A stretch of 64,000 nucleotides of DNA from Devriesea agamarum. GTDB taxonomy: Bacteria; Actinomycetota; Actinomycetes; Actinomycetales; Dermabacteraceae. Positions 1-64,000 of the stretch are shown here, in pieces. The DNA is taken from the NCBI RefSeq assembly GCF_900070355.1, contig NZ_LN849456.1, forward strand, positions 620,001-684,000. The letters run 5' to 3'. Numbering within the stretch: the stretch's first letter is position 1; each line of letters starts with the position of its first letter. Made by a program: the position numbers and the translations under genes. Below the pieces are notes generated by a model that saw nothing but the letters and a program-made list of their open reading frames with translations, ran no database searches and had not been told where the DNA came from.

Positions 1-479
1 TGGGGTGCGGGCATAGGTGCAGGTGTTGGGGTGTAGGCCTGCTGCTGAGCCGTCCAGTTTTGTGCGGGGGCTGCTTGCTGAGCCCCGAACGGTGCCAAGC
101 CGCCCTGCTGTCCGCGCTGGACCTTGACCGGCTTAGCTGTGGCGTAACGCAGTGACGGGCCAATCTCATCCACGTCGAGGCTGATAATGGTGCGCTTATT
201 GCCTTCGTGATCGTCGTAGGACCGCTGCTTCAGTCGACCCTGGACGATTACGCGCATGCCTTTTTCTAGGGACTCGGCCATGTTCTCAGCCGCTCCATGC
301 CAGAGCGTGCACCGCATGAATAGCGCTTCGCCGTCCTCCCATTGGCCGGTCTGACGATTGAAGGTGCGCGGGGTGGATGCGACCGTGAACAGGGCGTACG
401 GGGTGCCAGTTTGGGTGAACTTCAGGTCGGGGTTGGCGGTCAGGTTGCCGACCACAGTGATAATGGTGTCTCCGGCCAT
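1..479 (-). CDS. ssb: Phage single-stranded DNA-binding protein (C-terminus cut by window)
   Basis: Translation from the ATG at 479 gives an OB-fold SSB: the N-terminus begins [20 protein letters not shown], followed by [20 protein letters not shown] and a basic stretch ending in [16 protein letters not shown] Gln/Pro/Ala-rich linker begins near residue 115. The protein coats single-stranded DNA in replication and recombination. The acidic C-terminal tip that recruits partners lies beyond position 1. It follows the RecT-like gene by a few bases, with AAGGAG before the start, consistent with a phage recombination module. The host must carry its own ssb; location and neighbours mark this as the phage copy. 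Confidence 0.9.
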
Positions 480-482
480 GGT

Positions 483-1343
483 TTATTGCTCCTTAGGGGC
501 TGGGGTGAATGAATCTGATATACGCGCGACCTCATCAGCGGTCAGTTCAGAGCGTGAGGCGATATCGCGGCCAAGAATGCTCGAGACGTAGCCAAGTGCT
601 TCATCTCGTCCGATCAACCCGTTCTCATTGAGAATGGCGAACATTCGCTTAAATGCAGCCTCAGATGGCTGATCACCCACCGGCGCTGACTGACCTGCAT
701 TGTTGTGTGGCGGCGGCGCTTCCTGATCAGAGGAATCGTCGGGCGTCGGCGTCGTCTTGGGCTTGGTTTTGCGTGAGACCTTGCGAGTAGGGGCACTCGA
801 GACGACCTCAACCGTTGCTGGAACGTCTACAAAGTCGCCGCCGATCTCATCGGGCGTATACTTCGCAGACCCTAAGACTTCTGGGCAGGCAAGGCGGCAG
901 CATTCGGATATTGCGCGCGCCCTCAGCATGGAACTGGGGAACTTTTTCCACGTCGCATTTCCGGTAATTCCTGCCGTGCGGGCACGCTCAAGGGTCCAGG
1001 TGACTTTGTGTTCATACCCCGGGTCATCGCGTCGCCAAATGGATGCGGTGGCCGATTGGTCATCTGCCGTTACACGCACCCGGTGCCCCGCCTCGAGGGC
1101 TCTGCGGTGCATCATGGCAGCCGACATGGACGGGCGGCCATTGACGACGTAAATATCAGTAAGGGCCGTGATTGGGGCTTCACTGAGCGCTTGAGCATAT
1201 CCGATGGCGACCAGGATGTTAGCCGGTGCCTGCTGGTATTCGCGAGGAATAATCGACGCGGCAGCTAAGGCCTTACTGTATTCCATCTGCTCACTGAGGT
1301 TCATCGCGTGGGATGAAGACTGATGTGGAACGAGTTCGTTCAT
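483..1343 (-). CDS. RecT-like phage recombination protein
   Basis: A 286-residue protein whose N-terminal ~190 residues resemble the actinophage proteins usually labelled RecT-like. It has an ALAAASIIPREYQQAPANIL segment, then IYVVNGRPSMSAAMM, a Trp/Arg-rich middle (WTLERARTAGITGNATWKKF) and MLRARAISECCRLACPEVLG. The C-terminal third is a Pro/Ser/Lys linker followed by a small helical tail. Such proteins anneal single strands together with a nuclease and SSB, and those are the two neighbours here. The start is ATG at 1343, overlapping the end of the nuclease gene by four bases. The family link is by pattern recognition only; a precise annealase family is not assigned. Confidence 0.7.
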   Translation of the reverse strand: MNELVPHQSSSHAMNLSEQMEYSKALAAASIIPREYQQAPANILVAIGYAQALSEAPITALTDIYVVNGRPSMSAAMMHRRALEAGHRVRVTADDQSATASIWRRDDPGYEHKVTWTLERARTAGITGNATWKKFPSSMLRARAISECCRLACPEVLGSAKYTPDEIGGDFVDVPATVEVVSSAPTRKVSRKTKPKTTPTPDDSSDQEAPPPHNNAGQSAPVGDQPSEAAFKRMFAILNENGLIGRDEALGYVSSILGRDIASRSELTADEVARISDSFTPAPKEQ

Positions 1344-2116
1344 GAGGTGATCTCCTTAAGGTTTTTAGGGTTCCATCGGGTGTAAACGGTGCGTGCCGCC
1401 TTGAAAACTCGGTAGGCACGATTAATCTCTCGACGGTTCGCGCATAGCTCGTACAGGCGCGTCCCCTCATCTGTCACGTGCGCGACATACGTGGCCGCTA
1501 CGTTGGGTAGCGGGTGCTCGGTCTCGGGGTCGTCATCGTTGACATAAAACTCTGCCCACGCATAAGCGGCAGTCTGTAAAGCGGTGTCGGCGTAGACGCC
1601 TGAGCTGGTCTTGATGTCAATTTCGATAGGCTGACCGTCGCGAATGCTGGGTATGCTCGCGATGAGGTCGAACCGGCCCACCCACCAATCCCGCCGATTG
1701 GCTACTGACCTCTCGGTTAGAATTGGGGTGACATTCCATTTATCCAGAAAGTTGGCGTACCCAGTGACGTACGGCACAAGTTGATCTGGCACGTCAATTT
1801 CATCGCCATACACCAGGCCTTCCGCGATTTTATGGACTGCGGTTCCGCGTATCGCGGCTTTATCGCGCTTTCTAATCGGCGCTTTGCGCCATTCATCGTA
1901 CAAAGCGTCAGAGTTGACGTTTTCAAGCACCCACATAGGGTCAGGGGTTGCCAGGGTGTCGGAAATCCACTGTGTGGCAGCTTTCGCGGCCTGGTTGGCT
2001 GCCCAGTACATCAAGCCCGGCTTAGGGATGCCGCCGCTAATAATGGTTGTTACGGACGGGGCTGTTTTACCGTCTAACTGGTATCGGTGGGATTCTTCAA
2101 AAAACGTAAGACTCAT
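1340..2116 (-). CDS. RecB/YqaJ-like phage exonuclease (PD-(D/E)XK fold)
   Basis: A 258-residue protein starting at ATG 2116, which has AAAGGAAG upstream and overlaps the previous gene as ATGA; a longer reading from 2170 lacks a ribosome site. The N-terminus (FFEESHRYQLDGKTAPSVTT) is typical of phage RecB-like nucleases. RGTAVHKIAEGL matches the conserved G-x-x-x-H segment. The catalytic core is visible as VGRFDLIASI followed by IEIDIKTSS (D, then E/D-x-K) and a Gln/Tyr-containing helix (TALQTAAYAWAEF). The likely role is 5'-3' resection of double-stranded DNA to make substrate for the RecT-like partner encoded next. Confidence 0.8.
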   Translation of the reverse strand: MSLTFFEESHRYQLDGKTAPSVTTIISGGIPKPGLMYWAANQAAKAATQWISDTLATPDPMWVLENVNSDALYDEWRKAPIRKRDKAAIRGTAVHKIAEGLVYGDEIDVPDQLVPYVTGYANFLDKWNVTPILTERSVANRRDWWVGRFDLIASIPSIRDGQPIEIDIKTSSGVYADTALQTAAYAWAEFYVNDDDPETEHPLPNVAATYVAHVTDEGTRLYELCANRREINRAYRVFKAARTVYTRWNPKNLKEITS

Positions 2117-2298
2117 GTCTCTTCCTTTGCGATTCCAAGCATGCGGTGAATAAGATCTGCGTCTGGGCATCGACGGGATACGACGTCTCTGGCCTTAGCT
2201 GCTAGCTCGGGCTTCAGTGGCGGTTGGAATGGGAAGTAATCACTTCTCATCCAGTCCTTGGTTGGTGAGGTGCGTCGGCGTTTAGCGGGGCTGCTCAT
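2113..2298 (-). CDS. Small basic phage protein, unknown
   Basis: A 61-residue protein starting MSSPAKRRRTSPTKDW, basic at the N-terminus with a helical C-terminus (ELAAKARDVVSRR). The ATG at 2298 overlaps the stop of the upstream gene (ATGA), and its own stop overlaps the nuclease start the same way, so it is translated as a link in the chain. No family is recognised. Confidence 0.6.
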   Translation of the reverse strand: MSSPAKRRRTSPTKDWMRSDYFPFQPPLKPELAAKARDVVSRRCPDADLIHRMLGIAKEET

Positions 2299-2498
2299 GC
2301 GGGTCTCTTCCCACATATAGTGGCGATGTCTCTCCATAGGTTCAGGCTGTATTTAGTGCCATGGAGATATACGGTTGGGCTATAGGCGCGTACGGCGGCA
2401 TCGTGGCGCGTCATACGTGCCCAGGGGCTCTTCTGTGCATCGTCAGCTGAACACGCCGCCTCGATAGCTTTAGCGGTCATGGGTCGCGGGGTGGTCAT
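2295..2498 (-). CDS. Small phage protein, unknown
   Basis: A 67-residue protein with an N-terminal helix (TAKAIEAACSADDAQKSPWA) and RHDAAVRAYSPTVYL. It has ATGA overlaps on both sides with neighbouring small genes. I do not recognise it. Position in the operon directly before the nuclease/RecT/SSB module suggests an early replication-related accessory. Confidence 0.6.
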   Translation of the reverse strand: MTTPRPMTAKAIEAACSADDAQKSPWARMTRHDAAVRAYSPTVYLHGTKYSLNLWRDIATICGKRPA

Positions 2499-2767
2499 CG
2501 TTTTTTGCTCTTTTGTATAGCTCGCCTAATGGCGGTATTGCCTGTCGGGTCTTTGTAAGGCGGGTAGCTTCGCGGCTTTTTCCGTTCAGGGACCGGCTTC
2601 CACGGATTGTTACCCTGCTGACTTTTCGTTGACTGCTTGGGTGGCGCTGGATCGGGGTCGCTTTTGCCCATCAGCCAATCCGTAACAGCGGCTAGTTCAG
2701 GGTCGTCCGCGAATAACTGTTGTCCACTTGTTGGCGAGGTTTGTCGATTGTGGTTACTTCTCGTCAC
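2495..2767 (-). CDS. Small polar phage protein, unknown
   Basis: A 90-residue, Pro/Lys/Ser-rich, probably disordered protein with one amphipathic segment (DDPELAAVTDWLMG). The start is GTG at 2767; its stop overlaps the next gene as ATGA. It is the first long gene after the intrinsic terminator at 2845-2873, and is preceded four bases earlier by a 13-codon mini-ORF. No family is recognised. Confidence 0.55.
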   Translation of the reverse strand: MTRSNHNRQTSPTSGQQLFADDPELAAVTDWLMGKSDPDPAPPKQSTKSQQGNNPWKPVPERKKPRSYPPYKDPTGNTAIRRAIQKSKKR

Positions 2768-2771
2768 TGAT

Positions 2772-2813
2772 TCATCCGGTTTTCATGTGGTTCAGCTCGT
2801 CATCGTTAGTCAT
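2772..2813 (-). CDS. Possible 13-residue leader ORF
   Basis: ATG at 2813 is preceded by a very strong ribosome site (GAGGAGG, five bases before) and encodes MTNDDELNHMKTG before TGA. It ends four bases before the GTG of the next gene, which itself lacks a strong site. It may load ribosomes for that gene by coupling. Confidence 0.35.
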   Translation of the reverse strand: MTNDDELNHMKTG

Positions 2814-2844
2814 GTAGCCTCCTCGGGTCATCTGGTTTGTGGGT

Positions 2845-2873
2845 ATAAAAAAGGCCCGCCAGTAGCGGGCCTT
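2845..2873 (-). terminator. Intrinsic terminator inside the prophage operon
   Basis: Read leftward, a perfect 9-bp stem (AAGGCCCGC/GCGGGCCTT, loop 5 nt) is followed by a run of six T. It would end transcription from the BRO-N-like gene cluster and separate it from the recombination module, unless antiterminated. Confidence 0.85.
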
Positions 2874-2890
2874 AGGGCAACAGGTGAGAC

Positions 2891-3229
2891 TTAGTTATCT
2901 CCATCTTTTGGCTTGCGCTCACGGTCCCGAATGCTGTGGATTATCCAATCATCAACCGCCACGAAACGTTGATTAGGTGCATGGCGTGCGGCAAGTCGAA
3001 GACCGGCCAAGGTTAGGGAGGTTTTATTTACGTAGTCATCTCCATGTTCCCAGCGCTTCCTCTCAGTATGCTGGACTCCAACAACCCTTAACAGAACACT
3101 GGTGTCGCTATAGCCGTAAGCTTCGGCGACGTCTCCCAAGTGAAACCACGCCTCGAAAGTCTGATCGTCGATAATCGCACGAATCGGCTTGTCGCTTTCG
3201 GGGATATATTTAGTCGTCTCGAATCGCAT
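2891..3229 (-). CDS. BRO-N-like small phage protein
   Basis: A 112-residue protein with the start of a BRO-N/antirepressor-like domain: IRAIIDDQTFEAWFHLGDVAEAYGYSD fits the hydrophobic-turn-WF-x-x-x-DVA-x-x-x-GY pattern. It is broken here only by a slightly longer turn. After it come SVLLRVVGVQHTE and a C-terminal helix with DDWIIHSIRDRERK, corresponding to the f-x-x-W helix that closes BRO-N domains. It lacks a second (KilA-C/ANT) domain. It is the last gene before the terminator at 2845-2873. BRO-N proteins usually bind DNA or repressors; the role of this stand-alone half is unknown. Confidence 0.6.
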   Translation of the reverse strand: MRFETTKYIPESDKPIRAIIDDQTFEAWFHLGDVAEAYGYSDTSVLLRVVGVQHTERKRWEHGDDYVNKTSLTLAGLRLAARHAPNQRFVAVDDWIIHSIRDRERKPKDGDN

Positions 3230-3232
3230 TTC

Positions 3233-3688
3233 TCAAATCTCCCTCTCAACGCGCTTGTCTTCAGTGGTGTTGCATTCTGTGTTTTCGTGCGAGTTTTTTA
3301 GAAAACTTTTTAATTCCGCCGCGTGTAAAATAATTGCGACAGCCTCTTCTAGCTCTAAGTCTGTACTGGCAAGGGCGGGGATCAGGTTGTGGGTAAACGC
3401 CCTTCTAAAATCCCTGGCTTCAGGATGAGTGGAACAGAGTTGGGCAGAAAGCATACCCTCTATGGATACTAAAACACCATCTCCATTTACCCCTTCAGCA
3501 AATCGTGTGTAATCGACGTCGTATTCATCGTCATCCAGCATTTCCAGCAAATCGTTTCGACTGTCATAGTCGAGCGCTTTATACAAGTCAGCCGCTTCGA
3601 CTAGTTGCTTGCCGCTCTCTAAATCTTGGTAGGCACGCATATTATGTCCGTGCAATTCATACGGCTCAATCTCTTTATATTCAGTCAT
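3233..3688 (-). CDS. Phage BRO-N-like protein, divergent
   Basis: A 151-residue acidic protein. Its layout recalls phage antirepressor N-terminal domains: GKQLVEAADLYKALDYDSR (the element followed by L-x-Y), DVDYTRFAEGV, then VLVSIEGMLSAQLCSTHPEA and ARDFRRAFTHNLIPAL, matching the W/F-x-x-x-x-h-P closing helix (RDFRRAFTHNLIPAL). A 45-residue charged tail follows. It lies three bases upstream of the next BRO-N-like gene. Assignment is by pattern; the function is unknown. Confidence 0.55.
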   Translation of the reverse strand: MTEYKEIEPYELHGHNMRAYQDLESGKQLVEAADLYKALDYDSRNDLLEMLDDDEYDVDYTRFAEGVNGDGVLVSIEGMLSAQLCSTHPEARDFRRAFTHNLIPALASTDLELEEAVAIILHAAELKSFLKNSHENTECNTTEDKRVEREI

Positions 3689-3712
3689 AACACAATTTCT
3701 TTCATGCTATAT

Positions 3713-3889
3713 TTACCGTTTACGTGTCCGCTGAACGACTTCGTGCAGGACGTATTTCCTTTTGAGGCGGCGGCAGTTGGGGCAATAGGTGCGCAGGATG
3801 GGGAGAATGTTACCGCTAGGGGTAACAATTGAAGCGCTCTCGGTGACGGGAATGCTTTCGCAGCGTGGGCATTTCCTTGGGGCTGGCAT
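3713..3889 (-). CDS. Small zinc-ribbon phage protein
   Basis: A 58-residue ORF starting MPAPRKCPRCESIPVTES and ending in a basic tail (VLHEVVQRTRKR). Two Cys pairs (CPRC near residue 7 and CPNC near residue 36) are spaced as in a zinc ribbon. It lies between two same-strand phage genes with short gaps. It probably binds nucleic acid or mediates protein contacts; nothing more specific can be said. Confidence 0.6.
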   Translation of the reverse strand: MPAPRKCPRCESIPVTESASIVTPSGNILPILRTYCPNCRRLKRKYVLHEVVQRTRKR

Positions 3890-3894
3890 AGGCG

Positions 3895-4230
3895 TTATAC
3901 CTGGTACACAATCGCGGCAGCAAGTCCGAGGGGCAGCATGAGTCCGACAACCCCTAAGCCGACCCTTCCTAGAGCGTTGATAATGCGCACGCTAGACGTT
4001 CGGCGCGGCGGTGCGACCTTACGGGGTTCAGTGCGCTCTCCCGCGTCAACCTGGTGTCCTATGCCGTCGATTTCGGCTTCAGCACCGAAATATCCTGCAT
4101 GGAGCGGCCCGGTCCACCCACAGGTCCGACACTCGGCGTAGGTGTGGTTAAAGCCAACGCGTACGGCGTAATCGTGCAGCTTTGACGGGGCGGCATCGGT
4201 GCGGCGGATGGTAAGAACGTTGCTCGACAT
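3895..4230 (-). CDS. Zinc-knuckle, C-terminally anchored phage protein
   Basis: A 111-residue protein. The N-terminal part carries a CRTCGW knuckle (residues ~34-39) in a short domain. The middle is polar and basic. A single hydrophobic segment near the C-terminus (VGLGVVGLMLPLGLAAAIVY) suggests a tail anchor. ATG at 4230 has GAAAGGA upstream. It lies 21 bases after the BRO-N-like cluster gene ending at 4252. Unknown function. Confidence 0.6.
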   Translation of the reverse strand: MSSNVLTIRRTDAAPSKLHDYAVRVGFNHTYAECRTCGWTGPLHAGYFGAEAEIDGIGHQVDAGERTEPRKVAPPRRTSSVRIINALGRVGLGVVGLMLPLGLAAAIVYQV

Positions 4231-4251
4231 GGCTGTTTTCCTTTCGAGGAC

Positions 4252-4590
4252 TTAAAAGAATTTCAGATCGTTATCGAGGCACCAGTCTTCGATATCGTAA
4301 ACAAGATTTCTTGGGCCATATTCAAGTAGTCTGCTATGATGGTCGTCAGGCAAGTCTTTAAAGAAATTGTAAACAGCTTCCGCCGTCACAAAGACCCTTA
4401 ATCCGTGACGCTTTGTTTTTATGAGGCAGACCTCCTCCTTGGCGGCATGTTGATAAACCTTGTGGTCGGGCTTCACTCGTGCGTGACGCGCAATATCTTC
4501 AGCCATGAACCAGGCTTGCCCTTCGTTATCTATGAAGGCATCTAGGTTCCAGGGAGCATTTTCAACCCCGGCTTCTTCGCAGGTTTTCAT
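4252..4590 (-). CDS. BRO-N-like small phage protein (array member)
   Basis: A 112-residue protein. FIDNEGQAWFMAEDIARHAR matches the BRO-N core (turn, WF-x-A-x-D-I/V-A), then VYQHAAKEEVCLIK, LRVFVTAEAVYNFFKDL and a closing helix LVYDIEDWCLDNDLKFF. It keeps the order of elements seen in the three genes upstream but is the most divergent of the four. ATG at 4590 overlaps the previous stop (ATGA), with AAGGAG eight bases before. No DNA-binding C-terminal domain is attached. Function unknown. Confidence 0.65.
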   Translation of the reverse strand: MKTCEEAGVENAPWNLDAFIDNEGQAWFMAEDIARHARVKPDHKVYQHAAKEEVCLIKTKRHGLRVFVTAEAVYNFFKDLPDDHHSRLLEYGPRNLVYDIEDWCLDNDLKFF

Positions 4591-4901
4591 CCCAGTTTCT
4601 CCTTACACCATTTTTCGATTGCATTTATGATCTTCTTGCAATCTCTATCCACGGTGCATCCGATGGCGTCGCGGAGGGCTTCAAGGGTTGCCCGTTTACT
4701 TATAAGCACTCGCGCACCGTAAGCTTCCGCAAGACAAATATCATCATCTAGGAGATCGTGATAAACGCTGCTTGCATAGTAGTACTCAGCGCAAATAGCA
4801 ATACCTTCGACATCAAACCATGGTTTATTGTCATCATCTAGGGCGACAAATATGCTGACATTATCAACATTGAGCAGGTCGCACGGTGACATTTTCTTCA
4901 T
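4587..4901 (-). CDS. BRO-N-like small phage protein (array member)
   Basis: A 104-residue protein. The start at 4901 is chosen because ATG overlaps the previous stop (ATGA) and has GAGGAG upstream. The core VALDDDNKPWFDVEGIAICA is followed by DDDICLAEAYGARVLISKRA, then an amphipathic helix and the closing motif IINAIEKWCKEKLG. It is a clear paralogue of the two genes upstream; the DDDNKPWFD and IEKWC motifs are nearly identical. It has an acidic first half. No second domain. Confidence 0.7.
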   Translation of the reverse strand: MKKMSPCDLLNVDNVSIFVALDDDNKPWFDVEGIAICAEYYYASSVYHDLLDDDICLAEAYGARVLISKRATLEALRDAIGCTVDRDCKKIINAIEKWCKEKLG

Positions 4902-5221
4902 CCCAGATTCTCCTCGCACCATTTTTCGATTGCCTTTATTGCTTCCTTACAATCGATCCTCTCGGAGTACTCAATGCCGTCAGTAAGGAGTTCAAGGGTT
5001 TCCCACTTACTGATGAAAACTTGCTTATCCCCACCTGGCCCATACTTAGCAAAGCAAACATCTTCGTCTGGAAGATCCCTGTACATTTCGGACGCATAGA
5101 GGTACTCAAGGCAGTAAGCGATATCGTCAGCGTCAAACCACGGTTTATTATCGTCGTCTACGGCGACCGTGATTTCGATGTTACGTATCCTAATCTCGTC
5201 CCACCACTGCATTATATTCAT
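4898..5221 (-). CDS. BRO-N-like small phage protein (array member)
   Basis: A 107-residue paralogue: VAVDDDNKPWFDADDIAYCL, then LPDEDVCFAKYGPGGDKQVF, ISKWETLELL and AIKAIEKWCEENLG. ATG at 5221 overlaps the upstream stop (ATGA) and has AAGGAG upstream. Compared with its neighbours the variable positions fall in the loop after the DVC motif, and the WF and IEKWC anchors stay fixed. This suggests a conserved fold with diversified surface. Confidence 0.7.
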   Translation of the reverse strand: MNIMQWWDEIRIRNIEITVAVDDDNKPWFDADDIAYCLEYLYASEMYRDLPDEDVCFAKYGPGGDKQVFISKWETLELLTDGIEYSERIDCKEAIKAIEKWCEENLG

Positions 5222-5544
5222 TTTAAGTTCTCCTTGCACCACTTTTCGATTTCTTTTATCATTTTCTCGCAGTCGCTGTATTTAGCGTGCCCGACGGCTT
5301 CGTGAAGCACATCGAGGGTAACCCGCTTGCTTATAAGCACTCGCTTCCATTCGTCATCACCAACTTTCGCAAGACAAACATCTTCGTCCGGAAGATCACA
5401 GTAGAGATCGGGTGCTCCGGGAGCATATTCGGCATAATTGGCAACGTCTTCGGCGTCGAACCACAGTTTATTGTCGTCGTCTATGGCAACCTCGATGCCG
5501 GGAAATGGCGTCCCGATACTGTCATTCCGTTGCATTTTTTTCAT
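5218..5544 (-). CDS. BRO-N-like small phage protein (array member)
   Basis: A 108-residue paralogue and probably the first of the coupled array: VAIDDDNKLWFDAEDVANYA, DLPDEDVCLAKVGDDEW, VLISKRVTLDVL and MIKEIEKWCKENLK. ATG at 5544 has AAAGGAC upstream. The next three genes follow through ATGA overlaps, so the four are likely made in similar amounts. The DDDNK-x-WFDAEDVA element is close to the first strand-turn-helix of BRO-N domains in phage antirepressors. Confidence 0.7.
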   Translation of the reverse strand: MKKMQRNDSIGTPFPGIEVAIDDDNKLWFDAEDVANYAEYAPGAPDLYCDLPDEDVCLAKVGDDEWKRVLISKRVTLDVLHEAVGHAKYSDCEKMIKEIEKWCKENLK

Positions 5545-5582
5545 TTCTTTGTCCTTTCGGTAGGGGTTATTGATTTGTAGCG

Positions 5583-5819
5583 TTAATGAAGCGGCTGCAG
5601 TTCATCCGCGCCACCCTCTTCCTTGCTGTAGACATCGGCGAGAACACGTTCTATCGCTTCTTGTGCGGTTGGGTCGTCAACCAGGGGCGGCACATAGTCG
5701 CCGTCCCATATCGCGTGACAAATGCGGGCCAGGCGGTGAACTTTTCGCGCCGACAAGTGTGCACCCATGTCTTGCGCGACCTCCTGAATCATGCGCTTTG
5801 TTTCCACGAAATCAGGCAT
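5583..5819 (-). CDS. Small helical phage protein, unknown
   Basis: A 78-residue, predominantly helical acidic protein (VETKRMIQEVAQDMGAHLSA, then AQEAIERVLADVYSKEEG). ATG at 5819 has AGGGG eight bases upstream. It precedes the BRO-N-like array by about 40 bases and follows the antirepressor gene. No family is recognised. Confidence 0.55.
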   Translation of the reverse strand: MPDFVETKRMIQEVAQDMGAHLSARKVHRLARICHAIWDGDYVPPLVDDPTAQEAIERVLADVYSKEEGGADELQPLH

Positions 5820-5882
5820 AGTTCACCCCTGGTATTGCATCGTTGCGATGCCGTCAGGCGACGGATTTAGAGTTAGAGATGG

Positions 5883-6698
5883 TTAGGCGGCGCTTATATT
5901 GAGGCGGCCCGATAAGAACCGGTCAATAAAATACGCCTGCCCCTTCCCAGTGACTTTCGGTGTGCGGTTCACCGTGACGTGGCCATCCGAATGCGTCACC
6001 GCCGTCTCCTTAATCTTGAACAAGCCAAGGTCCATTGCTTTTTGTGTCGGACTATTCCAATCAGAACCCTTACGACTGACCAGGTAGCCGTGCTTGCGAA
6101 GGACTGAGAACAACCTGGTCGCACCGATGTCAATACCGTTACCCCGCAGAATCTTCGCGAGATCACCGACAAGGATCGTTGAATCTGACATACTCACCGC
6201 ATCAGCGAACAAGACTTTCGGCGCGTCACGCATGGCCTTCTCTTCAAGTGCGGCACGAGCCGCGCGCTCCTCCTTGATCTGTTGAAGTAGTCGGATCGCC
6301 ATGTCTGGGTCAGAGAGCATCGCATCCACAGCGTCAGGGGTTGCGTACATGCCGTGGCGACGAACCGAGGGAAGGACGTCAGAGAAAACCCATGCCTGGA
6401 ACCGTTCGACCTGGGCGCGCATAGCCGGGTCTTTGATTCGTGCTGGCTGCCGGCGGCCTATCGCGTGATAGAACCCGGCCTCCGTCAAGTACCAGACTTT
6501 TTGAGGTCCGCCGGGGGTCTCCGCCGTCGTGTAACCCTTCTGGTCTGCGGGAATGCTCTCCGTGAGACGAAAAGCATCTCGAAAGCCCAACGCTTTCGCC
6601 AGCGATGAGGCAATAACGATGAAGCCGTGTTCAGCGGACGGCATGATGCTTAGCTCGAACTCGCCGGACGAGAACAGGGTGGGGGTATTGGTCGTCAT
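5883..6698 (-). CDS. Phage antirepressor with BRO-N and KilA-C (ANT) domains
   Basis: A 271-residue protein. The N-terminal BRO-N domain (residues ~5-115) shows VIASSLAKALGFRDAFR, YLTEAGFYHAIGRRQPARIK and FQAWVFSDVLPSVRRHGMYA, the diagnostic W-V-x-x-x-VLP-x-h-R-x-x-G-Y block. A short coiled stretch follows (LLQQIKEERAARAALEEKA). The C-terminal ANT/KilA-C domain follows with VGDLAKILRGNGIDIGATRL, FSVLRKHGYLV and KVTGKGQAYFIDRFLSG. Such proteins interfere with the phage repressor or bind DNA to promote lytic growth. The start at 6698 overlaps the previous stop (ATGA). This is the only full-length member among the BRO-N-like genes here and may be their source. Confidence 0.9.
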   Translation of the reverse strand: MTTNTPTLFSSGEFELSIMPSAEHGFIVIASSLAKALGFRDAFRLTESIPADQKGYTTAETPGGPQKVWYLTEAGFYHAIGRRQPARIKDPAMRAQVERFQAWVFSDVLPSVRRHGMYATPDAVDAMLSDPDMAIRLLQQIKEERAARAALEEKAMRDAPKVLFADAVSMSDSTILVGDLAKILRGNGIDIGATRLFSVLRKHGYLVSRKGSDWNSPTQKAMDLGLFKIKETAVTHSDGHVTVNRTPKVTGKGQAYFIDRFLSGRLNISAA

Positions 6699-6931
6699 GA
6701 CGCACCACCGCACGTCACGACGGACTTGCGGGAACAAGCACTGCCTGCTACCATAGCTGGACTCCTTAGGGGAGTATGAGTCACGTCGGGGTTATCTGCC
6801 AAGACATGTCCGGCGTGGCTCTTTTTTGAGGACATAACGCGGCCCGTAAAGGTAGCGTTATGGGTTGACGAGGCCCTGGACATCTGCATTGTCTGGGGTC
6901 CGCTTTCGTTGTATCCCATTGTAGCATTCAT
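6695..6931 (-). CDS. Small Ser/Thr-rich phage protein, unknown
   Basis: A 78-residue polar protein rich in Ser, Thr, His and Met with two late Cys. The composition is odd, but the context supports translation. ATG at 6931 has GAGGAC seven bases upstream and lies two bases after the previous gene's stop, and its own TGA overlaps the antirepressor ATG. It may serve mainly as a coupling reading frame for the antirepressor. No family is recognised. Confidence 0.5.
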   Translation of the reverse strand: MNATMGYNESGPQTMQMSRASSTHNATFTGRVMSSKKSHAGHVLADNPDVTHTPLRSPAMVAGSACSRKSVVTCGGAS

Positions 6932-6933
6932 GG

Positions 6934-7344
6934 TCAGTCCTCAGTGGCTTTCGGCTTGTTTTCTTTGGAAATTTTTTCGTAATGCTTATGCACGAAGTAC
7001 GTGAGGTAGTAATTAACCATCACCCCACTCTCTAGCAGGACCTCGGCAATTGGATCGTCTAAGCAGCCTATTGCGGGGGGCTTCATTTTCTGAATTTCGT
7101 CGCTGTGCATATTGCGAGCCGCCGAGAGCATGACGTCTTGGGTTATAAAAACTCCAGCGCACACTTCTCCGCTTCCGACATAAGCTTTCACCGACCAACC
7201 TTCGATACCTAGGACGGCGAGCATATTTTCGGCATACCCGTAGCCGAATGCGCTAGCGACATCTGAAGCTAAATACAGGTACTTGTCGCCGGTCCGAATG
7301 TATCGGATATTGACACCTTCAAGCTCTGGAACCTCAATCTTCAT
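6934..7344 (-). CDS. BRO-N-like phage protein
   Basis: A 136-residue protein. VNIRYIRTGDKYLYLASDVA followed by SAFGYGYAENMLAVLG fits the BRO-N start (turn, aromatic pair, DVA-x-x-FGY) better than the shorter paralogues. VFITQDVMLSAARNM corresponds to the next strand-helix. The C-terminal helix (VNYYLTYFVHKHYEKISKEN) is longer than in the 100-residue members. ATG at 7344 has AAAGGGA upstream. No KilA-C domain. Probably related by duplication to the antirepressor family; role unknown. Confidence 0.6.
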   Translation of the reverse strand: MKIEVPELEGVNIRYIRTGDKYLYLASDVASAFGYGYAENMLAVLGIEGWSVKAYVGSGEVCAGVFITQDVMLSAARNMHSDEIQKMKPPAIGCLDDPIAEVLLESGVMVNYYLTYFVHKHYEKISKENKPKATED

Positions 7345-7400
7345 CGGTCATTCCCTTTCGATTCGCCTTCCAGGTTGGGGCGGTTTAGTAGTGCTTCCTT

Positions 7401-7688
7401 TCAGTCGTTCCGCTCTGCGCCACACAGAACACACCTATGCGTATGACTCTGAAGGGCCTCTTGGATATTCCGTAGAAACGCAGACTCCCGAATGAGGCCA
7501 CTGTCGTGACTTATACCCTTGTTATCGCCTACGGGACGCACATCATCCCAACCGTTTTTCACATCAAAGCCTGGAGGTGCCACGCTAAATATATCTTCAA
7601 GCGCTTCGGGAAATAGGTACCACCTATCGCCATCCTCGCCCATAATCCACCTTGCCGTAGGAGTGATTTCTAACCTGCCGATTTTCAT
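7401..7688 (-). CDS. Small phage protein, paralogue of the next gene upstream
   Basis: A 95-residue protein starting MKIGRLEITPTARWIMGEDG, then RWYLFPEALEDIF and a central Gly/Asp loop. A motif LIRESAFLRNIQEAL is shared almost exactly with the gene at 7721-7987. The C-terminus ends in CVLCGAERND, half of a zinc knuckle. ATG at 7688 has AAAGGAAG upstream. The front half (residue pair WY before a helix) is compatible with a degenerate BRO-N start, but this is weak. Confidence 0.6.
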   Translation of the reverse strand: MKIGRLEITPTARWIMGEDGDRWYLFPEALEDIFSVAPPGFDVKNGWDDVRPVGDNKGISHDSGLIRESAFLRNIQEALQSHTHRCVLCGAERND

Positions 7689-7720
7689 TTTGCTTCCTTT
7701 CGGTTGTTATTTCGCGTCTC

Positions 7721-7987
7721 TTACGCCAGATTGCGGGACATAGAGTACGAGAGCTCTTCGCCAAGCATTCTTAGAAATGCAGATTCTCGAATGAGGGCGA
7801 CAGGGAGGGGGAACTCTTGAACCCAATCTTCTTTGCATATGTCCTCTGGATAGACGGACGCTACCCCCTTACCGCCTGACATGCTAGCCAAATCTTTGCG
7901 CACCTCGTCTAGGTCATACCATCTAACCCCGTCCTCCTCTACGAATGGTGCCGCCGTCGTTTTAATTTCTATGTTGCCGATCTTCAT
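7721..7987 (-). CDS. Small phage protein, paralogue of the gene downstream
   Basis: An 88-residue protein starting MKIGNIEIKTTAAPFVEEDG with RWYDLDEVRKDLASM and the shared LIRESAFLRMLGEEL motif. Of two adjacent ATGs (7990, 7987) the second is better spaced from AAAGGGAG, and it aligns with the MKIG start of its paralogue. A small upstream ORF ends in a TGA that overlaps this start. Function unknown. Confidence 0.6.
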   Translation of the reverse strand: MKIGNIEIKTTAAPFVEEDGVRWYDLDEVRKDLASMSGGKGVASVYPEDICKEDWVQEFPLPVALIRESAFLRMLGEELSYSMSRNLA

Positions 7988-8160
7988 CATGCTCCCTTTC
8001 TTTTGAATCGGACCCCTAGCGGGGACTCTGCTTGCTTTGTCTCCTCGCCCCACAATTTTCGCCCGGCGAACCCACCCAGTTTTAGCCGCGTAACCAGCGC
8101 CTCTAGCTCGGCCACTAAAAGTGACCGAGTTCTAGCGCTCACCGGGGCCTTTGCGTCCAA
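7987..8160 (-). CDS. Possible small phage ORF with TTG start
   Basis: An open frame between an in-frame stop at 8188-8190 and a TGA at 7987-7989 that overlaps the next gene's start. There is no ATG; TTG at 8160 would give 57 residues including a regular helix (TRSLLVAELEALVTRLKL). The overlap with the following ATGs fits the coupling habit of this operon. The lack of a clear start keeps confidence low; it could be a remnant. Confidence 0.3.
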   Translation of the reverse strand: MDAKAPVSARTRSLLVAELEALVTRLKLGGFAGRKLWGEETKQAESPLGVRFKRKGA

Positions 8161-8332
8161 TAGGGTTCCCAGTGGGTCGCCTCCCGTCTAGGCGTAAAGT
8201 ATGAAACACGGGCGCACATCGTTTAGAGTCTGAGCACGAGAACAGCGACTATGGATATAGTTGTGGCGGGTCTTCCCCTTTCGTTTGGGATGGTTTGGTA
8301 TTTAGGGTTGTGTAAGCTTGGGTTATGTAAGG

Positions 8333-8644
8333 CTAGGTGGCATTCTCAGCTATATGCTTTTTAGCTTCTTTGACGAGGTCATAGGGGTTTAGAGAATAGG
8401 AACCTTCCCATGAGCAACTGAGACATGATGGCGAACAGATTCCAAAATAGCTGATCACAACGCAACGATGCTCCCGGGACACATCTTCAATGCCAAGGTT
8501 ATCTTTCCAATGCGATTTCAGCTCTTTACGTACACCTCGGTTAAATTTGTCATTGCAAACAGTACTAGACCATTCACAGTCATAGCATTCTAGAAATGAA
8601 CGATTGGATTTCAGGCGCTCAACGAGAATAACGTGCGCGGTCAT
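8333..8644 (-). CDS. Phage protein with two Cys pairs
   Basis: A 103-residue protein with two similar halves. CYDCEWSS (residues ~20) and CLSCSWEGSY (residues ~75) each hold a C-x-x-C followed by a Trp, and each is followed by a basic helix. It looks like an internally duplicated zinc-knuckle protein, or a pair of half ribbons making one site. ATG at 8644 overlaps the upstream stop (ATGA). Function unknown. Confidence 0.6.
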   Translation of the reverse strand: MTAHVILVERLKSNRSFLECYDCEWSSTVCNDKFNRGVRKELKSHWKDNLGIEDVSREHRCVVISYFGICSPSCLSCSWEGSYSLNPYDLVKEAKKHIAENAT

Positions 8645-9159
8645 GGCCGCCTCCCGTCAAATGCGCTCTTAGCGTCTGCGGGGTGATCTATCGTGGTGCT
8701 ATCGACTGCGGTGTCGGATTCCGCAGGAGCGTCAAGATAGGAAATCTTATGGCTACTCTCATCGTCAACACCTTCGGACTTTGGCCAATCGACCTTAAGG
8801 CTGAAGGCGTCTTGAGTGGTGGTCTCAGGATCAAAACCACAGATGATGTCCTCGACCGCGTTGCAGAGCTCGTGAATGATTCGGTCACCGGGGAACGACG
8901 CGGCTTCTGGCTCGCAGGACAACTTGACGTCGAGGTTAAGGATGAACTCACACACCCGAACCCCAGGAACGGACATCAACGGCTGTGGATACCTGCGAGT
9001 GCTGCTGTGCACCTGATTTATGATCGTCCGCTCCACCCGAGTCCCGACCGGCTTGAAGACCGGGCGGACACCGTTTACCTGTGACTCGTAATTCGGATCG
9101 GGAATAATTTTGCCACCCCATGCCACTTGAGGTCTGGGGAGCGGCCTTTTACGGTTCAT
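8641..9159 (-). CDS. Phage protein, unknown
   Basis: A 172-residue protein. The N-terminal half is basic and contains RVERTIINQVHSS; the middle has VRVCEFILNLDVKLSCEPEA and IIHELCNAVEDIICGF; the tail is acidic. ATG at 9159 has AAGGTG upstream. It ends in an ATGA overlap with the Cys-pair gene. A rightward open frame on the opposite strand is treated as a shadow. No family is recognised. Confidence 0.6.
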   Translation of the reverse strand: MNRKRPLPRPQVAWGGKIIPDPNYESQVNGVRPVFKPVGTRVERTIINQVHSSTRRYPQPLMSVPGVRVCEFILNLDVKLSCEPEAASFPGDRIIHELCNAVEDIICGFDPETTTQDAFSLKVDWPKSEGVDDESSHKISYLDAPAESDTAVDSTTIDHPADAKSAFDGRRP

Positions 9160-9230
9160 CGCTGGTCACCTTCTTTCTAATATTCGTCGTTATAACCCCA
9201 GATCAGTAAAGCCACACATAGACTGGGGTA

Positions 9231-9767
9231 ATGGATATAGCTACATCGATATCAGCCGCATCGGCAGTGTTGTCGGTTTTGGGAGGCGCGTTCGCCTGGT
9301 GGCACGCGCGGTACTCGAAAAGGGCACGCCGCGCGGCTGAGGAAGAACGTCAGCGAGCCGAACAGCAGGTACGCCTTGCCGAGGAACAGGCTCGCGCGGC
9401 GCATCGACAAGTAGAACTTGCGGTTGAGCGCGCGGCACAGGCGGAACGACTGTTGAGCGAGGCCCACACTCTCGCAGAGAGCGCCAAGCGTATTGCAGAT
9501 GCCCACGAGCCCGATATGCTCACTCTGACATATGTCGAAGGAAGATCGTACCGGCTGCGCAGTAACGTGGACCATGCCCTCACGGTCAAAAGCGTCCATA
9601 ACCGGGACCTGTTCTTTCGCCTTGACCTGCCTGAGCCGGTAACTATCCCTTCTCATTCTTCGATTGACTTTCTGGTAGTGGCGACTTGGGAGATGCCTTG
9701 TCCGGGCGAGCTTGTTCTTGATGTTGAAGGCGAGAGCGCTCCCGTTTTTCTCGCCTTTCCTCAATAA
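9231..9767 (+). CDS. Membrane-anchored coiled-coil protein, possible lysogenic gene
   Basis: A 178-residue protein and one of only two rightward genes in the prophage arm. It has an N-terminal membrane segment (SAASAVLSVLGGAFAWW) and a basic stop. A long Glu/Arg/Ala coiled coil follows (residues ~30-90). A small beta-rich C-terminal domain (residues ~95-178) contains SYRLRSNVDHALTV and SSIDFLVVATWEMP. Opposite orientation to the lytic operon suggests expression in the lysogen, for example in exclusion or a cell-surface change, but that is inference. Its 3' end overlaps the opposing gene at 9643-9891. Confidence 0.65.
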   Translation: MDIATSISAASAVLSVLGGAFAWWHARYSKRARRAAEEERQRAEQQVRLAEEQARAAHRQVELAVERAAQAERLLSEAHTLAESAKRIADAHEPDMLTLTYVEGRSYRLRSNVDHALTVKSVHNRDLFFRLDLPEPVTIPSHSSIDFLVVATWEMPCPGELVLDVEGESAPVFLAFPQ

Positions 9768-9891
9768 GGGTGTGGATGATATCGAACCAGATAGAAACAC
9801 ACATGACCACGCAGATGACGGCGCAGACAATGGTGATGATGAATGGAATAGTCACGCCTTCTTTTTCAAGCTCAGCGATAAACTCACACAC
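9643..9891 (-). CDS. Small single-pass membrane protein of the prophage
   Basis: An 82-residue protein: a short acidic N-terminus, one strong membrane segment (TIPFIITIVCAVICVVMCVS) and a highly charged, Lys/Glu/Ser-rich cytoplasmic tail. GTG at 9891 has GGGAAAGGA upstream, lying inside the end of the previous gene four bases away. The last third overlaps the opposing gene at 9231-9767, where the tail is low complexity. Function unknown. Confidence 0.6.
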   Translation of the reverse strand: MCEFIAELEKEGVTIPFIITIVCAVICVVMCVSIWFDIIHTLIEERREKRERSRLQHQEQARPDKASPKSPLPESQSKNEKG

Positions 9892-9895
9892 GGCG

Positions 9896-10267
9896 TTAGT
9901 CCTTTCCCTCTAAACTGTCGCCACGACTATCCGAAGGAGCATCGTTATGGGCATGTTCATCTGCGGGAATGTCAGAGCCTCTGTCTCCGACAAGTCCCTC
10001 GCGAAGACGGAGGCGCTTATCAGCCTCTTCCTGCGCGAATCGCACGACCTCTTGAAAATCGAGACCCCTAATATGTCCCTCAGTGAGCATGGCGTGTCGG
10101 CAAGGGTGGGTTTCCATTACTGGACGCCGGGTGTTCCGCTCGCGCTCCTGTATGACGTCACTGAGGTTCCGGACTTCAGTGACGAGGACCTCAATGAGAT
10201 TCGTCGCGTGTACGATATGACGAAGAAGGACCGCATTGTGTTCTTTATGACGTGAACGACCACTCAC
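9896..10267 (-). CDS. Phage protein, unknown, coupled to the repeat ORF
   Basis: A 123-residue protein with two helical parts: HATNLIEVLVTEVRNLSDVI and DFQEVVRFAQEEADKRLRLR, then an acidic tail. The GTG at 10267 overlaps the TGA of the repeat reading frame (GTGA), and GGGGGTGA lies upstream; a longer reading from 10351 runs into the repeat. The next gene follows after four bases. A competing rightward frame at 9947-10255 also has a good ribosome site, so this call is moderate. Confidence 0.55.
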   Translation of the reverse strand: MSGRSRHKEHNAVLLRHIVHATNLIEVLVTEVRNLSDVIQERERNTRRPVMETHPCRHAMLTEGHIRGLDFQEVVRFAQEEADKRLRLREGLVGDRGSDIPADEHAHNDAPSDSRGDSLEGKD

Positions 10268-11463
10268 ACCGTCACCCCCGCCACGAGGGTACTGAAGCGC
10301 CGCAGGGTGGAAAGAACGTGCGCACGTCGGGCGGTTGAACACCTGAACCACGGCAGGCCCGCAGCCTTTCCCGCCACACGGGTCTTGTATAGCTTGCGCG
10401 TCACCCGAACCGTGCGCACGTCTGAAGGACAGGCTACATCGGCATGGGTGTGAGGGTGTGAAAAATGAGGGTAAGGCATCGTAGCCTCCGTGTAATGGAG
10501 TTCGTTCAGCGGGGCGTGAGATGTCTTGTTCAAGGACTGCTCACGCCGGGTGCTTGAACACCGGCCATTACCCCGGCCCGCCGCCTTCCCCGCAAAGCGG
10601 GTCTTGTATAGCGGTCGCGCCACCCGGCTACAAGTAGCCATAGGAAAGGCCGCATTAGGAGCGACGGGCCTGTAATGGTCGGTGTGTTCAGCACCTACCG
10701 CAGAGCGTAGCACCCCATCTCCGGCAGCGCAAGATGAGTCATGGCGTGCGGCATCGTTGGACACACGTGAGATGTGGGCGCCAGCAGACGCAGACGGCGC
10801 GCTGAGGTGCGAGAAAGTGGGGACAGGCATCGTAGCCTCCGAGATCTTGTTCTTTTCGTTCAGGGGCGCATCCTCGTTGTTCAGGCGAGGAGAACGCCGG
10901 GTACTTGAACACCCGGAACAAGTCGGGCCCGCCGCCTTCCCCCGCGTTGCGGGGTCTTGTATAGCGTGCGCGCTACCCGGCTTCCCAAAAGGAAGCCATA
11001 GAAAACGCCGCGCTTCGGGGCGACGGAACCGCTTGTTCTTGGTGTGTTCAGCACCTGCCACAGACCGTAGCACCCCATCTCCGGCAGCGCAAGATGAGTC
11101 ATGGCGTGCGGCATCGTTGGACACACGTGAGATGTGGGCACCAGCAGACGCAGACGGCGCGCTGAGGTGCGAGAAAGTGGGGTAAGGCATCGTAGCCTCC
11201 AGGGTGTCGTTTTTTCGTTCACAGACGCCGCCCTGTTGTTCAGGCAGAGAGACGCCGGGTACTTGAACACCCGAAACGACACGGGCCCGCCGCCTTCCCC
11301 CGCGTTGCGGGGTCTTGTATAGCGTGCGCGCTACCCGGCTTCCCAAAAGGAAGCCAAAGAAAACGCCGCGCTTCGGGGCGACGGATCCGGTCGTTTGGGT
11401 GTGTTCAGCACCTGTCACAGACCGTAGCACCCCCTCGCGGACGTTGCAAGACATGGAAGCCAT
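10264..11463 (-). CDS. Tandem-repeat reading frame of the prophage (399 codons)
   Basis: One uninterrupted frame across all copies of the ~360-bp repeat. It starts at ATG 11463, which overlaps the HTH gene stop (TAATG) with GAGGAG just upstream, and ends in a TGA overlapped by the next gene's GTG. Coupling at both ends argues that it is translated. Each unit begins with its own GGAGG-ctacg-ATG and reads MP-x-PTFSHLSAPSAS, AHISRVSNDAARHDSSCAAG and DGVLRS. Some units then continue SRVAR-x-LYKT followed by GKAAG and RCSSTRR. The product is basic, Ser/Arg-rich and does not look globular. Small indels shift the frame in the middle of units and are compensated. No family is recognised. Confidence 0.5.
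   Translation of the reverse strand: MASMSCNVREGVLRSVTGAEHTQTTGSVAPKRGVFFGFLLGSRVARTLYKTPQRGGRRRARVVSGVQVPGVSLPEQQGGVCERKNDTLEATMPYPTFSHLSAPSASAGAHISRVSNDAARHDSSCAAGDGVLRSVAGAEHTKNKRFRRPEARRFLWLPFGKPGSAHAIQDPATRGKAAGPTCSGCSSTRRSPRLNNEDAPLNEKNKISEATMPVPTFSHLSAPSASAGAHISRVSNDAARHDSSCAAGDGVLRSAVGAEHTDHYRPVAPNAAFPMATCSRVARPLYKTRFAGKAAGRGNGRCSSTRREQSLNKTSHAPLNELHYTEATMPYPHFSHPHTHADVACPSDVRTVRVTRKLYKTRVAGKAAGLPWFRCSTARRAHVLSTLRRFSTLVAGVTV
10264..11463 (-). repeat. Three to four imperfect ~360-bp direct repeats
   Basis: Units as read leftward: 11463-11191 (5'-truncated), 11190-10831 (360 bp), 10830-10480 (351 bp) and 10479-10264 (degenerate). Units are marked by GGCATCGTAGCCTCC on the + strand at 10476-10490, 10827-10840 and 11187-11200. 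Four copies of CGGGTCTTGTATAGC or a close variant occur. Two units carry a perfect hairpin, GGCTTCC-CAAAA-GGAAGCC, next to CGCGCTTCGGGGCG. The unit spacings are multiples of three. Confidence 0.9.
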
Positions 11464-11678
11464 TAGTTCTCCTCAGATTCGTGCGCGGCATCCTCGCACG
11501 CGATGGACTCGATCACGGCAGGATCGAACAGGTAAGCGCCAGTGCGACCCGGAAGCTTCATTGCTGGGACCAAGCGATCGGTAGCTAGACGCTGAAGGAC
11601 AGTGTTGCGAGTGATGCCGAGACGCTCAGCTACCTGTGTGGTGCTAAGTAACCCATGTGGGAAGTTTGATTCGGTCAT
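11463..11678 (-). CDS. Small HTH/excisionase-like protein, first gene of the lytic operon
   Basis: A 71-residue protein with a MerR/excisionase-type winged helix: LLSTTQVAERLGITRNTVLQ, then RLATDRLVPAMKLPGRTGAY and LFDPAVIESIA. Such proteins bind DNA as excisionases or Cro-like switches. The start at 11678 is preferred over 11717 because a good promoter overlaps the longer version and would give a leaderless message from 11678. It faces the XRE repressor gene and leads the leftward operon, so a Cro-like or excisionase role is likely. Confidence 0.75.
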   Translation of the reverse strand: MTESNFPHGLLSTTQVAERLGITRNTVLQRLATDRLVPAMKLPGRTGAYLFDPAVIESIACEDAAHESEEN

Positions 11679-11685
11679 GCCGGCA

Positions 11686-11714
11686 ACTATAGAGCAAGTT
11701 TCCCTTAGGAGCAA
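11686..11714 (-). promoter_or_regulatory. Putative leftward early promoter of the prophage
   Basis: TTGCTC (11714-11709), 17-bp spacer, TATAGT (11691-11686). The predicted start site falls at the ATG of the HTH gene (11678), implying a leaderless transcript. The region between the two divergent regulators should also hold operator sites. Confidence 0.6.
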
Positions 11715-11792
11715 CATAGCCTACTCGAGCACTCTGGCCCATCATGTTACGCCCAGGTGGCGCTAAGTCCCCTAGGATGGTAAGTTGCCCAT

Positions 11793-12095
11793 ATGACTGT
11801 TGATGCTGCATTGGGGAACATCCCTCAGATAACCAAGGCTGTGCGTCTACGCCTAGCCAGGGAACATGCTGGCCTTGAACAGGCTGAACTCGCCGAACGG
11901 ATCGGCGCGTCTCGTCGAACGATAGGGTCAGCAGAGCGTGGTGAGCGCGATCCTAGGAGAACGCTAGTAATGGCATGGGCACTCGCAACTGGCGTGCCGT
12001 TGCAGTGGATAGAAACAGGAAGGGTCCCGTCACCTGATGGCGACGGGACCCATATGCTCCCGCGGTTGGACTCGAACCAACAACCGTTCGATTAA
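11793..12095 (+). CDS. XRE-family repressor-like protein running into tRNA-Asn
   Basis: A 100-residue protein with a clear HTH_3 domain: RLRLAREHAGLEQAELAERI, GASRRTIGSAERGERDPRR and ALATGVPLQWIETG. It is divergent from the leftward operon and is the probable lysogeny repressor or a regulator of it. It is short for a CI-type protein and has no oligomerisation or protease domain. Residues 89-100 (LPRLDSNQQPFD) are encoded by the antisense of the tRNA-Asn gene, so the present C-terminus depends on integration and would differ in the free phage. Confidence 0.75.
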   Translation: MTVDAALGNIPQITKAVRLRLAREHAGLEQAELAERIGASRRTIGSAERGERDPRRTLVMAWALATGVPLQWIETGRVPSPDGDGTHMLPRLDSNQQPFD

Positions 12096-12128
12096 CAGTC
12101 GAATGCTCTACCATTGAGCTACGCGGGA
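12057..12128 (-). tRNA. tRNA-Asn (GTT), prophage attachment target
   Basis: Leftward 72-nt cloverleaf: acceptor TCCCGCG / CGCGGGA, D arm GCTC-AATGGTA-GAGC, anticodon loop CTGTTAA with GTT, T arm GTTGG-TTCGAGT-CCAAC, discriminator G. No CCA is encoded. The 3' end faces the prophage, matching integration by a tyrosine recombinase into a tRNA 3' end that leaves the gene intact. Confidence 0.95.
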
Positions 12129-12371
12129 CTGACCTGAAATACTTTAGCAGCGTTCCCGGTGTGGATCGAACCAGATCGCACCAGTGTGGTAATCGTCATG
12201 CTCAGCTTTTCGGGTGCCCTTTCGATGCCGCCACCTGCTAATCGATCTCCTCGCTGAGCCCCACTCGCGCGACCTGCTGCTGGATCCTGTCTCACGGAGC
12301 ATTGCCGGGTGGGGAGTGTTGCCGTCGTAGGACGACTCGCACCTCCTCCAGCGGACAGGTCCTGGCCCGCG

Positions 12372-12980
12372 TTACGCGATCTGTCCACCGGCTGCTGAAA
12401 TCTCCGCGCACACGGCACGTCCGGCGGATGCATCAATCGCCGTCACCATATCCGTGAGCAGACGAATGGTGTACCCGTGCCTGATGGCATCCAGGGCGGT
12501 GGCCCGCACACAGTAGTCGGTGGCGAGGCCGACGATGTCTAATTCGTCGATGTCATAGGCCCGCAACGCCTGATCAAGGCTCTGACCTGCCAGGTGATGC
12601 CCTTGCTGTTCTCCCGCATGCTCAGGGACGTGGCCTTCAAAACCCGAATACGCTGCCTCGTACTCCCCCTTGACCACGGTCAATACCGGGATGGCCTCCA
12701 CGCGTGCGAGAGCGGCCGAGATGATGCCGTTTAGTTCCGCACCATCTGAGCCGGCAGCGCAGTGACGCGGCCAACTGTTGACGTAATCCGGTTCGTCAGC
12801 CCAGTGAGACCCCGGATCGATATGCCAGTCCTGAGTGGCAATGATGACGGCGTAATCCCCTGAATGCGCGCCGAGGTGGGCTGCGATCCGTTCAAAGACT
12901 CCGGTCGCTCCCTCCACTCCCAGTGGGCCACCTTCGGTGAAATCGTTCTGGGCATCGACGACCAGTAGCGCACGGGGCAT
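12372..12980 (-). CDS. pncA: Nicotinamidase (isochorismatase-like hydrolase)
   Basis: A 202-residue protein of the cysteine-hydrolase fold that converts nicotinamide to nicotinate for NAD salvage. Visible: the start ALLVVDAQNDFTEGG with catalytic Asp, metal-site DWHIDPGSHWADEP, a Lys in VVKGEYEAAYSGFEGH, and the nucleophile Cys in GLATDYCVRATALDA. The length is typical. It stands alone between the tRNA-Asn and tRNA-Met genes. About 240 bases downstream (12129-12371) hold nothing I recognise. Confidence 0.9.
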   Translation of the reverse strand: MPRALLVVDAQNDFTEGGPLGVEGATGVFERIAAHLGAHSGDYAVIIATQDWHIDPGSHWADEPDYVNSWPRHCAAGSDGAELNGIISAALARVEAIPVLTVVKGEYEAAYSGFEGHVPEHAGEQQGHHLAGQSLDQALRAYDIDELDIVGLATDYCVRATALDAIRHGYTIRLLTDMVTAIDASAGRAVCAEISAAGGQIA

Positions 12981-13057
12981 GGGAGTCTCCGTTCAGTCTG
13001 AGTTTTCCTAAGAGCTCTATTCCACGTACGATAGAGCGTCTGGTACGACCCAGGCTA

Positions 13058-13131
13058 GGGGCAGTAGCTCAGCCGGTTAGAGCAGCGGACTCATAATCCG
13101 TCGGTCGTGGGTTCAAGCCCCACCTGCCCTA
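13058..13131 (+). tRNA. tRNA-Met (CAT)
   Basis: 74-nt cloverleaf: acceptor GGGGCAG / CTGCCCT, D arm with AGCTCAGCCGGTTAGAGC, anticodon loop CTCATAA, T arm GTGGG-TTCAAGC-CCCAC, discriminator A, no encoded CCA. The CAT anticodon also occurs in tRNA-Ile that is modified to lysidine; elongator Met is the more likely reading. Confidence 0.85.
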
Positions 13132-13151
13132 CTGAAAATTTCCGATGTGAC

Positions 13152-13191
13152 CTGCCTGCCGACGATATTCCGTGGGCAGGCAGACTTTTTT
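13152..13191 (+). terminator. Intrinsic terminator after tRNA-Met
   Basis: CTGCCTGCC (13152-13160) pairs perfectly with GGCAGGCAG (13175-13183) and is followed by T6 at 13186-13191. Confidence 0.9.
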
Positions 13192-13273
13192 ATGGTGACT
13201 TGATCGGCGCGGTCTCGTCCTCGTGGATGAACGCCTATGACACGGCCTAGATTCACCCGCCGCATTTCCCGGA

Positions 13274-15334
13274 CTATTCGCCAGCTTCGCGCAGCGCCCG
13301 ACGCCGCTCTTGAAGAGCGGTCATCCGGGTCATAATTTTTTGATACTCCTCGGCCTGAGCGACCGGGTCGGTGCGTTGGAGGCGGGTGCGTAAAACAGAG
13401 TATTCACGGGTGAACGAAAGCTCGGTAAGCCGACGCAATAGGTCAGCAGCAAGCCGGTCAATATCAGTCTGGGTGCGGGCGGGAAGCTCCGTCGACGCCA
13501 GTTCCTGAATGAGCGGACGCACGGTCTCCCCGGCGATCTCCAGCACCTCATCCAAATACCGGGCAGGGCTCAGAGTTCCATCGACCGCATCTAGCAGGGT
13601 CCCGGCGGCCAGCATCACGTCCCATACCCCTTGGAGGGCCGGAACATGGAAAGAGTCATCGGGCAGCAGGGACACCATCATGCGGTCAAGAGAGGTGGGT
13701 GCCTGCAGCATGACGGCAAGCGCCTGCACTTCGACCACACCGACCGGGTCCCTCGGGGACACGACATCGCGCAACCGCATAATAGGCGGGGGATCTGGGC
13801 TATCTGTTCTGCCTCGGTCACCGCCTGGAGGCATCGAAGCACCGTTGTCGGCCACACCAGCCGCCGCTGCGCCCGTCGAGCTCGCACCCCCACCATGAGA
13901 ATGGTTCAGGTGGTCGCGGGACCGGTCTGCATGGCGACCGGTGCTATATGCACCACTTCCGGCACGGGCTGCATCGTGCACTGCCCGCAACACCGTGCGT
14001 TCATCCATTCCCAGCCAACCAGCCAGACGGCGCGCATATTCGGGACGCATTGCGCGGTCCCGAATCCTTGCGACCACGGGCGCTGCCATCCTTAGGCCTG
14101 CCACTTGGCCTTCCACGGTGTCGAGATCGACCTGCGTGAGAACCGACTTGATTGCGAACTCAAACAGAGGTCGCCGCGAACTGACCAGAGCAGCAAGAGC
14201 CTCATCGCCTTTAGCTAGGCGCAAATCGCAGGGATCCATTCCGTTCGGCTCAACAGCAACGTACGTCTGCGCTACAAATCGCTGATCTTCATCGAAAGCT
14301 TTAAGGGCGGCTTTTTGCCCGGCGGCATCCCCGTCGAACGTGAAGATCACCTCGCCACCTAAACCACCTCCGCTGGTGTTGAGGCGTAAACCAGCAGCCG
14401 GGGAGGTATCCCCCATCACTCGGCGCACGATATTAATATGGTCGGCGCCGAAGGCCGTTCCGCACGAGGCGACGGCGGTATCAATTCCCGCGACGTGGGC
14501 GGCCATCACATCGGTGTATCCCTCCATCACCACCACTTGGCGTGTAGAGGCGATGGCCTTGCGGGCAAGATCGAGACCGTAGAGAACCTGAGATTTATGG
14601 TAAATCGACGTCTCGGGGGTGTTTAAGTACTTAGGCCCCTGATCTGATTCCAGAAGTTTGCGGGCGCCAAAACCAATCGTCTGTCCAGTAATGTCGCGTA
14701 TTGGCCAGACCAAGCGACCGCGAAAACGGTCATAGACCCCCCGTTGCCCCGTGGACACCAACCCAGAAGATGCCAGCTCCGGCTCAGTAAAGCCGCGCCC
14801 GCGCAGATGCTTTAGCAGTGCGTCCCAGCTTTCCGGCGCAAAACCGATTCCAAAATGCTCGGCGACAGAGCGGTCAAATCCGCGTTCCGCGAGAAATCGG
14901 CGGCCCGGCTGAGCAGCAGGCGTCATTAACTGCTCTTGAAAGAACTCTTCGGCAATGCGGTGGGCATCCAACAGCCGTTGGCGGCTTCCCAGATCGGGGC
15001 GCTCTACCCCGTGCCCTCCGGACGATTCCTCATAGTGCAGCTGAACACCGAAACGTGCCGCGAGCATCTCAACAGCTTCAACAAACGAGAGGTGGTTAAT
15101 CTTTTGCACAAAGGAGATCACATCCCCACCCTCATTGCACCCGAAACAATGCCAGTGGCCGAGGTGAGGTCGGATATGAAACGAGGGAGTTTTTTCGTCG
15201 TGAAATGGGCACAGACCTTTCATCGAGCCAACTCCGGCGCTGCGCAAGGTCACGTGCTCACTCACAACCTCGTCGATCCGAGCCCGCTCCCGCACCAGAT
15301 CGACATCCTCGCGCCGGATTCGTCCCGCAGCCAT
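13274..15334 (-). CDS. dnaG: DNA primase
   Basis: A 686-residue primase that makes RNA primers at the fork. The N-terminal zinc ribbon is LCPFHDEKTPSFHI / GHWHCFGCNEGGD. The catalytic core has VVMEGYTDVMA and the TOPRIM acidic cluster FTFDGDAAGQKAALKAF. A Ser/Gly-rich linker (residues ~470-520) leads to the C-terminal helicase-interaction domain. A ~17-residue Gly/Ser/Asn insertion (SPAAGLRLNTSGGGLGG) precedes the second TOPRIM motif, probably a lineage loop. The ATG at 15334 is preferred because it shares its A with the dgt stop (TGATG) and has CGGAG upstream; GTG at 15352 is an alternative. Confidence 0.95.
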   Translation of the reverse strand: MAAGRIRREDVDLVRERARIDEVVSEHVTLRSAGVGSMKGLCPFHDEKTPSFHIRPHLGHWHCFGCNEGGDVISFVQKINHLSFVEAVEMLAARFGVQLHYEESSGGHGVERPDLGSRQRLLDAHRIAEEFFQEQLMTPAAQPGRRFLAERGFDRSVAEHFGIGFAPESWDALLKHLRGRGFTEPELASSGLVSTGQRGVYDRFRGRLVWPIRDITGQTIGFGARKLLESDQGPKYLNTPETSIYHKSQVLYGLDLARKAIASTRQVVVMEGYTDVMAAHVAGIDTAVASCGTAFGADHINIVRRVMGDTSPAAGLRLNTSGGGLGGEVIFTFDGDAAGQKAALKAFDEDQRFVAQTYVAVEPNGMDPCDLRLAKGDEALAALVSSRRPLFEFAIKSVLTQVDLDTVEGQVAGLRMAAPVVARIRDRAMRPEYARRLAGWLGMDERTVLRAVHDAARAGSGAYSTGRHADRSRDHLNHSHGGGASSTGAAAAGVADNGASMPPGGDRGRTDSPDPPPIMRLRDVVSPRDPVGVVEVQALAVMLQAPTSLDRMMVSLLPDDSFHVPALQGVWDVMLAAGTLLDAVDGTLSPARYLDEVLEIAGETVRPLIQELASTELPARTQTDIDRLAADLLRRLTELSFTREYSVLRTRLQRTDPVAQAEEYQKIMTRMTALQERRRALREAGE

Positions 15335-16623
15335 CAGCGTCTCCGCTGGCACAGCGCATCGTGCAGACGCCGCGCTGAAAGATCGGTGTAGGAGGCGAGC
15401 TGATCGATCACAACGCGATGCCGAGCCGAATCATCCAGAGCCTGATGAAACATTTCCGCAAACAGCGGCGTCATATGAACGGGTCCGGTATCCAGTAACA
15501 AGGCGTGTAGGTCACGCAGAATTTGCTCTTGCTGTTCATACACCGGCTGCTGCGCGGCCGCGGCCATCACGTAGGTGGCTGCTAAGCCCTTGAGCACCGC
15601 AATTTCTAGCCGGGTCTCGTCGGGAACGATCACCCGAGCCTCATAGCGGCACACCGGGTGCTCACCGTACTGTGCGCGCGTGGCGTCCACAACTGAGCCG
15701 GTGAATCGCCCGATGAGCTGGCTCGTCATATCTTTGAGCGCCGCAGCCGAACGCATGGTCCCGGTGAAGTCCGCCACCCAGAATGGCTCTGCTTCTAACC
15801 GCGCGAGCGCACTATCGAGTTCACTGATGGGCACATCTGGCATATACCAGTCTTGAACCACGTACAGCGCTGCGTGGCGTTCCATGGCATCGCGCAGCAT
15901 GGACAGCTGCAACCGGCCACCGAACACGGCGTCCTCGATATCGTGCACGGAATAGGCGATATCGTCGGACGCATCCATCACCTGAGCTTCCAGGCACGCG
16001 ACCTGGTCGGGGGCTTTGTCTCGTGCCCAGGCAAACACGGGGGCGTCGTCTTCATAAACACCGAATTTTGACGAGTCCGGGTTCGGCCCTGAACCTCGAC
16101 GCCACGGATATTTCACTGCGGCATCCAGCGTCGCCCGGGTCAAGTTCAGACCGACTGGTCGGTCGCCGTCAAAAACCTTCGGTTCAAGCCGCGTGAGCAG
16201 CCGCAGCGTTTGCGCATTACCTTCAAAACCGCCGATATCCGCGCTGAGCGCATCGAGAACCTTTTCGCCGTTGTGTCCGAACGGTGGGTGTCCGAGGTCG
16301 TGAGAGAGGCAGGCGGCATCTACGATATCTGGGTCGCATCCCAGCTCACGGGCGATATCGCGTCCGACCTGGGCCACTTCCAGCGAATGGGTGAGGCGAG
16401 TGCGGATGAAGTCGTGTGATCCGGCGCCAAGTACCTGTGTTTTTGCCCCGAGCCGGCGCAGAGCGGAGGAATGCAAGATTCTGGCGCGGTCGCGTTGGAA
16501 GGCCGTTCGCGCCTGCGATTTAGGAGGTTCAGGATGTTGACGCTGCACATCGTGCGCGCTGTAGCCGCTGCGTGAGGCTTCTCCCCTCGCCGCTGTGACG
16601 GACCCTGAATGTCCGTTGGCCAT
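15334..16623 (-). CDS. dgt: Deoxyguanosinetriphosphate triphosphohydrolase-like protein
   Basis: A 429-residue HD-domain dNTP triphosphohydrolase. RTRLTHSLEVAQVGRDIA supplies the first His, ACLSHDLGHPPFGHNGE the HD pair and the following His, and MDASDDIAYSVHDIEDA the last Asp. It cleaves dNTPs to nucleoside plus triphosphate and helps balance pools. The start is ATG 16623, two bases after the dus stop with GGGAGG upstream; the longer frame to 16782 overlaps dus. Its end overlaps dnaG. The dus-dgt-dnaG order is common in actinobacteria. Confidence 0.93.
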   Translation of the reverse strand: MANGHSGSVTAARGEASRSGYSAHDVQRQHPEPPKSQARTAFQRDRARILHSSALRRLGAKTQVLGAGSHDFIRTRLTHSLEVAQVGRDIARELGCDPDIVDAACLSHDLGHPPFGHNGEKVLDALSADIGGFEGNAQTLRLLTRLEPKVFDGDRPVGLNLTRATLDAAVKYPWRRGSGPNPDSSKFGVYEDDAPVFAWARDKAPDQVACLEAQVMDASDDIAYSVHDIEDAVFGGRLQLSMLRDAMERHAALYVVQDWYMPDVPISELDSALARLEAEPFWVADFTGTMRSAAALKDMTSQLIGRFTGSVVDATRAQYGEHPVCRYEARVIVPDETRLEIAVLKGLAATYVMAAAAQQPVYEQQEQILRDLHALLLDTGPVHMTPLFAEMFHQALDDSARHRVVIDQLASYTDLSARRLHDALCQRRR

Positions 16624-16625
16624 GA

Positions 16626-17870
16626 TCACCCTCCCGAAATCGATAACTCGGCCTGGTGCAGCCGTGCCGCGAGATCCGGTGTGATCTCCCGGGTCTGCAT
16701 CCACCCCTCCGGCACGGCGGGACGCTTGGGGTGACCCGCCCGACCGCGAGGCCCCTCCACCACCGGCCCCGGATACGGGCAACCCAAGTCCAGCCGTTCG
16801 AGTTTGGTATCCAAGTCACGTAAAGATTCCATGGTGGTGAGGGCTTGGCGTACCGCCCCGCCCACCGGGTACCCCTTGAAATACCAGGAGACATGTTTTC
16901 TCAGATCTCGAACCCCGCGCCCCTCATCGCCAAAGTATTCAACCAGCAGTTCTGCATGACGACGGAGAATAGCTGCGACCTCCCGCAAGCCAGGCCGAAC
17001 CCGATCCGGTAATCCGTGAAAACCCGCGGCGAGGTCTGCGAAGAGCCAGGGACGGCCTTGGCATCCACGCCCCACGACCACACCATCGCAGCCGGTTTGC
17101 TCGCACATGGCAAGCGCATCGTCAGCCGACCAGATATCTCCGTTTCCCAGCACCGGAATCTCAGTAATCAGCTGTTTCAGATCGGCAATGGCATCCCAAT
17201 GCGCGGTTCCCGAATAGTGCTGAGCGGCAGTTCGCCCATGCAGAGCAATTGCTTTGGCCCCAACTTCCTGCGCAATCAGCCCAGCATCGCGATAGGTCAG
17301 ATGGTCTTTGTCGATACCCATCCGGGTTTTGACCGTCACCGGGATGTGCTCAGCAGCTTCAACCGCTCCCCGAACGATCTGCGTAAACAGCTCGGTTTTC
17401 CACGGCAGCACGGCCCCTCCGCCGTTGCGGGTAACCTTCGGCACCGGACATCCGAAATTGAGATCGATGTGATCGGCTCGGTCTTCTTCTCTGAGCATCA
17501 CCACCGCGGCGCGTACAGTCGCCGGATCCACGCCATACAGCTGCACCGAGCGCGGGGTCTCCCGTTCATGGCAGGTGATGAGGCGCATCGACTCGGGTGT
17601 TCGCTCGACCAGGGCCCGGGAGGTAACCATCTCGGAGACGAAGAGCCCGCCGTCGTGCTGGCTATACCGTGCACCAAACTCGCGGCACAGCAGACGAAAC
17701 GGCATGTTGGTAATTCCCGCCATGGGAGCAAGCACAACTGGGGTGTCTACCGTAATTGGGCCGATGGTCAGGTCACGGCTGATCCCAACGTGATTAGCAG
17801 CCGCTGCCCGGTCCACCGTATTTTCAGTGCGATCAGTTCCCACAGATGTCATCGCTCCCAAGTCTCCCAT
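16626..17870 (-). CDS. dusB: tRNA-dihydrouridine synthase
   Basis: A 414-residue FMN enzyme reducing uridines in tRNA D loops. Motifs: VVLAPMAGITNMPFRLLCRE (FMN barrel start), IDLNFGCPVPKVTRNGGGAV with the catalytic Cys, VKTRMGIDKDHLTY, ALHGRTAAQHYSG, GNGDIWSADDALAM and VVVGRGCQGRPWLF. The C-terminus has the RNA-binding helix with HVSWYFKGYP. GTG/ATG alternatives near the start (17870, 17852) cannot be separated firmly. It lies 100 bases downstream of glyS on the same strand. Confidence 0.92.
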   Translation of the reverse strand: MGDLGAMTSVGTDRTENTVDRAAAANHVGISRDLTIGPITVDTPVVLAPMAGITNMPFRLLCREFGARYSQHDGGLFVSEMVTSRALVERTPESMRLITCHERETPRSVQLYGVDPATVRAAVVMLREEDRADHIDLNFGCPVPKVTRNGGGAVLPWKTELFTQIVRGAVEAAEHIPVTVKTRMGIDKDHLTYRDAGLIAQEVGAKAIALHGRTAAQHYSGTAHWDAIADLKQLITEIPVLGNGDIWSADDALAMCEQTGCDGVVVGRGCQGRPWLFADLAAGFHGLPDRVRPGLREVAAILRRHAELLVEYFGDEGRGVRDLRKHVSWYFKGYPVGGAVRQALTTMESLRDLDTKLERLDLGCPYPGPVVEGPRGRAGHPKRPAVPEGWMQTREITPDLAARLHQAELSISGG

Positions 17871-17970
17871 CTCATCGCCTGCCCGGCGCTGATAACTCGG
17901 CCTCGCCCGGCGGCGCCAGAAAGACCGCCGGTACCGATTACTCAGGACACCACGGCACGACGCGCATTGA

Positions 17971-19365
17971 TTAGGCGCAGCCGATCAGACGTGAGCCGAG
18001 ATACTCCCTGACCTTGTCGAGTGCAACCCGCTCCTGGGTCATCGAGTCGCGCTCTCGGATGGTTACCGCTTGATCCTCCACGGTGTCAAAATCCACCGTC
18101 AGACAAAATGGTGTGCCGATTTCGTCCTGGCGGCGGTATCGCCGACCAATCGCACCGGAGAGGTCAACCTCGACGTTCCACAGCTGACGTAGCTCCTGCG
18201 CAACAGCTTTAGCTCGCGGCACGAGGTCCTCGCTCTTGGACAGCGGCAGCACCGCGACCTTCACCGGCGCCAATCGGGGATCTAGGCGCAGCACGGTGCG
18301 CTTATCCACTCCGCCCTTCGTATTAGGAGCTTCATCCTCGGTGTAGGCGTCGATCATGAAGGCCATCATTGAACGGGTCAATCCGAAGGACGGTTCGATC
18401 ACGTAGGGGGTGTACCGTTCGCCGCTGGGCTGGTCGAAATACTGCATTTTTGTACCTGACGCCTCGGTGTGGCTGCCGAGGTCGAAGTCGGTACGGTTTG
18501 CAACTCCCATCAGTTCGCCCCATGGGTTGCCCTGAAAACCGAATTTGTATTCGATGTCGATCGTGCCCGCACTGTAGTGCGCACGCTCGTCCTCCGGCAC
18601 GTCAAAACGCCGCATATTGTCAGGATTGATCCCCAGGTCCACAAACCAGTTCCAGCAGGTCTCAACCCACGCCTTGAAGTGCTCGTCCGCTTCAGCGGGC
18701 GGCGTGAAGTATTCGATCTCCATCTGCTCGAACTCACGGGTGCGGAAAATGAAATTGCCGGGCGTGATCTCGTTGCGGAAAGCCTTACCCACCTGGCCAA
18801 TCCCGAACGGAGGCTTCTGCCGTGCAGCGGTCACAACATTGAGGAAATTGATGAAAATTCCCTGCGCCGTCTCCGGTCGTAGATAGTGCAGGCCTTCCTC
18901 GTTATCGACCGCGCCGAGGTAGGTCTTCATCAGACCCGAAAAGAGCTGGGGCTCCGTCCATGCCCCTTCCTGACCAGTTTCAGGATCGCGAATATCAGCC
19001 AGCCCATTGACAGGGGGATGTCCATGCTTGGCAACGTAGGCCTCGATCAGGTGATCTTCGCGATACCGCTTATGTGTATGCAACGACTCCACCAAAGGAT
19101 CAGTGAAGGTGGCGACATGCCCGGACGCTTCCCACACGCGTGTGGGAAGGATCACCGACGAGTCCAGCCCCACCATGTCCTCGCGGCCCTGCACAAAAGT
19201 GCGCCACCACTGGCGCTTGATGTTCTCTTTAAGCTCCACCCCAAGCGGCCCGTAATCCCACGCTGACCTGGTGCCACCGTAAATCTCACCGCAGGGAAAA
19301 ACGAAACCTCGGCGCTTGGCAAGAGCGACGACATTATCCAGGGTGCTGGCGGGCGGCTTGGCCAC
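17971..19365 (-). CDS. glyS: Glycyl-tRNA synthetase (dimeric type)
   Basis: A 464-residue class II synthetase of the single-chain (GlyQS) type. [20 protein letters not shown] and [19 protein letters not shown] begin the catalytic domain. Motif 2 is [20 protein letters not shown] with MEIEYF, and motif 3 lies near [18 protein letters not shown]. The anticodon-binding domain follows ([16 protein letters not shown], then [15 protein letters not shown]). GTG at 19365 is the start, with GGAAG upstream. The divergent zinc-uptake operon starts ~100 bases away. Confidence 0.96.
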
Positions 19366-19451
19366 GGAACATCACTTCCATCGGGTCAGGGGATGCAGTT
19401 GGTACTGGGTCATCCTATCCGCGTTGTCTTTGACGACCTTCCCCGGGTGCT

Positions 19452-19466
19452 TGAAAATGATTGTCA
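19452..19466. promoter_or_regulatory. Zur-type (Fur-family) operator
   Basis: TGAAAATGATTGTCA is a 7-1-7 inverted repeat with one mismatch (TGAAAAT / TGACAAT), the shape recognised by Zur. It overlaps the start of the zinc-binding lipoprotein gene, whose operon also sits beside a zur gene. Repression under zinc sufficiency is expected. Confidence 0.75.
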
Positions 19467-20353
19467 TGCGCCTGCCCAAAACCATTCTCACCCTGCTGAT
19501 GTCATTAGGCCTGATCATCTCCGTCTCAGCCTGCTCAGCTGGAACATCCGCCAATCAGGGCAAGCCCGTCAGCATCGTCGCATCGAGTTATCCGCTGGAA
19601 TACCTGGCATCGCGCATCGGCGGCGAGCGAGCGCACGTCACCAACATCACGCCCCAGGGCACGGATCCACACAGCGTGGAACTATCCGTCAACCAGGTCC
19701 GAGGCGTCGCAGACGCTGACCTCCTGCTCTTCATCAAAGGTTTCCAGCCCCCGGTAGATGACGCCATCACCAGCCAATCCCTCACCAATGGACTGGACAT
19801 CGCGGCAACGGTGCCCATGCTTCCCAGCAGCACCGGCACCGACCCGCATTTCTGGCACGACCCGCTACGCATGGCACAGGTCGGCGACGCCACCGCGAAC
19901 AAGCTCGCCACCATTGATCCCGACGGTGCCGAAAGCTATCGCTCCCACGCGGCGAGCCTGCGCAAGGACCTCGAAGCTCTCGACGCCTCCCTCACCTCGC
20001 AGTACAGCGCATGCCACGGCGATAAGGCCTTCATCACCAGCCACGCAGCATTTAACTACTTAGAGTCCCGCTACGGACTCAAACAGGTGGGCATTACCGG
20101 CGTTGATCCCGAGTTTGAGCCCTCGCCTGCACGGCTCAAGGAAGTAGCCGATATCGCGAAGAAACAGCACGCGACCACCATATTTATGGAGAAAACCGCC
20201 AGCCCGAAAGTGGCTGAAAGCCTCGCGTCCTCCCTCGGCGTCAAAACCGACACCCTGTTCACCATGGAAACTAAACCGGAGTCCGGTGACTACCTCACCG
20301 CCATGCGCCATAACGCGGATGTGCTCACCGCAAGCTGGGGATGCCGATCATGA
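19466..20353 (+). CDS. znuA: Zinc ABC transporter substrate-binding lipoprotein
   Basis: A 295-residue cluster A-I solute-binding protein. A lipoprotein signal runs from MRLPKTILTLLMSLGLII to the lipobox SVSAC. Metal ligands sit in the usual order: GTDPHSVELS, TDPHFWHDPLRM, ITSHAAFNYLESRYGL and the late acidic site. There is no His-rich loop. The start at 19466 gives the best signal peptide; 19457 is also ATG, but both overlap the Zur box and neither has a clear ribosome site, so the message may be nearly leaderless. It binds zinc (manganese less likely) outside the membrane and passes it to the permease. Confidence 0.88.
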   Translation: MRLPKTILTLLMSLGLIISVSACSAGTSANQGKPVSIVASSYPLEYLASRIGGERAHVTNITPQGTDPHSVELSVNQVRGVADADLLLFIKGFQPPVDDAITSQSLTNGLDIAATVPMLPSSTGTDPHFWHDPLRMAQVGDATANKLATIDPDGAESYRSHAASLRKDLEALDASLTSQYSACHGDKAFITSHAAFNYLESRYGLKQVGITGVDPEFEPSPARLKEVADIAKKQHATTIFMEKTASPKVAESLASSLGVKTDTLFTMETKPESGDYLTAMRHNADVLTASWGCRS

Positions 20354-21072
20354 ACACGCAGTCAGCGGCGCTCAGCGCACACGACTTATGCGTGAATCTT
20401 GGGGGAACCCCCATCTTGCACACCATCAATTTGACGGTCAGCCACGGTGAGGTCCTGGCACTGCTGGGAGCTAACGGATCTGGGAAATCTACCCTCCTGC
20501 GCACGCTGGTGGGCATTCTTCCCCCGACCTCCGGCACAGCGTGTATCCGCGGCATCCCAGCGGTCCAGCGGGCAGCGCATCGCGATCTCGGCTATGTTCC
20601 CCAAACCACCGGCGAGACCGGCAACATCGCAGCGACCGCCGCTGAAACCGTTGCGACCGGTCTGCTTGGACCCTCACGGTGGCGAGCCTCCCTGCGCAAT
20701 CCACGGATCGCGGCGGCCCTTGACGATGTAGGGATGAGCCACCTGGCTTCTCAGCCCGTCACCGAAATGTCCGGTGGACAGCGTCAACGTATCCATATCG
20801 CCCGGGCCCTGGTTCGCTCCCCTGCCATTCTCGTGCTCGATGAGCCATTCACCGGAGTCGATCTCGACACCCAAAAATCCATCGCCGATCTGCTCACACA
20901 GTGGCATGCCTGGGGCACCACAATTGTCACCGTGCTGCATGAGCTCGGGCCCCTGGCTGATCTGGTCACCAGAAAAGTTACCCTCGACGCCGGCAGCGTA
21001 ATCAGCGACCGAATGATCCCGGCAACCCTCTCTGCATCCGCACCAGACACGATCGGAACCCCATCCCCGTGA
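20350..21072 (+). CDS. znuC: Zinc ABC transporter ATPase
   Basis: A 240-residue ABC ATPase: Walker A LLGANGSGKSTLLRTL, Q-loop near GYVPQTTGE, signature EMSGGQRQRIHIARAL, Walker B AILVLDEPFTGVD, and the switch His in TVLHELGPLA. ATG at 20350 overlaps the lipoprotein stop (ATGA); its own TGA overlaps the permease GTG. It powers zinc uptake through the neighbouring permease. Confidence 0.92.
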   Translation: MNTQSAALSAHDLCVNLGGTPILHTINLTVSHGEVLALLGANGSGKSTLLRTLVGILPPTSGTACIRGIPAVQRAAHRDLGYVPQTTGETGNIAATAAETVATGLLGPSRWRASLRNPRIAAALDDVGMSHLASQPVTEMSGGQRQRIHIARALVRSPAILVLDEPFTGVDLDTQKSIADLLTQWHAWGTTIVTVLHELGPLADLVTRKVTLDAGSVISDRMIPATLSASAPDTIGTPSP

Positions 21073-21941
21073 TCGAGCTTCTGAGCAGCCCCTTTCTTCG
21101 CTATCCCCTGATTATCGCGTTTTTGACCGGTCTCACCGCCCCGGTGATCGGAACCTACCTGGTTCAAAAACGCCTCGCGCTGCTGGGCGATGGACTCGGA
21201 CACGTCGCTCTCACCGGGGTGGCCGTGGGATGGTTCACCGGAAGTGTGCTCGGGGCCGGCGTTCCCGGAGCCTACGCGGTGCCCGGAGCCCTCGTAGCGT
21301 CAATCCTCGGCGCCCTAGCCATTGAGTACGTGCGGGAAAATGGACGAACCAGCCGCGACGTGGCGCTAGCGATATTGTTCTACGGAGGTATTGCCGGCGG
21401 CGTCGTCATTATCCAAGCTTCTGGTGGCACCAGCCAGAACCTGATGGCCTTTCTCTTCGGCTCAATCAGCACGGTCACGCTAATTGACCTCATCACCAGC
21501 GTAGTACTGAGCATCATCGTGCTCGGCATCGGTCTGGGCCTTCGACGGTTACTCTTCGCTGTCGGCAGTGATGAAGACTTTGCCCGAGCCACAGGGCTAC
21601 CCGTGCGAGCAATGAATATCTTGATAGCGGTGATTGCAGCCTTAACCGTCACCTTGTCCATGCGGATCGTGGGCGCTCTCATGGTCTCAGCTCTCATGAT
21701 CGTGCCGGTGGCCGCTGCCCAAACCATGGTCCGCGGTTTTGGACGCACGATGGCCTGCGCAATGAGCATCGGAACCGTGTGCGCAATAGCGGGCCTCATC
21801 ACGACCGCTTATGTCGATCTCCCACCCGGCGGTACCATCGTTTTGTTCACCATCGGTGTCTATATCCTCGGGCTCATCATCAGTGCGATCGTGCGCTTCG
21901 CCAGCGCGAAGCCGCCTGTGCGTAGATCAACCGACGGTTAG
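21069..21941 (+). CDS. znuB: Zinc ABC transporter permease
   Basis: A 290-residue ABC-3 family integral membrane protein with about eight hydrophobic segments and the family signature LALLGDGLGHVALTGVAVGW. A later MRIVGALMVSALMIVPVAAA stretch is typical of ZnuB/MntB proteins. GTG at 21069 overlaps the ATPase stop (GTGA). It forms the channel of the importer. Confidence 0.92.
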   Translation: MIELLSSPFLRYPLIIAFLTGLTAPVIGTYLVQKRLALLGDGLGHVALTGVAVGWFTGSVLGAGVPGAYAVPGALVASILGALAIEYVRENGRTSRDVALAILFYGGIAGGVVIIQASGGTSQNLMAFLFGSISTVTLIDLITSVVLSIIVLGIGLGLRRLLFAVGSDEDFARATGLPVRAMNILIAVIAALTVTLSMRIVGALMVSALMIVPVAAAQTMVRGFGRTMACAMSIGTVCAIAGLITTAYVDLPPGGTIVLFTIGVYILGLIISAIVRFASAKPPVRRSTDG

Positions 21942-22017
21942 GATGGAGACCGCCTATCCACGGCGACAACTGACAAGAACGTCGCAACTCAGCGACGTAT
22001 GCGGGAGGTAGCTAAGC

Positions 22018-22404
22018 GTGCAACGCACCACCAAACAGCGCACAGCGATACTTAGCGCACTCGCGGACGCGGACGATTTCCTCACCGCGCAACAACTGCA
22101 TGAGCTGATGAAGCAGACGGGCCAAGGGGTTGGCCTCGCCACTGTTTATCGCAACCTCACTGCCCTCGCATCAGCAGGGTTAGTCGATGTGTTGCGTACG
22201 GACGACGGGGAGTCAATTTACCGTCAATGCGACGCGGGCGGACATCACCACCACCTCGTATGTCGCCGTTGTGGGGCCACAGTTGAGTTCACGGCAGAAC
22301 CAATGGAATCCTGGGCTGACAATGTAGCTGGCCAGCATGGATTCACCGATATCCGGCACACGATGGAGATCTTCGGGCTCTGCCCTGCCTGCTCAGCGTC
22401 CTGA
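22018..22404 (+). CDS. zur: Zinc uptake regulator, Fur family
   Basis: A 128-residue Fur-family repressor. The N-terminal winged helix has QRTAILSALADADDFLTAQQ and VGLATVYRNLTALASAGLV. The dimer and metal domain has GGHHHHLVCRRCGATVEF and a C-terminal CPAC pair, the structural zinc site. The GTG start at 22018 has GGGAGG upstream. It lies ~75 bases after the zinc transporter genes in the same direction, and the operator upstream of them matches, so Zur is the natural assignment. Confidence 0.9.
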   Translation: MQRTTKQRTAILSALADADDFLTAQQLHELMKQTGQGVGLATVYRNLTALASAGLVDVLRTDDGESIYRQCDAGGHHHHLVCRRCGATVEFTAEPMESWADNVAGQHGFTDIRHTMEIFGLCPACSAS

Positions 22405-22471
22405 TCTTGACAGGCCATATCCTCGATCCTGGGAAGGAGCTCTGACACTGGGTGGAAGAGCCGTTGAGCCC

Positions 22472-22963
22472 ATGATGGAGTGGATTGAGTCCCTCCCCTT
22501 GGCTTTAGCCTTCGTTTTTCTCTACCTCGTGGTGCTGAGCCGAGCGGGAGGAACCTATCTACTCGGGCGTCTCGCCCACCACTTAGCCGATCGAGGACGC
22601 CTGCACACATTCCTCAATTCTGAGCGCACCACCCGCGCCCGCCGCGTTGTCAACACCTACGGAGCCCCGGTCGTCGCCGTCAGCTTCCTCACCATAGGTT
22701 TCCAAACAGCGGTCAATGCTGCCGCCGGACTCACCCGGATGCCGCTTAGGCGTTACCTTCCTGCGCTCCTCATCGGAGGGGCGGTCTGGGCGCTGCTGTA
22801 CGCAACCGTGGGCTTGGCCGTGATCTGGCTATGGCTCGACCTGCTATGGACTTCACCGTGGGCGGCTGTCGCCGTGGTGATCCTCGTGTGCGCGGTGACT
22901 ACGTGGTGGTGGGTGCGTCGACGGCGCCGCCATAACGCCGATCCCTCTGCGCATACTCGCTGA
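22472..22963 (+). CDS. DedA/VTT-type membrane protein
   Basis: A 163-residue membrane protein with a short DedA-like core: [17 protein letters not shown] near the start, then [37 protein letters not shown] and [17 protein letters not shown]. It ends in an Arg-rich tail. DedA proteins include lipid-carrier flippases such as those for undecaprenyl phosphate. The gene converges on uppS, which makes that lipid, and their ends overlap by 65 bases. The link is suggestive only. It has no strong ribosome site; ATG 22475 is an alternative start. Confidence 0.7.
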
Positions 22964-23693
22964 TCGCCCGCCATAATACGGTGCGATCCACATCGGGCCA
23001 TAGCTCGGGACAAAACACGAATTCCGCATAAGCAGCCTGCCACAGCAAAAAGTTCGAGGTGCGCTGCTCTCCTGAGGTCCTCAGGAACAAATCGACATCG
23101 GGCATCTCAGGATCGGCGAGGTGAGCAGCGATGCTCTTTTCTGTGATCCCCCGCGGGCTCATCCGCCCCTCGCTGACCTGGTGCGCAAGGGCGCGCATCG
23201 CATCCACGATTTCGGCACGCCCACCATAGTTGACGCACATGTACATGGTCATACGGGTGTTATTTCGAGTGAGTTCCTGGGCTTGCTGCAACTCCGAAAT
23301 CACAGAACGCCACAGCTTCGGGGTCCGCCCCACCCAGCGCAGTCGCACTCCCCACTCGTTGAGGGTATCGCGCTGGCGATGCAGCACGGCGCGATTAAAT
23401 CCCATCAGAAAGCGCACCTCATCCGGCGAACGCTTCCAGTTTTCCGTCGAGAATGCGTAGACCGACAAATGCTTAACGCCGATTTCCAGCGCCCCCGCCA
23501 CCACATCCAGCAGAGCCGCTTCACCCGCTTCATGCCCCGCAGTCCGGGGAAGTCCCCGCTGATTGGCCCAGCGACCGTTTCCATCCATCACCACAGCGAC
23601 ATGGTGGGGAACAAATTTCGCAGGAATCGCAGGCGCGGTGGCACCGCTGGGATGAGGATACGGATCGGCATATCCGTGGCTCGCAGGCTTCAT
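22899..23693 (-). CDS. uppS: Polyprenyl (undecaprenyl) diphosphate synthase
   Basis: A 264-residue cis-prenyltransferase. [20 protein letters not shown] holds the catalytic Asp; [32 protein letters not shown] and [19 protein letters not shown] are the other signature blocks; the C-terminal Arg-rich loop is present. It builds the lipid carrier for cell-wall synthesis from isopentenyl diphosphate. It is 26 bases downstream of recO, as in many actinobacteria. Confidence 0.95.
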
Positions 23694-23719
23694 GTGCGGG
23701 GGCGGGGCGGGGTCATCGA

Positions 23720-24451
23720 CTACCTCTCGATATAGGACAGGGAACGGAGAGCGCGCTCAAGGTGCCACTGCATCGAGTTCGCAATCAACCGGCTCGCCTC
23801 TAGGGCTACCGTATCGTCAGCGGCACACACCGGCTCCCATTGCCCCGCCATCAAACATGCGAGATGGGTAACCGCTTGCTCGCGCACCGCCACCGCACCC
23901 GCTTGGCGACAGGAACGGCACACCAAGCCTCCAGCGGCCACATCGAATGCGTGGTGCGGCCCGGGGGCACCGCAGCTGGCACAACTTCGCAGGTTTGGTG
24001 CCCATCCGGCGTAGCCGAGAGAGCGAAGCAAAAAAGCATCCAGCACCAACGCAGGGGCGATCTTCCCCGCGCACAGGGTTCTGAGCGCACCGACCAAAAG
24101 CAGAAAGTGAGCTTCCGAGGGCTCCGCAACGTCGCCGACGAGACGGTCAGTGGTCTCAACCATGACCGAGGCGCTGGTGTAACGGGTGTAGTCGGTGACG
24201 ATGTCCGCGGCAAAAGGCGAAATGGTCTCTACCTGCGTCACCGTGTGTAACGAACGGCCACGGTGAAACTGGATATCGACCAGGCCAAAGGGCTCCAGCC
24301 TCGAACCGAATCGACTGCCGGTGCGGCGCACTCCCTTCGCAACCGCGCGCACCTTACCGTGGCGCCGGGTCAGCAGTGTAATGATGCGATCGGCCTCGCC
24401 CAGCTTGTGGGTGCGCAGAATGATCGCATGATCGCGAAAGAGCTTTGACAT
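23720..24451 (-). CDS. recO: DNA repair protein RecO
   Basis: A 243-residue recombination mediator. The OB-fold start is [20 protein letters not shown] and [20 protein letters not shown]. The zinc finger holds C-x-x-C ([16 protein letters not shown]) and VCRSCRQAG. It helps load RecA on SSB-coated DNA. ATG at 24451 aligns with the usual family start; GTG at 24460 would add three residues. Confidence 0.93.
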
Positions 24452-24549
24452 GTCGGCCACAATCTACCGCGTATGACGGGCTTTTCGGCGTAGACACTTG
24501 CCACGTTGTTCGTCTCACCCAGTCGACCCAGTCGGCTAGTTCAAAGGTA

Positions 24550-26352
<1,803 letters not shown>

Positions 26353-26370
26353 TCATGTCCCTTCATCGCG

Positions 26371-26394
26371 AAAAGGCCCTCATGGCGGAGCCTC
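26371..26394 (-). terminator. Possible leuA attenuator hairpin
   Basis: Read leftward, GAGGCTC and GAGGGCCT flank a 6-base loop and pair over about six base pairs with a two-base bulge, then TTTT. It lies between the leader peptide and the leuA ribosome site. The stem is modest, so this is tentative. Confidence 0.4.
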
Positions 26395-26481
26395 GTCATC
26401 TAATCGGCGCGATGTCGCTGCCGGTCCTGTCATCACCGGGATGCCACTCTCCGCGACGAGAGACCGGCGATATAAGACCTT

Positions 26482-26535
26482 TTAGATCTTCGACGACTCG
26501 TCGCGGCACCTAAGAAGAAGCATGCGCAAAACCAT
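26482..26535 (-). CDS. leuL: leuA leader peptide
   Basis: A 17-residue ORF, MVLRMLLLRCRDESSKI, with three consecutive CTT leucine codons and a fourth Leu nearby; the inner ATG at 26523 is an alternative start. CTT should be an uncommon Leu codon in this G+C-rich genome, which would sharpen stalling at low leucyl-tRNA. It sits ~130 bases ahead of leuA, as leader peptides do in other actinobacteria. Confidence 0.65.
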   Translation of the reverse strand: MVLRMLLLRCRDESSKI

Positions 26536-26599
26536 CCGGTCACGATAACACTGGCCTGGATGCTCTCTGACGGTGGGCCGAATCGCGGACACCATCGCT

Positions 26600-27568
26600 C
26601 TAGAACCCTAAACGCTGCAATTGCTTAGGATCTCTCTGCCAATCCTTTGCAACCTTCACCCGGAGATCGAGATATATTCGACGGCCCAGCAACTTCTCAA
26701 TCTCAACCCTGGCCCTCGTCCCCACGTCTTTGAGTCGGGAACCAGCTCGGCCGATCACAATTCCCTTTTGGCTATCGCGCTCGACATACACGATTACCCG
26801 GACAACCAGTTTCCCGGTTCCCGGTGCCACCTCGTCCTCGGAGGTTCCATCCCGTGGCTCTTCAACAATTTCGTCCACGACCACGGCTAGCGAATGTGGC
26901 AGCTCATCGCGCACGCCTTCGAGAGCGGCTTCCCGTACCAGTTCGGCGATGCGCTTAGTTTGGGTGTCGTCGGTGATGGCGTCGTCCGGGTAGAGCTGAG
27001 GGCTGAGCGGCAGATGCCGCGGAATGACCTCGAGCAACACGTCAACCTGTTCCCCGGATATGGCTGACAGCGGCACAATTTCCCGGAAAGCAAGCAGTTT
27101 ATCGACGGCGACTAGGTGTTGAAGGAGGCGATCTTTGCTTACCAGGTCCGTTTTAGTCACCACCGCAATCACCACGGGCCCGCGTCCATGTGCGATCAGC
27201 TCCCCCAGCTCGGCGGCTATATATCGGTCACCGGGACCGATTTTCTGGTCCGCGGGTAGGCAAAAACAGACCACGTCGACTTCGGTCAAGGTCTCACGCA
27301 CGAGGTCGTTAAGGCGTTCACCGAGCAGAGTTCGCGGCCGGTGAAGGCCCGGGGTGTCGACCAAAATGAGCTGCGCCTTGGGCATTGTCACAATGCCGCG
27401 GATCGCATGCCGTGTGGTTTGCGGTTTAGCGGAGGTAATCGCGACCTTTTCGCCGACCAGCGCATTCGTCAAAGTGGACTTGCCGGCATTTGGCCTTCCC
27501 ACCATCGCCACGAATCCCGCGCGGTATGCCGCATCATCAGTCGTATCGGGTGGTTGCTGATCTCTCAT
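26600..27568 (-). CDS. era: GTPase Era
   Basis: A 322-residue GTPase for 16S rRNA/30S maturation. G1 [18 protein letters not shown]2 region [14 protein letters not shown]3 [11 protein letters not shown]4 [10 protein letters not shown]. The C-terminal KH domain has [20 protein letters not shown]. The ATG at 27568 has GAGG five bases before; 27595 is a longer alternative. It follows the CorC-like gene, and the era-corC-ybeY-phoH block is a standard ribosome-maturation neighbourhood. Confidence 0.94.
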
Positions 27569-27622
27569 CGTGTCCTCGTCTTCTCCGTGCGGCATTATGT
27601 GTGCAATGCAGCATTATTCACG

Positions 27623-28966
27623 CTATGCGGCAGCATCGTCAGACGATGTCTGGTCTCGATCAGCTGAGTCATCGCTAGTCGAGCTCGCGCGGGATACCAA
27701 AATGGTTGCGAGACGCTTGCGTCGTCCAGCGGTTCCATCGGCTACAAGATGCAGACCCAAGGCATCCGTCTCCGCGCCGGGGATCGGCACCACACCGAGC
27801 GATTTCGCCATGAGACCAGCGATTGTATCGACGTCGTCATCGTCAATATCAAGGCCGAAAAGCTCTCCGACCGTCGAAATGGTTTCCCTTGCTGGAACCC
27901 GGAACACTCCATCGCCCAGGTCCTCGATAACAGGCTCTGCCCGGTCGTGTTCATCGGAAATTTCTCCGACGATCTCTTCCAAAATGTCCTCGATGGTCAC
28001 GATGCCGCTGACCCCACCATATTCATCGACGACTACGGCCACGTGCACATGAGCGGCCTGCATGGAGCGCAATACATCGTGGGCGTGGAGGAACTCCGGG
28101 ACAAACTTCGCCGGACGCATGATCTCCTGAGCGGACGATGCTACGGTGCGTTCCCGCCCAGGGCCTGGCAGTCGCGGTGAGTGCAGGGCGCGCATCACGT
28201 CCTTGACATAGAGCACACCGAGCAGGTCGTCTACACCGTCCCCGATTACTGGCACGCGGGAAAAACCTGAGCGCACGAATAGTCGCATTGCTTGTTCAGC
28301 TGAGGCATCCGCAGCAATAGTCACCATGTCGGTGCGCGGCACCATGAGTTCGCGGATTTTGGTGTCCCCGAGGCCGAAGATGCCGTGAATCATGTCCCGT
28401 TCATCGACTTCAAGTTCCTGGGTCTCGGTCGCTCGATCTACAAATTGCCGCAGTTCAGCTTCCGTGGCGTATGGGCCACCGCGAACCTTCCCTCCGGGGG
28501 TGAACGCCGAACCGATGTGAATGAGCAGTGAGCTGACCGGTCCCAGCACCACTCTGACGATTCCCACCAGCCCCGAGAGGCGGATCGCGGTTTGTTCTGG
28601 ATGGCGACGGCCCAGAGTCCTCGGAGATACCCCAACCAAAAGGAACGCAAGCACCGCGGTCACAGCAAACGCCACTAAAAGTGGCACGATCCACCCGTCG
28701 AGGTTTTCAAAAACAATGGCGGTCACCGCCACGGCAAACGTCATTTCCGCGATGATTCGGCCGAGGTTGATCGCGGCAAATGTGCGGGTAGCATCCTCGT
28801 GCTGGCGCATCACGCGCTGACGCCGCCGAGCGGGCTGGGATTCCAGGGCGCGTTCCAGGGCCACTGTGCTCACGGTCAGCATCGCCGAATCAGCCGCCGT
28901 CAAAAGCCCTCCGATAACCAGGGCGAACACACCCAGCGGGAATAGAAAGAACAGGGAGACGTCCAT
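27623..28966 (-). CDS. CNNM/CorC-type membrane protein with CBS pair
   Basis: A 447-residue protein of the hemolysin-C/CorC group. The N-terminal DUF21 domain has three to four membrane segments ([20 protein letters not shown] and later [17 protein letters not shown]). A CBS pair follows ([20 protein letters not shown] and [15 protein letters not shown] with [20 protein letters not shown]), then a CorC-HlyC transporter-associated domain. Related proteins export or sense magnesium. A polar Asp/Ser tail closes it. It starts two bases after ybeY. Confidence 0.88.
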
Positions 28967-28968
28967 GA

Positions 28969-29433
28969 TTACGCGTGGTCACCGGCCTGAGCGAGGAAGG
29001 TCAGCAGAAGTTTGCGCTGCAGGGCGAACATCACGCGTTCTTCTTCGGGTTCAGCGTGGTCGTATCCGAGCAAATGCAGCATTCCGTGGGTAACCAACAG
29101 CAGCATTTCTTCTTCGGCGCTGTGTCCTGCGGCGCGGGCCTGGTCTGCTGCGACCGTCGGGCATACCACGACATCTCCGAGCAAGCCTTCAGGTGCCGGA
29201 TTATCCGCTGTGCCCGGTCGCAGCTCGTCCATAGGGAATGACAGAACGTCGGTCGGGCCCGGTTCATCCATCCATTGCACATGTAGCCGAGTCATCGCTT
29301 CTTCATCCACGAACAAAATGGCGAGTTCAGTTTGCGGGTTGAGATGCATAGCGTCCATGACGAAACGCGCCAGATCAGCGAATTCCTTTTCATTGATCTT
29401 CGCGGTGGTTTCGTTATTGACTTCGATACTCAC
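28969..29433 (-). CDS. ybeY: Endoribonuclease YbeY
   Basis: A 154-residue metal-dependent RNase needed for 16S rRNA 3'-end maturation and ribosome quality control. The signature His cluster is HGMLHLLGYDHAEPEEE; DVLSFPMDELRPG and LGDVVVCPTVAADQA are also conserved. The GTG at 29433 with AGGAG upstream is the clear start; the open frame runs far upstream into phoH but is not coding there. Confidence 0.93.
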   Translation of the reverse strand: MSIEVNNETTAKINEKEFADLARFVMDAMHLNPQTELAILFVDEEAMTRLHVQWMDEPGPTDVLSFPMDELRPGTADNPAPEGLLGDVVVCPTVAADQARAAGHSAEEEMLLLVTHGMLHLLGYDHAEPEEERVMFALQRKLLLTFLAQAGDHA

Positions 29434-29473
29434 GGGATGCTCCTCACGAGGCGATATCGTGGCGGGGTTCAGG

Positions 29474-30538
29474 TCAAGCTCCATCAGGACCGGGAACCTT
29501 GTAGGGTTTTGTTTTGCGCCGCGGGACAGAGTGCCCGGCACCTCCAGCTCCGTGATGCGATGATTCTCCGATCTCCCATCGGCCGTACGCCTCAACAATC
29601 TCTGACACCAGACGATGCCGAACCACATCTCGGGCGCTGAGATGGCAAAACTCGACGTCGTCGACACCCTGCAGCACGCGCTCAACAACCCGTAGCCCGG
29701 ACCGGGTGCCTCCCGGGAGATCTACCTGCGTTACATCCCCGGTCACCACCATCGTGGAGTTAAAGCCGAGCCTGGTCAGGAACATTTTCATTTGTTCCGG
29801 GGTAGTGTTTTGGGCTTCATCCAGGATAATGAATGCGTCGTTGAGGGTTCGCCCGCGCATATAAGCCAATGGCGCCACCTCAATTGTTCCCGCCCCCATT
29901 AGCCGGGGAATGGATTCAGGATCGAGCATGTCGTGCAGCGCATCGTAAAGAGGGCGCAGGTAGGGGTCGATTTTTTCATTCAGCGAGCCTGGCAGGTAGC
30001 CGAGCCGCTCACCGGCTTCGACCGCGGGCCTGGTCAGAATGATCCGGTTAATTCGCTTAGCCAACAGTGCCTGCACCGCCATTGCCACTGCGAGGTAGGT
30101 TTTTCCCGTGCCTGCGGGACCAATCCCGAACACCACCGTCGACCGCTCAATCGCATCCACATACGTTTTCTGACCGAGCGTTTTGGGGCGGATAGTGCGG
30201 CCACGGGAGGACAAAATCGTTTGAGATAACACCGTGGCAGCGTTTTCGTCACTGCGGCGAACATCCCCATAAATCGCGGCCGCCCGGTGAACAGCTTCCG
30301 CCGTCACCGTCTGACCGCGCGAGACCATCTCGACCAGGCTGCGCACAATAGACAGAGCGCGGCGACACGCATCATCGTGGCCGCGCAACGTCACTTGATG
30401 GCCACGGACGTGGACATCGACTTCCGGAAGGACCTCCTCCAAGGCGGCAATGGCCTCATCATGGGCGCCGAGTACCTGAAGCGGACTGAGGTGATCGGGA
30501 ATCGCCAGACGTCGTTCCACGACCTCGGGGCCGGGCAT
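29474..30538 (-). CDS. phoH: PhoH-family ATPase (PhoH-like)
   Basis: A 354-residue protein: an N-terminal KH-like part, then a P-loop domain with FGIGPAGTGKTYLAVAMAVQ, RPAVEAGERLGYLPGSLNEK, Walker B DAFIILDEAQNTTPEQMKMF and TGDVTQVDLPGG. PhoH2-like proteins act with YbeY on RNA. ATG at 30538 has AAGGAG upstream; GTG at 30544 is possible. Confidence 0.93.
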   Translation of the reverse strand: MPGPEVVERRLAIPDHLSPLQVLGAHDEAIAALEEVLPEVDVHVRGHQVTLRGHDDACRRALSIVRSLVEMVSRGQTVTAEAVHRAAAIYGDVRRSDENAATVLSQTILSSRGRTIRPKTLGQKTYVDAIERSTVVFGIGPAGTGKTYLAVAMAVQALLAKRINRIILTRPAVEAGERLGYLPGSLNEKIDPYLRPLYDALHDMLDPESIPRLMGAGTIEVAPLAYMRGRTLNDAFIILDEAQNTTPEQMKMFLTRLGFNSTMVVTGDVTQVDLPGGTRSGLRVVERVLQGVDDVEFCHLSARDVVRHRLVSEIVEAYGRWEIGESSHHGAGGAGHSVPRRKTKPYKVPGPDGA

Positions 30539-30604
30539 GGGCACAGATCTCCTTCGTGTGGGTAGCATCCTTCGCAGTCTCGATCCTAGCCGGACCCGGT
30601 GACA

Positions 30605-31456
30605 CTACATCGCCGCCGCATCAGCGTGATCATGGCGAAATTGGTCAGTTCCGCCCCAGCGACCGACAGCGGCACTGAGAGCAGCTAATACCGCTGGGCC
30701 CGCGGTCGAGGCCCGCAAAATTTCAGGCCCCAACTGAACCACCCGGGCCCCGGCTACAGCGAGTGCTGCCACTTCATCAGGCGTGATACCGCCTTCTGGA
30801 CCCACCACCACACTTATCGACGACATCACGATCTGCCCAGATGTTTGTGCAGTTACCCCATCTGCAGCGGCGAGCTCAGTGAAAACCTCACCGATAGATG
30901 CATCCGCACTCTCGTGCAATACGAGCGTTAAACCGCCCTGTGCACGAGAGTCCTCCACAAGCTGGATCAGCCCGGACATATCCACCGGGTCGCCGAGAGC
31001 CGGAATCGTCAGGCGCCGCGACTGCTTCACCGCCGAGTCGATAGTTGCTTGCCATTTCATAAGACCCTTGCGTGCCTTTTCACCGTTCCACCGCACTACA
31101 CAGCGGCTAGCCTGCCACGGCACGATCCTATCCACACCTAGTTCCGTGGCTGTTTCCACCGCCCGTTCGTCCCGCCCTTGCCGCGCTAATGCCTGAACCA
31201 GCACGAGCTGCGGTGTTCGCGGCACCGCGGTACGGGAGGAGTCAGCAAGAATCACCTCAAGGTGTTGTTTCCCGACGGTATCCACGGTTGCCCGCGCCTG
31301 CGATCCACCGCGGTCGGTTATCAAAACACTTTCGCCAACGCGCACCCGAAGAACCTTCACGGCATGATGAGCTTCGGCACCGTCAAGACGAATACGGGCA
31401 CCGGCTTTCAGCCCCTTTAGCATCTCGCCGGGAACCAAGAACGCATGCGCGGTCAC
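30605..31456 (-). CDS. rsmE: 16S rRNA (uracil-1498-N3)-methyltransferase
   Basis: A 283-residue SPOUT-fold methyltransferase. N-terminal PUA-like domain with GAEAHHAVKVLRVRVGESV; ATELGVDRIVPWQASRCVVR; the knot SVVVGPEGGITPDEV and VQLGPEILRASTAGPAVLAA that bind S-adenosylmethionine. Placed between dnaJ and phoH, its usual actinobacterial position. Confidence 0.94.
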   Translation of the reverse strand: MTAHAFLVPGEMLKGLKAGARIRLDGAEAHHAVKVLRVRVGESVLITDRGGSQARATVDTVGKQHLEVILADSSRTAVPRTPQLVLVQALARQGRDERAVETATELGVDRIVPWQASRCVVRWNGEKARKGLMKWQATIDSAVKQSRRLTIPALGDPVDMSGLIQLVEDSRAQGGLTLVLHESADASIGEVFTELAAADGVTAQTSGQIVMSSISVVVGPEGGITPDEVAALAVAGARVVQLGPEILRASTAGPAVLAALSAAVGRWGGTDQFRHDHADAAAM

Positions 31457-31505
31457 GCGATCACCATACCTGGACAGAATCCGAGATGATAAGGTCCGCT
31501 ATACC

Positions 31506-32639
31506 TCACAGACCCTGTAACCGTTCCCGCAGTTTGGAAAAGACGCCATTTCCTGACGACCCATGAATCCTGGCTTCTGGTTTTTCCTCACCGCGGAGCA
31601 TCGCGAACTGCTTCAGTAATTCGCTTTGCTCATCGGTGAGCTTGGTCGGAACCGACACGTTGATTCGCACCTTAATGTCGCCTCGTCGTTTCGATCGCAG
31701 TCCTGTTACACCCAAACCGTGCAAGGTGACGGTGTCTCCCGGCTGCGTTCCAGGCTTCACATCCACCTCCTGGGAACCGTCGAAGGTCTCCAGAGAAACG
31801 ACCGTGCCGAGCGCCGCTGCTGTCATCGGAATATCGAGCGTGGTGAGCAGGTCATTGCCTTCGCGAACAAAAATGTCGTGATCGCGCACCCGCAATTCAA
31901 CGAAGAGATCCCCACGCGGGCCACCGGCAATACCAGCCTCACCTTCACCGCGCAGCTGAATCCGAGTGCCGGTCTCCACACCAGCAGGAATGCGCACCCT
32001 CAACGTCCGGTCAGCCCGCACGCGCCCCTGGCCTGAACACTCCGTACACGGGTTATCTATCCGGTCACCATGCCCCTGGCAGGCTGCGCAGGGAGCCGAA
32101 GTCATAATCTGCCCGAGCAAAGAATTAGCCACCCGCTGCACATGGCCCGATCCCCCACACACCGTGCACCGCGTAGGACTCGATCCAGGTTCACAGCACG
32201 ACCCGTTGCATCGGCTACACGGATCAGCGGTGCGAATGGGAATATCGGCCTCGGTTCCGAACACGACATCCGCAAGATCCACGTCCAGCCGTTGCAACTG
32301 GTCGGCACCGCGACGCTGCCTCGGCACCGGCCCGCCACTTCGGGTATGCATCCCGGCGGCACCGGCAAACACATCGAAAATATCGGAGAAATCGAAGGTC
32401 CCGAAGTTAGCACCGCCACCCATTGGGTTACCCGGTCCGCCGCCAAGATCGTACATCCGGCGTTTTTCTGGATTGGATAGCGTCTCGTACGCCTGCGAAA
32501 CCTGTTTGAACTTTTCAGCCGCCTCGGGATCCGGATTCACATCCGGGTGGAGGGTCCGGGCAAGCTTCCGGTAAGCCTTTTTAATCTCCTCGCTAGAGGC
32601 GTCGCGTGAGACACCGAGAAGCTCATAGTAGTCGTTCAC
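31506..32639 (-). CDS. dnaJ: Chaperone protein DnaJ
   Basis: A 377-residue type I J protein. J domain [20 protein letters not shown] with HPD ([14 protein letters not shown]), a Gly/Phe-rich linker, four C-x-x-C-x-G zinc motifs from [12 protein letters not shown] to [10 protein letters not shown] (the first is slightly altered as CSRCNGSC), and the substrate-binding C-terminal domain. It stimulates DnaK. It follows hrcA, so this is the heat-regulated copy (dnaJ2 of actinobacteria). Confidence 0.95.
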
Positions 32640-32783
32640 GTCTCTCCTGAGTTGATCAACGATGGGGTATCGGTTGCAGGGCCCGCGCGGTTCGTGGACT
32701 CTGCGCTGTCTGTGGGCGACTACCGTGCGCCCGCTGGTTTACGGTGTTCAGCCGGTTGACTGAAAACCGTTTGGTTAGTCGGT

Positions 32784-33803
32784 CTACCCGAGGAATCGGG
32801 ACATGTAGCGGGCTACCGCGTGCACCGAGGAAATCCCGGCCACATAATCCATACGAGTCGGGCCAAGAATTGCAAGATGCGATGCGGCGCCCGGACGCTG
32901 GCCTGGGGCATAGCCCGCGCTGACCACGGATGTGGAGGTGAGAGCGGCGTCTGGCATTTCGTGGCCGATGCGCACCTGAATTTCCCCAGCCTGCGCGCTC
33001 ATCTCCGTGAGCAAGCGCAGCAGCACAATCTGCTCCTCCAGGGCATCCAACAGCGGCTCCACGGCCGTCTCAATGTCTATGCCCCAGCGTGCCAAGTTCG
33101 CGGTCCCCGCGAGCACAATTCGATCCTCACGCCGAGCATCCAACAGGGCATGCACCGCGGCGAGGATGCTCTGCACCTGGCCGCGTTCATCGAGAGGATA
33201 ACCTTCCACAAGGTCATCCAGACCCTTTTGCAGATCAGTTACCCGTTGTCCGACCATCACCGCGTTCAACTTGGTCCGAAGATCGTGCACAAACTGGTCG
33301 GTCACATCGGGGATCACATCAATGGTGCGCTGGTCCACCCAGCCAGCGTCAGTAATAAGGACGACCAAGATCCGCCCCGGCGCCACGGCGACAACTTCCA
33401 CATGACACACCTTGGCCTGGTGCAGCGATGGATATTGGACCATCGCGACCTGCCGAGTGAGCTGTGCGAGCAGCCGGACGGTGCGCGAGAGCAAATCGTC
33501 GAGATCTGACGCGCCGTCGAGGAAGGTGGTGATAGCCCGGCGCTCAGGAGCTGACAGCGGTTTAATGTGGGCGAGGTTATCGACGAAAACCCGATATCCC
33601 TTATCGGTAGGGATTCGCCCGGCCGACGTATACGGCTGTGCAATCAGACCTTCGTCTTCAAGCACCGACATGTCATTGCGAACGGTCGCGGGTGAAACTC
33701 CGAGGTCATGCCGCTCCAGGAGGGCCTTAGAACCGACGGGTTCACGGGTTGCAACATAGTCCTCAACAATGGCCCCGAGAATGTGCATCTTGCGCTCGTC
33801 CAT
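32784..33803 (-). CDS. hrcA: Heat-inducible transcription repressor HrcA
   Basis: A 339-residue repressor. The winged helix has RKMHILGAIVEDYVATREPV, GSKALLERHDLGVSPATVRN and MSVLEDEGLIAQPYTSAGRI; GAF-like and dimerisation parts follow. It binds CIRCE elements to repress chaperone genes, including its own operon. The ATG at 33803 has GGAGGAGG upstream; the frame extends beyond it through the CIRCE site and is not coding there. Confidence 0.95.
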   Translation of the reverse strand: MDERKMHILGAIVEDYVATREPVGSKALLERHDLGVSPATVRNDMSVLEDEGLIAQPYTSAGRIPTDKGYRVFVDNLAHIKPLSAPERRAITTFLDGASDLDDLLSRTVRLLAQLTRQVAMVQYPSLHQAKVCHVEVVAVAPGRILVVLITDAGWVDQRTIDVIPDVTDQFVHDLRTKLNAVMVGQRVTDLQKGLDDLVEGYPLDERGQVQSILAAVHALLDARREDRIVLAGTANLARWGIDIETAVEPLLDALEEQIVLLRLLTEMSAQAGEIQVRIGHEMPDAALTSTSVVSAGYAPGQRPGAASHLAILGPTRMDYVAGISSVHAVARYMSRFLG

Positions 33804-33829
33804 GCCCTCCTCCTTCCCACCGGCAGTCT

Positions 33830-33856
33830 TTAGCACTATAGGCGGTCGAGTGCTAA
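33830..33856. promoter_or_regulatory. CIRCE operator
   Basis: TTAGCACTA, nine-base spacer, GAGTGCTAA: the CIRCE inverted repeat with one mismatch, 27 bases upstream of hrcA. It is the HrcA binding site controlling hrcA-dnaJ. Confidence 0.95.
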
Positions 33857-33955
33857 TTCTAGCGAACGGTGACGCAGAGCCCAATGTGGCACCCAATGCA
33901 CTTGTGGTCGTGTCCAGCCCTCGAGAAACCACTATGACTTGATACCTTTCCGGTC

Positions 33956-34867
33956 ATGGCATCACGACCATCACCGCGCGCCACAACCGGTTCATCATTT
34001 CCAGGCTCTGACCGGTACGGCAGGGATGTCCTCGCACCCGGAGCCCCTGACCTTCACCGGCGCCGCCCTGTGGCGACCAAAACCGAAGCTCGGCAAGGAC
34101 TCGTGGTCGAAGATGCCACAACCGGCTGGTGCGGAGCTATTACGCGCGTAGAGAAAATCGCGGGTGGCAGGAGTGTTGAGCTCGAAGATCGACACGGTCG
34201 TCGCCGCTCCTTCCCACTCGGACCCGGTTTTCTGCTCGAAGGCCAGCCTGTGATCTTGGTGCCCGCTCGCAACGTCTCAGGCCCTCAGGGGCCAGCACGC
34301 TCAGCCAGCGGTTCCGTCTATGTCTCCAATCTGCGTGCCCGCGAGGCCCGCGGCTCTCGACTCTGGGTTGAAGGCAAGCACGACGCCGAACTGGTCGAAA
34401 AAGTGTGGGGACATGACCTGCGGGTCGAAGGAGTTGTGGTTGAACTCCTCGAAGGCGCCGACCACCTCGTCGATCTCGTTCGAGAATTTCAGCCCGGACC
34501 AAATCGCCGACTCGGCGTTCTCTTAGACCACTTGATCACCGGATCTAAAGAATCCCGCATCGCTGAAGCAGCCCGCAGTGTGCCGGGAGCGAGGGAGCAC
34601 TTGCTAGTTCTTGGGCATCCATTCGTGGACATTTGGCAGGCTGTACGCCCGGCCCGAGTGGGGCTCGCATCCTGGCCCGATATCCCCCGCGGCACCGACA
34701 TCAAAGTGGGTACTCTGCGGGCACTGGGGTGGCCAGCCAGCGACCAGGCCGATATCGCAGACGGATGGCAGAGAATCCTGAGTTCAGTGCGCAGCTACGC
34801 GGACCTCGACCCGGCTCTGCTAGGGCGCGTCGAAGAACTGATTGACTTCGTCACGGCGACACCGTAG
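33956..34867 (+). CDS. DUF3097 family protein
   Basis: A 303-residue protein of the actinobacterial DUF3097 family. The N-terminal barrel-like part has RQGLVVEDATTGWCGAITRV and RSFPLGPGFLLEGQPVILVP. The TOPRIM-like part follows with RLWVEGKHDAELVEKVWGHD, LLEGADHLVDLV and RLGVLLDHLITGSKESRIA, then FVDIWQAVRPARVGL. The molecular role is not established. It is divergent from hrcA and convergent with hemW. Confidence 0.88.
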   Translation: MASRPSPRATTGSSFPGSDRYGRDVLAPGAPDLHRRRPVATKTEARQGLVVEDATTGWCGAITRVEKIAGGRSVELEDRHGRRRSFPLGPGFLLEGQPVILVPARNVSGPQGPARSASGSVYVSNLRAREARGSRLWVEGKHDAELVEKVWGHDLRVEGVVVELLEGADHLVDLVREFQPGPNRRLGVLLDHLITGSKESRIAEAARSVPGAREHLLVLGHPFVDIWQAVRPARVGLASWPDIPRGTDIKVGTLRALGWPASDQADIADGWQRILSSVRSYADLDPALLGRVEELIDFVTATP

Positions 34868-34882
34868 GTAAGTTGGGCGGGT

Positions 34883-36097
34883 CTACGTCAGATCCCGAAT
34901 TACCTGATCGGCGAGGAGCCTGCCAGCAGGCGTCAGGACAGCCTTCCCCTGAGCCAGTTGCGCCGGATCGAGCAGTCCCCGGTTAGCGTGAACATGCAGC
35001 GCTGACCGACGTTCAGCGGCAACAGCATCAATATCCAGACCATCAACGGTCCGCAACTCGAGCATGATGCGCTCAACCCGTCGATCCTCGGCGGTCAGAA
35101 TCTCCTGCCCGTCCTGCGGAAGCACTCCCCTGGTAACCGCATGGGCATAACGGCTTGGATGTTTGAGGTTCCACGCACGCATCCCGTCGCGATGGCGATG
35201 CGCTCCGGGTCCGATTCCCCACCAGTCTGCGCCATGCCAATACGCAAGGTTGTGGCGGCAGCGAGTCTGACGGGATTGCGACCAGTTCGAGACCTCATAC
35301 CAGGTGTATCCAGCCTCCGCCAAGAGGGCATCGATCAGATCGTATTCGTCGGCCATAAGGTCACTATCGACCGGGGTTATCTCCCCGCGCCGTAGCTGCC
35401 GAGCCATCGCCGTGTTGCCCTCGATGATGAGTGAATACGCCGAGACGTGATCCGGTTCGCAGGCAAGAGCAGCCCTCACCGAGGTTTCGACATCCTCAAT
35501 CCGCTCCCCCGGAGTGCCGTAGATCAAGTCCAAGCTCACCTGCAAACCGACGTCCCGAGCCCACTGCACAACGCGCGGAATCCGCGCTGGGTCGTGAGTT
35601 CGATCCAGTGTCGCGAGCACGCGCGGCACCGCAGACTGCATTCCGAATGACACCCGCGTAACACCACCGTCTGCCAGCTCACGTAGGGTATCCGCGGTCA
35701 CGGAATCGGGATTGGCCTCAATGCTCACCTCGGCGTCGGGTGCCAAGGGGATCAGTGTGCGCAGATGATCCAGCATCTGCACGAGGTCGGAAGCGGGCAG
35801 CAGCGTCGGTGTTCCACCACCGAAAAATACGGTGTCGACCTGACTGTATTCGTACCCATGTTGCTGGTCATCGGCGTGTACTAAGTCCATTTCCCGGCAG
35901 GCATGGTCGGCATATTCTGCACGGCTTCCTCCGCCGCCAAGATCTTTGGCCGTGTACGTGTTGAAGTCGCAGTATCCGCACCGGACAGCGCAAAACGGGA
36001 CGTGGATGTATACGGATAGCCCCGTGGTTACTCCAGCCACCCCTGCGCCAGCACCGGGACCAACGGCGACACTCGGCACCTTGCCGCTGATTGTCAC
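34883..36097 (-). CDS. hemW: HemW-type radical SAM protein
   Basis: A 404-residue protein like coproporphyrinogen III oxidase HemN but of the HemW class, a heme chaperone. The iron-sulfur site is VPFCAVRCGYCDFNTYT; VDTVFFGGGTPTLLPASDL, EANPDSVTADTL and RVSFGMQSAVPRVLATLDRT are conserved. The C-terminal region has WSQSRQTRCRHNLAYWHG, as in HemW. ATG at 36097 overlaps the MOSC gene stop (ATGA), in an operon with lepA. Confidence 0.92.
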   Translation of the reverse strand: MTISGKVPSVAVGPGAGAGVAGVTTGLSVYIHVPFCAVRCGYCDFNTYTAKDLGGGGSRAEYADHACREMDLVHADDQQHGYEYSQVDTVFFGGGTPTLLPASDLVQMLDHLRTLIPLAPDAEVSIEANPDSVTADTLRELADGGVTRVSFGMQSAVPRVLATLDRTHDPARIPRVVQWARDVGLQVSLDLIYGTPGERIEDVETSVRAALACEPDHVSAYSLIIEGNTAMARQLRRGEITPVDSDLMADEYDLIDALLAEAGYTWYEVSNWSQSRQTRCRHNLAYWHGADWWGIGPGAHRHRDGMRAWNLKHPSRYAHAVTRGVLPQDGQEILTAEDRRVERIMLELRTVDGLDIDAVAAERRSALHVHANRGLLDPAQLAQGKAVLTPAGRLLADQVIRDLT

Positions 36098-36819
36098 GCC
36101 CGGGATCCTGGAATCTCTCCCACGTCTTTTAGAACCCGACCCATTTTCGCCGCCACTTCGTGGTGGAAGATATAGCCACTACTTCGCGCCCAGGTGAGCA
36201 TCCGCTCAGCCATCGGCGGAGTAATTCGTGCGTACACAGCGGATACCGTGACCTGGTGGCCGGGGGTGTAAAGAACCCTCAGGTCATCGCCAGTCTCAAT
36301 CACGCCGGCACTCACCACCCGGGTATACGCGCCGGTGCGCCCGCGGCGGTGGTAATCACTGCGGAATGTATCCGTGCCCATCCAGCGTTGAAAGGTGGCG
36401 CACGGGGTTCGAGGCGCAGTGACTTCCAATTCCGTACTGCCTATGGCCAGCCGCGCACCCAGTTCCAGATCATCCACCTCAAGACCGCTGATTCTTAAAT
36501 TTTCCCCAAAACCACCGGCGGGGATGGTTCGACCAAGGACTTTCTGCCAATGATCAGCTTCGACCCGGCTCAGCAGATACACCGCCTGGTCCAAGCCACC
36601 GTGGTGGATACGGTCAGCCTGGACATCCCCGCGCAGCCCATAGTTTCCGACAGGAACCGGGCCTGAAACCGGCTGTTTATCAATCGCGGTGACCCCAACC
36701 ATGCCATCGTCCGCGTGCAACGCAGCTACTACGCACACGGCTTCAACCTGGCCGACAGCGCCTTGAGCCACCGCGGTGGATACGGTTTCAGAAGCTGATT
36801 GCGGGGTTTTAGGGATCAT
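36094..36819 (-). CDS. MOSC-domain protein (YiiM-like)
   Basis: A 241-residue protein. The MOSC domain shows [36 protein letters not shown] and the conserved Cys in [14 protein letters not shown], then [16 protein letters not shown]. YiiM-type MOSC proteins reduce N-hydroxylated bases or handle a sulfur carried on the Cys. It is joined to lepA upstream and hemW downstream by four-base ATGA overlaps, an unusual insertion into a conserved pair. Confidence 0.85.
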
Positions 36820-38705
36820 TTCTTCTTGTCCTTACCTGCGACCTCACCGTCGGACGAGAGCGCTGCAATAAAGGCCTCCTGCGGCACCTCAACACTGCCA
36901 ATGTTCTTCATCCGCTTCTTTCCCTCTTTCTGCTTTTCTAGCAGCTTCCGTTTCCGGGAAATATCGCCGCCGTAACACTTTGAGAGGACGTCTTTTCGCA
37001 GGGCTCGAATGTTTTCTCGAGCAATAATGCGTGAGCCGATAGCTGCCTGGATGGGGACTTCAAACTGCTGACGCGGAATGAGGTTCTTGAGCTTACCGGC
37101 CATCTCCACCCCGTATGAGTAGGCTTTATCGCGGTGAACAATGGCGCTAAAAGCATCGACTGTCTCACCCTGGAGCAAGATATCGACCTTCACCAAATCT
37201 GCTGCCTGATCGCCGGACACGTCGTAGTCCAGGGAGGCATAGCCTTTAGTTTTGGACTTCAGCTGGTCAAAGAAATCAAACACGATCTCTGCAAGAGGCA
37301 AGGTGTACCGCAGTTCCACGCGGTCCTCGGACAGATAGTCCATTCCAAGCAAACTCCCGCGGCGCTGCTGACACAAGTCCATAATGGCGCCCACGAAATC
37401 GCTCGGAGCCAAAATGGTCGCACGCACCACCGGTTCTCGAATTTCCCGGACTTTGCCCCCGGGGAAATCTGACGGATTCAGCACTTCGATTCGGCTGCCA
37501 TCCTCCATGGTGACGTCATAGACAACCGACGGGGCGGTGGAAATTAGATCCAGGCCGAATTCGCGTTCTAGCCGTTCCCGCACAATTTCTAGATGCAATA
37601 GACCTAGGAACCCGCAGCGGAAACCGAACCCGAGCGCGGTGGAGGTTTCCGGTTCATAGATAAGAGCGGCATCATTTAGTTTCAGTTTATCCAGCGCATC
37701 ACGTAAATCGGGATAATCGGAGCCATCAATGGGGAATAGTCCCGAATAAACCATGGGTTTAGGATCCGAATACCCAGCTAGTGCCGTGCTCGCACCGCGC
37801 CGCGCAAGCGTGACGGTATCGCCAACTTTTGACTGGCGCACATCTTTCACACCCGTAATCAGGTATCCCACTTCGCCCACGCCGAGCCCACCGGTCGGAA
37901 CGGGCTCCGGTGAGATCACGCCGATTTCGAGCAGGTCATGCTGTGCTCGGGTGGACATCATTTCGATCCGTTCACGGTTCTTCAAATGCCCGTCAACCAC
38001 ACGCACATAGGTGACCACGCCGCGGTACGTGTCGTACACCGAGTCAAAAATCATCGCCCGACATGGCGCGTTTTCATCTCCGACCGGGGCCGGAATGGTA
38101 CGAACCACATGGTCGAGCAGTTCGGCCACACCCGCACCCGTTTTACCGGATACCCGCAGCACATCCTCCGCATCGCAGCCAACCAGTTGGGAAATTTCTG
38201 CCGCATATTTGTCGGGGTCCGCAGCGGGAAGATCGATCTTGTTCAAAACTGGAATGATAGTGAGGTCGGATTCCAAAGCGAGATACAGATTTGCCAGTGT
38301 CTGCGCTTCAATCCCCTGGGCCGCGTCAACCAGTAGAATTGCGCCTTCGCACGCGGCGAGCGATCGAGATACCTCGTAGGTGAAGTCCACGTGCCCGGGC
38401 GTGTCGATCATATTCAACGCATAGGCGAGTTCCCCGCGACCATCTCCCTGATCCAGGCCCCATGGCATCCGCACCGCTTGTGATTTCACGGTGATACCGC
38501 GTTCGCGTTCAATGTCCATGCGATCGAGGTACTGAGCGCGCATAGCCCGCTCGTCGACCACACCGGTCAACTGCAACATACGATCAGCCAAAGTCGACTT
38601 ACCGTGGTCGATGTGGGCGATGATGCAGAAGTTCCGGATCCGCTCGACCGGTGTTGAGGCGGGGGTAATCGTCGCCGTGGCCGCATCTGAGATCCTAGGG
38701 GTCAC
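36816..38705 (-). CDS. lepA: Elongation factor 4
   Basis: A 629-residue ribosome back-translocase GTPase. [52 protein letters not shown], followed by EF-G-like domains and the LepA C-terminal domain ([36 protein letters not shown]). The N-terminal ~20 residues are a short Ala/Thr extension. Confidence 0.96.
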
Positions 38706-38950
38706 CGCTGGTGGGTCCTTTCATGGGCGCTGTTCGTGTTCTCCATCGTCTCATGAGCGCAGGACACCGCGAACTCGACCCCAGATGCGCACTCAGCAGC
38801 ACGGAGTTCGTGCGGAACCCATAGCATTTGTAGAACGCATTCCCCGGTGATGGTGTTGAGGGGAATCGACGCCGAGACGACACCTAACCGAAACGGCACT
38901 GAACGGAATGCACCCGCGTTCACAATATTTTGCTGAAGATAGGAACTTTT

Positions 38951-39559
38951 GTGGCACTGTTCTCACGCCTGGCGGGAATCGTCAGGTCACTCGCCCAGTC
39001 TCCGCAAGTGCGCCGGGCAGCACGCGATCTGGCCAAGGAAGCAGGCCGTCAGCTGTCCAGCCCTCCGCGGCCGGTCGAAAGCCATGACCGTGCGCGCCAC
39101 ACCAGCACCGCCAAGGGTTCGCCTGCCCAGGCGTCCGGCGCCCAGCTCGCCGACCGGCCTTCTCAACCGCCTCTGCATCTGTCATATTCCCCGCATCCCG
39201 ACGATAAAGCCGACCCCGGTGAAGTCGTGTGGGGATGGGTTCCGTTTGAGGAAATGGATGGGCGCGGGAAAGATCGCCCCGTTTTAGTTATTGCGCTTGA
39301 AGACGACGTGTTGGTTGCGCTCATGCTGACCTCCCGGGACCGTGGTGACGGTGTGCATACGGACCATCACGGGCAGCATTGGATCGACATTGGAATCGGT
39401 TCGTGGGATCCGCAACGCCGCCCCAGCGAGGTGCGTCTGGATCGCCTCATCCGCCTAGCTCCAGGCAGCGTTCGCCGGGGAGGCGGACGCATCGATCACA
39501 GCACCTTTTCCAAGGTGGCGGATGCCACACGCCGAGTTCATGGGTGGCGACCATCCTGA
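38951..39559 (+). CDS. PemK/MazF-like protein with N-terminal extension
   Basis: A 202-residue protein. The first ~85 residues are basic and low complexity. The second half resembles PemK/MazF-type barrels: GEVVWGWVPFEEMDGRGKDR, PVLVIALEDDVLVALMLTSR and VRLDRLIRLAPGSVRRGGGR. No antitoxin gene accompanies it. Orphans like this are found next to rpsT in actinobacteria and may be housekeeping rather than toxic. GTG at 38951 with AGGA upstream is favoured; a TTG start at 38930 is possible. Confidence 0.75.
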   Translation: MALFSRLAGIVRSLAQSPQVRRAARDLAKEAGRQLSSPPRPVESHDRARHTSTAKGSPAQASGAQLADRPSQPPLHLSYSPHPDDKADPGEVVWGWVPFEEMDGRGKDRPVLVIALEDDVLVALMLTSRDRGDGVHTDHHGQHWIDIGIGSWDPQRRPSEVRLDRLIRLAPGSVRRGGGRIDHSTFSKVADATRRVHGWRPS

Positions 39560-39807
39560 CCTGGGCGATCACCCTGCACTCTGGTATCGTTTCTGCTTGT
39601 ATGTGTGAACATACCGCCCGCCGCAAATGCGGTCGCGGGGTCAACCGTGTCAGACCCTGTACCCGTTGTGCGTCGAGCGTGTAGGTCCGGGGTTGCGCCC
39701 GCGGACTTCGGCGTCACCAGGCAACCCCCACTGCCACGTCCCCGCCGGAATTCGTCCCTCGCATCCCGGAACGTTCCACCGTCGAAGCAACACGGAGAAG
39801 AGTCCAC

Positions 39808-40074
39808 GTGGCCAACATCAAGTCCCAGATCAAGCGCATCAAGACCAACGAAAAAGCGCGCCAGCGCAACAAGGCGGTTAAGAGCGAGCTGAAGACCTAC
39901 ATCCGCAAGGTGCGCACCGCTGTCACCGCCGGTGACGTCGATGCCGCGGGAAGCGCCCTGAAGCAGGCCGCCCGCAAGCTCGATAAGGCGGTTTCCAAGG
40001 GCGTTATCCACAAGAACCAGGCAGCCAACCGCAAGTCGGGCCTGGCGAAGCTGGTGGCGAAGCTCGACAAGTGA
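39808..40074 (+). CDS. rpsT: 30S ribosomal protein S20
   Basis: An 88-residue, Lys/Arg/Ala-rich protein: [20 protein letters not shown] at the start, [19 protein letters not shown] at the end. The GTG at 39808 has GGAGAAG upstream. The 248 bases before it should hold the promoter and leader, which is consistent with S20 autoregulation but not shown by sequence. Confidence 0.97.
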
Positions 40075-40166
40075 GGTCGTCCCCCGCTGGGGAACCACAC
40101 GTCGGTGAGCCCGCACGTAAGGACTGTCACTGGGTGACGTTTTCTTAACGGGTGTTCTCACCGTAG

Positions 40167-40208
40167 AAAAAGACCGGGTCTGTTCCAAGGAACGGACCCG
40201 GTCTTTTT
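40167..40208. terminator. Bidirectional terminator after rpsT
   Basis: AAAAAGACCGGGTCTGTTCC (from 40167) pairs with the stretch ending GGTCTTTTT at 40208 across a two-base loop, a 20-bp near-perfect stem with A and T runs on either side. It works in both directions. Confidence 0.93.
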
Positions 40209-40230
40209 CTATGCCATACAGGGATGGGTT

Positions 40231-40430
40231 TACGGCACCCGCAGGGTCCCGGGATGTGCCTTTGACGTCATGGTGTGTCCTAGCTGTGTGGCGTCAATCG
40301 CTCGAGCGAGTCCCCGATCCAAGCGAATACTGCATCCTCGCAAATCCGAGGAGTATTCGGGCGAATACAGATGTGACAAACATTTGACGCTCCCCACCCC
40401 ATTTCGTCGGTTCGCAGGGCATGCTAGCCT
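40231..40430 (-). pseudogene. Degraded partial duplicate of holA
   Basis: Bases 40231-40318 align with the holA 3' end at about 40968-41055 (shared: CGCAGGGTCCCG, TCAATCGCTCGAGC, CCCCGATCC). Bases 40330-40430 align with holA at about 41434-41535 (shared GTGACAAACA and a TCGGTTC-type stretch). About 380 bp of the parent are missing between the two blocks. In translation RGLARAI-D/E-AT is shared. The frame remains partly open but the domain is gutted, so it is a relic. Confidence 0.8.
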
Positions 40431-40526
40431 CCGTTTAAGAGCACAGTCGTGATTCGACGTACTCGAAGGCATGTGTTGCCTGACACCAATGTTTCCCGAT
40501 GTCGTGACCAATCTTGAGGGAGTTTC

Positions 40527-40640
40527 ATGTCGACAACGATGATTGTTGCGGTCGGAATCAGTGTCATGATTGGCGCTGCCATCGTCATCTTTGCCACCGT
40601 CTATCTAGGTAAGGAACGGAAAGATAGAAACGGCAAGTAG
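40527..40640 (+). CDS. 37-residue single-pass membrane protein
   Basis: ATG at 40527 has GAGGGAG upstream. The product has one hydrophobic helix (MIVAVGISVMIGAAIVIFAT) and a basic tail ending KERKDRNGK. Size and design fit the small membrane proteins that modulate larger partners. No family is recognised. Confidence 0.6.
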   Translation: MSTTMIVAVGISVMIGAAIVIFATVYLGKERKDRNGK

Positions 40641-40667
40641 TAACCTCCCTTCTCTCAAACTAACCTC

Positions 40668-40865
40668 ATGACAGATGTGACCGCCGCAGAGTCCGGTCCA
40701 AACGGGCTCGCCGCCGTAATCGCGCTGGCCCGTGCCGGATTACATGTGGAGGTCACCGAAGCATCCTCGAGTGCAGGGTCTGATGTCGCACCAGATCATG
40801 ACAGGGGGACGGGGCCATACCCTGATACCGGTCTAACCCCCGAAACTAAACCCAACCCGCTTTAA
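40668..40865 (+). pseudogene. N-terminal remnant of an FAD-dependent oxidoreductase
   Basis: DVTAAESGPNGLAAVIALAR and AGLHVEVTEASSSAGSDV match the dinucleotide-binding start of phytoene-dehydrogenase-like oxidoreductases (family pattern VVGSGPNGLAAA...LARAG..V.VLEA). The glycine motif is damaged (AAESGPNG), and similarity ends after ~40 residues, followed by nonsense. Only a fragment of a ~500-residue gene remains. Confidence 0.75.
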
Positions 40866-40916
40866 CGCTCACACGGTCGGGTTGACAGCGCGCGTACGCT
40901 CCACGCTTACGCTTAC

Positions 40917-41903
40917 TCAACGATCGCGGCGCGCACGACAAATTTCGAGTACCGCACGCTGCACGGCAAACGCAGGGTCCCGAGACGCCCCTTTCACATC
41001 ATGATCTGCCCTAGCTGTTGCTTCAATCGCTCGAGCAAGCCCCCGATCCGACCATGCTTGGGCCTCTCGTTTCAAATTCCGCACCATCCAGTCAGGCATC
41101 CCGAGCGTTTTCGCGCTCGCTCCGGGCGTGCTCACCTTCGCAAGACCGCGAATCTTCGAGGCGATAGCGGCCACCATAGGAACCGGGTCAACACCGCTAG
41201 AACTCGCTTGGCGCAGCAGAGCCAGGGCTTCGCGGTCTCTGCCTGCAATCGCCGCATCAGCCACCGCGAACGCCGTGGTCTCCACACGACCTGCTACCAC
41301 GCTGTGGACCGCGGCCCGGTCTATAACCGGTGGTTCTTCCCCTGCTTCCGGCTCAGTATCAGCAATGATCTGACGGCAGGTTGCAGCGAGTTCAGCGAGG
41401 TCTTGAGAGAAGGCATCTACCAGCGCGGCGGCTGCGTCCTCACGGATCCGACGCCCAGCTCGGGTGAACTCAGAGGTGACAAACACTTGGCGGTCCCCGA
41501 CCCGTTTCATCGGTTCACACGGCACCCGGGGTATTCCCGAACCGCGCAGAGCATCAAGAACTTTCTTCCCTCGATTACCACCGCGATGGATTACAACTAG
41601 CGTCACATCAGCTTCGGGCGCTGTGCGGTAGGTGTTCAGGTCGGATAGCAGCGCATCGGGCGCGGTCTGCATATTGGTGATGATAATGAGCCTCGGCTCA
41701 CCGAAAAGTGAGGGGCTGGTCGCGGCGGTCAAGCCACCTTGGGCGTATGCATCCGATTCGATTCGGGTCACCGTCGTATCGGGATGGGCTGTATAGGCGA
41801 GGTTGCGCAGACGTTCCACAGCGCGATCGACAAGGAGGCCTTCACTGCCGTGGAGCAGCACGATTGGCGCGATTGTGACGCTGTGCCATGCGACGTCGCC
41901 CAT
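40917..41903 (-). CDS. holA: DNA polymerase III subunit delta
   Basis: A 328-residue clamp-loader subunit. Start PIVLLHGSEGLLVDRAVERL (degenerate P-loop region). Conserved: SLFGEPRLIIITNMQTAPD, VVIHRGGNRGKKVLDALR, AGRRIREDAAAALVDAFSQD, TTAFAVADAAIAGRDREALA and KIRGLAKVSTPGASAKTLG. It opens the beta clamp in the loader complex. It follows comEC, a common actinobacterial order. A relic of its 3' half lies downstream. Confidence 0.92.
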   Translation of the reverse strand: MGDVAWHSVTIAPIVLLHGSEGLLVDRAVERLRNLAYTAHPDTTVTRIESDAYAQGGLTAATSPSLFGEPRLIIITNMQTAPDALLSDLNTYRTAPEADVTLVVIHRGGNRGKKVLDALRGSGIPRVPCEPMKRVGDRQVFVTSEFTRAGRRIREDAAAALVDAFSQDLAELAATCRQIIADTEPEAGEEPPVIDRAAVHSVVAGRVETTAFAVADAAIAGRDREALALLRQASSSGVDPVPMVAAIASKIRGLAKVSTPGASAKTLGMPDWMVRNLKREAQAWSDRGLARAIEATARADHDVKGASRDPAFAVQRAVLEICRARRDR

Positions 41904-42040
41904 AATCTCCTCGTCTCACTGTGGACTCATAGTCATACCGACGGCCTGTGATTAGCAGCTTGCGTAGGCAGCCTTCACATGGCGGCACGGCGATCTGAAC
42001 GGTGTGCGACACAAAATGCGACATAAAGATTGGCACAAAG

Positions 42041-44548
42041 TCAGGACCGCATCCATGATCCCATGCGGCGGATCGTCCACTGTCCCGGCGCGGCTGGTTC
42101 TACGACTGTGATCCCATCGCGATCGGTTCGCAGGATGTCAGCCCCGTTTTCCGTCAGCATGGTGAGGGTGCGAGCAGCTGGATGCCCGAAGGTGTTGCCG
42201 CGTCCAACTCCGATCAGCGCAATCTGAGCATTGATCGCCCGATACAGCTGGGGATACTGCCGAGCTGAGCCGTGATGCGCAACTTTCACCACCTGCGCAT
42301 GTGGGGAAGGATTTTGCGCTAGAAAAGCCCGCTGGGCGGCCGGTTCAAGGTCACCTAGGGCCAGAAGGTTCCGTCCGTCCGGCCAGGAGACATCGACCGT
42401 TAAGGAGCAGTCGTTGGGCTCTGCTTGGTCTAGCTGAGAGGTTTCTTGGGATGCGGCCCGACGCACGCTCGATACATCGGAGGGCCACAGAACCCGCACC
42501 TTGAGTCCGTCTAGCTGTGCCCCATCACCCGCGAGAGGATGCTCACCAGGTTCGTGATCAACGGGACAGCGCCAGGTGCGCCGCGGTGTTCGCCCGCCCG
42601 ATAGCGCCGCCAACCCTCCAATATGGTCGGCATGGGCATGAGTGAGAACAACCAGGTCAACATGATCGATCTTCAGCGTGTTTAGACATGTCCGCAAAGA
42701 AGCAGGGTCGGGCCCGGTGTCTATGAGGATCACGGCACGGTTATCTGGCCCATCGCGGGCCACGAACGCGTCTCCCTGGCCCACGTCGCATTGAGCGATC
42801 GTCCACGCCGGCGGATCAAGAACATCCCGTATCATCCGCACCATGGGCGGGGTACCCACGGCCACCAGCAGCCCGGCCAGTCCCCAGCGCACATAGGGTG
42901 TGCGTCGTCCCTTCCAGATCAGGACGAGCAGCATCCCAAGCCCGACGCTAACGCCAACGACGGTGAGGGATCCTTGCCATCCCTGCGGGACCGGCAGCGC
43001 CGATCCCGGAAGGTTTCCAAAGACGTCTGAGACCACCAGAATGATTCGAGCTGCGCCCGCTGCGACGGTATTGGCTAATGCTGCCGCTCCAGGCCACCAA
43101 GGCGCGATCACCAACCCCAGCATTCCGCATAGGGTGGCTGGCCCCACAAACGGTGCCACCAGCATATTGGCGAGCACGGACCACAGCGACACCTCCGGGG
43201 TTAAAAGAACCAGCAACGGAGTACACACGAGCTGTGCGACCAAAGGCACCGTCACCGCCAGTGCGAGAAGGCGGGGTATGCGCTCACCGCTCAGACGGCA
43301 CATTAAACGGGCCAGCGGATCGGCCGCGGTGATAATCGCCGACGTCGCGAGAACCGACAAAATAAATCCAAGTGATGACGCAACCGCTGGGTCCGCTAAC
43401 GCCCACAGCAACGTAGTAGCAGCTAAAGCCGGGATCGGTCGCGCGCGATATCCCAGAAATCTGGCGACGAGAAGGGGCACGACCATCACACCGGCACGCA
43501 ACACACTGGGTTGGTCCGACACCAAGCAGATATATCCCGCTCCGAGAATTGCGCCGATTGCGAGGCGAGGACGCCGTGGCACACCGAGTATCAACAGCGG
43601 AACCACGACACTGCCGATTACCAGGGCAATGTTGGCTCCGGAGACCGCAACCAGGTGCGTGAGCCCGCTGCGCCGAATCACTTCCTCGCGTTGTGTGCTC
43701 ATACCCTGGGTGTCTCCCGTGGTCATACCGCGTACGAGGGCAGATACGTCGGCGGGCAGATGTGCGGTGGCTACGCGAGCGGCAGCGCTGAGGCGAGTAC
43801 GGACACCGTCCGCAGCGATATAGCCGCTGATCCTGGTCGGTTTCATCGTGAGCAAAGCGCCGCTGGCACGTAACCGGCCGGTGAGGGTGACCTGGTCGCC
43901 ACGATGCCAGGTGCGGGGGTCATGGGGGTCATTGTGATGAGCTGGCTCGGGCCGTGTGGTTTTGCCCTGGGACTCGCTTAGAGCTTTAGCGGGTGGCGGC
44001 GGGGACGAGGATTTCGGTGTTGGTTTTCTGTCCGACGAGCTAGAGACCGATCCTGGAGCGGGCACGGATAGCAGAAGGGTGACGCCGGGAGCTCCACGGG
44101 GATTGACCCGAACCGATGCTGTGCCGCGTCGCCACTCAGGCCCGTCGAGGTGCTCGACAGGGTCTGCGATAACCGCGACCTGAGTGGTGACCGTCTGTCC
44201 ACGCTCAGCTCTAACCTGCCAATCTGCCCGGGCATGTCGAACCGGGCCAGTCGTCACCAGCGTGCAAGCTAACAGAGCACCGAGGAGAACGCACTGGGCC
44301 GCTACGGCTGACATTACTGGTGCCCGGTGAGATGGTGGGCGATGAGAACGTTCAGAACCGTGCGAGGACGACACCGATTCGAGAGGTACGCGCCGCCGCC
44401 TCGCCACGGATATCAGCGTGACGCCGGCCATCATGAGGCTGAGCGCCACTGCGGCGACCGGAACCCAGTGCGAGGTTCCCAGCAGAAAGAGCGTGCCACC
44501 CCACGCGGTCAGCGCTGCCGGCACCAACCGCACATCATTACCACTCAC
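42041..44548 (-). CDS. comEC: ComEC/Rec2 competence DNA channel protein
   Basis: An 835-residue membrane protein. An N-terminal OB-like part is followed by the ComEC channel domain (LVRGMTTGDTQGM, RRSGLTHLVAVSGANIALVI, SVLRAGVMVVPLLVARFLGY). The C-terminal metallo-beta-lactamase domain has DVGQGDAFVAR, DLVVLTHAHADHIGGLAALS and HHGSARQYPQLY. It carries single-stranded DNA across the membrane during uptake. It is coupled to comEA by an overlap of the stop and start. Confidence 0.93.
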   Translation of the reverse strand: MSGNDVRLVPAALTAWGGTLFLLGTSHWVPVAAVALSLMMAGVTLISVARRRRVPLESVSSSHGSERSHRPPSHRAPVMSAVAAQCVLLGALLACTLVTTGPVRHARADWQVRAERGQTVTTQVAVIADPVEHLDGPEWRRGTASVRVNPRGAPGVTLLLSVPAPGSVSSSSDRKPTPKSSSPPPPAKALSESQGKTTRPEPAHHNDPHDPRTWHRGDQVTLTGRLRASGALLTMKPTRISGYIAADGVRTRLSAAARVATAHLPADVSALVRGMTTGDTQGMSTQREEVIRRSGLTHLVAVSGANIALVIGSVVVPLLILGVPRRPRLAIGAILGAGYICLVSDQPSVLRAGVMVVPLLVARFLGYRARPIPALAATTLLWALADPAVASSLGFILSVLATSAIITAADPLARLMCRLSGERIPRLLALAVTVPLVAQLVCTPLLVLLTPEVSLWSVLANMLVAPFVGPATLCGMLGLVIAPWWPGAAALANTVAAGAARIILVVSDVFGNLPGSALPVPQGWQGSLTVVGVSVGLGMLLVLIWKGRRTPYVRWGLAGLLVAVGTPPMVRMIRDVLDPPAWTIAQCDVGQGDAFVARDGPDNRAVILIDTGPDPASLRTCLNTLKIDHVDLVVLTHAHADHIGGLAALSGGRTPRRTWRCPVDHEPGEHPLAGDGAQLDGLKVRVLWPSDVSSVRRAASQETSQLDQAEPNDCSLTVDVSWPDGRNLLALGDLEPAAQRAFLAQNPSPHAQVVKVAHHGSARQYPQLYRAINAQIALIGVGRGNTFGHPAARTLTMLTENGADILRTDRDGITVVEPAAPGQWTIRRMGSWMRS

Positions 44549-45441
44549 ACCCGCACCTTGTCGCGGATCTTTGCCAGCAGCGATGGTCCGATCCCCTGCA
44601 CCTGAACAAGATCATCAATACTGGTGAATCTGCCGTTTTCTTTGCGGTGCTCCACAATGCGTTTGGCAATCGCAGGCCCAATGCCCGGTAAGGCATCGAG
44701 GGCGTCAGCGTTTGCGGTGTTGATATCAACTAATCCGCCGTGAGTACCTGAGCTGCTGGCGCCCCCGGCACCGGATGTGTGTGAGGAGTCTGCGAGTTCT
44801 CCAGCCGGGGCGGCCCTGGGTTCTTCGCCGACCGCAGGGACATGGATCTGTTCGCCGTCTTGGGGGCGTCGGGCCAGATTTACGGCGCTAAGATCGGCCT
44901 CGGGTTTGCTACCGCCGGCTTTATCGACGGCGTCCGCGACTCGTTGCCCAGCCGCTAGGTGCACGATGCCGGGTCGAGCCACAGCGCCGGTGACGTGCAC
45001 AACCACGGGACCACCGGCCCCCGCAGATTCTGACCTGGCCTGTTCTGCTCCTGTGCGATCTGCCCCGGATGAATTGCCTTGATCTCGTGCCCGTGAGGCA
45101 GAGTCAGCTGCTCCGTCGGAACGTTCCGGGGATTGGGCGGACGATGATGACCCTGCTCCCACCGATGAGGACTCCGATCCGGTGGTTCCGAGAACTCCGG
45201 GGAGCGTCACTGCTGCCACGGCGATAAGCCCGAGAACGAGCACTCCGATCAGAGCGCGTGGAGCCAAGGCCCAGCGAATCGAGCCCCGCTCGCCATGGGT
45301 TTTAGGCTTACGCCTGTTCACCGTGGGATGACAAATGCGTCGCGAATGGTGGGGCTGTGCGTGCACAGCCCCGGCACCGTCAATGCCTAATGGTATGGAG
45401 TGCGGCTCAGAATGTGGCAAGGAATCTCGAGAGGTCGGCAT
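44545..45441 (-). CDS. comEA: ComEA-like DNA-binding protein
   Basis: A 298-residue protein: a long basic N-terminus, one membrane segment (LIGVLVLGLIAVAAVTLPGV), a Ser/Ala/Gly linker, a SLBB-type domain (VHVTGAVARPGIVHLAAGQR) and a C-terminal helix-hairpin-helix pair (VDINTANADALDALPGIGPA, DLVQVQGIGPSLLAKI). It binds DNA outside the membrane and delivers it to ComEC. Its true start may be later; the first ~50 residues look unlike a normal N-terminus. Confidence 0.9.
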   Translation of the reverse strand: MPTSRDSLPHSEPHSIPLGIDGAGAVHAQPHHSRRICHPTVNRRKPKTHGERGSIRWALAPRALIGVLVLGLIAVAAVTLPGVLGTTGSESSSVGAGSSSSAQSPERSDGAADSASRARDQGNSSGADRTGAEQARSESAGAGGPVVVHVTGAVARPGIVHLAAGQRVADAVDKAGGSKPEADLSAVNLARRPQDGEQIHVPAVGEEPRAAPAGELADSSHTSGAGGASSSGTHGGLVDINTANADALDALPGIGPAIAKRIVEHRKENGRFTSIDDLVQVQGIGPSLLAKIRDKVRV

Positions 45442-45571
45442 GCGCCGACGCTATGTCGCTGACTATCCCCTGCGGCCAGCCCCGACGACCCGGTGCATAA
45501 CCGGCCATACCCCACCCCGGGGACCAGCTAGAGGCCACGCGTTGACCAGCTAGAGGACCAGCATCGACTGT

Positions 45572-46228
45572 CTACACGCCGAGCATCGACAACCAGCTCG
45601 GCAAAAAGCCGAAGAACAGCAAACACAGCACGAGCGCATACCAGATGACTGTCAGGGAGATCCAATGACTAGTCAGCCGACGAATCACTCCCCCGGCCGG
45701 AACAAGACCGCTGTTCACGCTATACGCAAGATAGACGAAGAACATCGGAGCGGTCGCCGCCCACACTCCTAAACAGTTCGGGCACAGCATGTGGATGATA
45801 AAGACGGCGTCGATAATTAAAAAATGCACGAACCCGAAGGCGAGAACCAACCCGATCAGGATCGCGCGTTCAAACCATCGTGGAAGGTTCGCCCCCGCAG
45901 CCAAGAGCAGGCCAGCTGTTCCCAAAATGGCGTAACCGGCCAGGCCCAGGAACATATTGGGAAACCCAAAGATAGAGGCCTCCGGGGTCATCATCACTGA
46001 TCCACAGGAGATAAACGGATTGATATCGCAGCCCAGGTGCGTTCCCGGGTTTTCAAGCATCCGAATTTTGTCGATGGACAGGACCAGAGCAAGAACCCAC
46101 GAAATCGTCGAGAAAATAAGCAGTATGACCCCGGCAACGCGAGGATTAATTCGTTGATGCCGCGCGCGGATTTCAGCGTCGATCTCCGCCCGCAGGGCAT
46201 CATCGTCCGGGGTCTCCAGATCGGTCAT
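45572..46228 (-). CDS. Vitamin K epoxide reductase (VKOR) family protein
   Basis: A 218-residue membrane thiol oxidoreductase with about five hydrophobic segments. Active-site pairs: HLGCDINPFISCGSVM (loop Cys pair) and HMLCPNCLGVWA (C-x-x-C). VKOR proteins in actinobacteria reoxidise DsbA-like partners using quinone. The ATG at 46228 overlaps the oleD stop (ATGA), making it the last gene of the olefin operon. No DsbA-like gene lies nearby. Confidence 0.88.
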   Translation of the reverse strand: MTDLETPDDDALRAEIDAEIRARHQRINPRVAGVILLIFSTISWVLALVLSIDKIRMLENPGTHLGCDINPFISCGSVMMTPEASIFGFPNMFLGLAGYAILGTAGLLLAAGANLPRWFERAILIGLVLAFGFVHFLIIDAVFIIHMLCPNCLGVWAATAPMFFVYLAYSVNSGLVPAGGVIRRLTSHWISLTVIWYALVLCLLFFGFLPSWLSMLGV

Positions 46229-47205
46229 GGCATCCTTTCGCTCCTGTACCAAGCCGCGAGTTTATCGAGGCCGTCCTCGAAGGATACGCGTGGGGTCCAG
46301 GACAAACGCTGCCGTGTACGCCGCTGGTCAAACCAATGGGCCGTAGATAGTTGTTCGGCAAGGAATTCCGTCATCGGGGGCTCATCGGCGCCGGGATGTT
46401 TGTCCCACACTCTCTCCACCACGCGTCCAGCCCATCGAGCAGCACCCGAGGGAAGCCGCAACCGCGGGCCTGGCACGCCGGCAGCCGCACAGAAACCGCC
46501 CAAAACTTCAGCCACAGTTCGAGGCTGTCCGTTCGTGACCACGAAGGACTCGCCGTGTACTCGCTCAATTCGGTCCATGGCTGCAATGATCGCATCCGCC
46601 GCATTCGTCACATAGGTGGTGTCAATGAGCGCATGGCCACGGTCGAGCAGGGGCAGCGTGCCCCGGCGCCCCCGATCAACGATTCTCCCCACCAACTGGG
46701 TGTCGCCCGGTCCCCAGACGACATGGGGGCGAATCGAGACCACCTTCAGCTCATCGCTGTCGGCGGACATCGCTAAGAGTTCAGCGGCCGCTTTACTGCG
46801 CGCATAGTTGCCGCGTGCCCGTGCCGGATCAGCGGGTCCCGTCCCCTCCCCCACAATCGAATCACCCACGTGCGCGACTGAAGGGGAGGAAATATTGACC
46901 AGTTTCCCCACCCCGATTGCTCGCATGGCATCGAGAAGGTGCGCGGTGCCGCGAACATTGACGTTCTCAAACTCCTCATAGGAGCCCGCGAATGACACTT
47001 TGGCCGCGAGATGAATGACCGCATCCATGCCATCCACCGCGCGGCAAACATCACCGGGCTCGGATAACGATCCGGGTCGGTCTTTCACCCCGGGAATTGA
47101 CGCGGGTCGGCGTTGGAAGGTTGTCACGAGGTCACCGCGGTCGCGCAAAGTTTCCGCAACGCATCGTCCGAGCATTCCCGAAGCGCCGGTCACCAGAACT
47201 TTCAT
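46225..47205 (-). CDS. oleD: OleD, 2-alkyl-3-oxoalkanoate reductase
   Basis: A 326-residue extended short-chain dehydrogenase. NAD(P) site MKVLVTGASGMLGRCVAETL; catalytic Ser region NISSPSVAHVG and YARSK with the Tyr-x-x-x-Lys pair; ALIDTTYVTNAADAIIAAMD typical of the 3-beta-HSD group. In the olefin pathway it reduces the OleA beta-keto acid to the beta-hydroxy acid. It starts within a four-base overlap of oleBC. Confidence 0.87.
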   Translation of the reverse strand: MKVLVTGASGMLGRCVAETLRDRGDLVTTFQRRPASIPGVKDRPGSLSEPGDVCRAVDGMDAVIHLAAKVSFAGSYEEFENVNVRGTAHLLDAMRAIGVGKLVNISSPSVAHVGDSIVGEGTGPADPARARGNYARSKAAAELLAMSADSDELKVVSIRPHVVWGPGDTQLVGRIVDRGRRGTLPLLDRGHALIDTTYVTNAADAIIAAMDRIERVHGESFVVTNGQPRTVAEVLGGFCAAAGVPGPRLRLPSGAARWAGRVVERVWDKHPGADEPPMTEFLAEQLSTAHWFDQRRTRQRLSWTPRVSFEDGLDKLAAWYRSERMP

Positions 47206-49889
47206 GGGCGTCCCACCGGCAGCCCGCGCAATGCTGCCTCGGCCCAGCGAGACAGCGCAGCACGATCGATTTTCGAGTTGTGGCGAATATCCGTGGGGAG
47301 CGTGACGGTTGTGAACACCGCCGCCACATCGCTTCCGGTCATTTTCCGCACGGCATGGCGGACTGCCTCGGTCAGCGGGGCTGGGGCCGTGCGTGGGCGA
47401 CGAGCTCGACCCGGCCGATACTCCTCATCGGTTTCCACGACCAGCACAATTTGTCGGGTCCCATTGGGACCGACGGCACACGCTCCGGCGCGTCGAACCC
47501 CTGGCACTGATTCTGCCGCTGCTTCCAGAGCGACCGGGGTGCGCAGCCCGTCAGCTGTGGCGATAACGTGTGCGGCCCTGCCTTCGATCCACAGCCGACC
47601 CGTCTCGTCGAGGTGTCCGACATCGCCGGTAGCGTGCCAGGTTGGGAAGCGGTGCGCGGTCCGAGTGGTATCCCAGAGCATGAGGTAGCGGTCGCGGGCA
47701 TGCGGGGCACGGATCAAAACCTCACCGGTCACACCGGGCTCTGTCGTGGGTTCGGATCCAGTGCGACCGAGCTCATCCATCGGAGCAATCGCCACATCGA
47801 CACGGCGAGCTGGGCGGCCCACACACACGCCGTTGCCTTGGCCTGCGTCCTCAATGCCTGGCAGGTCAATGGTGGTCACCACGAGGCATTCGGTCATGCC
47901 GTAGGGCGTGAGCAGATCCGCGTCGGGCATCAAGGCGCGCAGCTGCCGCAGAAGATCAGCCGGGATCGGTGCTCCTGCTGACAGGAAGACTTTTACCCGG
48001 GCAAGCGCTGCCCTTTCGCGGTCATCGAGCTCAGCTTCGGTCGCAAGCACATTGGCTAGCGCTGCCGGGGAGGTAAACACAGCGGGCTCGCCAAGCCGGT
48101 CGATAGCGTGGGCGAGGGCGGAGGCCGTGAGCGTGGCCGGGGAGGTGACGTCCATATCTGGAACCACTGAGGGAGCTCCCACTGCGGGCCCGAGCAGTGC
48201 GAACGGGGCGAAACCAGCCACCAATCCGAGCTCGGGTCCGAGACCGGTCGCTTCGCCCAGAGCACTGAACATGGCGGCCAGCTGGCGATGGGTGTACACC
48301 ACGCCTTTGGCTGGGCCGGTGGAACCCGAGGTGAACAGCACAGCCGCGTCCGCGTCAGGTTCTGGCCAGTCTCCAAGAACATCCGGGCTCATGGCGAGCA
48401 GTTGGCTGCCTTCGTCTGCTAGCTGTGCTAAGGAGGTCTCAACTCCGAGCGCGATGCGATCGATAGTGGGCAGAGTCTTCACCGAAATACGCTGACCTGG
48501 CCAGCCCAGGGCGCGGGCACCCGCGAGGGCCTTTTCCACGCCGATCACATATTGCGAATGCGAGCCGACCACAGCCCGGGTCAGCCCCTGTACCCCGAGT
48601 CCAGCATCGGCCACCACCGCCACCGCACCGATCCGTAGACAGGCGTACATGGTGGCTGTTAAGTCCGCTCCCGGAGGGACCAACACGTTAACTCGGTCAC
48701 CGGGGTGTACCCCGAATGCGAGCATACCTGCAGCAATGTCACGGACCCGGCGGGCGAGCAGGTCCCAGCTAATCGTGCGGGATCCCCCACCGTCTGCTTC
48801 GGATCGCATTTCAACCACGGCGCCGCGATCCCGATAACTTGGATCAGCGGCTAAATCTTCGATCCGCTGCCCTAACTGGATAAATGGTGCTGGCTGGGCG
48901 GCATCGGCGATCGTGGGAGGTGCCGGGCGGCGCTGAGCATTGCTGTCGAAAGTGTCGCTGAGCCAGCGGCAGACGATGGCGGCGACGTCGGCATCTTCCC
49001 ACACTAGGTGGCTCGCGTCTTCAACCCGGTGCACGTCGGCCTGGGGCATCCGAGCAATCAGATCGCGCAGGTACCGATCAGAGAAGACCACATCACGCGG
49101 TCCCCACACGAACAAAGCGGGAACGTCGAGGTCGCGGATGCCGTCGGCTACTCGTTCCAAGGTGGGCCGGCTGGGATGCCCGGGTTCGAAGGGAATGTCG
49201 GCGACGAATTGTTCGATGCCGCGCCGGCGAGCCCGAGTTCGGTAGGGCGCAAGGTAGGCGTCTCGCACCTCGTGGGGAAGCGGCGGCTTGCTCAGAGCGA
49301 GTGTCGTCCGCAGGAAGCCGTCGGTCAGTGACGTCGAGGTGGGTAGAACCCCGGGACTGGTCGCAAGACGTAAAGCCCCCGGAAGGTGTTCAAAAATCTC
49401 CTGATAAACGCCCGTGTTGGTCAAGATCACGCCAGCTAACTGGTGCCGGTTATCCAGCGCCCACCCGAGGGACACCAAACCGCCCCAGTCGTGACCAACA
49501 GTGATGACTTTCCCTCGCAGGGACAGCGTGTCGGTGAGCAAAGAGAGATCCGTAATCCGGTCTTGCAGCGTGCGACGGCGCTCGGTGCGCTCAGACCATC
49601 CCATCTCCAGCTGGTCAACGGCGATCACTCGCCATGGGAGTTCAGCGGAGGCAAGCGGCTCCATGAGACTGCGATAGAGGAAGGACGACGTGGGATTGCC
49701 ATGCACACACAGCAGTGTTCCCACCGGGGTCTGCCCGTTCTCGGCGAGGAGCGTCTGATTATCGAGCAGGTGCCAGCGGCGTTGCTGTCCGGTGGAGTCG
49801 GTCGCGAGTACGGTGCGATGCACTCGTGGGTCGACGCCAGGCTGCTCTGGAACCTCCGCGATATCGCCGGTTTTCCGGATGGTTTTCAC
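47202..49889 (-). CDS. oleBC: OleBC fusion: beta-lactone decarboxylase plus beta-lactone synthetase
   Basis: An 895-residue fusion. Residues ~20-310 form an alpha/beta hydrolase of the haloalkane-dehalogenase type (LCVHGNPTSSFLYRSLMEPL, nucleophile VGHDWGGLVSLGWAL, late His in EDASHLVWED); this is OleB. Residues ~330-895 form an AMP-forming ligase-like domain (VLFTSGSTGPAKGVVYTHRQ, then LLTPYGMTECL and GRLWIEGRAAHVI); this is OleC. OleC closes the beta-hydroxy acid to a beta-lactone and OleB removes CO2 to give the internal alkene. The GTG at 49889 overlaps the oleA stop (GTGA) and has GGAGG upstream. The fusion is the form known from Micrococcus and relatives. Confidence 0.92.
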   Translation of the reverse strand: MKTIRKTGDIAEVPEQPGVDPRVHRTVLATDSTGQQRRWHLLDNQTLLAENGQTPVGTLLCVHGNPTSSFLYRSLMEPLASAELPWRVIAVDQLEMGWSERTERRRTLQDRITDLSLLTDTLSLRGKVITVGHDWGGLVSLGWALDNRHQLAGVILTNTGVYQEIFEHLPGALRLATSPGVLPTSTSLTDGFLRTTLALSKPPLPHEVRDAYLAPYRTRARRRGIEQFVADIPFEPGHPSRPTLERVADGIRDLDVPALFVWGPRDVVFSDRYLRDLIARMPQADVHRVEDASHLVWEDADVAAIVCRWLSDTFDSNAQRRPAPPTIADAAQPAPFIQLGQRIEDLAADPSYRDRGAVVEMRSEADGGGSRTISWDLLARRVRDIAAGMLAFGVHPGDRVNVLVPPGADLTATMYACLRIGAVAVVADAGLGVQGLTRAVVGSHSQYVIGVEKALAGARALGWPGQRISVKTLPTIDRIALGVETSLAQLADEGSQLLAMSPDVLGDWPEPDADAAVLFTSGSTGPAKGVVYTHRQLAAMFSALGEATGLGPELGLVAGFAPFALLGPAVGAPSVVPDMDVTSPATLTASALAHAIDRLGEPAVFTSPAALANVLATEAELDDRERAALARVKVFLSAGAPIPADLLRQLRALMPDADLLTPYGMTECLVVTTIDLPGIEDAGQGNGVCVGRPARRVDVAIAPMDELGRTGSEPTTEPGVTGEVLIRAPHARDRYLMLWDTTRTAHRFPTWHATGDVGHLDETGRLWIEGRAAHVIATADGLRTPVALEAAAESVPGVRRAGACAVGPNGTRQIVLVVETDEEYRPGRARRPRTAPAPLTEAVRHAVRKMTGSDVAAVFTTVTLPTDIRHNSKIDRAALSRWAEAALRGLPVGRP

Positions 49890-50917
49890 CAGGTGACCTC
49901 CATCATTCCGGTATTGATACCGGAGCCCACTCCGAGCAGTACGATCTTTTGTCCGGGGCTGAAACTCTCCGAACTCTTTGCCAAGGTCATGGGCAGCGAC
50001 ACTGGGCCGACATTGCCCCAATCCGGGAACGTCACGGGAATCTTGTCGATATCCACACCGGTAGCTTTGGCGAATGCTCTGGTGTACACCATCGAAATCT
50101 GGTGGGTGATGAAGGTGTCAGCGCTGCGGAAATCAAATCCGTCCTTGTGCGCATCGCGCCACGCATCAACAACCAGGGCGAGGCCATGTTCGAGCAGACC
50201 CTTGGTGTCGGTCCTCATGTGGCCAAAGCTTCCGATGCACAGGTGATGGTGCTCGCTGCCTGCCCGGGAGACGGTACCAACCAGTTTGTGCCCGTTGGGG
50301 TGCCGATCAGCGGGGCCGAGCACCGCAGCTGCCGCACCGGAACCAAGAGTGAGGGAAGCGAACTGATACTGGAAATCTTCGCGGGTCGCGTCCTTCGAGT
50401 TCAGGCGGTCAATCGTGCCCCGATGCGTAGATTCCATATCTTCAGCGCCGACCACCAGCGCGTAGTCGATCTGACCTGCGTCGATCATATTGGCGGCGAG
50501 CGTCATACCGTTGACGAATCCGAGGCAGGCATTGGTGATATCGAAGTTCATCGCAGAGGTCGGCAAACCCAGACCCGCGTGCACGGCGACGGCGACCGAG
50601 GGCTCCAGGTTCCGGCGCGACACAGAGGTGTTGATGACGATCCCGATCTGCTCGCGCGACACCCCCGCCCGAGCGAGAGCGCGTTCGGCGGCGGTGACCG
50701 GGGCTTGTACCCAGCCCTCCTCGTCTTTCCACCAGCGGCGTTCAAAAACTCCTGACACCCTCTGCAAGGTTCCCCGGGGCAAGCGCAGACGTTTGCGCGC
50801 AGGAGCCAGCCAGTCATCGATCTGGTCGGAGGTCACCACCACCGGTGCCTCTACCGCCGTGATCGACAGGAGGGCAGCATTGCTATGGCGGAATGTTGTG
50901 TTGCCGTTCAAGCGCAT
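49886..50917 (-). CDS. oleA: OleA, long-chain acyl-CoA thiolase-like condensing enzyme
   Basis: A 343-residue thiolase-superfamily enzyme that joins two fatty acyl-CoAs head to head. Active-site Cys in MNFDITNACLGFVNGMTLA, His in DTFITHQISMVYTRAF, Asn/Gly-rich GNVGPVSLPMTLAK. The sequence after the ATG at 50917 (TTFRHSNAALLSITAVEAP) resembles known actinobacterial OleA N-termini; a GTG at 50944 is less likely. First gene of the operon oleA-oleBC-oleD-VKOR. Confidence 0.92.
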   Translation of the reverse strand: MRLNGNTTFRHSNAALLSITAVEAPVVVTSDQIDDWLAPARKRLRLPRGTLQRVSGVFERRWWKDEEGWVQAPVTAAERALARAGVSREQIGIVINTSVSRRNLEPSVAVAVHAGLGLPTSAMNFDITNACLGFVNGMTLAANMIDAGQIDYALVVGAEDMESTHRGTIDRLNSKDATREDFQYQFASLTLGSGAAAAVLGPADRHPNGHKLVGTVSRAGSEHHHLCIGSFGHMRTDTKGLLEHGLALVVDAWRDAHKDGFDFRSADTFITHQISMVYTRAFAKATGVDIDKIPVTFPDWGNVGPVSLPMTLAKSSESFSPGQKIVLLGVGSGINTGMMEVTW

Positions 50918-51137
50918 ACCTTCGTCGTCTATCGTCTGTGGCACGGGAAATCCCGTGCCATTGTCCCACCCAGTGCGCGACCCTACGGAAGCGTAGCCGA
51001 TATGTCTCCATCAAAGATGGTCGTGCCGCATACAGCGTGGCATATTGACCGTTATGCACGCGATGACCGCGCGGAGACGCGGTGAGGGTCGCGTCACAAA
51101 ACAGGCGTCTCGTACGTCATCGACCAGCGTTCATACC

Positions 51138-52163
51138 TTAAATGGTCAGTCCTAAGAATGCTTGCGCTGTCAGCGAATCCGCTGCATTGTCGTCTCGGTT
51201 CGACGATTCTCGCCCCGTGAGTCGTTGCCGGGCATCGACCGTCCTCGGCTCACAGGACACCGTGGACGGGCTGAGATCAGCGACGTCATTCCATTTTTTA
51301 AGGGGCATGATCTCCACGGGGAACGTGTGATGAGAATTAGCGGCAAGCGGCTGGCGCAGAGTCTGGATAGCCTGCAGAACGTGCGTGCCTGGGATGCGTC
51401 GAGCGTCGACACCACCGAGACTCATCCCGGCAATCGCCCGAGAATCGACCTCTACCCGTACTCTCACGCCTCGGGGAACGGGCGCAGGCCCAACAGAGAA
51501 CACCGTTACCGCCGCCGGGACCCAGATATGCCGCTCAGCAGCGGGCTTGAACGGGGTCCACACCACCCCGGTTTCCATCCCCCATCTTTGATCAGTTCGA
51601 CTATCGACCTGTTCCGCTTTTGACTCGTGCTGGGTCTGGTTCGCATGCGTATCGATCACGACGTTGAGCGGTTGCGGATGAGAGATGACGTCATGCGGGT
51701 AGGCGAGGTCTCGACCGGCGCCGAGCGTCACAGTAGCTGACTGACCGGGTTCTATGGCCTCGCTCACCTCCACCGTTGCAGACATGAGGTCTCCCTTGCC
51801 GGATGGCTCCGACACATAATGGCAGCGCAGGGGTTTGCCTTCATGAGATACCAGCGGAGAGGCGTTGACTTGGTATACCCGTTGGTCCCAGGTCATGGTG
51901 ATCCTCATGCCCGGTTTGATGCCGTCGGGAGTTGTCGGTGTCATGATGCCACCTAACAGCCGAGGCAACGTCACTGTATTGCCTTCGGCTGTGGCAACTG
52001 TAAACGTCTCAGATGACACTGTGAATCGCGGTGCATTATGAGGATCAGCAAGGGCCGAAGGGGCATTCGTGACGAAGACAGCGAGGGTTCCTATCCCACC
52101 GGCAAGGAATGCACGGCGTCGCAGATTGGCAGTCGATTGTTGGTGGGTAACCATAGTCTTCAT
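51138..52163 (-). CDS. Tat-exported protein of unknown function
   Basis: A 341-residue protein with a twin-arginine signal (LRRRAFLAGGIGTLAVFV, cleavage near SALADPH). The mature part is beta-rich with no Cys; it contains LLGGIMTPTTPDGIKPGMRI, ATVEVSEAIEPGQSATVTLG and RGVRVRVEVDSRAIAGMSLG, suggesting one or two immunoglobulin-like domains. I recognise no enzyme motif. It lies ahead of the membrane-protein island on the same strand, 284 bases from it. Confidence 0.75.
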   Translation of the reverse strand: MKTMVTHQQSTANLRRRAFLAGGIGTLAVFVTNAPSALADPHNAPRFTVSSETFTVATAEGNTVTLPRLLGGIMTPTTPDGIKPGMRITMTWDQRVYQVNASPLVSHEGKPLRCHYVSEPSGKGDLMSATVEVSEAIEPGQSATVTLGAGRDLAYPHDVISHPQPLNVVIDTHANQTQHESKAEQVDSRTDQRWGMETGVVWTPFKPAAERHIWVPAAVTVFSVGPAPVPRGVRVRVEVDSRAIAGMSLGGVDARRIPGTHVLQAIQTLRQPLAANSHHTFPVEIMPLKKWNDVADLSPSTVSCEPRTVDARQRLTGRESSNRDDNAADSLTAQAFLGLTI

Positions 52164-52447
52164 CCTTATCGGCGTAAAGGGGCGGTCGGGAGTTGTCGGC
52201 GTGTTTCACATCTTATCTTCAATAATGGCTTTCGGACGGGATAACCGGATAGCTGGCCACGTTTTCGATGGGGTATCTCGGATAGCCGTGCGCGATGAAA
52301 GGTAGACATGTGTCCGCCAGATGATTGGGCGACAGATGAGTCGAAAATAATCGTCATGTACCGCGGCCACGGGCCTACAAGATGTAGGCCGTGTTGACAT
52401 ACCGTCCGTGGACATGATCAAAAGAAGGAGCGATATATTTCAGTCGT

Positions 52448-53044
52448 TTAATATGGAGGCGGCCCCGCAAGCCAAGGCGCAACATAACTATCCCACACTA
52501 AAACCTGAATAATAGAACTGACCACGAAGACGATTGAGGGCACAACCGCTCGCATATACGGGTTAATGGGCCGACGAAAAATATCAGTGAAGAATATGAT
52601 GCCGCAGGCCAAAAGAATAGGTAGACCAGCAAGGATATTCTGCACAGGTACGGGCCAACACGTTGGGTAGACGCAGCTTCGGGAAGGATCTATGAACTCT
52701 AAACTTGATCCGAAATGAGTACCCAAACACCAAATAAACGAAAGCCATACCGCAAAAACAGGCCGGAAAGATACAAACCATGTCCAGTCCTCACTCCGAA
52801 CAGGGGCGATTGCAAAACCGACCGCTAACAGAACGATTAAGGTCACCCATTCGGTCGAGGGCGCCGTGCCGTGGATCACCGAGTGCAACTCGGTCATACG
52901 TACATACGATAAGCCAGAGTCACCTATCCCCATGAGGCCTACAAGGACTGTACATAAAACAAACGATATAACTCCACCCAGAAATCTCAATAAACCCATG
53001 GTAATCCGTGCAACGCGTTCTCGGGTTACGATACTGTTTGACAC
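52448..53044 (-). CDS. Four/five-TM membrane protein, tandem paralogue 1
   Basis: A 198-residue protein with about five hydrophobic segments. Family landmarks: GIGDSGLSYVRMTELHSVIH, VGFAIAPVRSEDWTWFVSFR, FIDPSRSCVYPTCWPVPVQN, TDIFRRPINPYMRAVVPS and VWDSYVAPWLAGPPPY. GTG at 53044 has AAGGAA upstream. The Cys pair (C-x4-C before WP) sits in a loop after the third hydrophobic segment and could form a disulfide. No known family is recognised. Confidence 0.75.
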   Translation of the reverse strand: MSNSIVTRERVARITMGLLRFLGGVISFVLCTVLVGLMGIGDSGLSYVRMTELHSVIHGTAPSTEWVTLIVLLAVGFAIAPVRSEDWTWFVSFRPVFAVWLSFIWCLGTHFGSSLEFIDPSRSCVYPTCWPVPVQNILAGLPILLACGIIFFTDIFRRPINPYMRAVVPSIVFVVSSIIQVLVWDSYVAPWLAGPPPY

Positions 53045-53161
53045 TTAAAATTCCTTTCTTGACAATCGACAACTGGGCTCTAAAACCAAAGACAATTTCT
53101 TGTATTAGCTACCTCAACCCGATAAGCTCAAGTGCAGAGTATATAATTTTAAGGCTTTGAA

Positions 53162-53764
53162 TCACTGCCACCACGACGGGGGTGGACCGTTAAGAAACTG
53201 AAGGATGTAACGATCCCACACCCAAAACTGCATGACAGTTAAAAATATATAGATAACCGATGGCAAAATTGCTCTTAGATAAGTATCTATCGGCCTGCGA
53301 AAAACATCAGTTATAGCAAAGACAGCACAGGCAATCAACAGTGGCGCACAAGCAAGCATTCCTTGGAAAGGTTGAGGCCAGCAACTCGAATAGACGCAGT
53401 GGTCAGAGGGCCAAAAAAACTCAAACGAGGTGATAAAGCTCAAACCGCCACACCACGCTACCACCAACCATACGGCAAGCCCTAAACGGAATGATAAGAA
53501 CCAAAAAGAATTCTCACGCCGAACGGGAGCGATAGCAAGCCCAGTGGAAAGCACGACATTCATTAACACCCAAGCGGATGACGCAGCCAGACCATGCACA
53601 ACTCCACGGGGTTCAACTAACCGCACTCTTGATAGCCCAGAATTGTCTACACCAGAGATGAACGCTACACACGTGCACACCAGAAGCGAGGCGATCCCTA
53701 AAAATATCCGAAAGACAATCACTCTAAATTGAATAATTTCTTCTCGAGTTATTTTCTCTTGCAC
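53162..53764 (-). CDS. Four/five-TM membrane protein, tandem paralogue 2
   Basis: A 200-residue paralogue: GVDNSGLSRVRLVEPRGVVH, TGLAIAPVRRENSFWFLSFR, FFWPSDHCVYSSCWPQPFQG, TDVFRRPIDTYLRAILPS and VWDRYILQFLNGPPPSWWQ. The GTG at 53764 is chosen because AGGAGG lies five bases before and the length then matches the siblings; the frame stays open to 53830. It is separated from paralogue 1 by 117 A+T-rich bases. Confidence 0.75.
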   Translation of the reverse strand: MQEKITREEIIQFRVIVFRIFLGIASLLVCTCVAFISGVDNSGLSRVRLVEPRGVVHGLAASSAWVLMNVVLSTGLAIAPVRRENSFWFLSFRLGLAVWLVVAWCGGLSFITSFEFFWPSDHCVYSSCWPQPFQGMLACAPLLIACAVFAITDVFRRPIDTYLRAILPSVIYIFLTVMQFWVWDRYILQFLNGPPPSWWQ

Positions 53765-53890
53765 GATGCCTCCTCTCGTTAGCGCGTAAGTATTCACATA
53801 AACTGGGTTGCTCGATCTGCTACGGCACACGTTTGGTCTAAAATTTAGACGACCGATTTACAAGATATTCGTAATGCGCCCTGACATTAA

Positions 53891-54478
53891 TCAATAGATA
53901 GGCGGTCCACTAAGAAAAGGGAGGACGTAGCTGTCCCACACTAAAAACTGAACGGCAGTCAAAGTTAAATATACAGCTGATGGCAAAACTGCTCTTACAA
54001 AACCGTTTGATGGCCTGCGAAAAATATCAGTAAGTAATGCGATGACACAAGCTATCAGCAGGGGAAGCCCTGATAATATATCTTGAAATCCTAGCGGCCA
54101 ACAATTCGCATAGACACACTGATCAGATGGTTCCACAAACTCAAACGCTGCCCCTATTCGTGCCCCAGCAAACCATACAAATAGCAACCAGACAGAAAGC
54201 CATGGACGGAACCACAAGAAAGCAAAGGAATTTTCTCGTCGGACAGGAGCGATAGCAAGGCCCAGCGCAAATACGGCAATGTACATAAGCCACTGTGTAG
54301 ACGGTGCTATTCCTCGGCTAACACCGGAAGGAGCGGCTAGGATTACACTCGACATTCCGGAATTAAGTACACCAAATGCAAAAGATATGTAGGTGCACGT
54401 TATCAGAGATGCGATACCTAAAGTGAACCGCAAAAAAGATGCAGCTATTTTTTTGACGCTACCTTGTGAGATATCCAC
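53891..54478 (-). CDS. Four/five-TM membrane protein, tandem paralogue 3
   Basis: A ~195-residue paralogue: GVLNSGMSSVILAAPSGVSR, LGLAIAPVRRENSFAFLWFR, FVEPSDQCVYANCWPLGFQD, TDIFRRPSNGFVRAVLPS and VWDSYVLPFLSGPPIY. GTG at 54478 has AGGAGG upstream at nine bases; TTG at 54484 is an alternative. Closest by eye to paralogue 2. Confidence 0.75.
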   Translation of the reverse strand: MDISQGSVKKIAASFLRFTLGIASLITCTYISFAFGVLNSGMSSVILAAPSGVSRGIAPSTQWLMYIAVFALGLAIAPVRRENSFAFLWFRPWLSVWLLFVWFAGARIGAAFEFVEPSDQCVYANCWPLGFQDILSGLPLLIACVIALLTDIFRRPSNGFVRAVLPSAVYLTLTAVQFLVWDSYVLPFLSGPPIY

Positions 54479-54598
54479 TGCCAAACACCTCCTCTAAATT
54501 TTATCTTAAGCACATATATGTCAGTTTCATGTTAACGATTTATAGCTTTTTCGGCGCATCATGGAGGTAGTACACTAGTTCCCCTATACACTACCCAC

Positions 54599-55201
54599 TC
54601 ACATCAAAAAATGGGGTGGCCCACTGAGGATGGGAAGAACATGCGTATCCCATATAAAATATTGGATTATTGTGGATCCGACAAAGACAACCAGTGGTAC
54701 GGCTATTCGCACAAATACATGTGAAGGCCAGCGAATAACATCCAATATAAAGATCAGCGTACACACCAACAACAGAGGCGAGCCAGCCAGTAGTTCTTGA
54801 ACTGGAGTCGGCCAACAACTTGGATACGCACATTGCGTTGAAGAATCCAAGAACTGCAACTGAGATATAAACCAAGAACAAAGTGCCCAAAAAAGCACTA
54901 TCCATATTGTGAGCAACGGCCTAAAAGATAGAAACCAGATAGAGTCTTTTTTTCGACTAGGGGCAATAGCAAGTCCGATCACAATGAAAGAAAGCAACTC
55001 TAAATCTTCAGCAGAAGGAAACGTGCCGTAGTCGATAAGTCGCGGTTGAACCATACGGACATGAGAAAGCCCGGAGTGTCCAAGCCCGTACCCAAACGCA
55101 CCAATCGTGCATAGCACTGCCGAAACTATGCATAAAATAATGCGTAATATGCTTGCCGCAAACTCTTTGTTTGGCATATTTGGTGCACATAATTTTATCA
55201 A
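54599..55201 (-). CDS. Four/five-TM membrane protein, tandem paralogue 4
   Basis: A 200-residue, most divergent paralogue: GLGHSGLSHVRMVQPRLIDY, IGLAIAPSRKKDSIWFLSFR, FLDSSTQCAYPSCWPTPVQE, LDVIRWPSHVFVRIAVP and IWDTHVLPILSGPPHFLM. TTG at 55201 with AAGGAAG upstream is the likely start; ATG at 55177 lacks a ribosome site. It is nearest to the large DUF1906 gene, 246 bases downstream of its stop. Confidence 0.72.
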   Translation of the reverse strand: MIKLCAPNMPNKEFAASILRIILCIVSAVLCTIGAFGYGLGHSGLSHVRMVQPRLIDYGTFPSAEDLELLSFIVIGLAIAPSRKKDSIWFLSFRPLLTIWIVLFWALCSWFISQLQFLDSSTQCAYPSCWPTPVQELLAGSPLLLVCTLIFILDVIRWPSHVFVRIAVPLVVFVGSTIIQYFIWDTHVLPILSGPPHFLM

Positions 55202-55447
55202 AATTTCTTCCTTCCGATGAAAACTTATAGCTTTATATTACCTGTAAAGCTGATTATAAATAGCCTCCAATATTTCTTGCAGCTAAGAATATATTTGAGA
55301 AGTTTAATGAAATCTAAGCCATATCGGTTTGTCTACGCTGACAATACTTCCGGCACCAACAATCTGCGATCGATACGCTAATCATTAAGACGAATCATGG
55401 GATATTTACGTAACATTTTGCAATGCAGCAGAAAGTAAATAACATCC

Positions 55448-57838
55448 TCAGGATCCGAATCGCTCCATCGCTGCAGCGTACCCCCTCCCCAGTTGCTCTG
55501 CCTGGAGTTGGTTGGGTAAAGCTGCGATTCCAGCCGCCTCCTTAAGCGCTTCGGGGGTTTTAAATATATTTGACGCGCCGTAATCAATACCATCAGCCAA
55601 CTTTTTGAATGCCGCACTTACATTTTCCGGCTTTCCACCAAATCTCTCCTTATAGAACCTGCGAACCCTTGTTTTAGAATCTTCTTTCAGTAGCACTCGC
55701 AAGCAGTCCGATAAAGTGGACTCCGGATTCACTTTAAGAGCTTTTGCGACGAGCCATGCATCCGCATCAGCAATAACATCTGCTCGGTCAAATGCGCTAG
55801 GCTTGTCAGTTCCAAGTATTGTGGATGTCCAAGTAAACAAATCAGGCTTAGGGCTATCCTTAAGCCTCTCATAGTTACCCCATAATTGAAGCAAATCTAG
55901 AGGCCAACCACCCAAGTCGCCTAAACCGTAGTCATCAAATGTTGTTGACAATCCCCACGTGCGATAGCCTAAGGCTGTAGCGGCGAAATGTGCAACATCC
56001 CGTTTAGAGTCAGGTCTTGCTGGAGATAATTTCCCAATAAACTGCTCTGCCACTGACCGAGCAACCTTGGAGCCTTTTGGAATGTCACCTTCTGGAAGAT
56101 ATATATCCCACTTACCCCCATAAGACCCTTTACCATAGTTAGGCTTTCGTAAATAATTTAAGATGTAATCTGAAATCAGCGGTGCATATATGTCGATACG
56201 GAAGAGGATGCTGCTGTTACTCCTAAGCGCCCTCTCCGCTGCAACTTCAGCACGTACCACCCACTCAAAGACAGCATCGAAGCCAGTAGCCGATGGTGAT
56301 CCATCCCGTTCAACAGGTGGGGATATCACCGTTGAGAGGTCCACAGACGCAGCCTTCTTGGAAACCATCACGTGGTCAACATTGAGCTTTGCCGACCCCA
56401 CCGGTTCGTTGGACACCTCGACGACCTGGTTGTAATGCCAGTTGCTCGGCATAGGAAAGCCCATATTCCCAGACCATCCTGTCGACATACCCGCGATAAA
56501 CGACCCCGACGTCAACCCCTCATCGGCAAGGATCTGACATATATTTCGAGTGCCATAGACTCCGATCTTGAAACTCCCCGTGACCGCGGAATCCATAACC
56601 TCTTTCACGCCCCTAAAGAATTCCTTCACCGGGCCAATAATGGTGTCCTCCGCGACATCCATGTCCACGCTGAAAAAGATCAGAGTGTCTTTAGGAAAGC
56701 CCAACACTCGGCCCCGTTCCAACGCTTCAAGTCCCTGGGTGCGTCCAGCTTCACGGGTCATGGTGCTGACATTATTGTTAAACCGTTGATGTAGCGGGAA
56801 CAGTCGCAGTCCTTGTGCTTTCAGCAAATCGAGTTCCGGGGAAGTAATAAACTTTCCGGCACCCACCGTGTAGCGCCCGATATGGGTGTAACCACTAGCC
56901 TTAACACCAGCTGCTTGAGCCGCATCGAGTTGAATATTTGTGTCGATTCCCTTGGTTTTGATACCGGTGTCACCAGAAGAAACCAGGAGGCTAGCCCACG
57001 TAGTGAAATCACCCTTGCCGGTCTCCGGTATCTCCATAAAGTTTTGGAACAGGCGAACTTTTCCAGCTAAGGCTTCGCTGAATACGCCGTTGAGGTCAAC
57101 GCCGTATCGATTAAAAATTAGCGCCGCTTGAAAAAGCCGTACGAAATGCGTGGCGCCGTCGGATGACCCAACCGCAAGCGAGGCTTTCTCCTTGAGGCCC
57201 GCCTTGGTTCCCGGCCCGAAGTTGCCATTAGCGACCCCATCGGCCATGCCAATCTCATATTGGAGAGCGAGCATGAGAGCATTTTGAACCTGACGGGGAA
57301 ACAGTCCGTCGCAGGGTACTAGAGCAAAGTCTCGGCGGCCAGAGTATGTTTTATTGAGCCACTGCTGAACACCGCGAATGCCATTAGTGCCCTTCCCGCG
57401 GATAGGTATTTTGTAGGCGTCCATGGAGAGCAGGGACGCCATGAGCTTGACCTCTAAGACCGGGTTGTCCGCGCCGAGACCAAGGTCGGAGCGCGCACTT
57501 CCCAGAGATGGGATAAGGGTGGCAAAAGATACCGGACTGTTGGCGTAGAGACCGCTGTACCCCTTGCACCACAGCGCGCCACTGATAACCCGAACGACAT
57601 TCTCCGGAACGGAGCTACTCGCGTTCAGGACACCGAACTTGGTCTGGAACGCACTGGTGCTCTGCGCTCCCCAGCCAGAGGCGACAGGAGAAATGCCCAT
57701 CTCTGCCTGCATAGCTCTGCGCAGCGCGTAGATGGTGTTCCACCCCGTAATGCCGTCCTCGGGGATCTTCACCCACCCAGCTACGGTTGCATAGGTGGCG
57801 TTCAGCCATTTTTGGGCATCGAGGATCTGCTGGTCCAT
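55448..57838 (-). CDS. Large peptidoglycan-binding/DUF1906 protein with unknown C-terminal domain
   Basis: A 796-residue protein. Residues ~1-300 hold repeated peptidoglycan-binding-like units (MDQQILDAQKWLNATY, IRGVQQWLNKTYSGRRDFAL, VPCDGLFPRQVQNALMLALQ, NGNFGPGTKAGLKEKA). Residues ~310-520 form a DUF1906/Rv2525c-like glycoside-hydrolase-like barrel (KGIDTNIQLDAAQAAGVKAS, IGRYTVGAGKFITSPELDLL, LIFFSVDMDVAEDTIIGPVK, KIGVYGTRNICQILAD). The last ~250 residues are unassigned but ordered, with KRDVAHFAATALGYRTWG, GDLGGWPLDLLQLWGNYERL and DRADVIADADAWLVAKAL. No signal peptide is visible. ATG at 57838 has AGGAG upstream; a longer frame to 57901 has no site. It heads the A+T-richer island. Confidence 0.8.
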   Translation of the reverse strand: MDQQILDAQKWLNATYATVAGWVKIPEDGITGWNTIYALRRAMQAEMGISPVASGWGAQSTSAFQTKFGVLNASSSVPENVVRVISGALWCKGYSGLYANSPVSFATLIPSLGSARSDLGLGADNPVLEVKLMASLLSMDAYKIPIRGKGTNGIRGVQQWLNKTYSGRRDFALVPCDGLFPRQVQNALMLALQYEIGMADGVANGNFGPGTKAGLKEKASLAVGSSDGATHFVRLFQAALIFNRYGVDLNGVFSEALAGKVRLFQNFMEIPETGKGDFTTWASLLVSSGDTGIKTKGIDTNIQLDAAQAAGVKASGYTHIGRYTVGAGKFITSPELDLLKAQGLRLFPLHQRFNNNVSTMTREAGRTQGLEALERGRVLGFPKDTLIFFSVDMDVAEDTIIGPVKEFFRGVKEVMDSAVTGSFKIGVYGTRNICQILADEGLTSGSFIAGMSTGWSGNMGFPMPSNWHYNQVVEVSNEPVGSAKLNVDHVMVSKKAASVDLSTVISPPVERDGSPSATGFDAVFEWVVRAEVAAERALRSNSSILFRIDIYAPLISDYILNYLRKPNYGKGSYGGKWDIYLPEGDIPKGSKVARSVAEQFIGKLSPARPDSKRDVAHFAATALGYRTWGLSTTFDDYGLGDLGGWPLDLLQLWGNYERLKDSPKPDLFTWTSTILGTDKPSAFDRADVIADADAWLVAKALKVNPESTLSDCLRVLLKEDSKTRVRRFYKERFGGKPENVSAAFKKLADGIDYGASNIFKTPEALKEAAGIAALPNQLQAEQLGRGYAAAMERFGS

Positions 57839-58352
57839 CGAAACTCCTGCCATTGGAGAAAACGGGATGTCGGCGATCTGACCTGCGGGGGGATGGCCCA
57901 TCAGGCACCACGCCGATAGGGTTCACAGTACCGGTCGAAATGGGGTGCACCCGGGATTTAATAATGACGCCGCATTTCTTTCCAAACTCTTCAATAAATC
58001 TCTATAACGACGACATCCGCTCACCGACTCTCCACACAAGCACTGCTGCGCCCACGTCACCTCACAGCGCTGCGAATCGAGTTCGCGTAATCATTTGTGT
58101 CTCAAGCGATGGCATCCGCCCTGGTCCCCACATGCGGCATTTCCCGTGTGGGCTCGACGCGACGCATCGCATCCAGCATCCGCTTCTCTCCGCTGCCAGG
58201 CGCCGCATCAGGAGTGAATTAGCTGCCGGCAAAGCGGGTTATACACACATAATCTCCCTGGCCCACTACCAGACCGTTGCCCCCCAGTCGCCGCCACATC
58301 CACAGCGAAAAACGGCGCCCAAAACCGGCATAACTCACAAAGCCTGCGACTG
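57839..58352. other. 514-base intergenic region
   Basis: No convincing gene or RNA was seen. For the leftward DUF1906 gene there is a weak promoter-like pair (TTTGGA, 17 bases, TATTAA) near 57960-57990. The remaining ~350 bases hold only frames that look like noise. Confidence 0.4.
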
Positions 58353-59273
58353 CTACACACCGGGCTCAGCAATGTGGTGCGCTAGATGCGCACGGGCAAA
58401 GCTGAGGCACTGCCGCAAAACCTCTTCGCGGGCTCCAGGACGCCGCAACGTAGAGGTTGTGACCTCCACCACCACGCTGCCGCTAAATCCGCGATTAGCG
58501 AGTCGGCGCAGCACCTCGGCGCAGGGTTGGTTGCCCTCCCCCGGTGGCCGGTGTTCATCCTTGGTGGTGCGCCCAGAACCATCCGCTAAATGCAGGTGCG
58601 CCAGGCGGTCCCCCAACCGATCAAGCATCGCCAGCACGTCATCACCAGCTGTTGCGGCGTGGGACAGATCAATAGTGCAGTGATTGTAGGGCTGGTCAGT
58701 GGGGTCATGACTGGGCAGATAAATCATGGCCTCGCGGAAACCGAGTCTCCACGGGTACATATTCTCGACCGCCACCTGAACACCGTATTCGGCTTCTAAA
58801 GCGGCCACCCCGTCGACGAATTCACGTGCATAGCGCGTCTGCCACCGAAATGGCGGGTGCGCAACCACAACCGGGGTATCTAAATCAACCGCCATCTGAA
58901 CAGTGCGTTCGATCTTCGGCCATGGCGATGGCCCCCACACGTGTTGCAGAAAGAACAGGGTCGGAGCGTGCAGGGAGAGGATCGGCTGATGGTGAGCTTT
59001 GGAGAGCGAGCGTAGTCCGCGAACATCCCGAGAAAGGTGCGAGGCGGACACCATCACTTCTACCCCGTCGTAACCGAGGTGATCAGCGATTCGGAAGGTA
59101 TCGGACAGCCCCAGAGGAAAAACGCTCGAGCTAGAAAGGCCGACGGGAATGCGGCGACGCGGCATCTGATCACTGAGTAAGTCGCCTCCGCTCAGACGCC
59201 GACGCAAGGTTGCCCGACCTCTGCGATGCGCCTGGTTTTTGCGGGTGTAGGGAACCCGTCCGCTCCGTGTCAT
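58353..59273 (-). CDS. Sugar phosphate isomerase/epimerase-like TIM barrel
   Basis: A 306-residue protein of the xylose-isomerase-like superfamily. IPVGLSSSSVFPLGLSDTFR, GYDGVEVMVSASHLSRDVRG, VVVAHPPFRWQTRYAREFVD, VQVAVENMYPWRLG, HCTIDLSHAATAGDDVLAML and RLAHLHLADGSG carry the Glu/His/Asp metal ligands. The C-terminal barrel end is SGSVVVEVTTSTLRRPGARE. The substrate is unknown. ATG at 59273 has a perfect AAGGAGG upstream, which implies a ~45-residue Arg-rich N-terminal extension before the barrel. Confidence 0.8.
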   Translation of the reverse strand: MTRSGRVPYTRKNQAHRRGRATLRRRLSGGDLLSDQMPRRRIPVGLSSSSVFPLGLSDTFRIADHLGYDGVEVMVSASHLSRDVRGLRSLSKAHHQPILSLHAPTLFFLQHVWGPSPWPKIERTVQMAVDLDTPVVVAHPPFRWQTRYAREFVDGVAALEAEYGVQVAVENMYPWRLGFREAMIYLPSHDPTDQPYNHCTIDLSHAATAGDDVLAMLDRLGDRLAHLHLADGSGRTTKDEHRPPGEGNQPCAEVLRRLANRGFSGSVVVEVTTSTLRRPGAREEVLRQCLSFARAHLAHHIAEPGV

Positions 59274-59477
59274 CAGAGCCTCCTTACCTCTCACCGCCTG
59301 GCCACAACGTGTCCGGCCAGATTCAATGCAGCTCCTAGCCGGATAGATTCAGGTTACGCCCGCCGCCGGTGAGTTCACCGGGTACTACCCATGGCATCGC
59401 AGTAGCGGATCCGCACGGATGCAGGCATATATTGCTTGTAGACTCTTCGGCGCACCCCCTTCACATTCGGAGATCTC

Positions 59478-60065
59478 GTGGCGAAGCTGCATTTCAAATA
59501 CGGAGCGATGAACTCTGGTAAGTCCGACACCCTGATTAAGGCCGCGTTCAACTACGCGGAGCGAGGACTTGACACCTTGACCATTAAGCCTGCGATCGAT
59601 ACCAAAGGCGAAGGTTTCATCGTCGCGCGCGGTGGTGCCCGCAGGAAAGTCGATGTGTTGGCAGGTCCAGACGCCAATTTGCGAACGGTCATTCATGACC
59701 GGGTGCGAGAACTCGGCATTGACCAACTCAGTTGCGTCTTGGTTGACGAATCGCAGTTTTTGAGCCCACACCAAATTGATGATCTTCTAGAAGTCGCGAA
59801 AGTCGACGGGATCTCGGTGATCTGCTATGGACTACGCACTGACTTCCAAACGCAACTCTTCCCGGGAAGTCGGCGCTTATTTGAGGTGGCCGACAACTTT
59901 GAGAAGCTACCCACCATGTGCCGCTGCGGTTCGCAGGCAGAATTCAACTGCCGAATGCGAGACGGAGTTCCTGTCTTTGAGGGTGGACAGGTTGCGATTG
60001 ACGGCGAAGAAGTCACCTATGAATCAGTGTGCGCCTCGTGTTACCGCCGTGCACAAACAGGCTAG
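59478..60065 (+). CDS. tdk: Thymidine kinase (type II)
   Basis: A 195-residue enzyme phosphorylating thymidine. P-loop FKYGAMNSGKSDTLIKAAFN, VLVDESQFLSPHQIDDL, YGLRTDFQTQLFPGSRRLFE, and a zinc site from MCRCGSQAEFNCR and CASCYRRAQ. The GTG start at 59478 has CGGAG upstream. Confidence 0.95.
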   Translation: MAKLHFKYGAMNSGKSDTLIKAAFNYAERGLDTLTIKPAIDTKGEGFIVARGGARRKVDVLAGPDANLRTVIHDRVRELGIDQLSCVLVDESQFLSPHQIDDLLEVAKVDGISVICYGLRTDFQTQLFPGSRRLFEVADNFEKLPTMCRCGSQAEFNCRMRDGVPVFEGGQVAIDGEEVTYESVCASCYRRAQTG

Positions 60066-60094
60066 CTACCGATGCTTTAGTCGGAGCTAGCCTG
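60058..60094 (+). terminator. Probable terminator hairpin at the end of tdk
   Basis: CAGGCTAGCT (60058-60067) pairs perfectly with AGCTAGCCTG (60085-60094), and the inner CCGA pairs with TCGG, forming a 14-bp stem with a one-base bulge. It overlaps the tdk stop codon. The following T-run is poor, so termination efficiency is uncertain. Confidence 0.55.
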
Positions 60095-60154
60095 TTCATA
60101 CCCGTCTTCAGTTGTGCGCGGTGATGCAGTGAGCTAGATCGTGATGTAGTGAGC

Positions 60155-60463
60155 TCAGATGCCGTGTGATTTCTCGCCGGCCTCACGGATATCCGAGAGC
60201 TTGCCGTGCGCAGCCTCTGTCACATCGCGTGCGGTCTTACCAACGGTTTCAGCGACCTCCGGAGCCTTTTTCTCGACGTAGTCGGCGGCCTTAACCGCTG
60301 CACCCTGGGCAAAATCGCGAACCTCAGCCGCTTTCGCTTTCACCTCGGGATCTTCCACATATCCAGTGACGGATGCTCGCAGCTTTTCGTACGGCCCGCG
60401 TCCCGCACGGGATCCGAGAACGAATCCAAGCCCGACACCGAGCAACAAGATAATTTTCTTCAC
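60155..60463 (-). CDS. YtxH-like small membrane-anchored protein
   Basis: A 102-residue protein: N-terminal hydrophobic glycine-rich helix (MKKIILLLGVGLGFVLGSRA) followed by GRGPYEKLRASVTGYVEDPE, then a Lys/Ala/Glu amphipathic helical region (AAVKAADYVEKKAPEVAETV). Small proteins of this layout are common in actinobacteria, with suspected envelope or stress roles. ATG at 60463 has GGAGAA upstream. Confidence 0.75.
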   Translation of the reverse strand: MKKIILLLGVGLGFVLGSRAGRGPYEKLRASVTGYVEDPEVKAKAAEVRDFAQGAAVKAADYVEKKAPEVAETVGKTARDVTEAAHGKLSDIREAGEKSHGI

Positions 60464-60772
60464 GGGGTTTCTCCTTCAAACGGTGCCCGCAGGCTGTCAC
60501 AGCGCAACGGGTGTGGTGGACGTCATCCATCCTGTCACATCATGCTGCGCCTTAACCCACCGCGACACCCAGCCTTTACACACCGCGAGACCTCTATCTA
60601 AAACGACCCATATCCCCTCATGTCGCGCCACCCCGATTCACGCACTGTTTCACCAGTTCATCTCCCGCTTCGCCGATCCGCTTATTCACATCTCATTTGC
60701 CGCCATGTGCCCGCGCAACCTCATCAAGCTCCTAGACTGGGAGCAGACCATACTCGTTGGAAAAGGACGTCA
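60464..60772. other. 309-base intergenic region
   Basis: This lies between the divergent YtxH-like and aminotransferase genes and should hold both promoters. I see no strong promoter match, RNA gene or repeat. Confidence 0.4.
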
Positions 60773-61990
60773 ATGCCGTCACACTCCCCGCATCCCGCAT
60801 TCGACTCTTTCGACTCCCTAAGCATCGCCGACTTGCGTGCTCGCGGCTGCATGAAGTGGACGCAGTATCCGGAGGATGTGCTCGCCTTATGGGTAGCAGA
60901 GTCCGATGTTCCGACGGCGGCCCCAGTCTGCGCGGCTATCCAGGACACGGTACGGCGTGAGGGATTTGGGTACGCATCGCCGCGAGCCAAAGATGAGCTG
61001 AGGGCAGCATGCAGCACCTGGGTAAGTCACGTCTTTGATGTGTCCCTCGACCCGTCTCACGTCCACCCTCTTCCCGACGTCATGCAGGGAGTTGTGCGCG
61101 GAATCGAGCTCTTTTTCGACCCGGGGCCGGTCATTTTGCCAACCCCGTGTTACCCGCCCTTCCGGCACGCGCTCGATGTACTCGGCAGGCAGGCCATCGA
61201 AGTCCCACTCATCCCCGACCCGTCAGCCATCACTGCATCACACGGGGATGCCGAGCCCACCCGCTGGGTTCTCGACCTGGAACGAATCGAAGAGGCACTA
61301 GCTCACGGCGCACGCGGGGTGCTGCTATGTTCGCCGCACAACCCACTCGGCACCGTGTTCCGTCTCGACGAGCACATCGCGTTGGCGCACATCGTGCAGC
61401 GGCACGGCGCCCGAGTTTTATCGGACGAGATTCACGCCCCCATGTTTTACGACCGCGTGCATATTCCGTACGCCTCGTCCTGCCCGGAGGCCAAAGAGCA
61501 CACCGTGACGGTCAGCTCTCCCTCAAAAACGTGGAATCTCGCCGGTTTACACGCGGCCATGATGGTGACCTCTCAGGCATCAGATCGTGACCGGTGGCTG
61601 AAGATGCCCTCGACATTCACCGGATCCCCCACCACCATCGGAACCGCAGCTGCTACCGCTGCGCTGTTACACGGGGAACCATGGCGCATCGAATTTCTCC
61701 GGTTTTTACGTCGAAACCGTGACCATTTATCGGCTCGGCTCGCCCAGGAGCTGCCCGAGGTGACGTACACGCACCCAGAAGGTACCTATCTTGCCTGGCT
61801 CGATTTCTCCGAAACGCGGATCCGTACGAACGCCGCCGCTTCCATCCTGCGCGAAGGAAAAGTGGCTCTCAGCCCCGGAACCGATTTCGCGCCGTCGGCC
61901 GCGGCCGCGGCCCGGCTCAACTTTGCTACCACGCACGACATTCTCGATGCCGCGATTAACCGAATCCGCGATGTCATCCATCCCGCCTGA
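60773..61990 (+). CDS. MalY/PatB-type PLP-dependent aminotransferase or C-S lyase
   Basis: A 405-residue fold-type I PLP enzyme. Start GCMKWTQYPEDVLALWVAES matches the K-W-x-x-x-P / W-V-A-x-x-D start of MalY/PatB proteins. LLCSPHNPLGTVFRLDE, RVLSDEIHAPMFYDRVHIPY (PLP Asp/Glu) and SSPSKTWNLAGLHAAMMV with the Schiff-base Lys; late Arg in AAARLNFATTHDIL. Cystathionine beta-lyase activity is the most likely one; aminotransferase activity is possible. ATG at 60773 has AAAAGGA upstream; the frame before it is not coding. Confidence 0.87.
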   Translation: MPSHSPHPAFDSFDSLSIADLRARGCMKWTQYPEDVLALWVAESDVPTAAPVCAAIQDTVRREGFGYASPRAKDELRAACSTWVSHVFDVSLDPSHVHPLPDVMQGVVRGIELFFDPGPVILPTPCYPPFRHALDVLGRQAIEVPLIPDPSAITASHGDAEPTRWVLDLERIEEALAHGARGVLLCSPHNPLGTVFRLDEHIALAHIVQRHGARVLSDEIHAPMFYDRVHIPYASSCPEAKEHTVTVSSPSKTWNLAGLHAAMMVTSQASDRDRWLKMPSTFTGSPTTIGTAAATAALLHGEPWRIEFLRFLRRNRDHLSARLAQELPEVTYTHPEGTYLAWLDFSETRIRTNAAASILREGKVALSPGTDFAPSAAAAARLNFATTHDILDAAINRIRDVIHPA

Positions 61991-62066
61991 TCACACTCCG
62001 CCCCGACCGGACGCAGTGAACCCAGGACCAGCATTATCAACACGCCAGCAGACAAGGAGATCCCAG

Positions 62067-64000
62067 ATGTCGACGACGACGCCACCACCCCACCCTGCCA
62101 CCCCCGAGGTGTCGCCCGCTGAGGTCGAAAACCTGGTGCGCACGTGGGTCCAGCAAGCGGCCTCCTACCCTGCTCCTGCGCAGGCTACGATGCTGGCTGA
62201 CCTGCTGAAAGATCAAGCCGGGCTCGACTTCACCGTCGCATTCGTCGACCGGGTGATCCGTCCTGAGGATCCGCGGGCTGCGGCTCGTGAGCTCAAACGG
62301 CTGGGCATTAATCCGCCGTCGTTCCTTCCCCGCAGCCAGCGCACCGCGGTCTCCGTCGGAGGAAAACTCGCCCCCCATGTCGCATCCCCAGTCACCAAAA
62401 CGGCCCAGGCCGTGATGCGGCGAATGGTCTCTCACCTGGTTCTGGATGCCCGCGACCCACATCTTGCCCGCTCGATTTCGCGGCTACGTCAGGACGGGGT
62501 GCGCCTGAACATCAACCTGCTCGGTGAAGCGGTTCTGGGTGGCCGAGAAGCAGCGCGTCGACTTCACGGCGTGCGCGAATTGCTGGCGCGCGATGACGTG
62601 GATTATGTGTCGATCAAAGTGTCCTCTATTGTCGACCACCTGTCACTGTGGGGCGCTCAGCAAACCGTGAACAAAGTGGTGGAGACCCTCACTCCGCTAT
62701 ACACCGATGCCGCCTCCGCCGCATCCCCGAAATTTATCAATATGGACATGGAGGAATACAAGGATCTCGAGCTCACCCTCGATGTTTTTGAAACCCTTCT
62801 GTCTAAGCCAGAGTTACTGCGGTTGGAAGCGGGAATTGTGCTGCAGGCATACCTGCCCGATTCGCTCTCGGCAATGCGCCGTCTGCGCCGATTCGCCAAG
62901 CATCGGGTTGCCCAGGGCGGCGCACCGATTAAAGTGCGCCTGGTCAAGGGCGCAAACCTCGCGATGGAGCGGGTGGATGCCGCCGTCCACGGGTTCGAGC
63001 TGGCGACGTTTGCGTCCAAACTCGAAAGCGATGCCCAATATAAACGGGTTCTTTTCGATTCATTGAAACCCGAGCATCTAGCCCATGTCCGCCTCGGCGT
63101 TGCAGGCCATAACCTTTTCGATGCAGCCCACGCCCACCTGCTGGCCACCAAACGCGGTTGCTACAACGTGCCGGGCGGATTGGAATTCGAGATGCTGGCG
63201 GGGATGGCACCCGGCCAGGCCCGGGCTGTGCGCGAGACCGTCGGATCGATGTTGCTGTATGTTCCGGTCGTCTCCCCCAAAGAATTCGACGTTGCCGTCT
63301 CATACCTGGTGCGTCGTCTGGAAGAAAACGCCTCGAGCGAGAACTTCATGTCGGCGGTATTCGAGTTAGACCGAAGTGAGCACATGTTTACTCGAGAGCG
63401 CGAACGCTTTGTGCAAGCTCTCGATTTAGCCCTCACCTTGGATGCACCGAAAACTCATCGCACCCAGAATCGGCTCGCGGAACAGGACGAGGGTGCCGTG
63501 GCGCTCGGTACCTCTGTTCTTCCTGCAACTCCCGGACACTTCGTTAACACCCCGGACACGGATGCATCCACGGCTGTCAACCAAGCCTGGGCTGAACAGG
63601 TGGTAGCAACCGTGCCATCATGCAGCATCGCAGAAGAGACCGCCGACGCCGCCCGGGTGGACACGATTGAGGCAGTCCATGAACGCATCGAAGCCGCGCA
63701 TAAAGCAGGAGCGGCCTGGGGTCACCGGCCCGCTTCTGAACGCGCCGAGATCTTGCGGGAAGCCGCCCGAGTGCTCGCAATCCACCGCGGCGATCTGCTC
63801 GCGCTGATGGCCCATGAGACCGGTAAAACACTCGAACAGGGCGATCCTGAGGTCAGCGAAGCTATTGACTTCGCACTGTTTTACGCCGATCAAGCCGAAG
63901 AGCTTGCCCGCGATGCGGAGGTCGACTTTAGGCCCCGCCGGCTCACCTTGGTCACCCCTCCGTGGAATTTCCCGGTCGCGATTCCAACCGGTTCCGCACT
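62067..64000 (+). CDS. putA: PutA-type proline dehydrogenase/P5C dehydrogenase (3' end outside window)
   Basis: ATG at 62067 has AAGGAGA upstream; 644 codons are visible and the frame is open at the window end. Residues ~80-430 form the proline dehydrogenase barrel (DYVSIKVSSIVDHLSLWG, KFINMDMEEYKDLELTLDVF, LQAYLPDSLSAMRRLRRF, APIKVRLVKGANLAMER). From ~530 an aldehyde dehydrogenase domain begins (RPASERAEILREAARVLAIH, LMAHETGKTLEQGDPEVSEA, LVTPPWNFPVAIPTGSA). It oxidises proline to glutamate in two steps at the membrane. The N-terminal DNA-binding domain of enterobacterial PutA is absent. Confidence 0.92.
   Translation, partial: MSTTTPPPHPATPEVSPAEVENLVRTWVQQAASYPAPAQATMLADLLKDQAGLDFTVAFVDRVIRPEDPRAAARELKRLGINPPSFLPRSQRTAVSVGGKLAPHVASPVTKTAQAVMRRMVSHLVLDARDPHLARSISRLRQDGVRLNINLLGEAVLGGREAARRLHGVRELLARDDVDYVSIKVSSIVDHLSLWGAQQTVNKVVETLTPLYTDAASAASPKFINMDMEEYKDLELTLDVFETLLSKPELLRLEAGIVLQAYLPDSLSAMRRLRRFAKHRVAQGGAPIKVRLVKGANLAMERVDAAVHGFELATFASKLESDAQYKRVLFDSLKPEHLAHVRLGVAGHNLFDAAHAHLLATKRGCYNVPGGLEFEMLAGMAPGQARAVRETVGSMLLYVPVVSPKEFDVAVSYLVRRLEENASSENFMSAVFELDRSEHMFTRERERFVQALDLALTLDAPKTHRTQNRLAEQDEGAVALGTSVLPATPGHFVNTPDTDASTAVNQAWAEQVVATVPSCSIAEETADAARVDTIEAVHERIEAAHKAGAAWGHRPASERAEILREAARVLAIHRGDLLALMAHETGKTLEQGDPEVSEAIDFALFYADQAEELARDAEVDFRPRRLTLVTPPWNFPVAIPTGSA

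Follow-up and report, generated by a model that had tools for sequence, protein, structure and literature searches.

A row of four overlapping, stand-alone Bro-N-like genes, candidate antirepressors, in a prophage of Devriesea agamarum

Bro-N antirepressors are already known from phages, in which an N-terminal Bro-N domain (PF02498) is followed by an ANT (KilAC) domain (PF03374), Gp07 of phage Phi11 being an example. Stand-alone Bro-N proteins of 95-129 aa also exist in phages, as seen in a Foldseek comparison of our structural model with predicted viral structures (BFVD); two of them, A0A8S5LRR7 (95 aa) and C5I626 (113 aa, from Staphylococcus phage phiPVL-CN125), share the Bro-N fold with the proteins described here and are too short to contain an ANT domain (target-length TM-scores of 0.77 and 0.59, at 20% and 15% identity, respectively). 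In addition, the baculoviruses, entomopoxviruses and ascoviruses, which infect insects, carry bro multigene families with many Bro-N paralogues per viral genome, and these families are also found among the fold matches of our model; their products are mostly larger than the proteins described here, and we know of no ATGA-coupled bro array. Regarding function, Bro-Xre pairs were proposed as complex-forming modules in passages of PMC2701414, and the Bro-N domain of Gp07 alone was described, in the part of PMC5944126 that deals with it, as causing just a temporary growth inhibition. The small Salmonella antirepressors of the Gifsy/Fels group (GfoA, GfhA and FsoA) bind non-cleavable repressors, sometimes those of other phages, according to sections of PMC3121763, and a passage of PMC10432266 reports a lysis repressor inactivated by small proteins in other prophages.

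The genes described here are part of the early region in a prophage that measures about 42,055 bp, sits at tRNA-Asn in Devriesea agamarum (Actinomycetales) and is bounded by an 85-bp repeat. Coordinates without a prefix refer to the window, that is, the whole stretch of 64,000 nucleotides that was analysed (contig NZ_LN849456.1, positions 620,001 to 684,000). The att core of 85 bp (12006-12090) is identical to G000:C1:589951-590035, and to the left of the array region the prophage encodes terminase, major head and replication proteins. A ketoacyl-synthase gene of the host has its nearest relatives among actinobacteria of the Micrococcales/Intrasporangiaceae type, a level of resolution above the genus. 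The initial annotation described four adjacent minus-strand genes for proteins of about 105 residues, joined by ATGA overlaps, and both points hold: G1 (5218-5544) codes for 108 aa with a net charge of -9, G2 (4898-5221) for 107 aa (-15), G3 (4587-4901) for 104 aa (-6) and the divergent G4 (4252-4590) for 112 aa (-7), and neighbouring genes are joined by ATGA overlaps at 5218-5221, 4898-4901 and 4587-4590. The same strand carries AAGGAG at 5230-5235, GAGGAG at 4910-4915 and AAGGAG at 4599-4604, within the 3' ends of G1, G2 and G3 and 8 nt ahead of the starts of G2, G3 and G4, respectively. These hexamers are encoded by the codons of a conserved tail, WC(K/E)E(N/K)L, present in each of G1-G3, and G4, the last of the four, has no such Shine-Dalgarno-coding tail. 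With the hexamers so placed, the tail of G1-G3 in all likelihood doubles as a protein segment and as the predicted ribosome-binding site of the following gene. Of the two sequence signatures proposed for the four proteins, the closing IE(K/D)WC is present in all of them; DDDN-K-x-WFD-x-(E/D)D(I/V)A stands in G1 and G2, and fails in G3 (which reads VEGIA) and in G4 (DNEGQAWFMAEDIA). It is this row of four genes, probably coupled in translation, and not the Bro-N antirepressor or the stand-alone phage Bro-N protein, that appears new within the sets surveyed.

The relationship to Bro-N is supported by several comparisons. In Pfam (PF02498, curated cut-off of 25.6 bits) G2, G4 and G1 scored 23.3, 16.7 and 15.5 bits (E 0.011 for G4) and G3 had no match, so that all of them fall under the cut-off. 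Profile-profile alignment (hhalign) of G1-G4 with five canonical Bro-N domains gave a probability of 90.9 and an E of 1.1e-6 over 81 columns, in which the tryptophan of IEKWC pairs with that of FKRWV. Compared singly with a profile built without window members (Z=1000), G2, G4, G1 and G3 gave E values of 2.5e-7, 0.013, 0.15 and 0.24, the best of 3000 shuffled controls reaching 0.32, which makes G1 and G3 marginal when taken alone. An AlphaFold (AF2) model of G2, built with eight window sequences, had a pLDDT of 90.0 and a pTM of 0.84. With this model Foldseek returned 60 BFVD matches at E <= 1e-3. Of the best 50 of these 60, those bearing a name are for the most part labelled Bro-N, BRO, antirepressor or 'repressor domain'; the same tool gave no match in the PDB at E <= 1e-3. 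VIA-align, in which a Z below 8 may reflect just a common arrangement, matched the baculovirus Orf22 domain (Z 10.2, 2.9 A, 95 residues), the KilA-N domain of MBP1 (Z 7.7, 3.3 A, 88 residues) and DdrC (Z 6.4, 3.1 A, 84 residues), and a chain named Bro-N is absent from the matches listed, an absence that is uninformative. Sequence searches of the PDB gave nothing with array alignment A2 and just unrelated weak matches with alignment A4. A truncated Bro-N fold is well supported for G1-G4, by the model of G2 and by profile comparison of the group, in agreement with the initial annotation, which had reckoned with structures unlike Bro-N as the outcome that would speak against it. The four share with the canonical antirepressors the N-terminal Bro-N fold, the W-F pair and the helix W (all kept in G1-G4, with the helix F replaced by I), but differ from them in ending after the Bro-N helix, with no Pfam match to ANT/KilAC, in stopping short of the conserved C-terminal LP-x-I-R-x-x-G segment, in lacking the basic C-terminal end, and in forming a four-gene array. 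They are called here 'Bro-N-like', outside the curated Pfam family, because they lie below its cut-off and lack the C-terminal conserved segment.

A row of four coupled stand-alone Bro-N-like genes is unusual within the sets surveyed, as had been claimed. With G1 as query, G1-G4 were the sole matches in the 2.96 Mb genome. Besides the array itself, a profile of G1-G4 recovered four places when run over 396 genomes of the order. These are in other genomes and fall within frames of 272-367 aa, readable as Bro-N antirepressors (Pfam Bro-N has matches in the same four genomes); the homologues found are full antirepressors and not single-copy genes with an unrelated function. Pattern searches produced 9 stretches for G1 and 270 for alignment A2 in viral contigs, and 235 in genome contigs, none of which was confirmed, and a tblastn search of phages gave nothing credible (best E about 2). 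Pfam Bro-N at E <= 0.01 was found at 40 places in 36 of the 396 genomes, never twice on one contig outside the source genome, and canonical Bro-N was found at 1147 places in 1130 phage records, so that 17 records at most hold more than one. Of the viral loci retrieved with Bro-N or Ant (82 in all, picked by similarity to canonical domains and many of them cut by contig ends), 78 contained one Bro-N-like ORF, three contained two and one contained none. Neither the remaining 395 genomes of the order nor the 1130 phage records with Bro-N nor the 82 viral loci showed a comparable array, with the qualification that Pfam Bro-N recovers just 2 of the 8 genes of the array locus, and divergent arrays elsewhere could be missed. 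No account of such an array was found in the literature searched, which was mainly open-access, and the parts of PMC6145125 on Bro domains describe none.

The array is accompanied by other Bro-N-like genes of the same strand, which is that of the early region. Upstream are a gene for a 78-aa protein with no assigned function (5583-5819, no Pfam match at E <= 0.01) and a full antirepressor, Ant (5883-6701; the listed ORF is 5883-6737, with a TTG start, and the likely start is near 6698), which carries Bro-N (E 1.3e-6) and ANT (E 1.9e-33), as the initial annotation had recognized. Downstream follow genes 3895, 3713, 3233 and 2891, a hairpin, a gene for a RecE-like exonuclease (1340) and recT (483). 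The hairpin (2851-2873, minus strand), directly past gene 2891, has 10 pairs, 7 of them G-C, resembles an intrinsic terminator and matches the consensus, and is the likely end of a transcription unit. The proposal that further relatives lie at 2891 (2891-3229, 112 aa), 3233 (3233-3688, 151 aa, with a C-terminal extension and a net charge of -20) and 6934 (6934-7344, 136 aa) is supported by leave-one-out profiles (Z=1000; E of 1.2e-5, 4.9e-15 and 7.4e-6, with 21.2, 51.5 and 21.9 bits, the best of 200 shuffles each reaching 6.7 bits), though with Pfam Bro-N (E of 0.012, 0.0012 and 0.095) all three are below the cut-off. Genes 2891 and 6934 had no phage matches. For 3233 there were four weak phage matches, three carrying the annotation antirepressor and the fourth KilAC domain antirepressor, and viral contigs gave nothing. 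Two small minus-strand genes (7401-7688 and 7721-7987), whose products are 41% identical and have LIRESAFLR in common, are tentatively Bro-N-like: sequence-profile comparisons were negative, and a low-confidence model built from the two sequences (pLDDT 71.1) gave many Bro matches in Foldseek, the best at E 0.013 and none at E <= 0.001. Relatives of the RecE-like exonuclease are found in 195 phage records; Hirko, Jinkies, BIM BV-113 and Kukla have the order exonuclease, RecT, SSB, and neither Bro-N nor antirepressor figures in the gene annotation of that stretch. Promoter-like sites (9 found, 6.4 expected) were not used. Repeated terminator-like hairpins occur in a tandem repeat (10543-11433; 2.5 copies with a 360-bp period, 86% matches) that separates the early genes from the repressor side.

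The prophage also carries five XRE repressors. One of them, R0 (11793-12095, plus strand; HTH_3 E 3e-12), reaches into the att core with its 3' end, and codes for 100 aa in the integrated form and for 127 aa in the circular form, which is 27 aa longer and ends in VAA. An att core inside the repressor gene, a shorter integrated product and a tag-like AA end are the layout of integration-dependent immunity as set out in a section of PMC9934374, and by this gene layout R0 would be a repressor of that type, its tagged form being predicted to be unstable and its integrated form to be stable and to give immunity. The tails of R0 relatives in other genomes and viral contigs are mostly alanine-rich or, like LDSNQQP and KGFEPLTF, look tRNA-derived. 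The other four, R1-R4, are tandem XRE genes of 81-89 aa (L011:11010-12117, that is, G000:C1:591010-592117), 43-54% identical to R0 and adjoining the integrase gene (L011:10129-10920). Among R0-R4, pN was 0.27-0.47 and pS 0.73-0.83. R2 has relatives in 188 phage records, at a single place in each, and in the 396 genomes no other cluster of strong XRE matches like R1-R4 was present among the matches listed. When the prophage was searched for operator motifs shared with the R0 promoter region, six 13-mer near-matches came up elsewhere in it, with no pattern. On the host side of the left att, an apparently start-less XRE remnant (L011:9786-10121, G000:C1:589756-590034), 76% identical to R0, is fused to the prophage's tag-coding end and may be what is left of an earlier related element. 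A Fic-family protein (L011:12314-13552; PADLOC SoFic E 2.2e-53) adjoins the XRE array and is a possible prophage defence gene.

We tentatively propose, as a plausible reading that stays short of probable, that G1-G4 are tandem, truncated Bro-N antirepressors, translationally coupled and contacting XRE-type phage repressors, each copy being tuned to a different partner. Binding to repressors is preferred because the prophage carries five XRE repressors, four of them in tandem, and these also give circumstantial support to repressors of rival phages as targets. The position of the array downstream of a canonical Ant, on the early-region strand, with the hairpin past 2891 and exonuclease and RecT beyond, was counted in favour of an antirepressor. 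Tandem duplication, truncation and divergence of a Bro-N domain would have given four genes lacking the ANT half; their products, probably expressed from an operon and made together in the early lytic phase through translational coupling, may contact, protein to protein, the XRE-type repressors of the prophage itself and of competing phages. Should every copy be matched to a different partner, a single transcript would give a mixture of antirepressors. The proposed logic is that of GfoA, GfhA and FsoA, and the likeness lies in that described logic, binding by G1-G4 being putative; no array is described in the parts of PMC3121763 on these proteins.

A different role, which we regard as unlikely, would be the modulation of Ant, in which free Bro-N domains form mixed oligomers with it and dampen or retune its activity. 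The array lies directly downstream of Ant on its strand and has in common with it the Bro-N fold of the Ant N-terminal domain, but this domain is more canonical (87.9 bits, versus 7.2-26.5 for the array members) and just 13% identical to G2 in the alignment, and a dominant-negative role would not need four diverged copies.

Improbable as well is that G1-G4 are DNA-binding regulators of the Bro-N/KilA-N kind that compete for operators. VIA-align does put the MBP1 KilA-N domain and DdrC near the fold, below Orf22, but both have Z under 8, and the charged residues speak otherwise. In comparison with 85 canonical Bro-N domains from viral and genome loci, the first conserved basic position (R/K in 99% of them) is E, T, F and D in G1, G2, G3 and G4, the second (K in 89%) is V, V, I and V, and the third (K in 85%) is E in all four. 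The loss of these positions, together with the missing basic C-terminal end and the negative net charges of the four proteins, argues against canonical DNA binding, as far as sequence can tell. The four also differ in acidity: in the shared columns G2 has a net charge of -11, outside the canonical range (0 of the 85 domains are at or below it), G1 has -7 and G3 has -6, in its low tail (2/85 and 5/85), and G4 has an ordinary -2 (31/85), and 4-20% of 50 small phage background proteins match G1-G4 in acidity. An earlier comparison placing all four members below a canonical range of -5 to +2 (86 domains, counted after leaving out the genome of the window and all pieces shorter than 80 residues) was discarded as overstated, as it set whole proteins against domain pieces.

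It also seems rather unlikely that the array is an anti-defence or host-takeover set binding host defence or regulatory proteins. Such a set could be expected from the early-region position, the small acidic proteins, their diversification and their orphan status, but PADLOC matched none of G1-G4 and no Bro-N precedent of this kind was found in the literature searched.

The four copies have diverged. G2 and G3 are 50% and 53% identical to G1, and G4 about 26-28%; direct DNA repeats spaced by 311-323 nt tie G1-G3 together, the two longest families being 72-75% identical. For pairs of G1-G3, pN is 0.28-0.29 and pS is 0.61-0.76, with synonymous change saturated. These proportions are quoted since dS was infinite for two of the six array pairs (G1-G2 and G2-G4); the finite dN/dS ratios are 0.19-0.53, the highest being that of G1 with G4. 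Judged by these values, G1-G3 are old duplicates maintained as proteins, because an identity of about 50% goes together with saturated synonymous change and low pN. That the array arose by duplication of an antirepressor fragment and is now neutral or in decay, as its truncated C-termini and its G+C (45-48%, versus 57% in Ant and 60% in gene 3895) could suggest, is thus very unlikely, given four open frames, coupling signals kept at every junction, and the low pN among G1-G3.

Returning to the reading of G1-G4 as antirepressors of XRE-type repressors, an extended form of it would join the expanded XRE set (R0 and R1-R4) and the coupled Bro-N set into a matched, combinatorial immunity kit, tuned one to one, which we consider doubtful. 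The nearest fetched relatives of R0 have one XRE gene of the R0 type (a weaker second one in 1 of 12 viral loci) and no Bro-N-like ORF in the available stretch. In another genome of the family (G044:C27, around 160690-162040; L186/L187) an att-type repressor and a small XRE paralogue lie 0.7 kb apart, and the 40 kb examined contain no Bro-N-like ORF, so that a Bro-N array is not a necessary companion of extra XRE genes; these cases count against the preferred reading of G1-G4 as such. If such a kit were true, the prophage could hold immunity to several phage types as a lysogen, and the phage could overrun several immunities when infecting. Bro-N is widespread in viral regulators, one canonical copy matching 1130 phage records, and the literature consulted says little on Bro-N without ANT. 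Four coupled, diverged copies beside a full antirepressor and five XRE repressors make a compact setting for mapping partner specificity directly and, if the pairing is real, the phage would widen both immunity and counter-immunity by duplicating two small gene families.

What the first reader, a model, noticed from the sequence alone, without database searches (positions are those of the whole stretch)
52448..57838. DUF1906 effector-like protein followed by four tandem paralogues of an unknown membrane protein
A 796-residue protein (peptidoglycan-binding units, DUF1906 barrel, unassigned ~250-residue C-terminus) is followed on the same strand by four paralogous ~200-residue membrane proteins sharing SGLS-x-VR, GLAIAP-x-R, CVY-x-x-CWP, FRRP and GPP-Y motifs. 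The block looks A+T-richer than its flanks. A large wall-targeted protein with a variable-looking C-terminus beside an amplified membrane family recalls toxin/multi-immunity or secreted enzyme/anchor loci. The layout is seen; a toxin-immunity or antagonism role is inference. DUF1906 as a wall-related fold is established knowledge.
Basis: partly seen in the sequence, partly recalled or inferred. Interest (0 to 1): 0.8.

Follow-up and report, generated by a model that had tools for sequence, protein, structure and literature searches.

The report
TelC-like wall toxin with immunity array
This locus most likely makes an antibacterial protein that binds cell walls and carries, at its tail, a relative of a known enzyme that destroys the cell-wall precursor lipid II, followed by four related membrane proteins that probably protect the owner; the toxin type was predicted in 2025, but the protective array and the evidence that tail and array travel together are new.

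Summary
The layout is real. A 796-aa protein (peptidoglycan-binding units, DUF1906/Rv2525c barrel, about 280-aa C-terminal domain, CTD) is followed by four tandem paralogues (38-49% identical, five hydrophobic segments each) in an A+T-rich block.

The CTD has no Pfam match, but its family profile finds the lipid II phosphatase toxin TelC (5UKH) as best hit in the whole PDB, collinear on H, GW.GD, D..AD.D and R. The same N-terminal half carries at least three unrelated C-termini across Actinomycetota and Bacillota. Small membrane ORFs follow 12 of 23 other TelC-type genes against 6% of background ORFs. Third-codon GC breaks sharply between N-terminal half (0.63) and CTD (0.42), so CTD and paralogues look like one swapped cassette.

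Best explanation: a TelC-type antibacterial effector with a multi-immunity array. A 2025 paper (PMC12419801) already described PGBD + Rv2525c barrel + TelC proteins as potential conflict systems, beside a secreted Ig-pair or a 3-TM protein. The five-segment membrane family, its fourfold array, its co-occurrence with the secreted partner, and the cassette break are additions. Toxicity, immunity and export are untested.

The parts
55448..57838 (-). 796-aa effector/toxin: three PG-binding-like units, DUF1906 (Rv2525c-like) barrel, TelC-like C-terminal domain; no signal peptide seen
   Evidence: Pfam (one PG-binding unit above cut-off, the others by eye); homologues; whole-length match to phrog_15213
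56300..57838 (-). conserved N-terminal half (PG-binding units and DUF1906), third-codon GC 0.62; the module that is kept constant while C-termini change
56372..56905 (-). DUF1906 / Rv2525c-like glycoside-hydrolase-like barrel
   Evidence: PF08924 E=9.9e-34, residues 333-510 of the 817-aa reading
55451..56299 (-). TelC-like toxin domain; invariant or near-invariant H638, W666, D669, D708, D712, D714, R745 (numbering of the 817-aa reading)
   Evidence: A2/A3 conservation; PDB profile hit 5UKH = TelC; helical AlphaFold2 model pLDDT 83
54599..55201 (-). membrane paralogue 1 (next to the toxin; predicted cognate immunity protein)
53891..54484 (-). membrane paralogue 2
53162..53764 (-). membrane paralogue 3 (200 aa from the GTG with a GAGGAG site)
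52448..53044 (-). membrane paralogue 4
51138..52163 (-). 341-aa secreted partner with twin-arginine start (LRRRAFLAGG); homologous to the protein beside the toxin in L077, L078, L015 and, by profile, L017 and L081; taken to be the Ig-pair protein of PMC12419801
   Evidence: (phmmer E=5e-19 to L077)
52448..56330 (.). low-GC cassette: CTD plus four paralogues, between a normal-GC N-terminal half and a normal-GC partner gene

Best explanation
The locus is an antibacterial effector with a multi-immunity array. The N-terminal half (PG-binding units and DUF1906 barrel) holds the protein on the wall of a target cell. The C-terminal domain, a TelC relative, reaches the outer face of the membrane and cuts the phosphate link of lipid II or a similar polyprenol-linked precursor, stopping wall synthesis. 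The four five-segment membrane proteins, with a conserved outward-facing cysteine pair, sit in the owner's membrane; the first copy blocks the owner's own toxin, the others block toxin variants of rivals. The CTD and its immunity genes were acquired as one cassette on a resident N-terminal module. Shown here: domain layout, TelC homology, CTD swapping, cassette composition break, recurrent small membrane neighbours. Inferred: enzymatic activity, wall targeting, immunity function and specificity, and export, whose route is unknown.
For: (1) An expanded CTD profile of 21 sequences finds 5UKH as best of 177,635 PDB sequences (E=5.6e-4; 0.0049 without the phage sequence), collinear on the conserved H, GW.GD, D..AD.D and R. 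5UKH is TelC, a lipid II phosphatase active only outside the cytoplasm (PMC5555719). An H4-type Asp with a second Asp six residues on, and a conserved Arg, match the published TelC traits (D174, D180, R211). (2) The same ~490-aa N-terminal half carries TelC-like, a second conserved type and TM-tailed C-termini. N- and C-terminal identities to the window protein do not correlate over 15 proteins (rho -0.38). (3) Third-codon GC changes inside the gene, 0.629 to 0.421, at residue 525 (0/500 permutations). (4) The first 3' ORF is a small protein with two or more hydrophobic segments in 12 of 23 other TelC-type loci versus 23 of 358 background ORFs. (5) Tandem paralogues of unrelated families also flank TelC-type genes in L020 (three) and L044 (two lipoproteins). 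(6) Solitary homologues of the paralogues in genomes without a full-length toxin fit orphan immunity genes. (7) TelC loci carry multiple tipC paralogues, four in S. gallolyticus of which only the first binds TelC (PMC6193138); TsaI arrays have five TM segments per protein (PMC9484751).
Against: No toxicity or immunity has been measured. Foldseek and VIA-align did not recover TelC from the CTD model, so the link rests on a modest profile E-value. The closest full-length homologue (L047/L077, 49% identity) has the secreted partner next door and no membrane gene, so the membrane genes are not obligatory. The toxin lacks a signal peptide and the genome has no detected WXG100 gene, so the export route is open. 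The paralogue model was poor (pLDDT 54).
Confidence: 0.68

Rival explanations
1. The protein is a wall-remodelling or endolysin-like enzyme of the owner or of a former prophage, and the membrane proteins are holin-like or anchoring partners.
For: DUF1906 plus PG-binding occurs in phage endolysins; several TelC-type relatives sit in viral contigs between replication genes and HNH/terminase genes, next to an opposite-strand four-TM gene.
Against: The CTD is related to a toxin, not to a wall hydrolase. Holins are not expected as four diverged tandem copies or on the opposite strand. No phage genes flank the window locus; flanks are housekeeping-like. phrog_15213, which covers the whole protein, has no lysis label.
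Confidence: 0.13
2. The secreted Tat-signal partner (51138-52163) is the immunity protein or export partner, and the four membrane proteins do something else, for example lipid handling or transport.
For: The nearest full-length homologue has only this partner and no membrane gene; partners with Tat-like starts adjoin 9 of 19 scanned actinobacterial loci against 6 of 289 distant ORFs.
Against: The partner gene has normal GC and does not travel with the low-GC CTD cassette, whereas the membrane genes do. It cannot be the general solution because Bacillota and prophage loci lack it but keep small membrane neighbours.
Confidence: 0.1
3. A+T-rich islet of unrelated genes: the paralogues are an independent insertion beside a DUF1906 gene and have nothing to do with it.
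For: The membrane family is not next to DUF1906 genes elsewhere; there is a gap of about 246 bases between toxin and first paralogue.
Against: The GC break falls inside the toxin gene at the domain junction, so CTD and paralogues look alike in origin; small membrane neighbours recur at TelC-type genes.
Confidence: 0.09

Closest known systems
PGBD + Rv2525c-like barrel + prok-TelC proteins of the Lipocone superfamily paper (PMC12419801, section 31)
   Same: Same set of domains; TelC-type domain; Actinomycetota; neighbours are a secreted Ig-pair protein or a small TM protein; proposed there as a potential conflict system engaging the cell wall
   Different: The paper calls the Ig-pair and the 3-TM (3TM-CCDN) genes mutually exclusive; here a secreted partner and membrane genes occur together (also in L015 and L078). 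The window's membrane family has about five segments, is fourfold and does not align with 3TM-CCDN-like proteins that I picked. The paper places these among systems that usually lack immunity proteins
TelC-TipC of Streptococcus intermedius (PMC5555719, PMC6193138)
   Same: Toxin domain homology; extracytoplasmic site of action expected; multiple tandem immunity paralogues
   Different: TelC has an LXG N-terminus and leaves by T7SS; TipC has one TM segment and an outside beta-sheet domain. The Enterococcus plasmid relative does have a one-TM neighbour of that topology (L094)
TspA-TsaI of Staphylococcus aureus (PMC9484751)
   Same: Tandem array of diverged five-TM immunity proteins directly downstream of a toxin gene
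   Different: Toxin domain depolarises membranes; T7SS-secreted; no sequence relation tested or shown
WP_000344083.1 'glycoside hydrolase domain-containing protein' of Enterococcus plasmids
   Same: Same N-terminal module and TelC-like CTD with a small membrane-anchored neighbour; about 280 plasmid records
   Different: Mobile plasmid cassette among recombinases; single one-TM neighbour; no Tat-signal partner seen

Membership tests
prok-TelC toxin domain (Lipocone superfamily) | Sequence homology to TelC | tested here: met
   5UKH is best PDB hit of the CTD profile, E=5.6e-4, 0.0049 without the phage sequence; not found with the earlier profiles A2 and A3
prok-TelC toxin domain (Lipocone superfamily) | Active-site pattern: His in H2, Asp in H3, Asp in H4, Asp six residues later, Arg in a C-terminal helix | tested here: met
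   H104, D135, D174, D180, R211 of the CTD, 90-100% conserved; helices 99-115, 132-144, 172-190, 208-220 in the model
prok-TelC toxin domain (Lipocone superfamily) | Lipocone fold | tested here: inconclusive
   Model is all-helical, pLDDT 83, but Foldseek and VIA-align did not list 5UKH
prok-TelC toxin domain (Lipocone superfamily) | Lipid II phosphatase activity | not testable with these tools
   Needs an enzyme assay
T7SS LXG toxins | LXG/WXG N-terminus and a T7SS | tested here: not met
   N-terminus is PG-binding units and DUF1906; no WXG100 match in the genome
Polymorphic toxin systems | Constant N-terminus with exchangeable C-terminal toxin domains | tested here: met
   At least three unrelated C-termini on one N-terminal half; composition break at the junction. 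That the other C-termini are toxins is not shown
Polymorphic toxin systems | Immunity gene directly 3' of the toxin | tested here: inconclusive
   Small membrane ORF in first 3' position in 12 of 23 other TelC-type loci; immunity itself untested
3TM-CCDN proteins | Three TM segments, two Cys, one Asp and one Asn conserved outside | tested here: not met
   About five hydrophobic segments, two conserved Cys, no invariant Asn; no profile relation to 3TM two-Cys neighbours that I picked. The paper's own alignment was not available
TipC immunity proteins | One N-terminal TM and an outside beta-sheet domain | tested here: not met
   Paralogues are polytopic

The most novel reading that the evidence does not exclude
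A polymorphic antibacterial toxin class that uses neither T7SS nor Sec: the signal-less folded toxin is carried out through the Tat pore by its Tat-signal partner (hitchhiker export), the partner gene staying constant while CTD plus immunity cassettes are swapped. Twin-arginine starts are seen on partners of two kinds (Ig-pair-like and VanY-like) beside toxins that have none.
Probability: 0.17. Interest if true: 0.82.

Novelty: new variant of a known kind. Interest (0 to 1): 0.6.

Why it matters
Antagonism among Actinomycetota is less well known than in Proteobacteria and Bacillota (my general knowledge). The data turn a domain architecture, so far only listed as a potential conflict system, into a testable polymorphic toxin family: a wall-binding carrier with swapped tails, a tail related to a characterised lipid II phosphatase, and a candidate four-gene immunity array. 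The same type of gene sits on hundreds of sequenced enterococcal plasmids and in prophages of Gardnerella and its relatives, where I found no study of its role in the searched literature.

Tried and rejected
Pfam, NCBIfam and PADLOC gave nothing for the CTD or paralogues. PDB profile searches with 11 and 22 CTDs missed TelC; adding the Enterococcus, Lactiplantibacillus, Streptomyces and Lak-phage relatives found it. Foldseek and VIA-align on the CTD model listed no convincing fold, and TelC was not among the rows. The paralogue model was too weak to search. Pattern scans for the membrane family in 84,980 genomes and in viral contigs found no relative; plasmids none. Equating the paralogues with 3TM-CCDN: no profile match. 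Promoter and terminator scans were at chance level.
Full report
WHAT IS THERE. On the - strand of the window lie, in transcription order, a 796-aa protein (55448-57838), four ~200-aa membrane proteins (54599-55201, 53891-54484, 53162-53764, 52448-53044) and a 341-aa protein with a twin-arginine signal-like start (51138-52163). Gaps between the four are roughly 115-125 bases and a purine-rich ribosome-binding-like site precedes each; consensus promoter and terminator scans did not exceed chance. Pfam gives PG_binding_1 and the Rv2525c/DUF1906 barrel for the large protein and nothing for its last 280 residues or for the paralogues. The four are 38-49% identical to each other, with invariant Cys124 and Cys129, Asp154, Asp185 and a GPP end. 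Hydropathy shows about five segments; basic residues cluster at the N-terminus, around 81-94 and 155-165, so by the positive-inside rule the Cys pair and the C-terminal tail face outward (topology inferred).

THE CTD IS A TelC RELATIVE. Homologues of the whole protein came from Actinomycetota and Bacillota and from viral contigs. The CTD alignment keeps H104, W132, D135, D174, D178, D180 and R211. With 21 sequences the profile's best hit in the whole PDB is 5UKH (E=5.6e-4; next hit 0.51), collinear on the H region, GW.GD, D..AD.D and the R/F region (the H and GW part aligns only as a weak separate stretch). It stays first without the Lak-phage sequence (0.0049). [quoted passage not shown] PMC5555719). 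The Lipocone paper gives as TelC marks an Asp six residues after the H4 active-site Asp and an Arg in a C-terminal helix (PMC12419801): D174, D180 and R211 fit. The AlphaFold2 model is all-helical with pLDDT 83, but structure searches did not list TelC, so the fold is not confirmed by structure.

THE TAIL IS EXCHANGEABLE. The first ~490 residues are mostly 32-51% identical to the window's across the family while the tails fall into at least three unrelated types: TelC-like; a second conserved type in L049, L050, L052, L065, L066 and L097; and TM-tailed ends in Bacillota. Among 15 TelC-type proteins, N- and C-terminal identities to the window protein do not rise together (Spearman -0.38, p 0.16): for example L012 is 46% (N) and 34% (C), while prophage L013 is 36% (N) and 41% (C). 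Within the window gene, third-codon GC drops from 0.629 to 0.421 at residue 525 (interval 512-575; none of 500 permutations), the junction of DUF1906 and CTD. The paralogues share the low value (0.37-0.49); the partner gene does not (0.61). CTD and paralogues thus look like one acquired cassette between an older N-terminal half and an older partner gene. Smaller drops near the same junction appear in L077, L078, L044 and L081 but not L012.

SMALL MEMBRANE NEIGHBOURS RECUR. In 12 of 23 non-redundant TelC-type loci other than the window, the first ORF on the 3' side is a small protein with at least two hydrophobic segments, against 23 of 358 background ORFs (ORF choice was heuristic). Orientation varies; in prophages the neighbour is usually convergent. 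The families look different from locus to locus. Tandem paralogues occur again in L020 (three membrane proteins, 51-96% identical) and L044 (two lipoproteins, 88%). The Enterococcus plasmid version is followed by a protein with one TM segment and an outside domain, the topology of TipC. Homologues of the window's membrane family were found in three genomes of the same order, one apparently broken, none next to a DUF1906 gene; one of these genomes has a weak DUF1906-only match elsewhere. The known parallels are close: TelC operons carry several tipC paralogues, and in S. gallolyticus only the first of four binds TelC (PMC6193138); TsaI arrays hold 2-16 diverged five-TM proteins behind TspA (PMC9484751).

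THE SECRETED PARTNER AND EXPORT. The 341-aa protein is homologous to proteins beside the toxin in L077 (E=5e-19), L078 and L015, and it aligns with those of L017 and L081 in a profile built with them. I take it to be the 'secreted protein with a pair of Ig domains' of PMC12419801; Pfam does not name it. Other loci have instead a Tat-start protein weakly like Peptidase_M15_4, probably the paper's VanY-type partner. Tat-like starts were found on neighbours in 9 of 19 scanned actinobacterial loci against 6 of 289 distant ORFs (the count leaves out a doubtful tenth in L089); the window, L097 and L100 partners, which the scan missed, also have RR starts by eye. None of the scanned toxin proteins has a signal by the same test. 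The genome has TatC and no detectable WXG100 gene (absence in such a search is not proof). Export is therefore unexplained; Tat hitchhiking is the most novel reading, release on lysis the plainest.

MECHANISM AND LIMITS. Most likely: the wall-binding N-terminal half docks the effector on a target wall, the CTD cleaves lipid II or a similar lipid-linked precursor at the outer membrane face, and the membrane array protects the producer, paralogue 1 against its own toxin and the others against variants. Domain homology, CTD exchange, cassette composition and neighbour enrichment are shown; activity, immunity, specificity and route are inferred. The strongest doubt is that the nearest full-length relative (L047/L077) has the partner and no membrane gene.

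NOVELTY. PMC12419801 already names the architecture and its two kinds of neighbour and reads them as potential conflict systems; it is the only paper in the library that mentions 3TM-CCDN, and the few papers naming DUF1906 appear from titles and abstracts to concern other matters. Added here: a separate five-segment membrane family in a fourfold array, co-occurrence of a secreted partner with membrane genes, the CTD-array cassette break, further tail types on the same carrier, and the plasmid and prophage distribution. Hence a new variant of a known kind.

Noticed in passing
window 1-9159: Prophage-like stretch (SSB-like, RecT-like and nuclease-like ORFs by eye) with a run of about seven small - strand ORFs of 95-151 aa, one weakly Bro-N, beside a full antirepressor (Bro-N + KilAC, 5883-6737); A+T-richer than the rest.
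   Followed up: partly
window 46225-50944: Cluster resembling ole (olefin/beta-lactone) genes: ACP synthase III-like (49886-50944), a fused alpha/beta-hydrolase + AMP-ligase (47202-50021) and a 3-beta-HSD/epimerase (46225-47205).
   Followed up: partly
L094, L095 (Enterococcus plasmids): A TelC-type DUF1906 protein (WP_000344083.1) with a one-TM small neighbour is nearly identical on about 280 PLSDB Enterococcus plasmids, among recombinases and IS1216, beside mercury genes in one of the two records read.
   Followed up: partly
L013, L072, L073, L087, L090: In Gardnerella-type and related prophages the TelC-type gene plus opposite-strand small membrane gene lies among VRR-NUC/SNF2-like and HNH/terminase-like genes (named by eye), a cargo position.
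   Followed up: partly
L098 (Prevotella Lak phage), 2800-3573: Lak megaphages encode a stand-alone TelC-like domain protein, readable as one frame only with TAG as an amino acid.
   Followed up: partly
L018 9989-12307 (Atopobium minutum): The toxin-like gene carries one in-frame stop near the domain junction, so it looks broken in this record.
   Followed up: no
L049, L050, L052, L065, L066, L097 C-termini: A second conserved C-terminal type with invariant RKAL, WE and STG motifs that matches nothing convincing in Pfam or PDB.
   Followed up: partly
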